From a virus: 49,145 nucleotides of DNA. The stretch covers positions 1-49,145 of IMG/VR virus record IMGVR_UViG_3300009164_000112; one strand, written 5' to 3'. A program made the translations under genes and the position numbers. Position 1 is the first letter of the stretch, and every line of letters begins with the position of its first letter. Shown piece after piece: positions 1-49,145 of this stretch. Below the pieces are notes generated by a model. That model made no database searches. It was not told the DNA's origin and worked only from the letters and a program-made list of their open reading frames with translations.

Positions 1-1
1 A

Positions 2-319
2 TATCGAACAAAAGACTTTTGGGTCTTCAGAGATGCATATCCAGTTACCTCAGGGCATTTGCTATTTGTGCCTACCCAAGAGCAAGGTAACAATCTCTGG
101 GAGTGCTACAAAGCAGCCTATAAATTCGGATACGAAGGTGTTGAAGCAGAACAATGGGATGGCTTTAACATCGGGCAGAATGTCGGTGAGCCAGCTGGTC
201 AAACTGTGATGTATCCGCATGTTCATATGATTCCTCGACGAACGGGCGATATGCCAGATCCACGTGGGGGTGTTAGGCATGTTATTCCAGAAAAAGGAAA
301 CTATCGTGTCACCAAGTGA
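2..319 (+). CDS. HIT-family (histidine triad) hydrolase, 5' truncated by the window edge
   Basis: The frame is open to the first base of the window, so the true start lies upstream and only the last 105 residues are visible. The visible part begins with a DAYPVTSGHLLFVPT stretch, typical of the HIT core (D-x-x-P-x-x-x-G-H-L-L), and contains GQTVMYPHVHMIPRR, the place of the triad motif. The HIT family hydrolyses nucleotide phosphoramidates or dinucleoside polyphosphates with the middle histidine as nucleophile. Here the alignment gives Tyr-x-His-x-His, so the first triad histidine is Tyr while the nucleophile is kept. The stop overlaps the next gene by 14 bases. The family call is strong; the substrate is unknown. 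Confidence 0.82.
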   Translation, partial: YRTKDFWVFRDAYPVTSGHLLFVPTQEQGNNLWECYKAAYKFGYEGVEAEQWDGFNIGQNVGEPAGQTVMYPHVHMIPRRTGDMPDPRGGVRHVIPEKGNYRVTK

Positions 320-512
320 TCATGAAGTTATTGTGGATTGGCATAATCAAGAAATCCCATGGTGGAACGAAACGTGTGCATTAGTTTTACAAGTATTCGG
401 TTTGCCGGGAAATAGATTTGTATATACACCTAGTGAAGATTTCATGACCTTTACTTTTAAATCAAAAAAAGATGCAGCCCTATGTCGTATACTGTTGAGC
501 GAGAGACTGTGA
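306..512 (+). CDS. small hypothetical phage protein (68 aa)
   Basis: I do not recognise the function. A GTG start at 306 is chosen because AAGGAAA lies about 6 bases upstream, and it gives a short overlap with the end of the HIT gene; upstream in-frame GTG 264 or ATG 279 would need a much larger overlap. The product is soluble-looking, with a WHNQEIPWWNETCALVLQ segment and a basic C-terminal part (FKSKKDAALCRILLSERL). Its end overlaps the following gene by 31 bases, which is large for this compact region. It is probably a small accessory protein of the early region. Confidence 0.55.
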   Translation: MSPSDHEVIVDWHNQEIPWWNETCALVLQVFGLPGNRFVYTPSEDFMTFTFKSKKDAALCRILLSERL

Positions 513-691
513 AATACCTTGTTGGCTTTCTTTTTGGATTTTTATTATGGGTGTTTATACTCAGTATAACTCCCATGCCAGAGACTAAGGTATATGATTG
601 TAGTCTAGCAGAATTTCATCCTGACTTTCCTGCAGAGGTTAAAGAACAATGCCGTAACCTTCGCAGTCAAAAGAAACAAGGATATGTATGA
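482..691 (+). CDS. small single-pass membrane protein (69 aa), unknown function
   Basis: Residues about 11-31 (YLVGFLFGFLLWVFILSI) form one clear hydrophobic membrane segment. It is followed by a polar tail with PETKVYDCSLAEFHPDFP, which contains two cysteines (Cys40 region and Cys57 region) and ends in basic residues. No signal-peptidase site is evident, so it is probably an N-in or N-out anchored inner-membrane protein. I recall similar short proteins with a YDCSLAEFHPD-like motif in aquatic myoviruses, but with no known function. It ends in an ATGA overlap with the next gene, suggesting translational coupling. Confidence 0.6.
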   Translation: MSYTVERETVKYLVGFLFGFLLWVFILSITPMPETKVYDCSLAEFHPDFPAEVKEQCRNLRSQKKQGYV

Positions 692-960
692 TCTACATTA
701 ATCTAACTATACGCAATCCATGGAGTGACCGTTTTGAAATAGTAAGTTCATGGGGGCAAAAAATATTCAAACACAAAGCATGGGAAGTTGAGATATATCG
801 ATCAGATACCGTTGCTGAACTTGAATTTAAAATTACCTCGCAAGAAGATCATGCTGGCGTTGCACTAGGGTTAGGTTTACTCAGTTATACTCTTAGAGCA
901 CAGTTATACGATACAAGACATTGGAACTATGCAACACAATGCTGGGAAGTATATGAATGA
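688..960 (+). CDS. hypothetical protein (90 aa)
   Basis: No family is recognised. The start ATG at 688 overlaps the previous stop (ATGA) and is preceded by AAGGA. The product is a mixed alpha/beta-looking protein rich in aromatics, for example the WGQKIFKHKAWEVEIY stretch, and ends in HWNYATQCWEVYE. No membrane segment is seen. Its stop overlaps the start of the nucleotide-sugar dehydrogenase gene, so the two are likely co-translated. Confidence 0.55.
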   Translation: MIYINLTIRNPWSDRFEIVSSWGQKIFKHKAWEVEIYRSDTVAELEFKITSQEDHAGVALGLGLLSYTLRAQLYDTRHWNYATQCWEVYE

Positions 961-1753
961 TGATTTAAAAATAGGCATTGTTGGATTAGGATTTGTCGGT
1001 AATGCTATACGCAATGCCTACGATAGCTTATTCACTACTATTGTCATAGTCGATGTTGATCCTGCTAAAGCAACTGGCACGTTTAGCGACCTAGAAGACT
1101 GCGATGCTGTATTTGTATGTGTGCCTAGCCCTGCAAAAGATACTGGAGAATGTGATACCAGTATCTTAAATTCTGTGCTGTATATGTTGCAGGATTATAA
1201 AAATGTCATTATCAGTAAGACTACTGCACCTCCACAGTTTTATGAAAAAATGCAATCAATATATCCTAACTTAGTTCATATACCCGAGTTCCTAGTAGCT
1301 AGTCGTGCTCTTGAAGATTACCGTAAAGAACAAAATGCTATCATAGGTGGAAAGGTTGCTGCCTATAGAAACGAAGCAGAACGTATTATTAAACTAGTTC
1401 AACCTATAACAATGGTAGAGCACTGTTCAATAGGCGAAGCTGCCTTTGTCAAATATACGATCAATAGTTATCTAGCTACCAAAGTAGTGTTCATGAATGA
1501 GATGAGTGAGCTGGCCATAGCACACGGATATAAATGGGATACTATTAGAATGTATCTAGCAGAAGATACTCGAATTGGACTAAGTCATATGCAGGTCCCC
1601 GGTCCGGATGGCTACTATGGATTTGGTGGTATGTGTTTTCCAAAAGATACAAATGCATGGGTAAAATATGCTGCCAAATTAGGAGTTAATTTAAACATAT
1701 TGAAATCAGCAATCAAGAAAAATGTCCTATTAAGGTTGCAAAAACCTAAATAA
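953..1753 (+). CDS. UDP-glucose/GDP-mannose dehydrogenase family protein (short form, 266 aa)
   Basis: The N-terminus carries the Rossmann NAD-binding loop GIVGLGFVG (residues about 7-15). The central part holds FVCVPSP and PEFLVASRA, and the catalytic-cysteine motif FGGMCFPKDT, in which Cys is the thiohemiacetal nucleophile, is near residue 225. These are hallmarks of enzymes that oxidise a nucleotide sugar (UDP-glucose or GDP-mannose) to its uronate with two NAD+. At 266 residues it lacks most of the C-terminal sugar-nucleotide-binding domain of the usual 390-450 residue enzymes. ATG 953 is chosen over ATG 929 because GGGAAG lies just upstream and overlap with the previous gene is minimal. 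It could supply uronates for glycan modification; activity is uncertain because of the truncation. Confidence 0.82.
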   Translation: MNDDLKIGIVGLGFVGNAIRNAYDSLFTTIVIVDVDPAKATGTFSDLEDCDAVFVCVPSPAKDTGECDTSILNSVLYMLQDYKNVIISKTTAPPQFYEKMQSIYPNLVHIPEFLVASRALEDYRKEQNAIIGGKVAAYRNEAERIIKLVQPITMVEHCSIGEAAFVKYTINSYLATKVVFMNEMSELAIAHGYKWDTIRMYLAEDTRIGLSHMQVPGPDGYYGFGGMCFPKDTNAWVKYAAKLGVNLNILKSAIKKNVLLRLQKPK

Positions 1754-1764
1754 TATTGTATAAT
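1736..1764 (+). promoter_or_regulatory. sigma70-type promoter upstream of folE, with a dyad on the -10
   Basis: TTGCAA (1736-1741), a 17-base spacer and TATAAT (1759-1764) match the consensus closely. The -35 box lies inside the last codons of the dehydrogenase gene. A 6-base inverted repeat, TTGTAT (1756-1761) and ATACAA (1766-1771), covers the -10 box and could be an operator, though AT-rich -10 regions form such dyads easily. Confidence 0.65.
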
Positions 1765-1805
1765 AATACAAAGACATCCACGTCGATAACTCGGAGAATA
1801 ATAAA

Positions 1806-2636
1806 TTGACAACAAAATTTACACCAGATCCTGCACTTAAACCTACACCAGAATTTAAAGCAGATAACTACATACCTTTAAAACAAGAAGTGTATGTTAA
1901 AAAAGAAACAGGCCTAGATGCAATGGCAGGCGACGGTGGTTACGAAGAAGCATATCTTGGCGATCATCTTCGCTTTAAAATGAAACGTGATAACAAACGT
2001 TTCTGGGCCGGCGACAACATTAGTGACTACTTGCACGAGGGTGATTTGGAAAAACTAATTGACGAAGCAACTGAAGCATTTGAAACGGTGCTAGATAGAT
2101 TACTTATTGATCGTGAGAATGATCCCAACAGTAAAGGCACAGCAAGACGACTGGCCAAAATGTATTTTAACGAAATAATGGCAGGTAGATATGAACCGGC
2201 ACCAGACGCAACAGCATTTCCAAATGATTCGGCAGACCGTTACGAAGGTATGTTGGTTGTTCGTAGCGAGCTTCGCAGTATGTGTAGCCATCATCACCAA
2301 CCCGTTAGTGGTGTTGCTTATATTGGTATTATTGCGGCTCAGAAACTCATCGGACTTAGCAAGTATACAAGGATCGCTCAGTGGTGTGCCCGTCGAGGAA
2401 CTCTCCAGGAGGAACTTTGTAACGACATTGCCCGCGAGATTAGTAAGGCAACTGAATCAGAAAACGTAGCAGTCTACGTGCAAGCGGTTCATGGTTGTTG
2501 TGAGAATCGTGGTATTATGGCGCATTCTAGTCTAACACAGACTACAGTATTACGAGGAACATTTAAAGATGATCCGCATACAAAGAAAGAGTTCTTTGAC
2601 AACATTAAACTTCAACAAGAGTTTGCACCACGATGA
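1806..2636 (+). CDS. folE: GTP cyclohydrolase I
   Basis: This enzyme converts GTP to 7,8-dihydroneopterin triphosphate, the first step toward folate and toward 7-deazaguanines (preQ0, queuosine). The C-terminal two thirds match the FolE core. The zinc ligands fit Cys160 and His163 in MCSHHHQP and Cys231 in VHGCCENRG, and LIGLSKYTRI and the ARRGTLQEELC helix follow the family pattern. It has about 80 extra N-terminal residues rich in Lys and Pro relative to minimal FolE. The start is TTG at 1806 with GGAG about 9 bases upstream. It lies upstream of QueE in the same orientation, which suggests a role in a 7-deazaguanine pathway. QueD and QueC are not in this window. Confidence 0.93.
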   Translation: MTTKFTPDPALKPTPEFKADNYIPLKQEVYVKKETGLDAMAGDGGYEEAYLGDHLRFKMKRDNKRFWAGDNISDYLHEGDLEKLIDEATEAFETVLDRLLIDRENDPNSKGTARRLAKMYFNEIMAGRYEPAPDATAFPNDSADRYEGMLVVRSELRSMCSHHHQPVSGVAYIGIIAAQKLIGLSKYTRIAQWCARRGTLQEELCNDIAREISKATESENVAVYVQAVHGCCENRGIMAHSSLTQTTVLRGTFKDDPHTKKEFFDNIKLQQEFAPR

Positions 2637-2746
2637 GATATATTACTAACAAGTTTGACAGTATTCGGTTACCAGTAGACCCTGGTTTATTAGAATGGTT
2701 GCAGGAAAGATACCCTGCATCAAAATATTTTATTAAGGAGACCTAA
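2633..2746 (+). CDS. small hypothetical ORF (37 aa) between folE and the next gene
   Basis: An ATGA overlap with the folE stop opens a 37-codon frame that begins MRYITNKFDSIRLP and ends KYFIKET, stopping one base before the next start codon. It has the same ATGA coupling as other genes here, and otherwise the interval would be an unusually long gap. No domain is recognised and no separate ribosome-binding site is evident, so translation would depend on coupling to folE. Confidence 0.4.
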   Translation: MRYITNKFDSIRLPVDPGLLEWLQERYPASKYFIKET

Positions 2747-2747
2747 C

Positions 2748-3239
2748 ATGAGTCGTGTATATCTTATTAAACCACTCGAAAAGAAAAGCATTATTTGGCA
2801 TGTGGAAATGTTCCGTGATAATCCGGACGGTTCTACCAGTTGGTTTAATCTTGACGAAACGTATCGATGGGGGCAAGGCTTTATTGAAGAAGACTTAGAT
2901 TGTAATCTTCCCTGGGAAGGTGATGATATAGCATATACTAAATCCGACGCTGGCTGGGGGTGTGAGTTTGATGATACTATCAGTGTTGAGTGGGAATTCA
3001 GTGATGATATTAGCGAGCTTGAACAACAAGAACTCAAAGAACTCTACTACGAAGGTGGGTCAGGTTGGCTCTACGATGGTGAGCATGATTGGCAAGAAGA
3101 AGATGCGGCTGTTCACATTATTGCCCCATACCAAGTTAGCTTATGCGAAGATGATGGCACAGTTATTGAAGAAAACGTAAAACTAAAATCACGTCCAGAT
3201 CCTAGCAATGCATGGCCGTTTCCAGTAGGACTAGTATGA
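2748..3239 (+). CDS. acidic hypothetical protein (163 aa)
   Basis: No family is recognised. The start is well supported by AAGGAG about 8 bases upstream. The protein is strongly acidic, with many Asp and Glu and repeated Trp-containing turns (WGQGFIEEDLDCNLPWEGDD and GSGWLYDGEHDWQEED), and no basic cluster or membrane segment. The high acidity could suit a DNA-mimic or inhibitor role, but this is only a possibility from composition. It ends in an ATGA overlap with the next gene. Confidence 0.6.
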   Translation: MSRVYLIKPLEKKSIIWHVEMFRDNPDGSTSWFNLDETYRWGQGFIEEDLDCNLPWEGDDIAYTKSDAGWGCEFDDTISVEWEFSDDISELEQQELKELYYEGGSGWLYDGEHDWQEEDAAVHIIAPYQVSLCEDDGTVIEENVKLKSRPDPSNAWPFPVGLV

Positions 3240-3451
3240 ACTCAGTCGACATAGCTAACAATTTAATCTTTCGTGCAAAGAACTTGAACGAGTTTACTGT
3301 TACTACCGAAGTTCCTGATGGGTTTAGATTTAATGGAGATATTCCATTTGATATGCAAATTAAAGACAATTTAATATATGCTAAAGTATGGGCTGTGGAC
3401 TTTGACGAGGCTGCTAAAAGATTAGATAACTGGCTAGGAACATGTAAATGA
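3236..3451 (+). CDS. hypothetical protein (71 aa)
   Basis: ATG 3236 is chosen over ATG 3212 because it gives the ATGA overlap seen throughout this cluster and has AGGA a few bases upstream. The product begins MNSVDIANNLIFRAKNL and contains a compact beta-rich segment (VPDGFRFNGDIPFDMQI) followed by a helix ending in WLGTCK. No domain is recognised. It overlaps the next gene by 4 bases. Confidence 0.55.
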   Translation: MNSVDIANNLIFRAKNLNEFTVTTEVPDGFRFNGDIPFDMQIKDNLIYAKVWAVDFDEAAKRLDNWLGTCK

Positions 3452-3759
3452 AATGGTTGAAAAAAATATTATGGCGTTGGACCCAAGAAGGTCGAGAGAT
3501 ATACGAGTATGAAGGCGACAACGGCAAAATCCGATTATCGAAGAGTCGCTTGATATCTCACGATGATTGCGAGGCAGTCAGCGATGACCCTATATTAAAC
3601 TTTAAAGTGTTCAATGCTGTGGGTGGCAAGGTTGTAGAGTTTAGACGATATGATCGTAAAAATGATAGAAATGACTCTACTACCTATATTATTACTAATG
3701 ATCAAGACTTTGGTGAACGTATTGCTAAAATTGCTATGATGGAAAATATAAAACTATGA
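3448..3759 (+). CDS. hypothetical protein (103 aa)
   Basis: The product starts with a basic and Trp-rich N-terminus (MKWLKKILWRWTQEGREIY) that could be amphipathic, followed by a mixed charged body with RRYDRKNDRNDS. I recognise no family. It is coupled to its neighbours on both sides by ATGA overlaps (3448-3451 and 3756-3759), so it belongs to the polycistronic run between folE and queE. Confidence 0.55.
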   Translation: MKWLKKILWRWTQEGREIYEYEGDNGKIRLSKSRLISHDDCEAVSDDPILNFKVFNAVGGKVVEFRRYDRKNDRNDSTTYIITNDQDFGERIAKIAMMENIKL

Positions 3760-4097
3760 TCGCACAAGAACCAGCAAGAGGAGTATTGCTAGTAAACGAC
3801 TGGGGCACTAGCAAGATGTATAAGGCGGTATGTGATTGCGGAGATGACGTTTGCACACATACCATTGACGTAGAAGCAGAAGATATCGGCGTCACTGTAA
3901 CCATTTATACAAAAACTAGAACTAACTTTTGGTCAAAGACCCGCTGGCAACACATGTGGACACTATTAACCAAAGGGTATGTTGAATTTGACACAAGTCT
4001 TATTATGGCCAAACAGGTTGCTTTTAACTATGCCAGTGTGTTACAATCAGCAGTTAGTGATGTTGAGGAATTAAGAAATGCAAGAAAAGATAAATGA
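3756..4097 (+). CDS. hypothetical protein with Cys/His cluster (113 aa)
   Basis: The N-terminal part contains CDCGDDVCTHTIDVEAED near residues 27-44. Three cysteines and one histidine lie within ten residues, a spacing that could bind zinc or another metal, though no named zinc-finger family fits. The remainder is alpha-helical, including MAKQVAFNYASVLQSAV. The function is not recognised. Its 3' end overlaps the MazG-like gene by 20 bases. Confidence 0.55.
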   Translation: MIAQEPARGVLLVNDWGTSKMYKAVCDCGDDVCTHTIDVEAEDIGVTVTIYTKTRTNFWSKTRWQHMWTLLTKGYVEFDTSLIMAKQVAFNYASVLQSAVSDVEELRNARKDK

Positions 4098-4356
4098 AGT
4101 AATGAACATTCTCAGTGAAGAATGTGCTGAAGTTATACAAGCTGTGAGTAAAATTAATCGCTTTGGAATGGACAATTACAAGCCTGGTAAGCCTAAAACT
4201 AACAGACAACACCTAGAAGAAGAACTTGGTGACTTAATGACCATGATTGATATCTTACAAGAAATGGATGTTGTTAGTTATGCTAACATTGAAAAAGCCG
4301 CCGAAGCTAAACATGAAAAATTAAAAAAATGGTCCACTATCTATGAACAAAATTAA
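4078..4356 (+). CDS. MazG-like nucleotide pyrophosphohydrolase (92 aa)
   Basis: The sequence has the all-alpha NTP-PPase pattern: ILSEECAEVIQAVSK (the E-E-x-x-E element, about residues 11-25) and HLEEELGDLMTMIDIL (E-x-x-D element, about residues 43-58). These acidic residues bind magnesium in the MazG/dUTPase-like superfamily that hydrolyses NTPs or dNTPs to NMP and pyrophosphate. The length suits a single-domain phage MazG. It may clean nucleotide pools or act on alarmone-type signals; the substrate cannot be told. It overlaps the queE start by 14 bases. Confidence 0.8.
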   Translation: MQEKINEVMNILSEECAEVIQAVSKINRFGMDNYKPGKPKTNRQHLEEELGDLMTMIDILQEMDVVSYANIEKAAEAKHEKLKKWSTIYEQN

Positions 4357-5194
4357 AATTGCAGAAATATTTTACAGCATCCAAGGTGAAGGATTGTATG
4401 CAGGAACACCCAGTGTATTCCTGCGTTCTTTTGGTTGCAACTTCCAGTGTAGAGGCTTTGGTCTTGCTACTGGAGAACGTAGCACAGAGCCCGAGGATGT
4501 TGCTAAAAAAATTGACTTATACAAAACATATGATGACTTACCACTTGTAAGCACAGGCTGTGATAGCTACGCTAGTTGGCATCCTGATTACAAACATCTA
4601 AGCCCTTTTATATCTTTAGAAGATATTAAAACTAAGATGGAAGATCTAATCCCAAACAAGACATGGACACAGGCTAATGGCAGTGATGTTCACTTGGTTA
4701 TCACTGGTGGTGAGCCATTGCTAGGATGGCAACGTGCATGGCCTAAATTAATTGAAGAATGTGCAGCCAATGGGCTAGTTAATGTAACATTTGAAACCAA
4801 CGGAACTCAAGATTTAGATCCTAAGTTTGCAGAGTGGTTACGTCATCAATCAGATGTTAATATTACATTCTCTATCAGTCCTAAATTAACCTGCTCAGGC
4901 GAGTCTTGGGAAGATGCTATTCAGCCAACTGTTGTTACTTCGTATTCAGAATTAGGTAGTGCATACTTAAAATTTGTTGTCAGCACACAGCACGATGTAG
5001 ATGAAGTAGATCGAGCAGTAGCAATATATAAAGACAATGGATTTACCGGACTAGTGTATTTGATGCCAGTAGGCGGTGTTAATAACTTGTATCATTTAAA
5101 CACTAAACAAGTTGCACAACTATCAATGGATAAAGGTTATAAATATTCACCTAGATTACAAGTCGATATTTGGAACAATGCGTGGGGAACTTAA
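4343..5194 (+). CDS. queE: 7-carboxy-7-deazaguanine synthase-like radical SAM protein with expanded cluster motif
   Basis: QueE uses S-adenosylmethionine and a 4Fe-4S cluster to make 7-carboxy-7-deazaguanine from 6-carboxytetrahydropterin. The protein starts with IFYSIQGEGLYAGTPSVFLR, the QueE signature, and has VITGGEPLLGW and ETNGTQ further on. The usual C-x3-C-x2-C motif is split: Cys32 and Cys36 (GCNFQC) are followed by 36 residues before Cys73. Cys73 sits in GCDSYASW, which matches the canonical C-D-S/T-x-x-x-W that follows the third cysteine. The insert therefore lies inside the cluster loop. At 283 residues it is longer than most QueE (about 210-250). It shares the cluster with folE, fitting phage synthesis of preQ0-type bases. 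Confidence 0.85.
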   Translation: MNKIKIAEIFYSIQGEGLYAGTPSVFLRSFGCNFQCRGFGLATGERSTEPEDVAKKIDLYKTYDDLPLVSTGCDSYASWHPDYKHLSPFISLEDIKTKMEDLIPNKTWTQANGSDVHLVITGGEPLLGWQRAWPKLIEECAANGLVNVTFETNGTQDLDPKFAEWLRHQSDVNITFSISPKLTCSGESWEDAIQPTVVTSYSELGSAYLKFVVSTQHDVDEVDRAVAIYKDNGFTGLVYLMPVGGVNNLYHLNTKQVAQLSMDKGYKYSPRLQVDIWNNAWGT

Positions 5195-5544
5195 TGATAA
5201 AGAAATTTTTTAAAAAACTGTTTGCCAGTTCGCCTACAGAAGAAACTGCCGCTGTTAAACCAAAAACAGAAAAAGAACTAGCTACAGATAAGGGCGAGCC
5301 TTGGGTGGCTGTATTAGATACTAAGGTTAATATCCAAAATCCAAGGAATGGATTTTTTGAACTTGACTGGAACGAACCGTTTATTGCCATGCTAAAAGCC
5401 AACGGCTTTCAAGGTGAAAACGATGAAGAAATTGTTGATCATTGGTTTCGAGAGCTTTGCAGAAATGTCCTTGCAGAAGAAGGCATGCCCGAAAGAATGG
5501 CTGGGTCCATTAATGTTGTCAATATCCAAGACGCTAAAAAATGA
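5194..5544 (+). CDS. hypothetical protein (116 aa)
   Basis: ATG 5194 overlaps the queE stop (TAATG) and is preceded by GGGGAA; the longer reading from 5170 would lie in queE. The N-terminus is basic (MIKKFFKKLFASS) followed by a low-complexity Lys/Glu/Thr linker, then a folded-looking segment with GFFELDWNEPFIAML and an EEIVDHWFRELCRNVL helix. The basic amphipathic start could associate with a membrane or nucleic acid. No family is recognised. It ends in ATGA with the next gene. Confidence 0.6.
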   Translation: MIKKFFKKLFASSPTEETAAVKPKTEKELATDKGEPWVAVLDTKVNIQNPRNGFFELDWNEPFIAMLKANGFQGENDEEIVDHWFRELCRNVLAEEGMPERMAGSINVVNIQDAKK

Positions 5545-6095
5545 CCATAGACTCAACTATTAAAAAATACAATTTCTCTAGTGTTATTACACAAACAGAC
5601 ACTGACCAGACCTGTGATATAGTAAAACAAATCATCGATTCTGGAAACTATTTTGAAAATAGTCCAAAGTATCAAACCAAAGAAAATTTATTTGCCAGGC
5701 AAGAATCAGTTTGGTTAAAATATCGAATGAGCTTTTTGTTTGCCTGTTTTATGTATCTCGGGCACGAAACCAAAGTCAAAGGCATTAACTGCTGGAGTTT
5801 TATGACTAAACAAGATGATAATCAAGATCGCCAACAACTGTGGCATCACCATCATCATGACTTGACTTCTAACAAACTATCAGGTATAATGTATTTGAGT
5901 ATACCCGACAATATAGAAAATTTTGAAGAAAGTGGCACAGAGTTTACCATGGGTCATCCAGAGACCGATTCAACATTTTTTATAAACCCAGAATACTTTA
6001 CTTGGGTCGTATATCCAAGTAAACTATGGCATCGACCCGGACCGTGCCTTAGTGATAAAAATCGTTTTGTATTAGCCGCAGATATGGAGTATTAA
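5541..6095 (+). CDS. putative 2OG-Fe(II) oxygenase (184 aa)
   Basis: The C-terminal half resembles the double-stranded beta-helix of phage 2-oxoglutarate/Fe(II) oxygenases. A WHHHHHD cluster (Trp101, His102-106, Asp107) is followed by LSGIMYLSIP, then by a distal histidine (His164, in LWHRPGP) and an Arg175 in NRFVLAADM that could hold 2-oxoglutarate. The second iron ligand could be one of the clustered histidines or Asp107. Such enzymes hydroxylate amino acids, nucleic acids or small molecules; the substrate here is unknown. It is followed two bases later by a second protein with the same motif order, suggesting a functional pair. Confidence 0.6.
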   Translation: MTIDSTIKKYNFSSVITQTDTDQTCDIVKQIIDSGNYFENSPKYQTKENLFARQESVWLKYRMSFLFACFMYLGHETKVKGINCWSFMTKQDDNQDRQQLWHHHHHDLTSNKLSGIMYLSIPDNIENFEESGTEFTMGHPETDSTFFINPEYFTWVVYPSKLWHRPGPCLSDKNRFVLAADMEY

Positions 6096-6096
6096 T

Positions 6097-6816
6097 ATGC
6101 AAATTAGAAAAATTAGAAATCCGTTGCCAGCAACACACTATGCCCCTTATTGGGACTTTTCCATAGGCACCTCGTATTGGGGAGAGTTTAAAAAAGTTGA
6201 TAAGATTAGAAACTGGTTACTCGATCACGAAGAAGAAATTTTAAAAAAATATCCAGTAATGCACGACGGCAACACTGGATTAGGTGATGAAAGTGTGACT
6301 AGCAGATTTGGTCAATATAACTTATTCGATTTTGCCAATGAGATTCCAGAGTTAAATGATCTAAAGAAATTTTTACAATTATCGTATTTAGACTTTGTTA
6401 CTATGGACTATACACCTATAACAAATTTACACATTGTATGTTGGTTTAATATTCTACACACTGGTCAAGAAATTAAAGAACATCTGCATAACTCAAATTT
6501 TGATTGTTATCTAAGTGGTAACATGCATCTAGATGACTATAAGACCATGACTAACTATAAAAGTCCTTTAGAGGTTGGTAAATCGCACAGTATTGCTAAT
6601 ACAAAAGGAGGTCTTACAATTTTCCCTAGTTGTGTAATGCACTGGTCCGACAAGCATGAAGAACCTACTAGACGTGTTAGTGTAGCATTCGATCTTAGAC
6701 CAGAGATAACACAAGATGATGCAGTTAACTTTTTAAATGCACGCCCATTTATGAATCCAGAAATTTATAAAAATTTAATGTCAGAAATTGAATCAGTTTC
6801 TAAATTAGAAAGATAA
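6097..6816 (+). CDS. putative 2OG-Fe(II) oxygenase (239 aa)
   Basis: The motif order fits the phage 2OG-Fe(II) oxygenase family. EHLHNSNFDCYLSGNMHL (His129, His131) gives the first iron site, GGLTIFPSCVMHWSDKHEEP gives the distal His182, and PTRRVSVAFDL gives the 2-oxoglutarate arginine. The N-terminal 120 residues are a separate aromatic-rich region. I recall similar proteins near structural or nucleotide genes in T4-like aquatic phages, with unknown targets. It sits directly between the other oxygenase-like gene and the exonuclease gene with 1-base spacers, so it is probably co-transcribed. Confidence 0.65.
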   Translation: MQIRKIRNPLPATHYAPYWDFSIGTSYWGEFKKVDKIRNWLLDHEEEILKKYPVMHDGNTGLGDESVTSRFGQYNLFDFANEIPELNDLKKFLQLSYLDFVTMDYTPITNLHIVCWFNILHTGQEIKEHLHNSNFDCYLSGNMHLDDYKTMTNYKSPLEVGKSHSIANTKGGLTIFPSCVMHWSDKHEEPTRRVSVAFDLRPEITQDDAVNFLNARPFMNPEIYKNLMSEIESVSKLER

Positions 6817-6817
6817 A

Positions 6818-7786
6818 ATGTCATATATTTTAGTAGACACAGCTAATACATTCTTTCGTGCTAGACATGTAATCAAAGGTGATGCCGATACAAAACTTGG
6901 TATGGCCATGCACATTACTCTTAATTCGATTAAGAAAGCATGGCAAGACTTTGATGGGAAACATGTAGTTTTCTGTCTCGAGGGTCGTAGCTGGCGAAAG
7001 GATTACTATGCTCCGTATAAGCGTAATCGTCAAGAGACTCGCAGTGCAATGACTGTTAAGGAACAAGAAGAAGATAAATTGTTCTGGGAAACATTTGACA
7101 AGTTCAAAGACTTTGTTACTACGAAGACTAATTGCACAGTTTTGCAAAATCCTAGACTAGAAGCTGATGATTTAATTGCAGGTTTTATACAGAATCACCC
7201 CTCTGACAATCACGTGATTATCTCAACAGACAGCGACTTTGCACAATTGATTGCTCCTAATGTTAAACAATATAATGGCGTTGCAGATACCTTAACTACA
7301 CATGAGGGCATCTTTGATAAAAAAGGCAAAATGGTCATTGACAATAAGACTAAGCAGCCTAAAGCAGTGCCCAATCCAGAATGGTTATTGTTTGAAAAAT
7401 GTATTCGTGGTGACACTAGTGACAATGTATTTTCGGCTTATCCCGGCGTAAGAAAAACTAAACTGCAAGAAGCATTTGAAGATAGAACCCAAAAAGGGTT
7501 TGCTTGGAACAATCTCATGCTTCAGCGTTGGGCCGACCATGAAGGTAAAGAACATCGCGTGTTAGATGACTATGAACGCAATAGAAAATTGATCGATCTT
7601 ACACAACAACCCGACGACATTAGAAATGTCATTGTTGAAACTATAACTAATCAAATTACTGAACCCAAAAGTATTGATCAAGTAGGCATTAGACTGTTAA
7701 AATTTTGTAACTTGTATGATTTACAAAGAGTTGCTGATAATATACAGCAATATGCAGAACCATTCCAAGCACGGTATTCTAAATGA
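6818..7786 (+). CDS. 5'-3' exonuclease / RNase H-like flap nuclease (T4 Rnh type)
   Basis: FEN-family nucleases remove RNA primers and flaps during lagging-strand synthesis. The acidic two-metal residues are visible: Asp7 in YILVDTAN, Glu115-Asp118 in EADDLIAGF, Asp138 and Asp140 in STDSDFAQL, and Asp199/Asp202 in RGDTSDNV at the start of the helix-hairpin region. At 322 residues it is close to T4 RNase H (305). The start ATG at 6818 follows the previous stop by one base. It belongs with the replication functions of the early region. An alternative name is exodeoxyribonuclease of the polymerase I 5'-nuclease class; the biochemical class is secure. Confidence 0.88.
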   Translation: MSYILVDTANTFFRARHVIKGDADTKLGMAMHITLNSIKKAWQDFDGKHVVFCLEGRSWRKDYYAPYKRNRQETRSAMTVKEQEEDKLFWETFDKFKDFVTTKTNCTVLQNPRLEADDLIAGFIQNHPSDNHVIISTDSDFAQLIAPNVKQYNGVADTLTTHEGIFDKKGKMVIDNKTKQPKAVPNPEWLLFEKCIRGDTSDNVFSAYPGVRKTKLQEAFEDRTQKGFAWNNLMLQRWADHEGKEHRVLDDYERNRKLIDLTQQPDDIRNVIVETITNQITEPKSIDQVGIRLLKFCNLYDLQRVADNIQQYAEPFQARYSK

Positions 7787-7887
7787 AAGTATGCCGATTC
7801 GAAGACACATGTCCTAATAAGACAACAAATTGTATGGAGAAAGAAATGAACTTAAAAGCAAAACCTATCGTAGATGGAAAGTTTTGA
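7783..7887 (+). pseudogene. 5' part of a small gene split by a likely single-base loss
   Basis: This 34-codon frame starts in an ATGA overlap with the exonuclease stop. It has three cysteines (CRFEDTCPNKTTNC), then an internal ATG at 7846 with GGAGAAAG just upstream. From there it reads MNLKAKPIVDGKF and hits TGA at 7885-7887. Adding one G to make TGG would continue FWIVEDDGERIATL into the next frame. I recall phage proteins that begin MNLKAKPIV-x-x-KFWIVEDDG, so this looks like the N-terminus of the gene that follows. The true start is either ATG 7783 or ATG 7846. Confidence 0.5.
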
Positions 7888-8321
7888 TTGTAGAAGATGA
7901 CGGCGAACGAATTGCCACACTACATAAAAAAGAAAATAATAAATTTATGCTAAGTTCAAAAGACGGTGAAGCATACTTTAATAAAAAAGATGACCTAATT
8001 AAACATTTTGGTAAAGACTTTTTTCAAAGTAAAGTTAAATCTACTGTGGTTAACACACAGGATAAAGATGTGCATACGTTTCCTGCGGCATGTAAACCAT
8101 ATAATGCCATGTATGATGTTCAAAGAAAACTGCCATTATACACCAAGAGCTTACAAAGTAAAAGTTTATATTGTGCAGGATACTACGCCATACAGTTTAA
8201 CAAAGGATGGGTTAAGAGCTTTTGTCCTAAATTGATCACTGTAGAACGTTATGCATACAAAGGCCCGTTTAGAACAGAATTAGAATTAAAACAGGTATTG
8301 AGTAATGTCAAACCAGATTAA
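7830..8321 (+). CDS. hypothetical phage protein (main body of the gene split near 7885)
   Basis: The open frame from TTG 7830 encodes 163 residues, but its real coding part probably begins at about 7884 (LIVEDDGERIATL), with the true N-terminus in the preceding frame. The body has FMLSSKDGEAYFNKKDDLIKHFGKDFF near residues 45-71 and a basic, aromatic-rich C-terminal half with two cysteines. No catalytic motif is seen. The first 18 codons from TTG 7830 are likely a shadow reading. Function unknown; I recall relatives in aquatic T4-like phages but no assigned role. Confidence 0.55.
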   Translation: MYGERNELKSKTYRRWKVLIVEDDGERIATLHKKENNKFMLSSKDGEAYFNKKDDLIKHFGKDFFQSKVKSTVVNTQDKDVHTFPAACKPYNAMYDVQRKLPLYTKSLQSKSLYCAGYYAIQFNKGWVKSFCPKLITVERYAYKGPFRTELELKQVLSNVKPD

Positions 8322-8550
8322 CACCTATCCATTGTTGCAGTTTATCCAGCAAGTAAAAGGTGCTGACTTAGCCAAACAAAAAGATATTCGAATAGATATC
8401 GTAACTGCTAAACAAGTCTCTACCGCACTCGCCGAAGTCTTAGCAAAGGTCAATCAAGACTACGATATGTTGCTAAAAAATTTACAAAAGAACACCAGTG
8501 ACAACATCACTGTGCAGTTTGACGGGGGCGGGTTCTCTAGCCAAAATTAG
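8305..8550 (+). CDS. small hypothetical protein (81 aa)
   Basis: The product begins MSNQINTYPLLQFIQQVKG, has a central amphipathic helical stretch (KQVSTALAEVLAKVNQDYDML) and ends in a Gly/Asp-rich tail (FDGGGFSSQN). It is probably a small helical protein that oligomerises. Start ATG 8305 overlaps the previous gene by 17 bases. The acidic tail with glycine repeats is typical of small phage proteins that bind partners, but no function is known. Confidence 0.55.
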   Translation: MSNQINTYPLLQFIQQVKGADLAKQKDIRIDIVTAKQVSTALAEVLAKVNQDYDMLLKNLQKNTSDNITVQFDGGGFSSQN

Positions 8551-8557
8551 ATAAATA
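8550..8557 (+). promoter_or_regulatory. T4-type late promoter (GATAAATA)
   Basis: GATAAATA stands just past the stop of the previous gene and 23 bases upstream of ATG 8581, with TGGAGAA as ribosome-binding site between. It equals the variant found before the gp6-like gene and differs by one base from the TATAAATA copies before two tail genes. In T4-like phages this -10-like box is read by the late sigma factor gp55 with the sliding clamp. Confidence 0.55.
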
Positions 8558-8580
8558 TATACGTAGTTTATGGAGAACCT

Positions 8581-8865
8581 ATGAGTAGACCTAAACCGCG
8601 TATATTATTAGAATACGTTAACAAAAAGAATTATAAGTGCGAGCAAATACTCGACGCTGAAGCCATTTGGGCTGTTTTTTACAAGGATAAACCTTTTAAT
8701 TTAAAAAGTTTTAACAGCCTTGTAAACTATCCCGGACCTAAATATAAGAAGGTTAGTTTTAGTAATCCCGGACATGCCATTAATCTAGCTAAAAAATTAA
8801 ACAGTCAATTTCAATGTCAAGATTTTACTGTAGTGGTGCTGACCAGCGGCACAGTGCTTAAATGA
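8581..8865 (+). CDS. hypothetical protein (94 aa)
   Basis: The start is well supported by GGAGA about 8 bases upstream and by a late-type promoter. The product is basic (MSRPKPRILLEYVNKKNYK) and ends in a beta-strand-like VVVLTSGTVLK. It contains YPGPKYKKVSFSNPGHAINL, possibly a nucleic-acid-binding surface given the charge. No family is recognised. It overlaps the next gene by 4 bases. Confidence 0.6.
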   Translation: MSRPKPRILLEYVNKKNYKCEQILDAEAIWAVFYKDKPFNLKSFNSLVNYPGPKYKKVSFSNPGHAINLAKKLNSQFQCQDFTVVVLTSGTVLK

Positions 8866-9257
8866 TTACCCAAGAACTTTATACTAAAATGTTCTTAAAA
8901 GAGTGGGGTAAAAGTGTTGACCCCGCAAATATACAACTATACAAACACACATGGTGGTTCAACACTAGAACCAAAAAAGAAGGCGGACTACGCTTAACAG
9001 ACAAAGGATTTGACTTTTTAACAGATATATTAAAACTAGCATCCTACGAAGTTCCATTCACAGATCAAATTGAACTAAGTCCTCAAATTATAATATTTTT
9101 GGACAAGTTTTTGGACTGTCCATATTTTTTAGATTATGCAAGTTTAACCGTTTTTTCGGAAAAAAAATCTTTTGAGCTTTACATGTTTTCGGACGATATC
9201 CGAAAATACGGACTAATTAAAGCCATAAACAAACAAAAAAAATCAGAAGATACTTAG
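8862..9257 (+). CDS. hypothetical protein (131 aa)
   Basis: The sequence contains KHTWWFNTRTKKEGGLRLTD (about residues 22-41) followed by DKGFDFL and a hydrophobic stretch LSPQIIIFLDKFLDCPYFLDY (residues about 71-91), ending with a basic tail. The TWWFNTR-x-x-x-x-GGLRLT pattern recurs, from memory, in uncharacterised T4-like phage proteins. It may be a helical DNA-associated protein, but nothing more specific can be said. The start ATG overlaps the previous stop. Confidence 0.58.
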   Translation: MITQELYTKMFLKEWGKSVDPANIQLYKHTWWFNTRTKKEGGLRLTDKGFDFLTDILKLASYEVPFTDQIELSPQIIIFLDKFLDCPYFLDYASLTVFSEKKSFELYMFSDDIRKYGLIKAINKQKKSEDT

Positions 9258-9267
9258 CCAAAATAAG

Positions 9268-9296
9268 TTGACAGACTACACGTTCTGTTATACAAT
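9268..9296 (+). promoter_or_regulatory. strong sigma70-type promoter for the AAA+ gene, with a dyad on the -10
   Basis: TTGACA (9268-9273), a 17-base spacer and TACAAT (9291-9296) lie in the 72-base gap before the AAA+ gene, a near-consensus match. A 7-base inverted repeat CTGTTAT (9285-9291) and ATAACAG (9295-9301), spaced by three bases, is centred on the -10, a good place for a repressor to act. The gene start at 9330 has AAGGAG 8 bases upstream. Confidence 0.72.
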
Positions 9297-9329
9297 AACA
9301 GCACTTAAACAGTTTTATAAGGAGCTAGT

Positions 9330-10421
9330 ATGTCAGAAGTATCCACCCGCACCGTAGGACCTAAGGCCGCTAAACGTGCCGTCCAAAAAGCATTTAAACA
9401 CAATCGTCCACTGTTCTTGTGGGGCCCTCCCGGTATTGGCAAGAGTGAGATTGTTCATCAAATTGGAGCAGACATTGAAGCTCACGTTATTGATATCCGT
9501 TTGAGTCTTTGGGAACCTACAGACATTAAAGGTATTCCATATTTTGATAGCAATACTAGCAAAATGGTATGGGCTCCTCCTTCAGAACTGCCTGATCAAA
9601 TCTTAGCAGATCAACATAAACAAATTATCCTGTTCATGGACGAAATGAACAGTGCGGCTCCTGCTGTTCAGGCAGCGGCTTATCAGTTGGTGCTGAACCG
9701 TCGTGTTGGCACTTATAAGTTGCCGGACAATGTTCTAATTGTTGCCGCTGGCAATCGTGAGGCTGACAAAGGTGTTACATATCGTATGCCAGCGCCGTTG
9801 GCTAATCGTTTCATCCACTTAGAAATGCGTGTGGACTTTGATGACTGGTTTGAGTGGGCTACTACAAATCGTATCCACAAAGACGTTGCAGGCTTCTTAC
9901 AATTCTCTAAAAAGGATTTGTATGACTTTGATCCTAAGAGCAATAGCCGCTCGTTTGCTACTCCACGTAGCTGGACATTTATTTCAGAATTGTTATCTGA
10001 AGACGATGGCGACGAGAACACATTAGCGGATTTGATCTCCGGTGGTGTAGGAGAAGGTCTTGCTATTAAGTTTATGGCGCACCGCAAGGTTGCCGGTAAA
10101 TTGCCTAATCCTAGCGACATTCTCAAAGGCAAGGTTAAGAAAATGGAGACTAAAGAAATCTCCGCTATGTATTCGTTAACTGTGTCATTGTGCTATGAGC
10201 TTAAAGATGCCGCAGATAAGAATGCTAAAGATTGGACTAGCCAAGTCAACAACTTTTTTGAGTTCATGATGAACAATTTTGAAACCGAATTGGTTGTTAT
10301 GGGAACCAAACTTGCGCTTACCCAATATCAATTGCCGTTGGATCCAGATGAGATCGACTGCTTTGACGCATTCCATGCCAAATATGGAAGATACATTTCG
10401 GCAGCCACAGAGCGTAAATAA
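9330..10421 (+). CDS. MoxR-type AAA+ ATPase (363 aa)
   Basis: The sequence has Walker A GPPGIGKS (residues 32-39), Walker B ILFMDEM at about residues 100-106, and sensor-1-like IVAAGN with RMPAPLANRF further on, all typical of the MoxR branch. MoxR ATPases act with von Willebrand factor A partners as chaperone-like machines that load metals or remodel protein complexes. A C-terminal helical region follows the ATPase core. The next gene is a zincin-plus-VWA protein, the expected partner. It has its own sigma70 promoter and AAGGAG ribosome-binding site. The role in infection is unknown. Confidence 0.85.
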   Translation: MSEVSTRTVGPKAAKRAVQKAFKHNRPLFLWGPPGIGKSEIVHQIGADIEAHVIDIRLSLWEPTDIKGIPYFDSNTSKMVWAPPSELPDQILADQHKQIILFMDEMNSAAPAVQAAAYQLVLNRRVGTYKLPDNVLIVAAGNREADKGVTYRMPAPLANRFIHLEMRVDFDDWFEWATTNRIHKDVAGFLQFSKKDLYDFDPKSNSRSFATPRSWTFISELLSEDDGDENTLADLISGGVGEGLAIKFMAHRKVAGKLPNPSDILKGKVKKMETKEISAMYSLTVSLCYELKDAADKNAKDWTSQVNNFFEFMMNNFETELVVMGTKLALTQYQLPLDPDEIDCFDAFHAKYGRYISAATERK

Positions 10422-10432
10422 TCATAATCCAC

Positions 10433-10461
10433 TTGACACCGCCCCCGGGCGGTGTTATAAT
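10433..10461 (+). promoter_or_regulatory. sigma70-type promoter for the VWA gene, with a GC-rich dyad in the spacer
   Basis: TTGACA (10433-10438), a 17-base spacer and TATAAT (10456-10461) form a consensus promoter. The spacer and -35 edge contain an 8-base perfect inverted repeat, CACCGCCC (10437-10444) and GGGCGGTG (10447-10454), in an otherwise AT-rich region. It could be an operator or a hairpin that also limits read-through from the AAA+ gene. Confidence 0.7.
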
Positions 10462-10486
10462 ATATACATTACACAGGAGCAATTAT

Positions 10487-11695
10487 ATGTCTAATGTCGA
10501 TCCAATCCTTGATAAAATTGTAGTAGCTAGAATTGGCTTACTACTACGTCATCCGTTTTTTGGTAATATGGCTACTCGCTTGCGTATCGTCGATGGCAGT
10601 GACTGGTGTTCAACTGCCGCTACTGACGGTCGTGCATTATATTACAATCGCGATTTTTTTGAAGACTTAACTCCTAAGCAAGTTGAGTTTGTTATTGCAC
10701 ACGAAATCTTGCATAACGTATTTGACCATATGATGCGTAAAGATGGTCGTAATGCACAGATTTGGAATGCTGCCGCTGACTATTGTGTTAATGGTCAATT
10801 GATCCGCGATAAAATCGGAGATGAGATTCCTAAGATTAAAATCTATCACGACACGAAACACTACGGTAAAAGTGCAGAACAAGTATATGACGAGATCTAC
10901 GACGAGGAAGATGAGAAAAGTCTTGCCCAGTTAGGTCAATTACTTGACGAGCACATTGACTGGGAAGGTGATGGCGGTGGTGATAGCAAAGACGGTAAAA
11001 ACAAAGGTCCTGGTCGCCCACAGTATAGTAAAGACGAACTCCGTAAAATCCGAGACGAAGTTAAAGATGCTGTGATGCAGGCGGCGAGTGCGGCAGGTGC
11101 AGGCAATGTGCCGGCGGCTGTTGAGCGCATGATTAAGGATATGACTGAGTCTAAAATGAACTGGCGTCAAATTATTCGCCAACAGATTCAAAGCACTATC
11201 CGCAACGACTATACATTTATGCGCCCAAGCAGAAAAGGCTGGCACGTCGGTGCTATTCTTCCAGGCATGAATTATTTAGAGTCTATTGACATTGCTATTA
11301 GCCTTGATATGAGTGGGTCTATTTCCAACGAGATGGCGCAAGACTTCCTTGGTGAAATTAAAAGCATTATGGAAGAATTTAAAGACTACAAGATTAAATT
11401 GTGGTGTTTTGATACCAACGTATATAACGAAGACGACTTTGAAGCTCACAACGGTAAAGACCTTATGGAGTATGAAATCCGTGGAGGTGGTGGCACAGAG
11501 TTTATGTGTAACTGGGACTATATGAAGGAACAAGATATTGTTCCTAAGAAGTTTATCATGTTCACTGACGGCTATCCATATGGTTCTTGGGGAGAAGAAC
11601 AATACTGCGATACAGTATTTGTTATCCACGGCAATGACACTATTGTTCCGCCGTTTGGCACTGTAGCATACTATGACGCAGTTACTGAAGATTGA
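10487..11695 (+). CDS. zincin-like plus VWA (MIDAS) protein, DUF2201-type, partner of the AAA+ ATPase
   Basis: The N-terminal half carries the zincin motif HEILH (His72 and His76, with a further His81), matching the metallopeptidase-like domain of DUF2201 proteins. The C-terminal half is a VWA-like domain with MIDAS DMSGS (residues 274-278) and a late FTDGYPYG segment. Between them is a Gly/Asp-rich linker and a helical stretch from about residue 200. ATG 10487 (CAGGAGC upstream) is used rather than the longer upstream frame, which would run through the promoter. MoxR-VWA pairs form chaperone or protein-remodelling systems. Whether the zincin part is catalytic here is unknown. Confidence 0.8.
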   Translation: MSNVDPILDKIVVARIGLLLRHPFFGNMATRLRIVDGSDWCSTAATDGRALYYNRDFFEDLTPKQVEFVIAHEILHNVFDHMMRKDGRNAQIWNAAADYCVNGQLIRDKIGDEIPKIKIYHDTKHYGKSAEQVYDEIYDEEDEKSLAQLGQLLDEHIDWEGDGGGDSKDGKNKGPGRPQYSKDELRKIRDEVKDAVMQAASAAGAGNVPAAVERMIKDMTESKMNWRQIIRQQIQSTIRNDYTFMRPSRKGWHVGAILPGMNYLESIDIAISLDMSGSISNEMAQDFLGEIKSIMEEFKDYKIKLWCFDTNVYNEDDFEAHNGKDLMEYEIRGGGGTEFMCNWDYMKEQDIVPKKFIMFTDGYPYGSWGEEQYCDTVFVIHGNDTIVPPFGTVAYYDAVTED

Positions 11696-12248
11696 TGCGG
11701 ATGCGTTTTCAGCGGGTCAAATTGAAAGTAAGATTTGGGCCGCTGAACAATTGGAATTAGTTATTAAAAAACTTGATACCGGCCCGTTAAGGATGTATGT
11801 CCTCGGCGGCTGGTATTCTCTTTTGCATTTTATATTATCTGTAAGAAAAAATATTGATATTGAATATTGCAGAAGCGTGGACTTAGATCCCATAGTATCT
11901 TACAATGCCAATAAAATCAACAATGCATGGGAAATTAAAGATTGGAAATTTCGTGCTTATCCGTTTGATGCTAATGATGTAAACTATGCACAAGAAAAAA
12001 TCAATTGTGTAATTAACACTAGCACAGAGCATTTTGATAATAACAATTGGTTTGAAAACATTGACCAAGGCACTCTAGTGTTACTACAAGGTAATGATCT
12101 CGTAATTGACGATCATGTTTCTCGACCAGATTCGTTAGAACAATTTGTCAACTTATACCCGGTAACTACACTTGAGTTTTCCGGAACAATGAATTTTCAA
12201 TTTAAAAATATGTCGTATAATAGACATATGATTATTGGCATTAAATGA
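11673..12248 (+). CDS. putative class I SAM-dependent methyltransferase (191 aa)
   Basis: A VLGGWYSLLHFIL stretch (about residues 44-56) is in the place of the glycine-rich motif I and RSVDLDP gives the acidic end of the second beta strand. CVINTSTEHFD follows as a motif IV-like segment (residues about 112-122). These fit a Rossmann-fold methyltransferase but no target-recognition motif is seen. I recall similar methyltransferase-annotated proteins in T4-like aquatic phages. Start ATG 11673 overlaps the VWA gene by 23 bases, and no strong ribosome-binding site is visible. The substrate is unknown. Confidence 0.6.
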   Translation: MTQLLKIDADAFSAGQIESKIWAAEQLELVIKKLDTGPLRMYVLGGWYSLLHFILSVRKNIDIEYCRSVDLDPIVSYNANKINNAWEIKDWKFRAYPFDANDVNYAQEKINCVINTSTEHFDNNNWFENIDQGTLVLLQGNDLVIDDHVSRPDSLEQFVNLYPVTTLEFSGTMNFQFKNMSYNRHMIIGIK

Positions 12249-12517
12249 ACAAACTTAAAGTAAATCCACTAAATGTATTCAAAATAAGGAAAGCCAACTT
12301 TCCTGCTTATCATTTTTTTTATACCAGTGAAGCATTTACCTCTGATATAAAAAAGCTCGATCAGTGGATCTACTCACATCTTAAGGGCCGATATTTTATC
12401 GGTTCTGGGGTATCATTACACAACAATACAATAGAATATATTGTAAAAATCGGATTCGAAGTAGAAAAAGAACTCAGCTTCTTCAAACTTGCGTGTCCAC
12501 ATATTATACATAGATAA
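12245..12517 (+). CDS. hypothetical protein (90 aa)
   Basis: The protein starts MNKLKVNPLNVFKIRKANF, has aromatic-rich YHFFYTSEAF and KGRYFIGSGVS, and ends in CPHIIHR. No domain is recognised. The start overlaps the previous stop (ATGA), suggesting coupling. No membrane segment is seen. Confidence 0.5.
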   Translation: MNKLKVNPLNVFKIRKANFPAYHFFYTSEAFTSDIKKLDQWIYSHLKGRYFIGSGVSLHNNTIEYIVKIGFEVEKELSFFKLACPHIIHR

Positions 12518-12539
12518 TTATACAGTAAAGGAGAAATTT

Positions 12540-12770
12540 ATGACCGAAGAAACTCAAACACCAACACAACCAGCAGCCGCAGGCGCAGAAACCGCACCCG
12601 CACAAGATAACGATTTAAATCTTAGCGATCTAAATGCTATGAAAATGATTATTGACGTTGCTAGCACACGTGGTGCATTTAAACCAACTGAAATGGTTTT
12701 AGTTGGACAAACTTATAACAAACTAGTGAATTTTTTAAATTCAACACAGAAAGGTCCAGCAAATGGTTGA
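12540..12770 (+). CDS. small hypothetical protein (76 aa)
   Basis: ATG 12540 has AAGGAG 8 bases upstream, so the longer frame from 12489 is rejected. The N-terminus is low complexity (Pro, Ala, Thr, Glu) and the C-terminal half is a helical LSDLNAMKMIIDVASTRGAF region. From memory similar proteins with a DLN-x-x-x-x-IIDVAS-x-RGAF pattern occur in T4-like aquatic phages. Function unknown. It overlaps the next gene by 8 bases. Confidence 0.58.
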   Translation: MTEETQTPTQPAAAGAETAPAQDNDLNLSDLNAMKMIIDVASTRGAFKPTEMVLVGQTYNKLVNFLNSTQKGPANG

Positions 12771-13335
12771 ACTTAAACACGTAGGTAGAGTTAAAGCCAA
12801 TGGCAAAAAATGTCTAGTGGCTTACAGAACATTACCAGGTGATGCATATCACGCTGTTATTATTCCAACCGAAAATTTACCGGACAGTTATCACGACGCA
12901 CTAATTCAATTAGTTGAATCTAGTTCTGCACAAGATAGTTACGAATTTGCAGACGTATTGAGCAGATCTAACTTTCCAGATGGTTCTACTATGCTGGCCG
13001 CACTGCATACACAAGGTCGTATGATCCGTGTTCCAACTAGTGATATCAACATGACTCCAACATTAAGTGAAAGCATTAGTCTTGATGAACTCAATGCACT
13101 AATTGCAGAACAACGTGGTGTTGCCATTGATGATCTACATATTCAAGCCCAGTCGTCACCACAAGCTGAGGTTAAGGAAATTGTAGAGGTAAAAGATATT
13201 ACTCCGCCTAAAAACGAAGAACATATGACTACTGAAGAACGTGCTACAAAATATAGAAGCGAAGCAGATCGCTTGTATAAGGAAGCTGCCAAACTCAGAA
13301 AGATGGCTTTAGAATTAGATCCTAAAGAAAAGTGA
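12763..13335 (+). CDS. hypothetical protein with helical C-terminus (190 aa)
   Basis: The N-terminal part (about residues 1-110) looks folded, with KHVGRVKANGKKCLVAYR and TLPGDAYHAVII, and the C-terminal part is a charged linker and an Ala/Glu/Lys helix (RSEADRLYKEAAKLRKMAL) likely to coil. From memory related sequences occur in T4-like phages with no assigned function. Its stop overlaps the next gene start by 4 bases. Confidence 0.55.
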   Translation: MVELKHVGRVKANGKKCLVAYRTLPGDAYHAVIIPTENLPDSYHDALIQLVESSSAQDSYEFADVLSRSNFPDGSTMLAALHTQGRMIRVPTSDINMTPTLSESISLDELNALIAEQRGVAIDDLHIQAQSSPQAEVKEIVEVKDITPPKNEEHMTTEERATKYRSEADRLYKEAAKLRKMALELDPKEK

Positions 13336-13649
13336 TTTTGAAAAAAACTTTGCCAAAAGAAATTATAGAACATTGGCCTGAAGTTTTTGGAGAGATTAAT
13401 TTAAAAGTTATCCCAGTAAAATATCTCGACAGTGTTCTTATAAATTTTAAAGATGGCAGAACCTGGCAGATACCGATACGTTCAAAAGTTAGAGGTAATG
13501 ATACATCAAAAGTAGAAGCCGAACTTCAAGAGTTCTTTGCCACCTACGACGATGTTATTAGTCACATTGACTTCAAACTAGATACAGAAAAAGTTAAAAA
13601 CGATATTAAAAAAATTACAGGCAAATTTTTAAAGAAAAGAAAATTATGA
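13332..13649 (+). CDS. hypothetical protein (105 aa)
   Basis: The start is GTG 13332 (GTGA overlap with the previous stop) or TTG 13338. The product begins MILKKTLPKEIIEHWPEVFG and contains FKDGRTWQIPI, ending with a basic tail (KKITGKFLKKRKL). It may bind nucleic acid or a phage complex, but no family is recognised. It overlaps thyX by 4 bases, suggesting it belongs to the same operon. Confidence 0.55.
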   Translation: MILKKTLPKEIIEHWPEVFGEINLKVIPVKYLDSVLINFKDGRTWQIPIRSKVRGNDTSKVEAELQEFFATYDDVISHIDFKLDTEKVKNDIKKITGKFLKKRKL

Positions 13650-14338
13650 AAATCCGGCTAGTAAGTTATAGTCAACCAACTATTGAATTCCAAGAACAAG
13701 GAATCAATGATGCACAAGATCTAGTAGCATATTGTGCAAGGGTCAGTAATCCAGCTAATCAATTTAACACAGAAACCAGTGAAAAGTTGATTAGCTATTT
13801 AATCAAACACAAACATTGGTCGCCACTTGAGATGGTCAGTATGTGTTTAGAAATCGAAACTACCCGTGATATTGCCCGTCAAATTTTACGTCACCGTAGC
13901 TTTAGTTTTCAAGAGTTCAGTCAGCGTTATGCTGACCCAACGGCTGAAATGTCAAATGCTTTTGTGCTACGTGAAGCACGTTTTCAAGATACTAAGAATC
14001 GACAAAACAGTGTTGAGTTTGATATGGAAAATCAAGAACAAAAACTTCTTGCCTACGAATGGGAACGTGCTCAGAGTCGTGTGTTGTATGCTGTAAAGAA
14101 AGAATACAAATGGGCTATTGATAACGGTATTGCTAAAGAACAGGCTCGTGCATTGTTACCCGAAGGTCTTACAATGAGTCGAATGTATATGAACGGCACA
14201 CTTCGTTCATGGATACACTATATTGAGTTAAGAGCATCTAATGGCACACAGAAAGAGCATATGGAAATTGCCAAAGAATGTGCTGTTGCAATCAGCACAA
14301 TATTTCCTCTAGCTAAAAAATTGCTTAGTGAGCAATAA
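13646..14338 (+). CDS. thyX: FAD-dependent thymidylate synthase
   Basis: ThyX makes dTMP from dUMP with methylenetetrahydrofolate, FAD and NADPH, supplying phage DNA synthesis. The signature RHRSFSFQEFSQRY (residues 82-95) gives the ThyX motif R-H-R-x-x-S-x-x-x-x-S-x-R-Y. TRDIARQ lies just before, and LPEGLTMSRMYMNGTLRSW in the C-terminal half matches the substrate-binding arginine region. At 230 residues it has the usual length. It overlaps the previous stop by 4 bases and ends in a 14-base convergent overlap with a glycosyltransferase-like gene; a plus-strand terminator lies 28 bases after its stop. Confidence 0.94.
   Translation: MKIRLVSYSQPTIEFQEQGINDAQDLVAYCARVSNPANQFNTETSEKLISYLIKHKHWSPLEMVSMCLEIETTRDIARQILRHRSFSFQEFSQRYADPTAEMSNAFVLREARFQDTKNRQNSVEFDMENQEQKLLAYEWERAQSRVLYAVKKEYKWAIDNGIAKEQARALLPEGLTMSRMYMNGTLRSWIHYIELRASNGTQKEHMEIAKECAVAISTIFPLAKKLLSEQ
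14315..14336 (-). terminator. intrinsic terminator for the minus-strand block, inside the thyX 3' end
   Basis: Read on the minus strand, ATTGCT (14336-14331) pairs with AGCAAT (14325-14320) around a five-base loop, and the following T-run (14320-14315) gives the U-tract. It lies exactly at the stop of the minus-strand gene. Confidence 0.6.
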
Positions 14339-15338
14339 ATAATTTAGGGTATGCTTCTTTGAATTGACTATGCAGCCATGCATAGTCATTTATTTTGGCT
14401 ATTTTTAGTTTGTTTAAACTATTCGATAGCGCATACTTATTCCCAGCTTTAGCACCCAATACTGCATATCCGCCATTAGGTTTAGAAAGACCCTTGGTCA
14501 TCCATGTTTGTAATCGTTGTTGACTGTCGGCATCATCTTGCAATGTTAATTTAACTGCTTCTCTAAATCCAGTGCGCCAGGCAATATAAGGAGTTTTGCT
14601 GATAGAATGTGTGCTGGCTAGTTCTGGTAGAATTTTTATTTGATCACTAAGACCTGTAGTGATGTCAATCTTGTTAGTGTGCTCTATATCAAATAAAAAT
14701 TTCGGTAATAGTTTAATTCCGCCGTTGCCGTAAATTGCATCGTTGATATCGTTCTTGCTGTGCCATATATGCACAACATCAAATTCCACAGGGTCAACTT
14801 TAAAATCAAAACAAAAATCATCTGATACTAGAGTATCAGCATCTACAACCCAAAAATGTTTAGTAGATGATGTGATTGCGGCAACTTTATGTGCCGCATA
14901 TATACCCTTTACTCCATCAACTCTTCGAGCAAAGGGAAAACGATTTTTTAATAATTCAAAATGTTCGTTAGCAAACGGTTCACCACAACTCAAAAAGAAA
15001 ATCTCATAATCTGGAATTAGATAAAATAAATTAGTTGTGTCTATAATTTTTTTATTCTCAAATTCTCCTAAACGATCTTTCTTAAATTTATATCTGTAAG
15101 GTATTAAGTATACACCCTTAATACCATTATTTTCAAATTGATGTATATAGGTTTCATCCCATTCTTCTACATTATATACTGGATTAAAATTTTCATTAAT
15201 TATTACACCAAAGTCAACATACCAACAATATTTTGTAGAGTAACAATCTTCAATAGAGTTTACAGGAATTGCATCAGGATACTTTTCAAGTATTATCGAT
15301 GCAGTTCTACTATTTTTTTGATAAAAAATATTGATCAT
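14325..15338 (-). CDS. glycosyltransferase-like protein (337 aa), paralog of the next gene
   Basis: The C-terminal 215 residues match the 306-residue neighbour through FLSCGEPFANEHFELL, RVDGVKGIYAAHKVAA, FWVVDADTLVSDDF (a DxD-like nucleotide-sugar metal site), GNGGIKLLPKF and AWRTGFREAVKLTL. This suggests a GT-A-like fold acting on a nucleotide sugar. The N-terminal 115 residues are a separate region with no recognised domain. It lies at the convergent end of the block. A sugar-transfer role is inferred from the motifs; donor and acceptor are unknown. Confidence 0.65.
   Translation of the reverse strand: MINIFYQKNSRTASIILEKYPDAIPVNSIEDCYSTKYCWYVDFGVIINENFNPVYNVEEWDETYIHQFENNGIKGVYLIPYRYKFKKDRLGEFENKKIIDTTNLFYLIPDYEIFFLSCGEPFANEHFELLKNRFPFARRVDGVKGIYAAHKVAAITSSTKHFWVVDADTLVSDDFCFDFKVDPVEFDVVHIWHSKNDINDAIYGNGGIKLLPKFLFDIEHTNKIDITTGLSDQIKILPELASTHSISKTPYIAWRTGFREAVKLTLQDDADSQQRLQTWMTKGLSKPNGGYAVLGAKAGNKYALSNSLNKLKIAKINDYAWLHSQFKEAYPKLFIAH
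14366..14396 (+). terminator. intrinsic terminator for the thyX operon, inside the opposing gene's 3' end
   Basis: GACTATGCA (14366-14374) and TGCATAGTC (14379-14387) form a perfect 9-bp stem with loop GCCA, followed by ATTTATTTT. It is oriented to end the plus-strand transcript about 28 bases after the thyX stop. Confidence 0.65.
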
Positions 15339-16255
15339 TCTTTTTCTAAAAATCCATAATTAGATCTATTGGAGTTTTTAAATACTCCTTTGAAAAATTT
15401 ACTAGCATCAACGTCTAATTCACATATTTCAAGATCTAATCGTTTCTTTAACTCATGTCCGTAATGAATGATTTTAGCAGATAGCGCATCGGCTGTCATG
15501 TTCTTAACTTCTTTGTTCCAAAAGTCTGTTAAGTATTCAAAGTCTCTAACTTGTATATAATCCCAGTCTGTGCAGTTAGTCATGTAGCAACCTTGACGGG
15601 CTCCTAATATAGCCCACTCACCGTTGTCAGAATCTTTTCCAATGTTAAGCCACACTAATAGACGTTGCATGTTTTTCCAATGTATGCTGGTCTTAAATGT
15701 TCTATTTTCTAAACGAACACCTCTTTCTAATGACATCTTTACACCTTCGCGGAATCCTGCACGCCATGCTTGAAAGGCGCTGGCGTTGTTATATACATCG
15801 CTAAAACAACTGTTCATCTGAATGTATTCTGCATCCCAGCAGAAATCTACTTGTGCATTAGGATCATTTGCGGGTGCGTTTTCGTGCGTTTTCATGTCTA
15901 ACACATACTGCTTAGGCCATAATTTTAATCCGCCATTGCCATACATTAGTCCGTTGACTACATTATATCCTGCCCATGATATAACGCACTTTGATAAATC
16001 TTTGTGTTGATCAAAATTTACTTCTTGGTTTAAGAAATCTTCTCGTATGATGTTGTCGCCATCTACTGTAACAAAACGATCTGTTTCGCTAAGATTGGCA
16101 CAGGCTTTATGTGCCGCATCGCTGCCTTTGACTCCGTGAACACGTTTAGCCCATGGCACTTTGTTTAGCAAGTCTGCATAATTTTGTTCAGCATTTGGTT
16201 CATCGTAGCTAAGGTAGATGATATCATAATCGATAATTTTAACTGTTTGACTCAT
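15335..16255 (-). CDS. glycosyltransferase-like protein (306 aa), paralog of the previous gene
   Basis: It shares the same order of motifs as the downstream paralog: YLSYDEPNAEQNYADLL, KRVHGVKGSDAAHKACA, FVTVDGDNIIREDF (the DxD-like position is Asp-Gly-Asp), YGNGGLKLWPK, AWRAGFREGVKMSL and WAILGARQGCYM. The C-terminal extension continues with aromatic and acidic segments. These features suggest a GT-A-like glycosyltransferase. Start overlaps the previous gene's stop by 4 bases, so the two are in one minus-strand operon. Confidence 0.65.
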   Translation of the reverse strand: MSQTVKIIDYDIIYLSYDEPNAEQNYADLLNKVPWAKRVHGVKGSDAAHKACANLSETDRFVTVDGDNIIREDFLNQEVNFDQHKDLSKCVISWAGYNVVNGLMYGNGGLKLWPKQYVLDMKTHENAPANDPNAQVDFCWDAEYIQMNSCFSDVYNNASAFQAWRAGFREGVKMSLERGVRLENRTFKTSIHWKNMQRLLVWLNIGKDSDNGEWAILGARQGCYMTNCTDWDYIQVRDFEYLTDFWNKEVKNMTADALSAKIIHYGHELKKRLDLEICELDVDASKFFKGVFKNSNRSNYGFLEKE

Positions 16256-16869
16256 AGTGTAATCAATCCGTATGATTTAAAAAATGGTTTGGTATAAAAT
16301 TTTATTTTCTTTGTTGATTGTTCTATTTTGGAACTATGATTAACATATACTCTATCATTGTGTGCTAGATCTAATGTATTAATTTTAATTGTTCGTATTA
16401 GAAAATTAGAATTTGTTAAAGAAGTTACATAGAATTCTAATTTAGAATTAATTTTATACTTTTTTATGTATGCACGTTCTTCTGCATTTAATTTAAATGC
16501 CCACTGGTTAGTTTTAAGATTATTTTTAATAGATAAAGCAGAACTAAAGTCTTTTACTTTTAATATCTGTAATAACACCCGTTGATCATCTGATGTTTCA
16601 TCTTTTTGCACAATCTTAGATTCTGTAGGGCTACTATATGCTACCCTGTAAGTTGAATAATTTAATTTACCACTTAAAAAATCCTCAACTTCAGTCTGCG
16701 GAACTTCTATGTGATGAGAAAGTGCGGTATTAATTTCGTTTGTAATAGACAATATGTCACCGGTGACATTGTCAAAATACACTTTGTAAAGACTAGAAAA
16801 CTTAGTGGAGTCGATGATCCGTTGAATTTCTTCATCAGTAATAATTGTATCGTCGTTTTCAGCTAGCAT
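16252..16869 (-). CDS. hypothetical protein (205 aa) in the glycosyltransferase cluster
   Basis: The N-terminal part is acidic, then a YKVYFDNVTGDILSITNEIN segment (residues about 28-47), and the C-terminal half is basic. No catalytic motif or membrane segment is visible. It overlaps the genes on both sides (4 and 11 bases), so it is part of this operon. From memory a KVYFD-x-x-TGDILS-type pattern appears in proteins near phage tail genes, so a fibre-assembly or glycan-related role is possible but unproven. Confidence 0.5.
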   Translation of the reverse strand: MLAENDDTIITDEEIQRIIDSTKFSSLYKVYFDNVTGDILSITNEINTALSHHIEVPQTEVEDFLSGKLNYSTYRVAYSSPTESKIVQKDETSDDQRVLLQILKVKDFSSALSIKNNLKTNQWAFKLNAEERAYIKKYKINSKLEFYVTSLTNSNFLIRTIKINTLDLAHNDRVYVNHSSKIEQSTKKIKFYTKPFFKSYGLITL

Positions 16870-17686
16870 AGGTAATGTAATCTTCTAAAAATGAATCTTC
16901 TACGTAATGCAATACACCAAATTGTCTAAATTGATTAATATAGACAGCGTCAGCATTGACTATTTCAACTTGCGCCACTTTGGTCCAATCAGGATGAACG
17001 CTGTTCCAACCTTGTATTAAGGACTTCATGTGTGTAAAACTGCATAACTGTGTGTTGTCAAAACAATCATCAATTCCTAAAATTTTAACAGCAATGCTTA
17101 TTGTAACATCAAGACTGTAAAATTTTTGATAATTTTTAGGAGCAAAATCGCCATAAAATTTTTCCCAGTTATATGTTATAAATTCAACTAATTTCCAAAA
17201 TTCTAAACTTTCATTTGATTTTTTAAAATAACAAAAGCCACTATACAAATTAGGTAGTTCATTTTCAATAAATGTTTTTCGATAAACTCGGTCAGTGAGG
17301 ATATCTCCTCTAAAGTTTTTAACTTGACTTGTAAAGTATAGATTTCTATCTTGTAATTTTTTCCATACATGGTTCAAATCAGATAAAATTAACATGTCCG
17401 CATCTAGTAAGATAGTCTGCTCATAAGGGGTAGCATGATATGCCTTCCATCTATTTTGCACTTTCCAATCACTGTTTAGTGCATGGTCTTCAAATGGGAT
17501 TTTAATTATTTTATCAAAAGCAGAAACATATTGTTCGGGAACAACATCGTTAGTCATTAATGATACATGTTTCACAGTTGACTGACTATTTGCAATACTT
17601 TTAGCTAGGTAATATGCTTGTCTAATATAGTCACAATCTGCAGAATTCTGTGCTACAACAAAAAATCCTTGATTACTTTCCGTCAT
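16859..17686 (-). CDS. GT8/glycogenin-like glycosyltransferase (275 aa)
   Basis: The start ATG 17686 is preferred to the in-frame TTG at 17689 because GAGG is 8 to 9 bases upstream. Residues about 10-20 carry the AQNSADCDYI pattern, and TILLDADMLILSDL gives the DxD metal-binding motif typical of retaining family-8 transferases. A C-terminal HPDW segment follows. A paralog lies just upstream in the operon. It probably transfers a sugar to a protein or polysaccharide acceptor; which one is not visible. Confidence 0.7.
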   Translation of the reverse strand: MTESNQGFFVVAQNSADCDYIRQAYYLAKSIANSQSTVKHVSLMTNDVVPEQYVSAFDKIIKIPFEDHALNSDWKVQNRWKAYHATPYEQTILLDADMLILSDLNHVWKKLQDRNLYFTSQVKNFRGDILTDRVYRKTFIENELPNLYSGFCYFKKSNESLEFWKLVEFITYNWEKFYGDFAPKNYQKFYSLDVTISIAVKILGIDDCFDNTQLCSFTHMKSLIQGWNSVHPDWTKVAQVEIVNADAVYINQFRQFGVLHYVEDSFLEDYITYAS

Positions 17687-18518
17687 CAATTAACCTCAAT
17701 AAACTATACTTGTTCATAACATGCACATCAATCCCTTGTGTTTTTAACGCAATATACTCACCTAAATATTTTTCTTTTTCTAATAAAAATTTAAACTTGT
17801 TATCTGAGATATCAATCATAACATCTTTATCCAAAGTATAAAACTTTTTGCCTGGCAGAATTGCTACTACTGGATGATCAATATTTCCATTAAAAATATG
17901 TATTGCAATACTAAATGCAAAATCATTCCTATATATTTTAGAATTGATTTTATAAAGCAACCGATAGTAATCCCAATTTTTTCTAATATGTTTTAACAAT
18001 TCAAAAAATGATGCTGTGAATTTATTTTTTCTAAAAAATACAACCGTGGCCCAGTAAAATGGAATACTTTGATCATTGATAAATTCAAACGATTCTGTAT
18101 TCCTCCATTGGGCAAGATCGTGGCTATCTCTAAATAATGCCAGGTGCTCATCATGATTAAATTGATGTGCTAGATAATCTGAAGAAACAATGTAGTCACT
18201 ATCTAAAATAATTGTTTCGTCATAGGGACTTAAATCATATGCTTCTACTCTAGAAAGATTTTTCCAAACTATTTGTTTACTATAAAGAGATCCATCACTG
18301 TATCGACGTTGCTGTGTTGTATCAGTGTATGCAGTGACAATTTGATCAAATAGATCACCTGCATCCGGTTGACTTTGCAACAGCCATTCTTTGCTATCAG
18401 TTACAATGGTTATCGGTAAATCTATATACTTTTTTAACCGGCGGGCACAAAATACAGCCATTTTACAATAGTCAACATCTGGATTATTCTGAGCAAAAAT
18501 TAAAAATCCTCTAGTCAT
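17673..18518 (-). CDS. GT8-like glycosyltransferase, paralog of its neighbour (281 aa)
   Basis: It begins MTRGFLIFAQNNPDVDYCKM, matching the neighbour's AQN-x-x-D-x-DY pattern, and holds TIILDSDYIVSSDY (an Asp-Ser-Asp metal site), VEAYDLSPYDET and FAFSIAIHIFNG. The C-terminal 60 residues are divergent, suggesting a different acceptor. It overlaps the downstream gene by 14 bases. The pairing of two similar transferases suggests sequential addition of sugars. Confidence 0.68.
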   Translation of the reverse strand: MTRGFLIFAQNNPDVDYCKMAVFCARRLKKYIDLPITIVTDSKEWLLQSQPDAGDLFDQIVTAYTDTTQQRRYSDGSLYSKQIVWKNLSRVEAYDLSPYDETIILDSDYIVSSDYLAHQFNHDEHLALFRDSHDLAQWRNTESFEFINDQSIPFYWATVVFFRKNKFTASFFELLKHIRKNWDYYRLLYKINSKIYRNDFAFSIAIHIFNGNIDHPVVAILPGKKFYTLDKDVMIDISDNKFKFLLEKEKYLGEYIALKTQGIDVHVMNKYSLLRLIDDGK

Positions 18519-18859
18519 AGATCAATTAGGTTAGATATAATTCTTTGTTTTTTTATGTTGCTATACTTGGCATAATATTTTTCAGATTCTGCCTTATACA
18601 ATGTCACAGCTTTATCTAAAAAATCTTTTACATTTGCCACTTCCATTGGAATATTATTATTGTCAATAATAATTGCAGATTCTGTATGAGAAGACAATGC
18701 GGTTAAATTGGCAATTGTCTCAAGGTTGGCTGTAAAGCTACAACCATTATGATAAAATATCAAACCCTGTTTAAATTCTTCAAAAGCAGTCTTGCGTGAA
18801 AGATTTAGAGTAGCCATAAAATTGGCTGTTTGCAGTGCTTTTTCTAAACGTTCGTCCAT
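18515..18859 (-). CDS. hypothetical protein (114 aa), often near tail fibres
   Basis: It begins MDERLEKALQTANFMATLNL, a helical N-terminus, has LIFYHNGCSFTANLETIANL in the middle, IIIDNNNIPMEV and a coiled-looking C-terminus rich in Lys and Tyr. I recall similar sequences (KEEFK, YHNG, IDDNNTPIEI) beside fibre genes in T4-like aquatic phages, where they could act as fibre chaperones; this is an inference. It follows a 26-base palindrome and an AGGAAA ribosome-binding site. Confidence 0.55.
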   Translation of the reverse strand: MDERLEKALQTANFMATLNLSRKTAFEEFKQGLIFYHNGCSFTANLETIANLTALSSHTESAIIIDNNNIPMEVANVKDFLDKAVTLYKAESEKYYAKYSNIKKQRIISNLIDL

Positions 18860-18868
18860 AGAAATTTC

Positions 18869-18894
18869 CTAGATAGTTACAAGTAATTATCTAG
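18869..18894. repeat. 26-base near-perfect palindrome before the 18859 start
   Basis: CTAGATAGTTAC (18869-18880), a two-base centre AA, and GTAATTATCTAG (18883-18894) pair at 11 of 12 positions. It lies in the 62-base gap between the minus-strand fibre gene and the 18515-18859 gene, directly next to the AGGAAA ribosome-binding site. It is followed by no U-tract on the minus strand, so it is not a terminator; an operator or RNA hairpin near the start is possible. Confidence 0.6.
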
Positions 18895-18921
18895 AAAAAA
18901 ACTGTCGAGGATTTATTTTGA

Positions 18922-19887
18922 TTAGAGTAAGCCGGAGCCTGTAGCAGTAGGCGTCGGAACGGATACGTTAGAGCCAGAAGGACGAACTTGTCGAATGTAA
19001 CTTCTTAAATTACCATCAACATCTTCGTCTATAGCAGTATCCCCAGTGTCGTCATCTTTAAACTGAATTGATAAAATTAACTGTGTGCTACCTACATTTT
19101 TTCGGGCGTATATTTCATAGTCATTTTCAGCATAGTTACCAGCTGGGGCTTGTTTTCTAAACACTAACTGATCACTAGTGGTCATATCATACCAACCTAA
19201 ATTATAAGTAGTGCCAGACGCACTTGCAGCTCCTGCTACTGTGGCAGTCTCAGTATAGCCAAACTCAACTGTTCCAAACCCGCTTGGCTGCGTAGATCCA
19301 TTGCCTAGCATGGTAGTCCAGTCGATATTTTTAGGTGAACCGACTGTTCCGCCCGAACGACCTGAACTGATCCAAATTTTGCCCCCAGCATTAAAAAATG
19401 CTCTGGCATGGTTAGCTGGAGTAACCGTTAAACTTCCAGTAGTATATCCTGGGAATGTAATAGTGACAGTATGAGTTAATGTTCCATTCCAAGATGCAGT
19501 GCGGGTTTGATCAACCAATGTTTCAGTTGAACTATTACCAGCAGCTGCCAATGTTAATCTATTTGATCTAATTGTTTGTGCAAAATTAAAATATTGATTA
19601 GCTATTGTAGAACTGATTGTTGAAGAACTATTAGCCACTGTCAAACTGGCGCTTTCGTCAACTCCTGTTTGATGTTGTCTTGCTAAAATCATATCGTTAC
19701 GAAGTCTAACCCACTGAATAACTTGGGCAGTAGTTGACGGAATTAATTGCAAACTTGTTATAGCTTGACCGTAACCTTCGTCGGCTGCGCCTAATCCCAT
19801 TACAGAATCAACAACGGACTGTATAGAATTATAATCTGCTGCATAGATTAATTCGCCTGCAACTTTTGGAAATACACCAGATGGCAT
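18922..19887 (-). CDS. putative virion/tail-fibre-associated structural protein (321 aa)
   Basis: The sequence is rich in Ser, Thr, Gly and Ala with beta-strand pattern, typical of phage fibre or decoration proteins. The N-terminus FPKVAGELIYAADYNSIQSVV is the kind of stalk/attachment segment seen in short fibre proteins. No catalytic motif or collar is seen. It is the most distal gene of the fibre block, so a distal fibre or receptor-binding role is likely. ATG 19887 is preferred over the adjacent GTG. Confidence 0.6.
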   Translation of the reverse strand: MPSGVFPKVAGELIYAADYNSIQSVVDSVMGLGAADEGYGQAITSLQLIPSTTAQVIQWVRLRNDMILARQHQTGVDESASLTVANSSSTISSTIANQYFNFAQTIRSNRLTLAAAGNSSTETLVDQTRTASWNGTLTHTVTITFPGYTTGSLTVTPANHARAFFNAGGKIWISSGRSGGTVGSPKNIDWTTMLGNGSTQPSGFGTVEFGYTETATVAGAASASGTTYNLGWYDMTTSDQLVFRKQAPAGNYAENDYEIYARKNVGSTQLILSIQFKDDDTGDTAIDEDVDGNLRSYIRQVRPSGSNVSVPTPTATGSGLL

Positions 19888-19897
19888 CACTAATCCT

Positions 19898-21349
19898 TTA
19901 TAATATTACACATTCAACTAGTTTAACACCAGTATCTGTATGTGTTTCTAGAGCAATAGCAAACACATCTGAACTATGTGATGCTGATATAACAGCAGTG
20001 CCGTCATTAGATGCTACTAGTCGTTGTCCTTTAAATACAGATCCTGCAACTTTTACAGGAACTCGACCTTTTAGGGCAACATACACACCGCCTTCTAAAT
20101 CTTTGTTCATCATGAACGCAGGATTTTCACTGATAACACCAATTGCTCTATCACCAGTCTTACTGGCTGTTATTTCTTTTTCGCCGCCCACTGATACTAC
20201 TGTTCCTACAGAATACTCTGCATCGGATAAGTATTTCTCGGCCAAGTCAGCATACTGAGCTGCTGTAGCAGTTCCGTTGAATACATTGGCAGTTAAATTG
20301 CCCGATCCATCTCTAACAGCCACTGTGTTTATAGTGGCTGTGGTGGCTGCTGTTCTATATATTCCGCCTACATTTAAACTATCTGTTTGCGTGGCAGTTC
20401 CATTGAAACTATTTGCATAAACTGTAGAGAATTTTAATGTTGCTGAACCTAAGTTAGTTGCATTGTTTACACCTGGTAGAACATCATTTGCCACTAACTT
20501 TAAAGGTGTCACAGTAACACTTGCAGAAGTAGTTTGAAATGTGATTGTTGTTCCTACTTGATTTTGAATTGTCGGAGTATCACCGCCCGAAATAAAGACT
20601 TTTAAGTCATTGTCGTTACCAACTCTAAAACCAGCATCGGCAAAACTAACAAGTCCACTAAAACTTGCTGCTGATGCTAACACAAAATCACCGGCGCCGT
20701 AACCTTGTAATTTTAATGAGTTACTAGCAGTTCCCTGAAATACGTGATCTGTCGAAGTTACTCCAGAACTAGAATAAACTAGGGTAGTTCCTCGTTTAAT
20801 TACTGTAAAACCAGTAATTGGATTACTGGCATTTAATGTAAATTCATCTGCTGATATAATGTATATTACTTCGCCATCAACAATAGCTTCAATAATAGCG
20901 TGACTACCGCCAATAGAATCTAATATATTTCTAGATCTAAATTGTGTTGTCCCAGCATTAGCAACACCTAATGGTCCGACTAAGACAAATGCGCCACCAT
21001 CGTATGAATATAATTGTTTGTTAACATCGTCCCACCAAAAGTCACCTTTGGTTAACCCGCTAGGTGCTGTTGGGCCAACTTCGGCTCCGCCGGTAGTTCT
21101 AAACTTTGAACCATCGTAAAACTTTAATTTACTGTTAGAACTATCAAACCAAATTTGACCACTGAGTGGACGAGCCGGAGCATCTGCACCAGAAAAGTTT
21201 TCTAGCAAATGTAAGAAATTTTCATTTTGTATTTCTCCATATCCAGCATAATTTTTCCCAATTAATTTGAGATCTAAACTACTATCTATGGTGCCATCTT
21301 CAACTGTATAAGTTGCTGAGCCACGAAATCTATCAACACTATAAGACAT
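19898..21349 (-). CDS. tail fibre protein (483 aa) with shared N-terminal module
   Basis: Residues about 25-200 match the N-termini of the next two genes through LIGKNYAGYGEIQNENFLHL, LSGQIWFDSSNSKLKFYDG and GDFWWDDVNKQLYSYDG. The C-terminal half carries QYADLAEKYLSDAEYSVG and a terminal beta-rich domain with VYVALKGRVPVKV, typical of trimeric phage fibre ends. AAGGGG lies upstream of the start and TATAAATA (21369-21376) stands in front. It is probably one of several fibre variants that share a baseplate attachment module; the receptor is unknown. Confidence 0.75.
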   Translation of the reverse strand: MSYSVDRFRGSATYTVEDGTIDSSLDLKLIGKNYAGYGEIQNENFLHLLENFSGADAPARPLSGQIWFDSSNSKLKFYDGSKFRTTGGAEVGPTAPSGLTKGDFWWDDVNKQLYSYDGGAFVLVGPLGVANAGTTQFRSRNILDSIGGSHAIIEAIVDGEVIYIISADEFTLNASNPITGFTVIKRGTTLVYSSSGVTSTDHVFQGTASNSLKLQGYGAGDFVLASAASFSGLVSFADAGFRVGNDNDLKVFISGGDTPTIQNQVGTTITFQTTSASVTVTPLKLVANDVLPGVNNATNLGSATLKFSTVYANSFNGTATQTDSLNVGGIYRTAATTATINTVAVRDGSGNLTANVFNGTATAAQYADLAEKYLSDAEYSVGTVVSVGGEKEITASKTGDRAIGVISENPAFMMNKDLEGGVYVALKGRVPVKVAGSVFKGQRLVASNDGTAVISASHSSDVFAIALETHTDTGVKLVECVIL

Positions 21350-21368
21350 TACACGCCCCTTTATTCTA

Positions 21369-21376
21369 TATTTATA
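21369..21376 (-). promoter_or_regulatory. T4-type late promoter TATAAATA
   Basis: On the minus strand TATAAATA stands 20 bases before the ATG of the fibre gene ending at 19898, with AAGGGG between them. It equals the copy before the 25955 gene and matches the T4 late consensus. Confidence 0.7.
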
Positions 21377-21389
21377 TCAAAACTGCCCA

Positions 21390-23240
21390 TTAAAGTCCTA
21401 CGGGAAGTGTTATATTACTGTCAAACGTCCAAACACCGGCTGTAAGCTGGAATAGTTTGAACTGTCTAGTTACTGTAACTGTGGCAGCACCTGTTGGAAC
21501 ACCGCCAATACTGAAATCTCCAATCACTGATTCTTGTGTAGATCCATCTACACTTAAAACTGCCACGTATGTTCGAGAAATTTGACTAGCAACGTCAATG
21601 GCTGTAAACGCCGCTTGCGTCTTGGTGCAAAGAACTTTAGCATACGTTCCGTTTTCCCATGATCCCGGAGGGTATAACTCTGTTAAAATAATAACTACTT
21701 TTGAATCAATATTACCCACGGTAAAATCACTAGTATCAATAGTAGCACTAATTGTTCTACCTTTTACAAAACTGTCAACATAACCTTTACTGGCAGCATC
21801 ACCGCTTGCTACAGGAGTAGAAACATTAGAAATTTTGCTGTTAGCTACATCTACCACGCCTGATCCGTTGGGCGACAAAGTTAGATTACCATTAAGATTT
21901 GTAGTAGAAATAGTATTGCCATCTACAAGAATATTGTCAACAGTTAGTTGAGTTTGTGGACCAAAACTAGTAATACCAGGAGCACTGGTAATAGTTGCAC
22001 CTAAGCTGGTAGTGCTTAAAACTAATGCACCGTCAATTCTAAATTCTTTACCAAGTGCTAAATTTAAGTTATCACTAACTGTAAATTGACCGTATGGGGC
22101 AGCGCCGGAAGATCCGGTGCTTTTTTCCCACAACATTGAATGATTAGTTGGTGAGCCTGTGACAATAAATCCGCCGCCGTCGGCATAATCTTCACTGGCT
22201 GTGCTATCACTAGATTTTGCTAAAGTAATGACTCTATCTTCAACAGTTAAATTAGTAGTTTCAATAGTAGTAGTTGCACCTTTAACTGTTAGGCTACCAC
22301 TGATATACATATCTCCATCAACATCTAATGTTGCCAATGGGTTTGATTTGAAAATACCAACACGTCTATCCGTAGCACGAATAGTAAACGCATCTTCTAA
22401 ACCTGCACCAGTCTTTGTTCTAATCTTAAAGTCCTGGCCAGTATTATTACTAATATGCTCTATCAGCGTTAAACTGGTTCTAATTTCATTATTTTGATTA
22501 GGTCCAAGTATTAACGGTGTTGAATTTTGAATTGTAACTGTGCCCACTGTGCTGGTATTTTCTTCAGTAAGCATGAAACTACTGGTAGTCTTCAAAGCAC
22601 CACTAGGAGAAACTACAGCATCAGCAGCACTGGCTGTGATGTAAAATTTCTGTCCAGTTAAAGTTCCAGGATTAAAGCCTCGGCGCATAGATCCAGAAAA
22701 TCCAGCAATAGGATTCAATGGAACAAAAGTAATATCTTTAGAGAAAATACCCAATAGACTTGCACCTACCCATAATTTAACCACAGTGTGTTCTATAAGA
22801 ACTGTGTCAACTATTGTTACTACTTCAAATCCGCTCTTGCCCTGGGTGTCTTTGTATACTGGTCCAGCTAGAGTTAAATCAGTGCCATCATAAAAGTATA
22901 ATTGTTTGTTTATACTGTCAATCCAAAAATCGCCTTCTACAAAACTTGTGGGTTGAGAGCCGGAAACAACTGGGCCACTACCAACACTAAATCCTGTGCC
23001 ATTGTAAACTTTAAGTCTACCTCCCACAGTATCATACCAGATTTGTCCTGTTGTAGGATTATTAGGTTGCGTGGAGCTGGCAAAATTTTCAAGAATTTTT
23101 ATGAAATTTTCATTTATATATTCACCATACCCGCTGACGTTTTTACCAATTAAAGTAATATCAGTAGATGTTTGGTCAATTGCAGAATCAGCAACTTGTG
23201 CTAATAGTGTGCCATCTGTTTTGTTTATATTATACGTCAT
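21390..23240 (-). CDS. tail fibre protein (616 aa) with shared N-terminal module
   Basis: The N-terminal region repeats the shared module (LIGKNVSGYGEYINENFIKI, TTGQIWYDTVGGRLKVYNG and GDFWIDSINKQLYFYDG). The middle part has DVDGDMYISGSLTVKGATTT and GGFIVTGSPTNHSMLWEKS, a beta-solenoid-like pattern seen in fibre stalks. The C-terminus is unrelated to that of its neighbours and ends in a beta-rich domain (residues about 490-616). The genes meet with a 1-base gap, so they are likely translated together. Receptor specificity is not predictable. Confidence 0.75.
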   Translation of the reverse strand: MTYNINKTDGTLLAQVADSAIDQTSTDITLIGKNVSGYGEYINENFIKILENFASSTQPNNPTTGQIWYDTVGGRLKVYNGTGFSVGSGPVVSGSQPTSFVEGDFWIDSINKQLYFYDGTDLTLAGPVYKDTQGKSGFEVVTIVDTVLIEHTVVKLWVGASLLGIFSKDITFVPLNPIAGFSGSMRRGFNPGTLTGQKFYITASAADAVVSPSGALKTTSSFMLTEENTSTVGTVTIQNSTPLILGPNQNNEIRTSLTLIEHISNNTGQDFKIRTKTGAGLEDAFTIRATDRRVGIFKSNPLATLDVDGDMYISGSLTVKGATTTIETTNLTVEDRVITLAKSSDSTASEDYADGGGFIVTGSPTNHSMLWEKSTGSSGAAPYGQFTVSDNLNLALGKEFRIDGALVLSTTSLGATITSAPGITSFGPQTQLTVDNILVDGNTISTTNLNGNLTLSPNGSGVVDVANSKISNVSTPVASGDAASKGYVDSFVKGRTISATIDTSDFTVGNIDSKVVIILTELYPPGSWENGTYAKVLCTKTQAAFTAIDVASQISRTYVAVLSVDGSTQESVIGDFSIGGVPTGAATVTVTRQFKLFQLTAGVWTFDSNITLPVGL

Positions 23241-23241
23241 T

Positions 23242-25344
23242 TTATTGTCTACCAGTATAGATAATATAGCTGACTGTCATGTAGGGGTTCATTATACTAA
23301 ACGCTACTCCTAAAGTTCCGGATGTATCAATGCCACCACTGGTAGGAAGATATTGTCCTGTTCCAGCTGCGCTGGGACCTAATCCTGCAATAAAGTTTGT
23401 ATCCGGAATAACAGTGCTTGAGTTTCTAAATGCATAGAACTGTGTTCCAGCATTTGCTCGTAAATCGTGCTCGTGATCTGGAATGTTTGTCAATGCCAAC
23501 GATTTTTCAGCTGCTCCTGATCCCGAACCTAACGTATCAGCGGCAACATCTGTAACCCTGTCAGCATTGCCGCCGCCAGCATCAATTAATACTGTAGGAT
23601 CTGCAATGCTTGGCACAGTATTCCCGTTATCCATATCATCTTTACCTAGAGCAAAACGGCCTCTTAAATCAGGTAGTGCAAAAGTTGAACTACCTATTAG
23701 CAAAGAGACTGCTTTAAAATTATAACCAATAACTGAAAATAGCTCTGGATAGTCACCAATTCTAATCTCGCTACCGTCACATAGTAAATACCCGCCAGGC
23801 GGTGTTGCACTACCAAACGCCATTATAGACCCGATTGGCATGGTTGCAACGTTGGTTAGTAAAGTTGTTTTAGTAATTTTTCTAAGACCACTACCTGGAC
23901 GATTAATTAAAAATTCATCATTATCTTGGCTAGTTGTTACTGCTGTTCTATTTGTTACAAAGTCTTGAGAAATTGTTGTAGTAAATGTTGCTAGTCCTGA
24001 ACCGCTTTGACCGTCAAAGCTAACTGTATTACTAGAAACTTCTCCTGTCAATGAAAACACGGTCGGACTTGACAATTTACTTGCAGAGCCAGTAACGTTA
24101 CCCGTAACGCTACCAGTTACATTACCTACAAATTCTTGTGCAAGTATTTGATCTCCGTAAATTCTACGCCACGCTTTACCACCTACTGTTAACGGATCAC
24201 TACCTAAGTCGTGTGTTCCGTCTGCATCAGGAATGATTGCATAAGTGTTACTAGTTCCAGTTATTGTAAAACTGCCGCCTACTCTTAAATTTTTTGTAAT
24301 TGCAACGCCACCTGCAGTTTTAATACTGCCTGTAACTAAACTGGTCGAATCTGTAGTGCCAGTAATTATTAAATTACCGTTTGATTTAATATTACCATTA
24401 ACATCTAACGCTTCTGCAGGGGCTGTGGTATTAATACCAACTGCCAACGAGCTGTCAATACGCATAACTGTGGATGTTACACCATTGTTAACTGTCTTAA
24501 AGTCAAATGCTGAACCATTGGTTTTATTATTAAATGTCGGAATGTTGCTGTCAACTGTAACACTTAATTCGCCAGATGAACCAACTGTGATACCGCTAGG
24601 GTTACGAACGTTGAATTGGAAATTTGTTGTGCTAGTGGTATCGCTTCTTAAAAAATTCGAAGCTGCTACCGCATTACTACCAATTACTAATGCGTCGGCT
24701 TTTTCACTGGTTCCCCAGAACTTGTTGGCTGCGCTGTTGCTGTTAAAATCTTTTATTGATAAATTAAAACCTTGCTTGATCTCTGTAAAACCAGCAATGG
24801 TTGATTTGGGAATAAATGTATCTTTGCTGATAATTCCAACTTTTTCATCACTTACAAATAGATTTAGCACGTTGTGACTGACGTTGTTCGTGTCAACTAC
24901 TATTTCAACTTCTGCTCCAGTTCTTAATCCACTGCTGAATTGAGGACCTACCAGAACCCAATTACTGCCGGTAAACAAGTAAAGCTGTTGATTATCTGTA
25001 TCAGCCCATAGATCGCCTAGGTTACTATTAGCTACCGCTGGGGCTGAGTTAGATTTTTTAATACTACCAGCAGGCGCCCATGTTGTCCCATCATATACTT
25101 TTAATTGATTAACGCTGGCACTGTTGTCATACCACAACTGTCCTTCAACTGGATTGGTTGGGGCTGTATTTTTAGCAAAGTTTTCTAAAAGATGTAAGAA
25201 GTTTTCAGCAATGATCTGTGCATAGCCGACATAATTCTTACCTACAAAGGTTACAGGTAGTTGTTGATTAAGCGTTTGGTCTTCGACGGTTATATCAGAT
25301 TTCTGAACATTGCCAGTTTCAGTGTATTTTATTGTATAACTCAT
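23242..25344 (-). CDS. tail fibre protein (700 aa) with phage tail-collar domain
   Basis: The N-terminus has the shared module (FVGKNYVGYAQIIAENFLHL, VEGQLWYDNSASVNQLKVYD). Toward the C-terminus MPIGSIMAFGSATPPGGYLL with CDGSEIRIGDYPELFSVIG, then LPDLRGRFALGKDD, form the classical phage tail-collar fold of short fibres. A GGIDTSGTLG tail follows. It is probably one of the short tail-fibre or collar variants at the baseplate. Start overlaps the previous gene stop by one base. Confidence 0.85.
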   Translation of the reverse strand: MSYTIKYTETGNVQKSDITVEDQTLNQQLPVTFVGKNYVGYAQIIAENFLHLLENFAKNTAPTNPVEGQLWYDNSASVNQLKVYDGTTWAPAGSIKKSNSAPAVANSNLGDLWADTDNQQLYLFTGSNWVLVGPQFSSGLRTGAEVEIVVDTNNVSHNVLNLFVSDEKVGIISKDTFIPKSTIAGFTEIKQGFNLSIKDFNSNSAANKFWGTSEKADALVIGSNAVAASNFLRSDTTSTTNFQFNVRNPSGITVGSSGELSVTVDSNIPTFNNKTNGSAFDFKTVNNGVTSTVMRIDSSLAVGINTTAPAEALDVNGNIKSNGNLIITGTTDSTSLVTGSIKTAGGVAITKNLRVGGSFTITGTSNTYAIIPDADGTHDLGSDPLTVGGKAWRRIYGDQILAQEFVGNVTGSVTGNVTGSASKLSSPTVFSLTGEVSSNTVSFDGQSGSGLATFTTTISQDFVTNRTAVTTSQDNDEFLINRPGSGLRKITKTTLLTNVATMPIGSIMAFGSATPPGGYLLCDGSEIRIGDYPELFSVIGYNFKAVSLLIGSSTFALPDLRGRFALGKDDMDNGNTVPSIADPTVLIDAGGGNADRVTDVAADTLGSGSGAAEKSLALTNIPDHEHDLRANAGTQFYAFRNSSTVIPDTNFIAGLGPSAAGTGQYLPTSGGIDTSGTLGVAFSIMNPYMTVSYIIYTGRQ

Positions 25345-25955
25345 TAGGCTACCTCAGTTAAACCTGTAAGACTTTGAATTCTTACGGTGTAATCAATTTG
25401 GATTAATCTGTTTAATGACTTCTGAACTGGGTGAAAAATTACATGGGTTAATAATTTACTATTACCTGTAGAACTGTAACTCTTTAGACCTAATTCATCA
25501 AAGACAAATGTTCCGTCATTGTTATTACTGGTATCCATGGCGTCTTGCCCATTAGGCTCGCCGTAGTCTAACAAACAAGTAATAAACACATCAGTGTAAT
25601 TAGTGCCCGTAACGTGTCTTGTTTCTATCTTGTTTCGTGTAGGGTCAACATTGGCTACTGCTCTATCATCAACTACTTTGGTATAAGTTTGATTATAAAG
25701 GGTGGCATTTGTTCCTACACTATTAGGTGTAAGATATGTTATAATACCTGTAGGATCTACACTGGTTCCCCCGTTTCCGAAGGCCATTTCGTAGATAAAA
25801 CCCTGCCCAGAATTTCCAATACTATCCGCTAATGCAATACTCATATTTTCATAGTGAATTGCATTACGCTTGTTAATGAAAATTTCATTGGTTTGAGGGT
25901 TCCATATTTTTATATGCCCCTCAATGTTTAATCCTGAAAAATCTCTGCTAAACAT
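25344..25955 (-). CDS. virion structural protein (203 aa)
   Basis: The sequence begins MFSRDFSGLNIEGHIKIWNP and has INKRNAIHYENMSIALADS; from memory a GHIKI-x-xP-x-TNEIF-x-xKRNAIHYENMS-type pattern is found in structural proteins of T4-like aquatic phages. The rest is beta-rich. It lies between the giant protein and the collar fibre with a TATAAATA late promoter 20 bases upstream, consistent with late expression and assembly near the fibres. Confidence 0.65.
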   Translation of the reverse strand: MFSRDFSGLNIEGHIKIWNPQTNEIFINKRNAIHYENMSIALADSIGNSGQGFIYEMAFGNGGTSVDPTGIITYLTPNSVGTNATLYNQTYTKVVDDRAVANVDPTRNKIETRHVTGTNYTDVFITCLLDYGEPNGQDAMDTSNNNDGTFVFDELGLKSYSSTGNSKLLTHVIFHPVQKSLNRLIQIDYTVRIQSLTGLTEVA

Positions 25956-25975
25956 ACTTTGCTCTCATATTAATG

Positions 25976-25983
25976 TATTTATA
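25976..25983 (-). promoter_or_regulatory. T4-type late promoter TATAAATA
   Basis: On the minus strand TATAAATA overlaps the giant gene's stop codon and is 20 bases from the ATG at 25955. The distance and sequence match the other late-type boxes here. Confidence 0.72.
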
Positions 25984-28900
25984 GTGGCCAAACACCTGGC
26001 GCTGCCTTTATAAAATTAGCGATATTGTTGGTGCTATCAACTAAACTTGTATCAAGGTCGTTCCACATTTTTCCTATCTTTTTAATTACTACAATCTTAG
26101 TATCGTCCGGCGGAGGTGATGTTAAACGGATCGAAGAGCTAGTGCCGTCAACACTAAACTCTGCTTCATGATCAACATCGCCTAACGAGCTCGGATCTAT
26201 AGTAATATCATGTAATTTGTAAGGCTTCTTCTTGAGTCTATATCCTGCAACAAACACTTCAACTTCATTGCATTGTCCAAAGTTATCCGGAATAGTGCTT
26301 CTAAACCACTCAGTGTATGCTGTGCTACCGTCATCTATTGTGCCAGGTTGCACATCCGGCATGTAGTTTACATATAACATATTACTGCTATCTGTAGCAA
26401 CAAACGTCTCAACTACAAACTCATCCTTATACGGAATAGTTTCAGAAATTCCAATATTTAAAACACTGGTGCCCGAATTGTGGACAGTAGGAACGCCAGT
26501 TCCCAATGTTCCACGACGTAGTCTGCTTAAAACATTGCCAGTCTTGGCAAAATATTCTATACGCTCACCGTTGATGTAGATAATTCCAGGTAAGTTTCCT
26601 TCTGGATTCGGATCGTCCAATACTGTTGCATCGTCGACTGTTATACCTATATCTGTTTGCAGAAGTTGATTTACAATAAATGTCTGCTTGTTTTTGTTCA
26701 ATCTCTTGTAGTGCGTTCTATTCAGCATGTCTTTGAATTGCATATAAGAATACTGATTATTAGTAAATTCTGGACTATAACCAATCATGCTGATGTTATC
26801 ACCTTGAGCAACATCTTTTACTTCAACAGTCTGTCGATCTTCTAATAATCTCCAATCAATACTGTGAGTTAATAGCTGTCCATTCTTTATAACCCAAACA
26901 TAATCATCTGACACTGTTACTCTGTCTAAAACAAATAATCCTCTTTCTTTATTTCTAAAAGTAAAGTAATCTACTGTTCCAGGTATTAGTGTAATTGCTG
27001 GGGTTATTATGTCTTCCTTACGTTGAATGTCAACTACATCATGATTGTAAAAACTGATAACTTCAATGTCTAGCCCAGCTGGCCAAGATGTAGAATCAGT
27101 ATTAATTAACTCTAAAGTATTATAAGTTAATACATATTCAGCATTGGTGTCAACCAATACAACAAGTTTTCCACCTTCAACATATTGGCTTGCTGTTAGC
27201 TCAACACTGACTGTTTCAAAATCAAATATGTATTCGCTACCAACTAGCAATAATACACCATTTAAATATACTCTTAAATTAATTGGGGAGAATGAATACG
27301 GAGCAAATTTATGTTGGGGCAACGAGTAAGTTAATTCTCCGTCAGCTAATGTAAAATACTCTGCACTAGGAGCTCTTAAAATAGTCTGACCAACTCTAAC
27401 AATTACATTGCTTTCGTAAATTTGATTAAAACCTATTTCATTAGTTAAATTATATGCCAGACTTGAACCATCTGTAACTAATGTTTCAGATTTAACAATG
27501 CTGGTTTTTTGTATCTGCGTTGAATCATCACCATAAAAAGATTTTTGTATCATATAGTTAATGATACTTCCATCTGTTGGGGCTGATACAAATCGTATAC
27601 CTACTCTGTAAGCACTTTGATACGTTATATCTGTCTGGAACAAATCGTAATTTAAATTATTACCGTTTACTAACACCACTGAAGTCGCACCTTCAGTCCA
27701 AGTAGCATTAGTAATGAATTCTACAGTGCTGCCGTCTGCAACAAAATAATCAAGATCTAAAATTCCGTCACCATTGAAACTCCAGCTTGCCACTGAAACA
27801 CTGGCATTGTTGATAGGTGCAGATGTAAACACAACTTCGTTGTTTTGCCAATCTACAGTATAATCAACATCAATAGTCTTAATAATATCATCTATTACAA
27901 CAAGTATTGCCTGTTTGCTGTTAGAATATTGATTAATACCAAATTGTGTGCGGGTGCCATTGGCTTTGTAGTTCATCCATTTAATTTTTGCACTACCATC
28001 TGTGGGCAACGAAAAAACTTTTACAGCCACTGAATCTAATATTTGACCTGGAACTAATTCTTCAGGTCCGTGACTTGTGTCGGGCGTAACAAAATTATCA
28101 CCGTCTAATATAATATCATCTGGTGCAACACCTGTAGCAGAAGTGTATGCTAAGTTTCCGCCTTCTAATATAGTATCATATTCATTCTCGTTAGGTAAGA
28201 AGCTACCGTCGCTAGTGCTCTTGCGGAATATAACTTTATCCCCAGCGTTGATATTCAATGCATATGGGTCTGTTAAATTAGGCAAGTTTATAACATTTGT
28301 TACACCGTCACCAATAATTGTAGACATTACTACCCAATCTTGTGGCAATTTTCTACCGTTGGGTTGAACAGTTGAACCATCATATAGAGCAAAATACGGA
28401 TCGTCAATTCTTAATCCGTTGACGTATACGTTAATTTCTTGACCAACTTCGGGTGTATAAGGCAAAGTGTATGTGTAGGTGCTGTCTCCAACAGTGACAA
28501 TATAGTCATCAAATGCAGAATCAAAACCGTCCCATTGATCTGAGAACCAAGGAAGTGCATCCCATCCTGCGCCAGCACCAAATCCTAAACCAGTAACAGT
28601 AACACCACCGTAATCAACACCTGTTAATAATTGATCTAAGTTTTTACCTAATTGGCCAGTTGTGGGATTATAGAAGAAGTTAATTCTGTCAGCTGCTGAC
28701 AATAATGTAATATCTTTATAATATGTAATTTCTATAATATCACCAATTGTCGGAGCAGTGTCTAATGTTAGCACACTGTAATACGAAGTATATCCTCTAG
28801 AGGTCGTAGACTTCATTGTGATAGTATACTCTTCTCTTAATACTTCTTGAGCATTTACTGTCACCGATGATCGACCAATTTTTATATCAGCTGGCCATTT

Positions 28901-31900
28901 CAATGCAAACTGTTTTAAACTACCAGAACCGGTAAATGTTTCTGTTTCTGTAAGTTCCGTAATGTAATAATTTTTATTAATCCTATCAAACTTAACAGCA
29001 ATATGGCAAGATCTTACCACTTCACTTTCAATAATTGCCACTGCTCGACCAGCTGTGCCATTTTCTAATAATCCGCCATCGAGAACAATAGTCGGAGCCG
29101 ATAAGTATCCAGTTCCTGTATTAATAATTTTAATTCTGTTTACTTTACCATTGGCAATGTAGGCTACAGCTTCTGCGCCTGTGCCGTTACCAGTGATTCT
29201 AACTACTGGCGGTCTAACATATAATGCTCCACCATCAACAATTTCTATTGATTTAATTTTAAATCCAACATGGTCTAACCAGTTTTTCCATGGATATTCT
29301 GTAACTTCTGTTGATCCTGCAACAATCTCATTGTCGTAGTAGACAACATTCAGTGGTTCTATTACACCGTTTACATTGATACGCGGCGGAAGATCAAAAT
29401 CAGACACCATTGACGGAGCGGCATCTATTTTATTATAGGCGCTGATATATTCTCTAACCTTTGTTCTATATGGTTTTACTTCGTTGACATAATCTTCGTA
29501 GTTAGAAAGATTGTCATTATTGTAATTTGTTTTCTGTTTTAATTCGCCGGCATTGTGCGTTGCTTTGATGTAGCTGGTTTTTATTAACCAATCTAAATAA
29601 GTTTGTTCACTTAGTGCATATCTAAAACCAACAAATAATATATCAAGCCAATACTGTCTATAGTTGTCGACAAATATATCACTACGCAGTGTTTCTAATA
29701 TTATTCTTAATTCTACGCTGGCAGAATTATCGTAAGAATCATTATCAAACAATCCGCCATCAAAGGTTAACAAACTATTTTTTAGTGTGTATAGATTATT
29801 AGAGAATTCAATTGTTCCGTCCTGTCTACCAATTACTCGATAACTTTGTGTGTAATCTTGACTTGTTGAGTCAGCATACTTTTCAAGTAGCATCCAACCG
29901 CCAGAGCCAACATTAAATACCTTTACAGTATCTCCAATGTTTGTTGATAACAACGGAATTTGATAAGTGTAATTTACACTGTAATCAATTTTTGTAAATT
30001 GGTTGTAACCGCTGGCATACCAATCAACATACGACCAGAAATTTTCAACATTATAACTTTGGCTTTTTACTCGTGACCATAATTGTAATATATTATCATA
30101 AGCATATATACTCCAACGATCTAATGCTTGACTGTCTGTTTGCACCAAGATACTAAATGGCCTTACACTGAATCTAGTTGTGGAAGTATACCCAATGCCA
30201 CCATTTAATACGGTCACACCAGTGACACGCCCTTGAGTATCTATAGTTGTTTTAACAACTGCATTGATACCAGTGCCTTTGATTGTAACATAAGGCGGAT
30301 TAACGTAACCAACTCCAGTTTCAGTTACTGTTGCTCCTGTAATTTTTCCATCTACAATAATAGGTGTTAGTTTAGCTGGACGTAATACATTAGTTGAAAC
30401 AAATCTAATTTCAGCATCAGTGTCTACAACGGTGTCATACAGTCCACGAGATGGGTATGGAATTGCTTCTTTTTCTTTTAAATTTGTTAGGTCAAATTCA
30501 TCAACTATTAATAAATCTTTTAAAATACTATTAGTTTTTTCTAATACTTGTTTAAGAGCTTCGTATCTGTAGACAAACATACTTTGTCTAGGACGGAATT
30601 CAATACCATATTTTTTCTTAGGTTGCAGATTAATGTCTGGAACTACTCTATCATTCTTATCTTTACCTACAAGACTATCAATCCACTTTTCTTCAATGGC
30701 TGCCGGAACTATAGTATCAGCATCTTGTCTAATAATCTTCCATTGGCTGTGAATATTAATATTATCTTGAGGCACTAACCAATATTGAACATTTAACTTG
30801 ACCTGGCCATCGGTCAATTGATTTTTACAGTTAAACAAACTGATACCAGAAGGGGAAGTAAATGCCGTAAATTTATAACCTTGACCTTTAGGATCGGAGA
30901 TCAGCAAAGCTACACTTTCTGCAGAAATTGTTCTGCCTTCAATATTTGGAACTATTTTTTTATTTTTTACCCAGTAATAGTAAAGATTTTTAAATGTTTT
31001 AGTTTGTGTGTCATATTTTCGCTTGACGCTATAAACAGTGTCGCCATACTTGGTTGTGCCGCTTATACCTTTAACTAGACCTTCTTCCGTATCGGCTAGT
31101 TTATTCCACTGAGCCGGCAAATTCTTACTCTTTACCCATTCGTAGATATCTATGCTGGCAGTTTCATACAATGTATTCCAAGTGCTATTTCTATAGATAG
31201 TATTAGTGTCATTGGATTCTAAGAATTTTGCTCTAGTTAAATCCCACCATAGTGTTCCAACAAATTGATCAGTCCAATTAGATCCGTCGTCAACTGTCAC
31301 TGACTCGATACCGGCGCTGTAAATTGCAGGATCATAGTAAGTTTTATATTTGATTTCTTGATCAGCCACACCGGCAATTTTGCCTCTAATGGTATCTATT
31401 GTGTCAATATAAGTAATCAATTGATTTGAATTTGAATTGTATAGATACATTTTTTTAATTTTATCTATATCAACATACTCAACTTGTTCATGCTTTTTCA
31501 TCCAGCTATACTTGCTGTTAGTTTTACTATAGACTACTACTGATCCAGCATCTGTATTTTGATCATAGGTAGCAGATGGAGACGATACAAATATACTGTT
31601 TCTTGCCGTTTGAATCATTGAGCCGTATTCATTTTTAGCAATTTCAATATGTAGAGATAATGTTTCTCCAAATATATAATTGTTAATATATTTGTCATAC
31701 ACATCTATTCTACCGCTGTCAATAAATCCATCTACTATTGAGTTTGTTGATTCATCAAAAGATGTTGCTAAATTATCAAATGTAGTGACCACATTGTTAT
31801 CACCATTTTTAGAAAATATCACCAACGACTTGTCATTGTTTAAAAATTCTACAACATGCCCAAATTTTTCAGCAACTTCTGCATACTTTCTAGTGATTGT

Positions 31901-34900
31901 TTGATGTAAAGAATATGAATTAGCATTAGCAGTTAATACAAAAACTGCTCCTTGATCAATTTTTTCTCCGTCATACAATCCTGCACCAATGGCCAAAGAA
32001 TTACCGTCATTTGATAAAGAAATACTTTCGCCTAATCTAACTTCTTGTGTTAGGTCAAGATCTTTACCGCTGATAACAGAGTCTAAATCAAAATTTGTTC
32101 CATTAAAACTATAAACAAATATCTTGCCCTTGTCTACTACTCGTAGATCTAATGGGTGCCATTTAGATTCAATAAATGGACCGGCTGGGGTTAAATCTAA
32201 TGTTGAGTCAGCTAATGCACTATCCCCTTGCGAACTGTCTTCAATTAATCCTTCACAGCTCCAATATTGTCCTTGATAGTATACAATATCACCTAAGTTG
32301 TAGGCAAGGTCAGTTCTATAAGGACCTCTATAATTGTCATAGTTGATGTTGTCACTGCGAGGAGCAGAAACTACAAGTTTTGATCCGTTTGTTGTTAAGT
32401 CAAAATCATAACCAAATGCATCATTGGCAAATACAGACTCTACCGATTCGCCAAATAGGATAGTAGTGCTGCCGTCAGCAGTAACATTATTATCATATTC
32501 AAGTGTCACAATTTGTTTTGGAACAAAACATTGTATGTTAGCATCCGAAACTTCTTGCCATAGACTAGGGTTATTTTCAAATGGATCTGTTGGAACGGCT
32601 GCTACTGCTTGATATAATTTATAATTATAAAAAACAATTTCTCCTGCACTATATTCATATCCAGGATTATGATATCCTCGATAGGATCTAGTGTAATCCA
32701 TGTGCCACTCGTAGCCACTGTCAACTGATACATCACCGTATCTAAAGAAATACAATCTACCTTGATTGTCATTGTAACCAGGACTGCTGATTACTGCAAG
32801 GTATTCGCCATTGTCTTCTGTAATTTTTATTTTAGAGCCAAATTTTTCATTGGCCACTGGGTAGGGGCTTGTGATAGCATGGTTAAACAAATAGTTTCCA
32901 GAATCATCTTTTTGGTATATGTATACCATACCTTGATTAAACAGTCCGCTGCTTGTTCCTGTAGCAGATGCTTCAACTAACCTAACTGGTTGCCAATCTT
33001 CTGAAAATTCTGTAATCACAGTGCTGTCAGCACCGATAAGATGTAGTGCTTCCCAATGAACAAAATTAGTAGTTACAATGTCGCCTTCATTATAAGTTGC
33101 AGGGGCAGAATATGTCCCTGCATATCTAGTTTTTACATTACTAGCTGTAGGTGCGGAGACAAATAACCAACGAGCATCTTCACTAAATGTCACTGTTTGC
33201 CCAAAGCTACCAACAGAGACAGCTAAGGTAGTATCTGGGTTGATTGTTTGTTTTTGTATCCATATACCAGCTGGATCTAGTTCAAATATAGCAACTTTAT
33301 TTGTATTTGTAGATACTACTGCTTTGTTAGTAGCCTCATTAATATAAAAACTTGTTCCAAATTTTTGATTTGCTATTGGGAATGATTGTTCAATTTCTTT
33401 CTTGGAGAACACCGGACTATTTTCCCAAACTGCCCATTTATTGTTATCTTGATCATCGGACCATATTAATTCATTTGGTTTTAATTGTTCAGGTAGACTG
33501 TTGTTAGCAGTGTCAAATGTTGCAAGTCTCGCTGTTATAAACTTGTATATTAAGATTTGAGAACTGTCTTCTTCTGCCAGACCTTTGGAGAAGTTATCTA
33601 AATTAATAACACTGCCCGACAATGATTTAATTTTATAAAATCCATTTACGTTAGTGGAATTAGCCACCATTATGATTTCACCAACTGCTAGATTAGGTGC
33701 TGAATCAAATGTTAGTTGAATGTTAGTGACTGTGGTTACTATGGAATCTACAGCCACCGTATGCTTAGTAACTCTATAAACATTCCAGTTGATCCCTTCA
33801 AACGCACACCATACATAGTCGCCGTCAACTAATACATAGTCTGCAGAATTAGTTAACAGTGAATCTAACGTATCTATGTTAAGTGCAACATCGTCATAAC
33901 GAACATATCCAGCAGTTCTTAAAAACTTATTAGGACTTACTACTGTTGGCCAGACACTGTAATTAAAATCTGCAGGTTTTAAATAGATGTCGTTGGAATT
34001 TTGTCTTATAATAAAATCTGGAATTTCGGTAGTTTTTTCTGTGGTAAATTCAATCGCTTGAGGATTAATTTTAAATTGACTTTCATCTAATGTTATTTCA
34101 ATTTCGTCAAAAGCTTCACTGCCACCATATTGACCTACTCGAACTGCCCACTCTTCATCTAACGTTAGACTTTCTTGATTGTCGGCGCTGAGAACATCAA
34201 ACAATTTGTTTAGAACATTTTCTGTTCCCTTTTCAGCAATCATTCCTTGATAAAACTTATATTGACTTACATCGTCTTTGATAATATTTTCAAGATATGT
34301 TCTCTTTTGATAGCCAATTAGATGTTGTGCAACTCGTTGTTGGCCAATATCAAAGTTGTCTGTGTTAAGATCGTAGAAATCATTAAACTGTTCTGCTTTG
34401 TAATCCCAGTTAGGCAATAGCCCCTTAGTTGGCTTTTTATCTAATCTTGTCCAGTCGTTAGGGTTAAATTCTAGAGACCCAGTAGTAGAATACTTTGCAC
34501 TATAATAGAATTGTTTATATTGAGCAATATCACCTAGCCGATAGTCAGTCCACGGAGCCCATACTACTACATCAGCTTGGTCGTATATAAATCCAGGAAT
34601 ATTAAAACTACCATCCCATCCATTAGAGATATATCCAACGACTTTAATTCTCTCTTGTCTATATCCTGGCTGTGGGTCATAGATTACATCATTAAAGTAA
34701 GTAATGTTATCTAACAATAATACATGTTCTTTTTGTATTAGATAGAATGTGGCACCATAGATACCTTGATTTGTATTTCTTGGGCTCAGTGTATAAACAC
34801 TATTTTCTCTATTAGTATTAATAAAATCTGATTGCAGAGGTTGCCCGTCGCTTTGCAATATTTTATACGAATAGAATAAATCAAAAATGTTATTAACTTG

Positions 34901-37900
34901 AGCTTGATTTGTTTGTAATGATAGTTTTATAGCACTAGGGCTTAAACAAATAACACTACCAACTGCCCAATTTTGTGTTAACCAGAAGGCAAATTCTTTA
35001 GCACTGGTCTCCCAGTTTGTTATGGCATTTAAGTTATTATTAAAATTATCAAAGATAAATCCTACAGATTTTAAATATTGCTCATAGCCAATTAAAAAAT
35101 CAACTACATCTTGGTATTCTGCAAATCTAGTTCCGTATGGAATACGAGATAATACAGATTCAAACTTTCTTTTGATTTCTATATCCTTGCCGCCAGATAC
35201 CGGAAGGCCGCCTAATCTTGTAAATTTTTCAGCATCAAATGTGTCTTGACTAGTATGTGCAGTAGTGCAACGATAATATTGATTATCATATCTTACTATA
35301 TTTTGTGCTCGGTATATCTGTGATGATGTCCAGTTCAGAAAGGGTTCGCTGATTCCACCAATGTTAATCACACGGCCGTTGCCTATAGGTTGATAATAAT
35401 CAAAATACGGATCATCAAATGTATAACCTCTAATTTCGTAACCATCGACAAATTTCTGAACAATAACTCCACTGTAGTTTATTTTTTGTATAGCAGAATT
35501 AGTGTTTAAAAAGATGTCATAATTTTCATCTGGCACAAAAACATTAGACGTGCTAGACGGGCTCTTGCTGTCTAATAATAATCTAAATTTTTCTTTGCTG
35601 GTAAATCCACCTAGCTTACTAGTCAATGAACAAGTAAGGTTACTTAAATCATTTTTATAATTATTGTATGTTGCAACATTTGGACCAGTTAATAACTCTA
35701 CAATCCAATTCAATATACCGCTAGAATATACTCGTGCATTGGACAGAGCAGTTGATGGTAATGATAAAGTTTTTAATTGTAATCTTAAATTAGTATCTTT
35801 GTAAACAAACTGTCCCACTAAATTTTTAACTGTTCTAGATCTATCTAACAACAGTCCTAAAATCTTATTTGGGTGCATTAATAGCGCAGTCTTGATTACA
35901 CTGAATGCATAATAGCTCGATCTAGTCCATGCAGATTCTGTAGGAGATCCATCTCCGAATGCAAAATCAGTGTTGGCATCAACCTGAATAAATCCTCTTA
36001 CAGAATTACTAATCAAAGGGCTGATTAAATTTCCATATTCATCTGCAGGTATTCTATCTACTAACCCAGGTCTAACAAATTTTTCTAAAACAACAGGAGG
36101 ATTTCCAGGTTGTCTAACAATACCTGCTTGTAGATCATCCCAAAGAATTAAGTTATCTGACGTATATGGTCTTGGGCCATATACCGATTGCCACCATGTA
36201 GGTTCTATACTAAACCCAAGACATTCCCACGGATGCGTGTGTGGGCGATCAGTGTCTAACAAATATCGATAAACACCTCTCCAATATCCTGGACTGGCCT
36301 CACCTGTTGGCAACGTATTTTTGTTGTAGTTGAAGGTAAAAGAATTTAGTCTATCAAAAAACTCATTTGCCGTTATATTGCTATCTAATAAACTTGTCCA
36401 TTTATAAAAGTCACCGCTGAGAATATCTAAAAACTCAGACTTAGTATAACTGTTAGTTCTGTTAACTCCTGGAATGATATCATAGATGTCTACAATAGTT
36501 GAATCGTAATCTATTTTGATATTATTATAAATTCTCTTTTCAAGTTCTAATAATATAGCATCTCTATAATCATTGTATGCAACTGTTATGCTGCCATCGT
36601 GACCTTGTATTACCAATGTTGGTTCAAGGTAAGTATCATCTTCGTAAATTTCAGGAACAAATTTTGGCCATAATCCTAATTTTGTAGGGGTAGCAGGTAT
36701 AAATGACCCGTCTGTAGTAGTGTATTCTACAATGTCGATAGAATCACCTTCAGCTAAAGGAGTTAAAATGTTAACAAATCCTTCACTGCTAAATTCATAT
36801 TCAACACCGTATACTAGTTGAGAACTATTCAGATAGATTAAAATTGCTTTATTTGATAACTCAGAAAGACTAAAAGTAAAAGACAACGGATATGTTGTAA
36901 TGTCGCTGTCTAAAACTTCAAAATTATATGTCTGGCCAGCTCGGTAAGGCAGCATGTCACTTAGATAGTATCTGTCAGTGTTAGGCTTTGGTTCATTTAT
37001 TTTAGCCAACACTAAGTCAACAAATTCTCTTGGATCAGTATCGATACCTAGTGAGTCTGCTGCCGCTAAGAAAATTCTTTTAAACTTGCCGTAGTCATCT
37101 CTGGCCATTTCTATAGCTTTTAGTGCGTTGGCTGTTTTACTACCTAGATGATACAAGCTATTCGCCATCGATCCACTATGCTGAATAAATCGTGTGCCGT
37201 ATTGTGAGAGATATCCGATGTCTCTTAAATTATTATCGCCTGGAAATGTTCCGACAAATTCGTTAACATTATTAACAATGGTGCCTACATGATCACTTAC
37301 CTGTCCTAATGTAAAAATACTGATATTATCATTCAACGGATTATTTTGTAAACTTATGGGTAGTTCATAATATCCATTATTATTTTTAGGTTGGGTAGCT
37401 AACGACTTAATTGTAAGTATATCTATTGATTTAATATTAGATGTTAATACTATTGTTTTATACCTTGCAGTGTCTACAATAGTATACAGATTTTTAGATA
37501 TTCTTAAACCATTAACATATACATTTAATTCTAAATCTGCAAGATCTAATATGTTGTCGTAAACATCTAACGCAAAATTATTAGTTTGATCAGACCCTTT
37601 ATAGATTCTAACCACTCGCTGATAATCATTGTAGTAGTTAGTGGTCCACCCATTACTGTAAGATGCTGTGCCATCAAACAACTTTAAATATGATTTTGAT
37701 ACACTTAATGTAATTAATTGAGCGGCAATTTTATAAGAGAACAAATCTTCATTGTAATCAAAATTAAAAACAATATCGCCTATGTTATTAATGTTTCTGT
37801 ATGTTAATGCAAATCCTAGTTCACTGTCATTAGTGCCAGTGCCCCGTGCATAAGAAAAAACTTTAGTTCCTTTAAAGTTAGTTCCTTCGTAATAGTTAAT

Positions 37901-39601
37901 ATTAGAAATACTGATTTCATTGTCGTCGAAGATATCAAAATAGATATCTTGATTAGTTGTTGTTTTTTCTTGACCAAGTGCCCATTGACTGCCGGTATAC
38001 CAATACATTTTACCTTGATTAGATCCTAGTTTAACTAGGACCGTTTCGTCGACTAGAGGTTCAGAATCGTCTGTATCAATCAATGTTATTTGTTTTTGTC
38101 GGGTAAGTCCAGATTGAACTTCAATAAATTTTACTTGGAAAATTCTACCAACTACTCGAACATCAGTGTCTGCTGCCACTAATAGCCTGTGGCCGTCTGC
38201 AAGATCTACACCATCTACATTATAGCCTATGCTACCTTCAATAGTGCTGAATACGTCTGTAGTGAATGTATCAATTAAGTCTACATTCTGTTTATTCTGA
38301 GTTCCAAAATTATACAGTTTTAAACCAGCATTAAATTCAATAATAGGACGTTTGGCTCTAGCTTCTTGATCTAAGTCTGCTATCGATCCGTTGATAGTTG
38401 CAGTGGTATTGATAATATCTTTGTGGAACCAACGATTATATCGACTCCAAGGATTTCTATCAGGACTGGCTTTGTTAACTGTTATATAATCTTTAGTTCC
38501 AGCATACGCACTGGCATCATCGAACGGCAAGTTGTCAAACGAAGTATCATCAAATAGTATAGTTTTTTGTTGACTGTATCCGCTGATAATTTCTAAGTCG
38601 TCAGCAGATACTAATTTAATACTACTACCCACTCCTTCTACATACCAATAACCGGAAGAATAAGATGTAGGGGTTACATTACCTACAAATTTTAATTTCA
38701 TTCCGTTACTTAGAGTGTATCCATTGCCCATAGTATAGTTTGATTTTCCGATAACTTCGGCTAATACATCAATACTGGTATTTTCTTCAATGTTTTGTAT
38801 TTGTAACACGCCGCCGACATTTACATCGTTTTCGCTAACATAGAATAAAATGTTTGGTGCATCTAACGGAACTTCAAATGTTATTACATCTCCGTCAACA
38901 GTAATTCCGTAAGGATACTTGTTTAATAATCCAGATGTTCGTTGTGTCTTAATGCTAAACGGATGTCCAGGTGCATTGATATTAAACTTATACGTTTGTC
39001 CTCGATATAATTTTAAAATAGGGTTTCTAGTTAACCCATCAGGAGTAAACAAGTATGCAAAATTGTCACCTTCGTCAACTAATCTCACTGAGTATTCGCT
39101 CTGGATTGCTAGTTGTTGTCCGTAGATGTTAACTACTTCTGGTCCGTATGGTAACCAATAGTATTGTTGAAAGTTTACAAACTTGTCCCAGTCAATTTGA
39201 GGGTTCCAACTGTAGAATTCTTCTTTGTTAATGCGTCTATGGTTGTTGGTGATGCCACCTAATACGCTGACGTGGTTAATATGATCAAGATAATCTTTGT
39301 TAAATGTTACAGAATCATTTTCATCTTTAATAATAACACTAGGTTCTAATTGATAAGTTTGACGATCTGTTGTTGTAGCAGATACAAATATATCGTTAGA
39401 TGTAGTGGCTTTACTGTCCTGTCTACCAATATACCCGTTAACTTTTTTAACCGTGCCAGGCTGGACTAACTGGTCCAGAGTTGCATGAACGAACTTTTTA
39501 TTACTATCAGTTCTATAAAATCTCGGCAGTAAATTAGAAACGTTTCTAGAAGACGGATCTAACGGTGCCGGATATTCGTTCTGATCGTTGTTATATGACA
39601 T
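25979..39601 (-). CDS. giant modular virion protein (4540 aa), at the gp7 position of the baseplate block
   Basis: One uninterrupted frame of 13.6 kb lies directly after the gp6-like gene, where T4 has gp7. Residues about 185-270 hold a cupredoxin-like segment (PILKLYRGQTYKFNINAPGH). Five carbohydrate-binding-like modules lie near residues 1424, 1679, 2159, 2304 and 2424 (for example YNLGDIVYYQGQYW). Residues about 2080-2690 carry seven FG-GAP-like units (for example FGQTVTFSEDARWLFVSAP). Residues about 3077-3140 and 3444-3517 repeat GVGY-x-x-PPYVTI and GTGYLSAPTI. About nine vYvNG-type adhesion modules lie mostly near the C-terminus (residues about 3580-4520). No enzymatic motif is seen. It is probably a fibrous or baseplate-attached adhesion protein; the exact T4 homologue is unclear. 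Start ATG 39601 has AAGG upstream. Confidence 0.85.
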   Translation of the reverse strand: MSYNNDQNEYPAPLDPSSRNVSNLLPRFYRTDSNKKFVHATLDQLVQPGTVKKVNGYIGRQDSKATTSNDIFVSATTTDRQTYQLEPSVIIKDENDSVTFNKDYLDHINHVSVLGGITNNHRRINKEEFYSWNPQIDWDKFVNFQQYYWLPYGPEVVNIYGQQLAIQSEYSVRLVDEGDNFAYLFTPDGLTRNPILKLYRGQTYKFNINAPGHPFSIKTQRTSGLLNKYPYGITVDGDVITFEVPLDAPNILFYVSENDVNVGGVLQIQNIEENTSIDVLAEVIGKSNYTMGNGYTLSNGMKLKFVGNVTPTSYSSGYWYVEGVGSSIKLVSADDLEIISGYSQQKTILFDDTSFDNLPFDDASAYAGTKDYITVNKASPDRNPWSRYNRWFHKDIINTTATINGSIADLDQEARAKRPIIEFNAGLKLYNFGTQNKQNVDLIDTFTTDVFSTIEGSIGYNVDGVDLADGHRLLVAADTDVRVVGRIFQVKFIEVQSGLTRQKQITLIDTDDSEPLVDETVLVKLGSNQGKMYWYTGSQWALGQEKTTTNQDIYFDIFDDNEISISNINYYEGTNFKGTKVFSYARGTGTNDSELGFALTYRNINNIGDIVFNFDYNEDLFSYKIAAQLITLSVSKSYLKLFDGTASYSNGWTTNYYNDYQRVVRIYKGSDQTNNFALDVYDNILDLADLELNVYVNGLRISKNLYTIVDTARYKTIVLTSNIKSIDILTIKSLATQPKNNNGYYELPISLQNNPLNDNISIFTLGQVSDHVGTIVNNVNEFVGTFPGDNNLRDIGYLSQYGTRFIQHSGSMANSLYHLGSKTANALKAIEMARDDYGKFKRIFLAAADSLGIDTDPREFVDLVLAKINEPKPNTDRYYLSDMLPYRAGQTYNFEVLDSDITTYPLSFTFSLSELSNKAILIYLNSSQLVYGVEYEFSSEGFVNILTPLAEGDSIDIVEYTTTDGSFIPATPTKLGLWPKFVPEIYEDDTYLEPTLVIQGHDGSITVAYNDYRDAILLELEKRIYNNIKIDYDSTIVDIYDIIPGVNRTNSYTKSEFLDILSGDFYKWTSLLDSNITANEFFDRLNSFTFNYNKNTLPTGEASPGYWRGVYRYLLDTDRPHTHPWECLGFSIEPTWWQSVYGPRPYTSDNLILWDDLQAGIVRQPGNPPVVLEKFVRPGLVDRIPADEYGNLISPLISNSVRGFIQVDANTDFAFGDGSPTESAWTRSSYYAFSVIKTALLMHPNKILGLLLDRSRTVKNLVGQFVYKDTNLRLQLKTLSLPSTALSNARVYSSGILNWIVELLTGPNVATYNNYKNDLSNLTCSLTSKLGGFTSKEKFRLLLDSKSPSSTSNVFVPDENYDIFLNTNSAIQKINYSGVIVQKFVDGYEIRGYTFDDPYFDYYQPIGNGRVINIGGISEPFLNWTSSQIYRAQNIVRYDNQYYRCTTAHTSQDTFDAEKFTRLGGLPVSGGKDIEIKRKFESVLSRIPYGTRFAEYQDVVDFLIGYEQYLKSVGFIFDNFNNNLNAITNWETSAKEFAFWLTQNWAVGSVICLSPSAIKLSLQTNQAQVNNIFDLFYSYKILQSDGQPLQSDFINTNRENSVYTLSPRNTNQGIYGATFYLIQKEHVLLLDNITYFNDVIYDPQPGYRQERIKVVGYISNGWDGSFNIPGFIYDQADVVVWAPWTDYRLGDIAQYKQFYYSAKYSTTGSLEFNPNDWTRLDKKPTKGLLPNWDYKAEQFNDFYDLNTDNFDIGQQRVAQHLIGYQKRTYLENIIKDDVSQYKFYQGMIAEKGTENVLNKLFDVLSADNQESLTLDEEWAVRVGQYGGSEAFDEIEITLDESQFKINPQAIEFTTEKTTEIPDFIIRQNSNDIYLKPADFNYSVWPTVVSPNKFLRTAGYVRYDDVALNIDTLDSLLTNSADYVLVDGDYVWCAFEGINWNVYRVTKHTVAVDSIVTTVTNIQLTFDSAPNLAVGEIIMVANSTNVNGFYKIKSLSGSVINLDNFSKGLAEEDSSQILIYKFITARLATFDTANNSLPEQLKPNELIWSDDQDNNKWAVWENSPVFSKKEIEQSFPIANQKFGTSFYINEATNKAVVSTNTNKVAIFELDPAGIWIQKQTINPDTTLAVSVGSFGQTVTFSEDARWLFVSAPTASNVKTRYAGTYSAPATYNEGDIVTTNFVHWEALHLIGADSTVITEFSEDWQPVRLVEASATGTSSGLFNQGMVYIYQKDDSGNYLFNHAITSPYPVANEKFGSKIKITEDNGEYLAVISSPGYNDNQGRLYFFRYGDVSVDSGYEWHMDYTRSYRGYHNPGYEYSAGEIVFYNYKLYQAVAAVPTDPFENNPSLWQEVSDANIQCFVPKQIVTLEYDNNVTADGSTTILFGESVESVFANDAFGYDFDLTTNGSKLVVSAPRSDNINYDNYRGPYRTDLAYNLGDIVYYQGQYWSCEGLIEDSSQGDSALADSTLDLTPAGPFIESKWHPLDLRVVDKGKIFVYSFNGTNFDLDSVISGKDLDLTQEVRLGESISLSNDGNSLAIGAGLYDGEKIDQGAVFVLTANANSYSLHQTITRKYAEVAEKFGHVVEFLNNDKSLVIFSKNGDNNVVTTFDNLATSFDESTNSIVDGFIDSGRIDVYDKYINNYIFGETLSLHIEIAKNEYGSMIQTARNSIFVSSPSATYDQNTDAGSVVVYSKTNSKYSWMKKHEQVEYVDIDKIKKMYLYNSNSNQLITYIDTIDTIRGKIAGVADQEIKYKTYYDPAIYSAGIESVTVDDGSNWTDQFVGTLWWDLTRAKFLESNDTNTIYRNSTWNTLYETASIDIYEWVKSKNLPAQWNKLADTEEGLVKGISGTTKYGDTVYSVKRKYDTQTKTFKNLYYYWVKNKKIVPNIEGRTISAESVALLISDPKGQGYKFTAFTSPSGISLFNCKNQLTDGQVKLNVQYWLVPQDNINIHSQWKIIRQDADTIVPAAIEEKWIDSLVGKDKNDRVVPDINLQPKKKYGIEFRPRQSMFVYRYEALKQVLEKTNSILKDLLIVDEFDLTNLKEKEAIPYPSRGLYDTVVDTDAEIRFVSTNVLRPAKLTPIIVDGKITGATVTETGVGYVNPPYVTIKGTGINAVVKTTIDTQGRVTGVTVLNGGIGYTSTTRFSVRPFSILVQTDSQALDRWSIYAYDNILQLWSRVKSQSYNVENFWSYVDWYASGYNQFTKIDYSVNYTYQIPLLSTNIGDTVKVFNVGSGGWMLLEKYADSTSQDYTQSYRVIGRQDGTIEFSNNLYTLKNSLLTFDGGLFDNDSYDNSASVELRIILETLRSDIFVDNYRQYWLDILFVGFRYALSEQTYLDWLIKTSYIKATHNAGELKQKTNYNNDNLSNYEDYVNEVKPYRTKVREYISAYNKIDAAPSMVSDFDLPPRINVNGVIEPLNVVYYDNEIVAGSTEVTEYPWKNWLDHVGFKIKSIEIVDGGALYVRPPVVRITGNGTGAEAVAYIANGKVNRIKIINTGTGYLSAPTIVLDGGLLENGTAGRAVAIIESEVVRSCHIAVKFDRINKNYYITELTETETFTGSGSLKQFALKWPADIKIGRSSVTVNAQEVLREEYTITMKSTTSRGYTSYYSVLTLDTAPTIGDIIEITYYKDITLLSAADRINFFYNPTTGQLGKNLDQLLTGVDYGGVTVTGLGFGAGAGWDALPWFSDQWDGFDSAFDDYIVTVGDSTYTYTLPYTPEVGQEINVYVNGLRIDDPYFALYDGSTVQPNGRKLPQDWVVMSTIIGDGVTNVINLPNLTDPYALNINAGDKVIFRKSTSDGSFLPNENEYDTILEGGNLAYTSATGVAPDDIILDGDNFVTPDTSHGPEELVPGQILDSVAVKVFSLPTDGSAKIKWMNYKANGTRTQFGINQYSNSKQAILVVIDDIIKTIDVDYTVDWQNNEVVFTSAPINNASVSVASWSFNGDGILDLDYFVADGSTVEFITNATWTEGATSVVLVNGNNLNYDLFQTDITYQSAYRVGIRFVSAPTDGSIINYMIQKSFYGDDSTQIQKTSIVKSETLVTDGSSLAYNLTNEIGFNQIYESNVIVRVGQTILRAPSAEYFTLADGELTYSLPQHKFAPYSFSPINLRVYLNGVLLLVGSEYIFDFETVSVELTASQYVEGGKLVVLVDTNAEYVLTYNTLELINTDSTSWPAGLDIEVISFYNHDVVDIQRKEDIITPAITLIPGTVDYFTFRNKERGLFVLDRVTVSDDYVWVIKNGQLLTHSIDWRLLEDRQTVEVKDVAQGDNISMIGYSPEFTNNQYSYMQFKDMLNRTHYKRLNKNKQTFIVNQLLQTDIGITVDDATVLDDPNPEGNLPGIIYINGERIEYFAKTGNVLSRLRRGTLGTGVPTVHNSGTSVLNIGISETIPYKDEFVVETFVATDSSNMLYVNYMPDVQPGTIDDGSTAYTEWFRSTIPDNFGQCNEVEVFVAGYRLKKKPYKLHDITIDPSSLGDVDHEAEFSVDGTSSSIRLTSPPPDDTKIVVIKKIGKMWNDLDTSLVDSTNNIANFIKAAPGVWPL

Positions 39602-39611
39602 CGGTTACCTT

Positions 39612-42600
39612 TTAAGAACTTGATATTTGATTTTTGTTTGCAATTTTTTCTGTTGTAGTTATTGCGCCATTGGATTTAATCTTACTACCTGTAATGCTAG
39701 TGATAATTTCTATATCGTCAACAGTGGCACCGCTGACAAATATCTCATCTTTCTCGCAAGATATTTCAAATAGACTGCCAAAATATAAATTATCTGCTTT
39801 CGGCACAATAACAAAACTGACAATAAACGGAGCCAGCTGAGACAACACATAGGTTGATAACTCGCTGAAATAGAACGTATTTCCAAAATCCCAATTTTCA
39901 ATAGCAAAGAACTGTTCTATTGCCACTAGTATGCGTGTCTTAACATCATTGTCACTGATAACCTGATCTGGATTTTTAACAACTTTAAATGTTGCTTGTA
40001 GATCAATGGTTGCCAATGTTCCAAACAATACTTTGTATTTCACTGGATGATAAATGATTTCATCGCTGATGGCTTTTATTTTTCTTAGGGTCGGATGTAA
40101 GTCATTATACAAATTATCACTGCTTGGCGGTAACGGTGCAGTTTCTATTACGCCGCTGACATATTGTCTGTAATATGTGTCATACTCTCTTGTTAACACA
40201 AATATATCAATGATATTGGTAATGCCAGGATCTATGCGAGACTCGTAGTCAGCATTATGAATATACTGGAATTTGAGATTATCTCGACCAACAAATACTT
40301 TGTAAGTTAAACTTGGAATCAGTGTTGAAGCAATTGAATCTAATTTTTTAACTACATCAGTATCCTGAAAGTAAAAATGCTGGCCTTCTGTATATTGCGA
40401 TAAACCACCAACTAGTATTTCGCTAGATAAAATAATTACTTTGCTGTCACTATTAGACACATATCGATAATCTTCTTGACGGTCACCAATGTTATACTTT
40501 TCTTGTATAATGTATTTGCTACTAGTTAATACAGACGTATCTATTATGTCGTTGAAAATTTCAGGATTATCTACTACACTGTCTTCATCCGAGTCAGGGA
40601 AAGTTATTTCAATTTTTTTAGTGTCAACATACCCATCTAATCCGTTATATTCTTTTAATACTGCCCAGTTTCTATCAAAAGTAAACGGAGTTGTTTGACT
40701 AGGTTTTGTATTAATACTTAAAACTTTTATAGCATCTTTAGCCACTGTGTTGGTTCTAGTATCATAAATTTTATCACTACTATCGTAATAAAATCTAACC
40801 TGTGTGTCACTTTCAAACACGTATCGTATCAGTCTTGATGCGACTGTATAGAATTCATCATCCGGAGTAAACAATATTAACCAACTGGCATCTAACTGTT
40901 GATTAGATTTATCACCAGATTTTCCAAGATTAAAACTGTTAACAGTATTGAGATTTGACTCAAATATTATTTTCCAAGTTCTTGTAGTTTTATCGTAGCG
41001 CAGACCAAACGGCTTGTTGTCGAATACCAAGTCGATCATTGTGGTAATTGTGCTGGGATCTATAATACTTTTATATTTTGGTATAATTTTAGAAACTATA
41101 GCACCTTGTGGTATAATGTCATTAAGGATGATCGGACCAAATCCAGTGGCCAGTATACCTGTATTATTTGCAGTGCCGTCACCTGTGACAGACACAATTT
41201 TAGTCCATAATACCGTGGCACTGTTGTTGGCAGTGGCCGAGCCATACTCTAATTTGTTATTTTTTGACTTGTCGAAATATCTTCCAACAGGTGCTGTAAA
41301 TTTTATCAATGCACCGGCTTCAATGTATGTCAAATCTGTTGCAGTGTATTGTCCTGTTTTAAAAACAGTGCCGTCAACAGTATCTCCGAAATAACCAGTA
41401 GTTTGATTAGTATCAACTGTAACTGGATACCAACCAGCATTAATAGTGACTGATGTATCTATTTCATAGTTTGAGTAGAAATAATTTTTTAAATTATCAT
41501 TTTTAATAATTTCAAAAACTTGATTGTAAATTACTGATTCAATGTCAGTTTTAGTAACATACGAAAATCTAAAACTGTCGTTGTATAATTCTTTGTATAC
41601 CGCACCATCATCAGAAAATAGATTTGTTTTGCTGTATTTTCCTGTGGGATCTATCAAGTCAAAGTAACGACTAATGCCGCTAGAACTTCTGTTCACTGCT
41701 TTGATTTTTAATAACTGTTGATTAACTGCTAACGGACTAATATTATAATCCTCGCCAGTTATCATTCTATTTTGTGTATAGTAATTTGCAGGTGCGTTGC
41801 TTTTTATACTTTCATTAGTTTCGGCTGCGGCAGCATTGACTACCATAGCTGTCAAACTCATGTTGATTGTTAAAATTTCAACCTGACCCGAATTACTGAG
41901 ATAAGAAATATCTATCGAAACTGATCGAACATCTTTAGGATTGATAGAGTAAGAAAATCCGTTGCTGTTTCTATAGTAAACTCTAAATGTTCCTAAAGGC
42001 AATGTGCCGAATACACCGTCAGAGAAGTTTAAACTAACCCTGTCTCCTACTCTGGTAATGACACTGTAGATGTTTTTAATATTCTTCTCTAAACTATTAT
42101 AAACAGTATTATTGCCCTTAAAACTAGATATTGGTTGCCAGTATTCTGCTTCTCGATTATTTTTATCAAGTCTATACAACCATACATCTGTGTCGTTAAT
42201 GTTAACTGCGTCAATGTCAATTACTTCATTTGACCCAGGTTGATCCAATGTAAATGTTCCAGTGTTTAACTGTCCTTGACGGAAGTGCATGAAGAATCCA
42301 CTGTTAGCCGAACCAGGACCGCGGCCATCATCTTTGTATATGAATGCCGGCTTAACTCCTTGTGCTGGGGCTTCTTCTTTGATTATTTCGTTGGTAGTAT
42401 CTATAATTGTGCTGGTAATTTCAAACGGCATGTTTCTACCATCAACTGCTTTGGTAAAACCAAAAACTGGCACGTCTGTATTAATACTCTTGAGTCTATA
42501 TTGCTCTGTAGGAACACCAAAGATTGTAGCTTTGGTGTCTGGCTTACCAAATTGTCTGTTGGTATCCAACGCTGAGTTGATCACTTTGATAAACTGTTCA

Positions 42601-43058
42601 TACCAATTGGCATTGGTTGCATCATTCCAGGTTACTGTAGAACCTGATAAGTTTCTATTGTTAGAATCAATGATAGCTTCTGTAGTTTTAACGCTGGTAA
42701 ATTTTAAAAATCCGTTTCCGGCTTGATTACGTTTGGCATTATAACTCAACAATCTTGCTAAACGTAGCACACTTTCACGGCGCTCTGCTAGTTCTAAAAA
42801 GTTATCTCTAGCATTAAGATCAACACGGAAGGCAATACTTTGACCTAAAAATGCAATAAGGTCTACTAATGCTAGGTATTCGCTTGATTCAATATAGTCG
42901 TTGAAATCTTCAGGATAGTTTTCTCTAATATAAGATATCATTACCCTGCGTAGGTTTTCAAAGTCGTAGCTCTGGAAATCAGCATTTTTAAATGACTGAT
43001 ATATTCTTTTCCAGTCTTCTGCTACTAGTAATCGATTTTGACGATCGGTCGATGACAT
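39612..43058 (-). CDS. gp6-like baseplate wedge protein (1148 aa)
   Basis: T4 gp6 links the baseplate wedges. The N-terminal part has YLALVDLIAFLGQSIAFRVD and LNARDNFLELAERRESVLRL, the gp6 signature, within the first 110 residues. The rest is long and beta-rich, making it far longer than T4 gp6 (660 aa). AAGGAT stands before the start and GATAAATA 20 bases upstream. It sits between gp25-like and the giant gene, matching the T4 order gp25-gp6-gp7. The wedge role is well supported; the long extension is unexplained. Confidence 0.85.
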   Translation of the reverse strand: MSSTDRQNRLLVAEDWKRIYQSFKNADFQSYDFENLRRVMISYIRENYPEDFNDYIESSEYLALVDLIAFLGQSIAFRVDLNARDNFLELAERRESVLRLARLLSYNAKRNQAGNGFLKFTSVKTTEAIIDSNNRNLSGSTVTWNDATNANWYEQFIKVINSALDTNRQFGKPDTKATIFGVPTEQYRLKSINTDVPVFGFTKAVDGRNMPFEITSTIIDTTNEIIKEEAPAQGVKPAFIYKDDGRGPGSANSGFFMHFRQGQLNTGTFTLDQPGSNEVIDIDAVNINDTDVWLYRLDKNNREAEYWQPISSFKGNNTVYNSLEKNIKNIYSVITRVGDRVSLNFSDGVFGTLPLGTFRVYYRNSNGFSYSINPKDVRSVSIDISYLSNSGQVEILTINMSLTAMVVNAAAAETNESIKSNAPANYYTQNRMITGEDYNISPLAVNQQLLKIKAVNRSSSGISRYFDLIDPTGKYSKTNLFSDDGAVYKELYNDSFRFSYVTKTDIESVIYNQVFEIIKNDNLKNYFYSNYEIDTSVTINAGWYPVTVDTNQTTGYFGDTVDGTVFKTGQYTATDLTYIEAGALIKFTAPVGRYFDKSKNNKLEYGSATANNSATVLWTKIVSVTGDGTANNTGILATGFGPIILNDIIPQGAIVSKIIPKYKSIIDPSTITTMIDLVFDNKPFGLRYDKTTRTWKIIFESNLNTVNSFNLGKSGDKSNQQLDASWLILFTPDDEFYTVASRLIRYVFESDTQVRFYYDSSDKIYDTRTNTVAKDAIKVLSINTKPSQTTPFTFDRNWAVLKEYNGLDGYVDTKKIEITFPDSDEDSVVDNPEIFNDIIDTSVLTSSKYIIQEKYNIGDRQEDYRYVSNSDSKVIILSSEILVGGLSQYTEGQHFYFQDTDVVKKLDSIASTLIPSLTYKVFVGRDNLKFQYIHNADYESRIDPGITNIIDIFVLTREYDTYYRQYVSGVIETAPLPPSSDNLYNDLHPTLRKIKAISDEIIYHPVKYKVLFGTLATIDLQATFKVVKNPDQVISDNDVKTRILVAIEQFFAIENWDFGNTFYFSELSTYVLSQLAPFIVSFVIVPKADNLYFGSLFEISCEKDEIFVSGATVDDIEIITSITGSKIKSNGAITTTEKIANKNQISSS

Positions 43059-43078
43059 CTTTTATCCTTGTTAATTAA

Positions 43079-43086
43079 TATTTATC
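43079..43086 (-). promoter_or_regulatory. T4-type late promoter GATAAATA
   Basis: On the minus strand GATAAATA lies 20 bases before the gp6-like start, with AAGGATAAAAG as ribosome-binding site between. It is one base from the TATAAATA boxes elsewhere and equals the one at 8550. Confidence 0.6.
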
Positions 43087-43105
43087 GAAAAAATAATCAG
43101 GGTAG

Positions 43106-43549
43106 TTAACTTACTAATCCGTTATCTTGATCGAATTTAAATTGCAGTCTTTCTGCAATATTATATGTTAGATACAACAATTCACACTCTATTTGTAGGC
43201 CTGATTCGTATTGTGTTACCACTACTTGATCGGCTTGCACACGGGGATCAAAGTTAATAATGTCTTCAACGTTTTTAACTATGGCGTTTTTTACATCCAC
43301 AGTAAACGGCTCGAATAACATGTCCCAAATGATGGTGCCAAACTCTGGATTTTCCAAGCGTTCGCCCTGACGAATATGAAAGTGATTAATAATGTCTTGT
43401 TTGATTAATGCAAGGTCGTATAACCCAAAGTTTTCAGTTGCATCACTGACTGTGCTGAAGCCTTTGTAAACTTTAACATTAGGTTGTTGCTGACTTTGCG
43501 ACGGCCCTTTGACTGTGGTGCGTTGATATAATCGGTTGTTGATTGTCAT
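43106..43549 (-). CDS. gp25-like baseplate wedge protein (147 aa)
   Basis: T4 gp25 is a sheath-initiating wedge component with a lysozyme-like fold family name but structural role. The core LIKQDIINHFHIRQGERLEN and PEFGTIIWDMLFEPFTVDV (about residues 48-85), then ENIINFDPRVQ-like VEDIINFDPRVQ, matches the family closely. The length is near T4's 132. It lies between the gp5-like and gp6-like genes as in T4-like phages, confirming the baseplate order. Confidence 0.87.
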   Translation of the reverse strand: MTINNRLYQRTTVKGPSQSQQQPNVKVYKGFSTVSDATENFGLYDLALIKQDIINHFHIRQGERLENPEFGTIIWDMLFEPFTVDVKNAIVKNVEDIINFDPRVQADQVVVTQYESGLQIECELLYLTYNIAERLQFKFDQDNGLVS

Positions 43550-43552
43550 ATT

Positions 43553-43735
43553 TTATTCCTCTTCTTGATTTTGAGGCGGTAACTTAGTAAATGTATCGAT
43601 AGGTGTAGTATACGTGTTCCAATACTCTCCAGCGTCGGCAATAGAATCACTGTTTTCACTGTATCTGCCATCGACATCTTTGTCAGTATTTTCTGGTTTA
43701 AATTTCTGCGGATCTAAATTCTCATGATGCGGCAA
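43553..43735 (-). CDS. C-terminal piece of the gp5-like hub gene, separated by a likely missing base
   Basis: A 60-codon frame read from TTG 43735, three bases from gp25-like. It starts PHHENLDPQKFKPENTDK and ends DTFTKLPPQNQEEE. The preceding gp5 frame ends THEPCRIMRI; one extra G at 43733 would read THEPWPHHENLDP straight into this frame, which I recall as the C-terminal pattern of gp5 proteins in T4-like aquatic phages. As a separate gene it has only a weak start and no clear ribosome-binding site. It is therefore best read as the end of the hub protein. Confidence 0.55.
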   Translation of the reverse strand: MPHHENLDPQKFKPENTDKDVDGRYSENSDSIADAGEYWNTYTTPIDTFTKLPPQNQEEE

Positions 43736-45363
43736 GGTTCATGTGTAGGAACTCTACGCATAATAGACTCTGTAAATGCTTCGCCATCAGGTCCAGGCAA
43801 ACTGTGAGTTTTAGAATTTAACGGAATAGATGCTTTTGCAGTTGTTCTTGCTTCTTCAGGTAATTCTGCAATTTGTGCAGTGCTTGATCCGGCGGCAGCT
43901 GTTGCTTGATTGCCTGAACTATTCATATGAATTTGTGCAGACGATGTTTCTAAAATATTTCCACCAGCTTTAGTTTCATGTGTGCCACCAGATGTATTAT
44001 AAATGTGGCCGCCTGCTTTTACTTCAAGATCTCCAGTGGATTGTTGAAACAAATGTCCATCTGTTTTAACATCAATATTTCCTTGAGTGTAGTGTTCGTA
44101 AGTGCCGTCGGTATGCAGATCTACGTCTCCGTTGATTTTTGTTTTTAAATATCCACTGATAGTATGATCAACGGATTTACCATCTAAGTGTTGGATACGC
44201 ATATCTTTATAAATCTTGATATCAATTCTATCAGGAGTTGGTCCATTAACATCTTCTACTGGGCCTGATGCTTCTGTATCGTTACTCACTGGATCTGCCG
44301 GATCTTGGCTTGTTGAATCTAACGGGCCGAACGCGGCACCAGATGCTCCATTGCCGCCGCTGAAACTAAATCCATTGGCTACTTTAAAATCCATTCTACC
44401 ATCAACATTGTGTGTATAATCTGTTGCATAATATTTTTTAACATCATCATTTACTGTTTGACGATATTGCTCGTCAATAGTTTCATCTTTTCTGCGTTTG
44501 ATGTGAATCTTTTGATCTCTGTCAACAATCAACACTTTGTCTTTGATTACATTAGTATGCATTTCGCCATGCACTTTTGTGTTAAAATTTCGACCAACTT
44601 CTAAATTAAAATCTCTATCACAGAAAAAATTTAAATCTTGTTTAGTTCGAACACTGATACTATCTTCTGCAAATATGTCAATTTTACCGTCACTGGTCAA
44701 TTCAATCCATGCTGTGCCTCTAGCATTGCCGATGTAAATTAAATCTTCGCTGTTGTGCAATAAGATTTGATGACCAGTGCGTGTTCGTAACCGTATCAAT
44801 TCATTGTGCGGAATATCTTTTAGACCATCTGTTTCGTCATCTTCTACCGCGGCATATTCAGGTGGTCCATCGGTAGGAGTTGTTTTTCTTAAAAACTTGT
44901 CATCTCCGTCATCCATGACAAAACTACTGCCGCCTAATCTGCTGATAAATGCTTCTGGAATAACGTGTTCAAACTTACCAACTTTACCTTTAGGGCCTGC
45001 TTTATCAACAGGACCAGGTGTAGATATTCCAAATACTGCACTAGGTGTTTCTCGTCTGGCACTGCTAGTGGTTATTCCTCTAATGTCATCTTTTAATAAT
45101 CCCTGATTAACAAACACAGTTTGCTGTGAAGTATGAACTGGCTTAGGAATTTGTGTAGTATCTCTGGCACTAACATCGTTGGCTTTTTTATTATACTCTG
45201 CAACAGGCACACGTTCTTCTGCACCGTCAACTTGATAAGAAGTTGCGGCATAACCAGGAACCATAAAATTCATGTTAGGATCCATGATACAGCCAAACCA
45301 ATATCCTTTACCGCTGATAAAAAATACACAACTGTTGATCCTACATCTGGAGGAACCATCCAC
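43714..45363 (-). CDS. gp5-like baseplate hub / tail-spike protein, main part (gene appears frameshifted at both ends)
   Basis: From about codon 16 (45318) the frame has GYWFGCIMDPNMNFMVPGYA, the downstream part of the gp5 OB-fold, then GHQILLHNSEDLIYIGNARG, and a VgrG/gp5-type repeat-rich beta helix (HTDGTYEHYTQGNIDVKTDG, GDLEVKAGGHIYN, GGTHETKAGGNI) that forms the needle tip. No lysozyme domain is visible between OB and helix, unlike T4 gp5. The OB-fold start is in the 45270-45623 frame and the C-terminal end in 43553-43735. Read across both sites, the protein would be about 690 residues. The first 15 residues of this frame are probably not real. Confidence 0.75.
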   Translation of the reverse strand: MDGSSRCRINSCVFFISGKGYWFGCIMDPNMNFMVPGYAATSYQVDGAEERVPVAEYNKKANDVSARDTTQIPKPVHTSQQTVFVNQGLLKDDIRGITTSSARRETPSAVFGISTPGPVDKAGPKGKVGKFEHVIPEAFISRLGGSSFVMDDGDDKFLRKTTPTDGPPEYAAVEDDETDGLKDIPHNELIRLRTRTGHQILLHNSEDLIYIGNARGTAWIELTSDGKIDIFAEDSISVRTKQDLNFFCDRDFNLEVGRNFNTKVHGEMHTNVIKDKVLIVDRDQKIHIKRRKDETIDEQYRQTVNDDVKKYYATDYTHNVDGRMDFKVANGFSFSGGNGASGAAFGPLDSTSQDPADPVSNDTEASGPVEDVNGPTPDRIDIKIYKDMRIQHLDGKSVDHTISGYLKTKINGDVDLHTDGTYEHYTQGNIDVKTDGHLFQQSTGDLEVKAGGHIYNTSGGTHETKAGGNILETSSAQIHMNSSGNQATAAAGSSTAQIAELPEEARTTAKASIPLNSKTHSLPGPDGEAFTESIMRRVPTHEPCRIMRI

Positions 45364-45623
45364 ATGCCATAACTTTTCTGTGTGCTGCTGTAGTCATTGT
45401 TTTCATCAATATAAGCAACACTGGTAATGCCGGCAAAAGGACTCATGTATTTGACTTGATGTATTTGCCCTTCTTTGTTATTTTGATTTCCAGAAGAGTG
45501 AAATAGTTCAACTTCCAATGTTCCCATATAGTAAGGATCAAGATGACTTACAATCCGGGCTAAGAATGGTCCGGGTTTACTATCGTCGGCTGCGTTTACT
45601 GATTGTCTTTTTTCTTCTGACAT
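45270..45623 (-). CDS. N-terminal OB-fold part of the gp5-like hub (117 aa frame)
   Basis: The frame starts MSEEKRQSVNAADDSKPGPF, and contains ARIVSHLDPYYMGTLEVEL and YGMWMVPPDVGSTVVYF, the front half of the gp5/VgrG OB-fold. It runs into a stop about 20 codons after the heptamer T-TTT-TTA (45324-45318). A shift of one base there reads on to GYWFGCIMDP in the following frame. The gene therefore either uses a -1 ribosomal frameshift or lost one T from a run of seven. As a lone product it would be an OB domain of 117 residues. Confidence 0.7.
   Translation of the reverse strand: MSEEKRQSVNAADDSKPGPFLARIVSHLDPYYMGTLEVELFHSSGNQNNKEGQIHQVKYMSPFAGITSVAYIDENNDYSSTQKSYGMWMVPPDVGSTVVYFLSAVKDIGLAVSWILT
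45318..45324 (-). promoter_or_regulatory. slippery heptamer T-TTT-TTA at the OB/hub junction
   Basis: The minus-strand T TTT TTA is in phase with the X-XXY-YYZ arrangement in the upstream frame. A -1 slip gives a continuous fusion, with ATC AGC GGT as the next codons. AGGA lies about 14 bases upstream; no strong downstream hairpin is evident, and a 7-to-6 T deletion explains it equally well. Confidence 0.45.
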
Positions 45624-45625
45624 AA

Positions 45626-48091
45626 TTATCCGTTGAAATCACCAAGAGCTGCGTTGTTAGCCGCAATCTCTTGATCTGATAGACTTGGTGCCCCATTGGG
45701 GTATTCTTCTGCTGCGGCTGCTTCTATTGCGGCAATGGCCTGACTGCCGTTATCGTCGTCAATATCTGTTACAAGTGGAAGTCCGCCATCGATGTTTTTC
45801 ATCACTGCAACTTCTGGAACTTTTCCAACCAACTCTTGATTAGTCTGCCTATTTAAACTTAATATTTGAGTAAATTTGCCACCACTAAAGGTGCTTTCAA
45901 CTTGTAGTATTTTATAAAGTCCACTGTATGCTTGCACTAGTTCGCCGGTGCCGCTGATACTATTATACGTTCCTTTAGCAGGATCTATATCTGTTGGTGT
46001 TCTGAAATTGACAATGATATAAACTTCTGTATTTTGATAGTTCATACTTCCGTCACTGTTAATCATTCTATAATTTGTTTCAGGACTAGTGTAATTTCCA
46101 ATACCACTATCACCTAAGAAATAGGGATCACCATGAACTTTCAATGTTGTTTCTAGCATGTCAGCACCTTCGGTAACTGCATCCATAAAGTTTCTTGCTA
46201 GGCGTGTTGAAATATCTTCTGTTCCACCGCCACCTCTACCATCAGTAGAAGTATTAGTAACAGTCCTCGATACCTGTCTTGGCTGTGCATCAGCGGGAGG
46301 TTTACTAGATCCAGTATCTTCGCTGGCTCCTTTTCGCTTTTCGTTAGCTACTTCTTGTCCTGATTGTTCAGCTTGTTTTACATCAGCCGAGTCTTTATAT
46401 CCGTCGGCTGCTACTGCTTTTCTAAAATTATTGTTCATGGTAATTTGAAAATCAAGAATTTCAGTATTTTTTCCAGTATAGATATAATTGTATTCTTTAA
46501 GAGCTTCTTTTCTAAGTTGTAAAATACCCGGTGGTGCAGAGTTTGGGGGTATCAATACGCTGGAGTTAACTTTATAAGCAACAACTCTATACACTATAAG
46601 TTGCGGCTTACGTCCCGTTTTTCCCAAGTTTTTATAACTAGATCCTTGATATACTTGCGGGTCTATTCTCCACCAAGGCAACATTCCGGCATCATCAGCT
46701 TGACTGTCACGCAATGCTTGTTTAGCATAGTCGCTCATTATGATAACTTGATTGATAACATTGGTAACATCAGTGCTTTGTAAGAATCTAAAATCGCTAG
46801 TGGTTACGTCAATTTGCAAATTACCTCGTTGATAAATTCCTTTTTCTGCATCGTATACTGCGTTGTCTTTGCCAAAGGGACTGTCACCTGCTCGGGTTGC
46901 AGAAAATCCCATACTGGATTTACCAACACTGTTAACTGCTCCTTCTTCTTGCACATAGGTTTGATTTAATTTACCAGTGCCTTTTTTGAGTTTTAATTTG
47001 TCGTAGATGTCGCCACCGCCACCGCCACCTTTGGGGTTTCTAGTAGCTTTATTAATTGTTTCATTAGCAGAAGGCAACGGAGAAGATGGATCTTCCGGAA
47101 ACATGATGATGATTTCATCTGGTTCTTCGTTGTTGTCTTTAGCACGTTGCACTAGATAATCATTTAATACTCGTTGTAGACTTTTTTCTCCAGTCTGCAA
47201 CATTTCTTGGACCGTTTGTCCACTGATAGTAGTATCATGAGGAATTGTATTAAACCCTGCATTAAATGCTGTGTAGTTGTAGGGATTGCCAGTTACTTCA
47301 TATTCAGTGCCCTTGGCAGTTACTCTGGCAGTTATATCCATTAGTGTAAATGGAAACAATCTACGTTCTCTAGGCAAGGACTTTGCCAATTGATCAGCAG
47401 TATGTCCGGAAAAATCAATGGTCAATAAAAATGGCGCTGTTCCTAAATAGCTAGGATGTCCAGCTTCTATTGCTGCCTTTTGCATGGCCTGTGGGAATAT
47501 GCCCATGCTGTATGGTTCTAAAACTTTAAATTTAAAACCCATCATGTTGGTGTTTCCACTGTCTTTGCTAAATGCACACTGGTGAACTATACTGATATCA
47601 TCCATAAAGAAATCAAATTTGCCAAATGCTGTATTAACTCTATTGTCTGGGTTAATTGACCCACTGGCCAATATCAAAGTATTAAATTTGCCAGCTCGGT
47701 ATGTAGAATCCGGGAAATTTAAACTTTCGTCATCAAGACAAGAAAGTGTAACAATATAATTGTAACTGGCAAACTGACTTAAGATATTAGGAAACGGGGG
47801 TTTGCCGCCGGCTACTATATTTTTTACTTTTTTGCCTTCGTCGGCTGCACCGACATTGCCAAGATTGATTTTTAATTCTGATTTAAAATTGTTTAGCAAC
47901 CCTGACACGCCTGGAAAGTTGCCCGCTAATTGTCCGGCTGTAGCGGCTAATTGATTACCTAATTTTCCGCCCAGTGCATTGATGTCAGCCTTCAGTCCAA
48001 GCCCCGATGCTAAGGACGTATCTCCCACTACTTTTTTAGCAGCAGCTGATAGAGATGTTGCTCCAGATTTAAAAAGTTCAAAATTTGGCAT
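45626..48091 (-). CDS. putative baseplate hub protein (821 aa), gp27 position
   Basis: The protein lies between the gp53-like and gp5-like genes, where the hub that holds gp5 is expected. The N-terminal half is beta-rich (YNYIVTLSCLDDESLNFPDS, TAPFLLTIDFSGH) and the middle has flexible glycine-rich linkers (GGGGGGD and GRGGGGT). No catalytic motif is seen. T4 gp27 is 391 aa, so this is longer. The start ATG 48091 follows the previous stop by one base. The hub role is inferred mostly from position. Confidence 0.6.
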   Translation of the reverse strand: MPNFELFKSGATSLSAAAKKVVGDTSLASGLGLKADINALGGKLGNQLAATAGQLAGNFPGVSGLLNNFKSELKINLGNVGAADEGKKVKNIVAGGKPPFPNILSQFASYNYIVTLSCLDDESLNFPDSTYRAGKFNTLILASGSINPDNRVNTAFGKFDFFMDDISIVHQCAFSKDSGNTNMMGFKFKVLEPYSMGIFPQAMQKAAIEAGHPSYLGTAPFLLTIDFSGHTADQLAKSLPRERRLFPFTLMDITARVTAKGTEYEVTGNPYNYTAFNAGFNTIPHDTTISGQTVQEMLQTGEKSLQRVLNDYLVQRAKDNNEEPDEIIIMFPEDPSSPLPSANETINKATRNPKGGGGGGDIYDKLKLKKGTGKLNQTYVQEEGAVNSVGKSSMGFSATRAGDSPFGKDNAVYDAEKGIYQRGNLQIDVTTSDFRFLQSTDVTNVINQVIIMSDYAKQALRDSQADDAGMLPWWRIDPQVYQGSSYKNLGKTGRKPQLIVYRVVAYKVNSSVLIPPNSAPPGILQLRKEALKEYNYIYTGKNTEILDFQITMNNNFRKAVAADGYKDSADVKQAEQSGQEVANEKRKGASEDTGSSKPPADAQPRQVSRTVTNTSTDGRGGGGTEDISTRLARNFMDAVTEGADMLETTLKVHGDPYFLGDSGIGNYTSPETNYRMINSDGSMNYQNTEVYIIVNFRTPTDIDPAKGTYNSISGTGELVQAYSGLYKILQVESTFSGGKFTQILSLNRQTNQELVGKVPEVAVMKNIDGGLPLVTDIDDDNGSQAIAAIEAAAAEEYPNGAPSLSDQEIAANNAALGDFNG

Positions 48092-48092
48092 A

Positions 48093-48401
48093 TTATATTC
48101 CCAGTATGGAAACTAGTCCCGATCTTTTTGGAATAAAAATTTGTGTTCCGGGCACAAAATCAAAAATAGGATCTTGAATAATATCTAAATTTCTTTGAGA
48201 AAACACCCACCATAGTTTAGATGTTCCATATAAGTCAAATGCCAATAGGTCTGGTCTGTAGGTATACTGTGGTTCAATGGTATAAAGATAATCGTCTTGT
48301 TCAGCAGCCACTGGTCTGATTTGTAAAATGTCAAGATAATTTTTTGTTATCTTTGTTGCAGACCATGGACTGGTATTTGGATATTTTGTATTAGATGCCA
48401 T
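48093..48401 (-). CDS. gp53-like baseplate wedge protein (102 aa)
   Basis: T4 gp53 joins neighbouring wedges around the hub. The sequence has YTYRPDLLAFDLYGTSKLWW and VFSQRNLDIIQDPIFDFVPG, then TQIFIPK, a LysM-like pattern typical of the gp53 family. It is half the length of T4 gp53 (196 aa), as in many aquatic T4-like phages (from memory). It overlaps the next upstream gene by one base and fits the baseplate order. Confidence 0.78.
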   Translation of the reverse strand: MASNTKYPNTSPWSATKITKNYLDILQIRPVAAEQDDYLYTIEPQYTYRPDLLAFDLYGTSKLWWVFSQRNLDIIQDPIFDFVPGTQIFIPKRSGLVSILGI

Positions 48402-49145
48402 TAGATAAATCCTTGTCCGCTTTTAACATAATCGCCGTTGACAAACTTATCAAGACTAAATGACCTTGCACTGTCTCTGCTGTATACCGGCTGTAATGTA
48501 ATAGTCATTGCACTTTTTGTTGGCACATATGTTTTACCGCCTTGTGTTCCGGATCCAGCGTTGGCTAATTGATTTCTAAAACTACCTGCAATTCCAGAAA
48601 CTGCTTTGCCTATACCATTGGCCACTGCTAACGCTGCTCCGGCTCTGGGGTTTACTGCACTGACTAAAGAACTAACTGTATTAAAAGCCGATGCAGGTGC
48701 TGAGCCATAGGCATTTGTAAGACTGGCTGATGCCGACGGATCAACAGCAATATAATCACTGTCATTGTTAAGCTCAACACTGAATGCTGTTACTACTACC
48801 GGAACATTTTTAAAAACATATTCGCCATAGGCGTTGAAATATGCAATAGGCGGAGGATTCCCACCAAGGTCATCTTCTCCACTAAACATTTTTGTCATAG
48901 ATCTAAAGTAATGAACCATGGCAATCCAATAAGCACCTTGAACAGCATCTTCAACATAAAACGGAGCTTGGATTTGTATTGCATCGGCTTGACTGTTGAC
49001 AAAACTTTGAAATCCAAAATTCTGATGCAATGGTTTCATCGATTCGTAGTTAGCAGAATTGCTGATTCTCAATGTGGGAGTATAAGGAAAAATTGCGCCA
49101 CCGGCATTTTTCAAAGGAGCCAATGCAGGTGAACTGGTAAACGCA
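48401..49145 (-). CDS. putative tail-tube or baseplate-cap protein, 5' end beyond the window
   Basis: The frame remains open to the window edge, so the start is upstream of the last base and only the last 247 residues are visible. It contains YWIAMVHYFRSMTKMFSGED and NPPPIAYFNAYGEYVFKNVP, then VVVTAFSVELNNDSDYIAV; I recall this pattern in aquatic T4-like proteins annotated as gp48/gp54-like baseplate tube caps, but the homologue is uncertain. It ends one base into gp53-like. The structural role is likely, the name not. Confidence 0.6.
   Translation of the reverse strand, partial: AFTSSPALAPLKNAGGAIFPYTPTLRISNSANYESMKPLHQNFGFQSFVNSQADAIQIQAPFYVEDAVQGAYWIAMVHYFRSMTKMFSGEDDLGGNPPPIAYFNAYGEYVFKNVPVVVTAFSVELNNDSDYIAVDPSASASLTNAYGSAPASAFNTVSSLVSAVNPRAGAALAVANGIGKAVSGIAGSFRNQLANAGSGTQGGKTYVPTKSAMTITLQPVYSRDSARSFSLDKFVNGDYVKSGQGFI

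Follow-up and report, generated by a model that had tools for sequence, protein, structure and literature searches.

A giant 4540-residue protein encoded beside gp6 is probably a baseplate wedge component bearing putative binding modules

What does a protein of 4540 residues do at the position where T4 encodes gp7? The question is raised by a gene in an IMG/VR virus record of 49,145 bp, which we refer to as the window. The gene occupies positions 25979..39601 on the minus strand, is read from 39601 to 25979, and begins 10 bp downstream of gp6. A preliminary description of the DNA had reported an uninterrupted frame of 13.6 kb here; indeed, the minus strand carries 4540 codons running from ATG to TAA with no internal stops. 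The plus strand of the same interval has many stops, and the longest open run in any of the other five frames is at most 97 codons. Together with a G+C content by codon position of 0.44/0.36/0.26, which is that of a gene, these observations exclude a chance origin of the giant frame.

The protein belongs to a family that is both widespread and consistently large. It matches the PHROGs profile phrog_10938, 'virion structural protein', with 1042.6 bits (E 0). A tblastn search returned relatives from 100 phage records, the majority of them jumbo phages of the PA5oct, Atu_ph07, RaK2, 121Q, GAP32, and CBB kinds; the homologues measure 3857 aa in PA5oct (core match at aa 519-1853, E 1e-139), 4449 in Atu_ph07, 3807 in SCTP-2, 3341 in GAP32, and 3326 in RaK2. 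Relatives are encoded on at least 591 IMG/VR stretches, complete ones on IMG/VR contigs reach 5308 aa, and one frame of more than 4300 aa is seen again in dozens of relatives. Given that long homologues recur and keep their place beside gp6, great length is stable across the family and not an accident of one record. The jumbo-phage members of phrog_10938 (3326-4449 aa) resemble the window protein in their homologous core, in their slot after gp6, and in having been found in virions, and matches to CBM5/12 and FG-GAP are common to most or half of the phrog_10938 members scanned. They differ in mostly missing the cupredoxin domain (five aligned) and in having other C-terminal modules. In two IMG/VR relatives, L078 and L107, the giant frame is broken near locus position ~14,000 into two shorter frames, the longer of which is 2728 and 2415 aa, respectively; this is either a frameshift or a true split.

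The preliminary description had stated that similar large proteins exist without an established role, and this agrees with what we find: the family is present in databases and proteomics under the sole annotation 'virion structural protein'. As to presence in the virion, mass spectrometry gives a positive answer for the relatives in phAPEC6, CBB, and PA5oct. In phAPEC6, gp245 is reported as a 381.88 kDa protein with 17 peptides in the virion, adjoining gp244, 'baseplate wedge' (PMC7247149), and in CBB 21 virion peptides are reported for CBB_236 (PMC5259590). We checked that CBB_236 is a 3340-aa homologue adjoining the gp6 gene CBB_237, and the record of PA5oct gp355 carries an ESI-MS/MS note. 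phAPEC6 gp245 is probably a homologue, judging by its size and its neighbor and because phAPEC6 is nearly identical to SP27/121Q; SP27 carries a homologue of the giant protein, and SP27 and phAPEC6 both carry the same gp6 type.

The surroundings of the gene are those of a baseplate operon. The upstream neighbor had been named as gp6 in the preliminary description, and this identification is secure: 39612..43058 encodes a protein of 1148 aa that matches phrog_10646, 'baseplate wedge subunit', with E 5e-289. Profile annotation places a gp25-like baseplate wedge subunit at 43106..43549 and a gp5-like hub protein, frame-disrupted in the record, at 43714..45623; a gp53-like baseplate wedge subunit (phrog_7145) lies at 48093..48401. 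On the 3' side of the giant gene are a 203-aa gene assigned by profile to phrog_11259 (25344..25955) and three genes of tail-fibre/collar type (19898..25344), the first two recognized by profile and the third by eye. All of these genes are on the minus strand. The arrangement recurs in relatives, with gp6 directly upstream in 180 of the 182 that have that DNA and the 203-aa gene on the 3' side in 47 of 68. An annotated gp6 directly precedes the giant gene in PA5oct, Atu_ph07, GAP32, RaK2, and CBB, and in SCTP-2 a large gene without annotation stands before it. The window type of gp6 and the giant protein are also found in a largely shared set of phage genera. PHROGs places phrog_10938 under 'head and packaging'; synteny and the relatives point to a baseplate operon. 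The same slot is taken by gp7 after gp6 in T4, by a gp7-labelled gene after gp6 in P-SSM4, and by gpI after gpJ in P2.

Several other genes of the window show features of their own. The gp5-like gene is split, changing frame at a stretch of six T on the coding strand. Programmed frameshifting at this slippery-type T6A run is ruled out because more than 100 relatives keep gp5 in a single frame, including L012, which is 93% identical over the N-terminus of the giant protein; the split is therefore most likely a homopolymer error in the record rather than programmed slippage. The three consecutive tail-fibre-type proteins begin with the same module of ~100 residues (LIGKNYAGYGEIQNENFLHLLENF and similar), a sequence likeness that reads as if they shared one attachment point. 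Adjoining their genes are five minus-strand frames (14325-18518), several of them glycosyltransferase-like by eye. Also by eye, candidates for GTP cyclohydrolase I, a radical-SAM (QueE-like) enzyme, and a ThyX-type thymidylate synthase lie at 1806-2636, 4343-5194, and 13646-14338, respectively; the first two would be in keeping with a pathway for 7-deazaguanine modification of DNA.

Conservation along the giant chain separates two classes of sequence. The core, aa 1–160, 281–1980, and 2700–3420, comprises ~2,700 residues or ~60% of the chain, is non-modular, and is kept across jumbo phages; the variable parts are the cupredoxin segment, the propeller, and everything after ~aa 3550. The N-terminal core domain (LLPRFYRT..., aa 1-160; 39122..39601, minus strand like all parts of the gene) is kept in jumbo phages and IMG/VR relatives, and its divergence follows that of gp6 with r 0.91. 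Further core stretches are aa 281-1420 (35342..38761), delimited by conservation, an AlphaFold2 model, and co-divergence with gp6; aa 1480-1680 (34562..35164) and aa 3180-3420 (29342..30064), both delimited by conservation and co-divergence with gp6; and aa 2700-3060 (30422..31504), likewise delimited by conservation and co-divergence with gp6 and without a PDB relative by profile. Between them lies a helical segment (aa 1728-1860; 34022..34420) whose KGT motif stands at aa 1791-1793; it is a candidate gp7/Tri2 helical core, with weak profile similarity.

The AlphaFold2 model of aa 1-1160, made with 102 sequences, has a pLDDT of 88 and a pTM of 0.78. Searching BFVD with it returned a structural protein of Atu_ph07 (TMq 0.71, E 1e-73) and a relative from an uncultured phage (TMq 0.90), both over the whole length. 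In the PDB, among the 50 matches listed, partners were found for the cupredoxin part only, so most of this part of the core is without a recognized solved relative. Neither the whole protein, by phmmer and by profile, nor aa 940–1870, 1722–1880, 2695–3060, and 3560–4540 gave anything in the PDB beyond chance-level or CBM-like matches.

The modules listed in the preliminary description can all be located. The cupredoxin-like segment, aa ~165-280 (38762..39109), does have that fold, both in the model and by its best PDB matches, CueO-type multicopper oxidases and rusticyanin (E ~1e-4). The type-1 copper ligands (His/Cys/His/Met) are not conserved: the Cys column holds V/S/A/Q in nearly all of the 102 sequences, and the later His and Met columns are gone. 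The segment is present in nearly all aligned IMG/VR relatives and rare in the five jumbo phages. For the carbohydrate-binding-like modules, CBM_5_12 (PF02839) scores 43.1 bits against a Pfam cut-off of 26.2, and the family profile finds four clear copies and a weak fifth; three of the five lie between blades of the propeller. Module 1 (aa 1424-1468; 35198..35332) is found by Pfam and the family profile and module 2 (aa 1681-1725; 34427..34561) by the family profile; the inserts in the propeller are at aa 2313-2352 (32546..32665) and aa 2433-2485 (32147..32305), by Pfam/family profile, and the weak one is at aa 2146-2189 (33035..33166), an internal repeat with aa 2395-2453.

The propeller itself (aa 2075-2691; 31529..33379) has exactly seven FG-GAP units, as counted by the family profile, in agreement with the seven units that had been described, and the AlphaFold2 model of aa 1481–2680 (pLDDT 78) contains an integrin-alpha-type propeller (9ind_A, TM 0.58 by target). 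The repeated modules resolve, with the family profile, into about nine beta modules, mostly in the tandem array at aa 3552-4276 (26774..28948), which is weakly like the T7 tail fibre N-terminal domain (PF03906, below cut-off), and two Gly-rich GxGY-type blocks at aa 3068-3142 (30176..30400), similar to blocks in P-SSM4 gp7, and aa 3448-3534 (29000..29260). Further on is a C-terminal segment (GERIEYF...RRGTLGT, aa 4300-4400; 26402..26704) whose divergence does not follow gp6. By fold class, the CBM5/12 and propeller modules are putative glycan-binding parts.

We compared the divergence of 11 segments of the protein with that of gp6 in 57 relatives and the window. Conserved regions track gp6 at similar rates (r 0.79–0.92), whereas divergence is greater and follows gp6 less well in the cupredoxin segment, the propeller, and the C-terminal beta modules (r 0.71–0.72), and the C-terminal end hardly follows it (r 0.09 and 0.31); shared ancestry raises all of these correlations, the contrast between regions is the informative part, and it may be partly technical, as alignment error in variable regions also lowers r. 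The lowest mean divergence of the 11 segments, 0.47 compared with 0.52 for gp6, is that of the KGT segment (aa 1728–1860). At the level of sequence, this is the pattern of a scaffold co-evolving with gp6 and bearing exchanged parts. The glycan-binding-type modules are inserted into the core or hung on it, and they are the parts that vary. Taken together, gene position and co-divergence indicate a partnership in one operon, not physical contact.

Is the giant protein recognizable as gp7? As the preliminary description had supposed, neither Pfam nor hhalign reveals any significant homology to gp7 or gp8 along its length. The Pfam models for the gp7 helical domain, domain V, and domain VI, as well as PF23786 and Tail_P2_I, find no match in the window protein at E values up to 10, and the T4 and P-SSM4 controls match. 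Nine to twelve segments compared by hhalign with T4 gp7, gp8, gp9, gp10, and gp11 gave nothing significant; the best match among gp8 to gp11, to gp10 with E 0.0036 over 33 columns, is unconvincing given the number of comparisons. Profiles for gp7 domain V, PF23786, and gp8 likewise detected nothing in PA5oct, Atu_ph07, SCTP-2, GAP32, RaK2, and two large contigs, with T4 giving gp7 domain V and gp8 and P-SSM4 giving PF23786 and gp8 as controls. PF23786 gives no match in T4 either, and its failure to match in the jumbo phages therefore counts for little. No gp7 structure appears among the PDB matches listed for either model, where propellers and cupredoxins crowd the lists; Foldseek with the aa 1481–2680 model was dominated by propellers and is silent on the KGT segment.

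It is in this segment that a resemblance to gp7 is suggestive. Residues 1728–1860 are helical, form a helix-turn-helix around KGT in the AlphaFold2 model, and carry FYQGMIAEKGTENVLNKLFDVL, whose KG is invariant in 28 of 28 aligned family members. KGT-like counterparts are FYSTKGIEASYKFLFKVLY in T4 gp7, FYSAKGTSFSIAYLFKLLY in P-SSM4 gp7, and HKGTIGAIRRVVEPL in P2 gpI. The spacing from an LP helix to KGT is 60 aa in the window protein, ~86 in T4 gp7, and ~75 in P2 gpI, in the same order. The N-terminal LLPRFYRT and KGT, 1,765 aa apart, were considered as halves of a split gp7 core and dropped, since the 'LLPNW' helix 60 residues before KGT fits the T4 spacing better. The KGT segments of T4 and P-SSM4 gp7 match each other significantly in hhalign (E 4.8e-7); the window family, in contrast, reaches E values of 0.04-0.5, the best (~0.04) against a combined T4 and cyanophage gp7 profile, which is not significant, and 11 of 200 column-shuffled profiles score as high. 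Relatives of P2 gpI are too alike to make a useful profile.

T4 gp7 (phrog_964; PF21427, PF21428, PF21456) shares with the window protein the place after gp6 and a helix-KG(T/I)-helix segment, but it has 1032 aa rather than 4540, no significant sequence match to the window protein, and no glycan-binding-type modules reported by Pfam. P2 gpI / Tri2 (Tail_P2_I) follows the gp6-type protein gpJ and has the LLP ... KGT layout, but is only 176 aa long and gives no significant profile match. P-SSM4 gp7 (phrog_701/2885, PF23786) is, like the window protein, giant, modular, and encoded directly after gp6, with KGT and Gly-rich GxGY repeats; the similarity between the two is at the level of modules only. 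Giant modular gp7-type proteins are annotated in cyanophages, and phrog_2885, 'baseplate wedge subunit', spans 4179 positions. Pelagi- and cyanomyophages have been reported to lack gp7, with VrlC suggested instead (PMC7029224). Contrary to this report, the 7312-aa P-SSM4 protein (L011:12145-34083) has both the T4-gp7-like segment and a match to PF23786.

We conclude that the giant protein is probably a baseplate wedge component that partners gp6, and the working equivalent of T4 gp7 / Tri2. Contractile baseplates that rest on gp6 are expected to require a partner of gp7 type, as in T4, P2, and the pyocins, and the giant protein is the sole such candidate seen in the operon. With the slot after gp6, the virion presence of relatives, and the co-divergence of the core with gp6, this leads us to read it as working in the place of gp7.

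Descent from gp7 is a separate matter, because it is a claim of homology and the wedge role a claim of function; the two overlap. The window protein could be a much diverged T4 gp7 (Tri2), with the helical core left at aa 1728-1830 and growth by insertion on both sides. This is plausible, if somewhat short of probable. The gene slot, the order from LP helix to KGT, and the spacing class are the same, the best or second-best local alignment to the T4/cyanophage profiles falls on the KGT helix, and P-SSM4 gp7, at its great length, is a proven precedent. But the KGT match alone falls short of significance in the tests described above, and the gp7 helical domain, domain V, and domain VI are unmatched in Pfam.

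Alternatively, the protein may be an accessory adhesin or fibre on the baseplate, the gp7 role being filled by another, unrecognized protein or dispensed with. Its CBM5/12 modules, integrin-like propeller, cupredoxin fold, and fibre-type beta modules would suit such a role, as would its exchangeable, fast-evolving parts and the tail-fibre genes downstream. We consider this unlikely, however, because a non-modular core of ~60% of the chain is shared across jumbo phages and co-diverges with gp6, synteny with gp6 is strict, and profiles find no other candidate for gp7 or gp8. The preliminary description was right about a giant multi-module product in the gp7 position, as the modules and the adjacency to gp6 both bear out, but its view of an adhesin rather than a wedge protein probably rests on a false contrast: the conserved core lies beside gp6 in nearly every relative and diverges in step with it. 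A wedge-type scaffold bearing binding modules describes the protein better.

It is quite improbable that the chain is a polyprotein that is cleaved post-translationally to give a wedge part and detached adhesin parts. Its extreme length would be in keeping with processing, and the mass-spectrometric coverage of the phAPEC6 and CBB relatives, 7-8% (PMC7247149, PMC5259590), leaves room for cut chains; but the peptides of both are listed under one gene product, and no processing is reported alongside them. A fusion of neighboring genes by assembly artefact, suggested by the length alone and by the one frame disruption elsewhere in the record (gp5), is refuted by independent homologues, as five named phages and dozens of independent contigs carry the same core in uninterrupted frames of 3326-5308 aa.

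In a wedge built with this scaffold, the ~2,700 core residues would assemble with gp6, gp25, and gp53, and the helical KGT segment (aa 1728-1830) would probably form the bundle that touches gp6. From the wedge rim would project the domain of cupredoxin fold, the CBM5/12 modules, the propeller, and the C-terminal beta modules; these could serve adsorption by binding surface glycans or by docking fibres, and surface binding may be linked to the baseplate switch. T4 gp7 is a monomer present in six copies (PMC3004832); if this copy number applies, each particle would carry six copies of a ~500-kDa chain. A more far-reaching proposal, which we regard as possible but doubtful, is that phages of the RaK2/Atu_ph07 type and many aquatic relatives have a wedge protein with no relation to T4 gp7, or none that can still be recognized, and that scaffold and receptor-binding array are joined in this single chain of 3,300-5,300 residues. 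Binding to the host could then bear on the contraction trigger with neither separate fibres nor a gp8/gp10 layer.

The window protein thus joins a family that is already in databases and proteomics but has no assigned function. What is new here is the synteny count, the map of core and modules, the co-divergence with gp6, the loss of the copper ligands, and a link to gp7 that is tested but unproven. The family is abundant and its members are very large, yet their annotation goes no further than 'virion structural protein', and the literature has yet to settle which protein stands in for T4 gp7 in T4-like phages of the aquatic and jumbo kinds (PMC7029224). If the family is indeed the partner of gp6, the baseplate wedge itself would be a main site of host-range evolution in these phages, and the modules concerned are now delimited.
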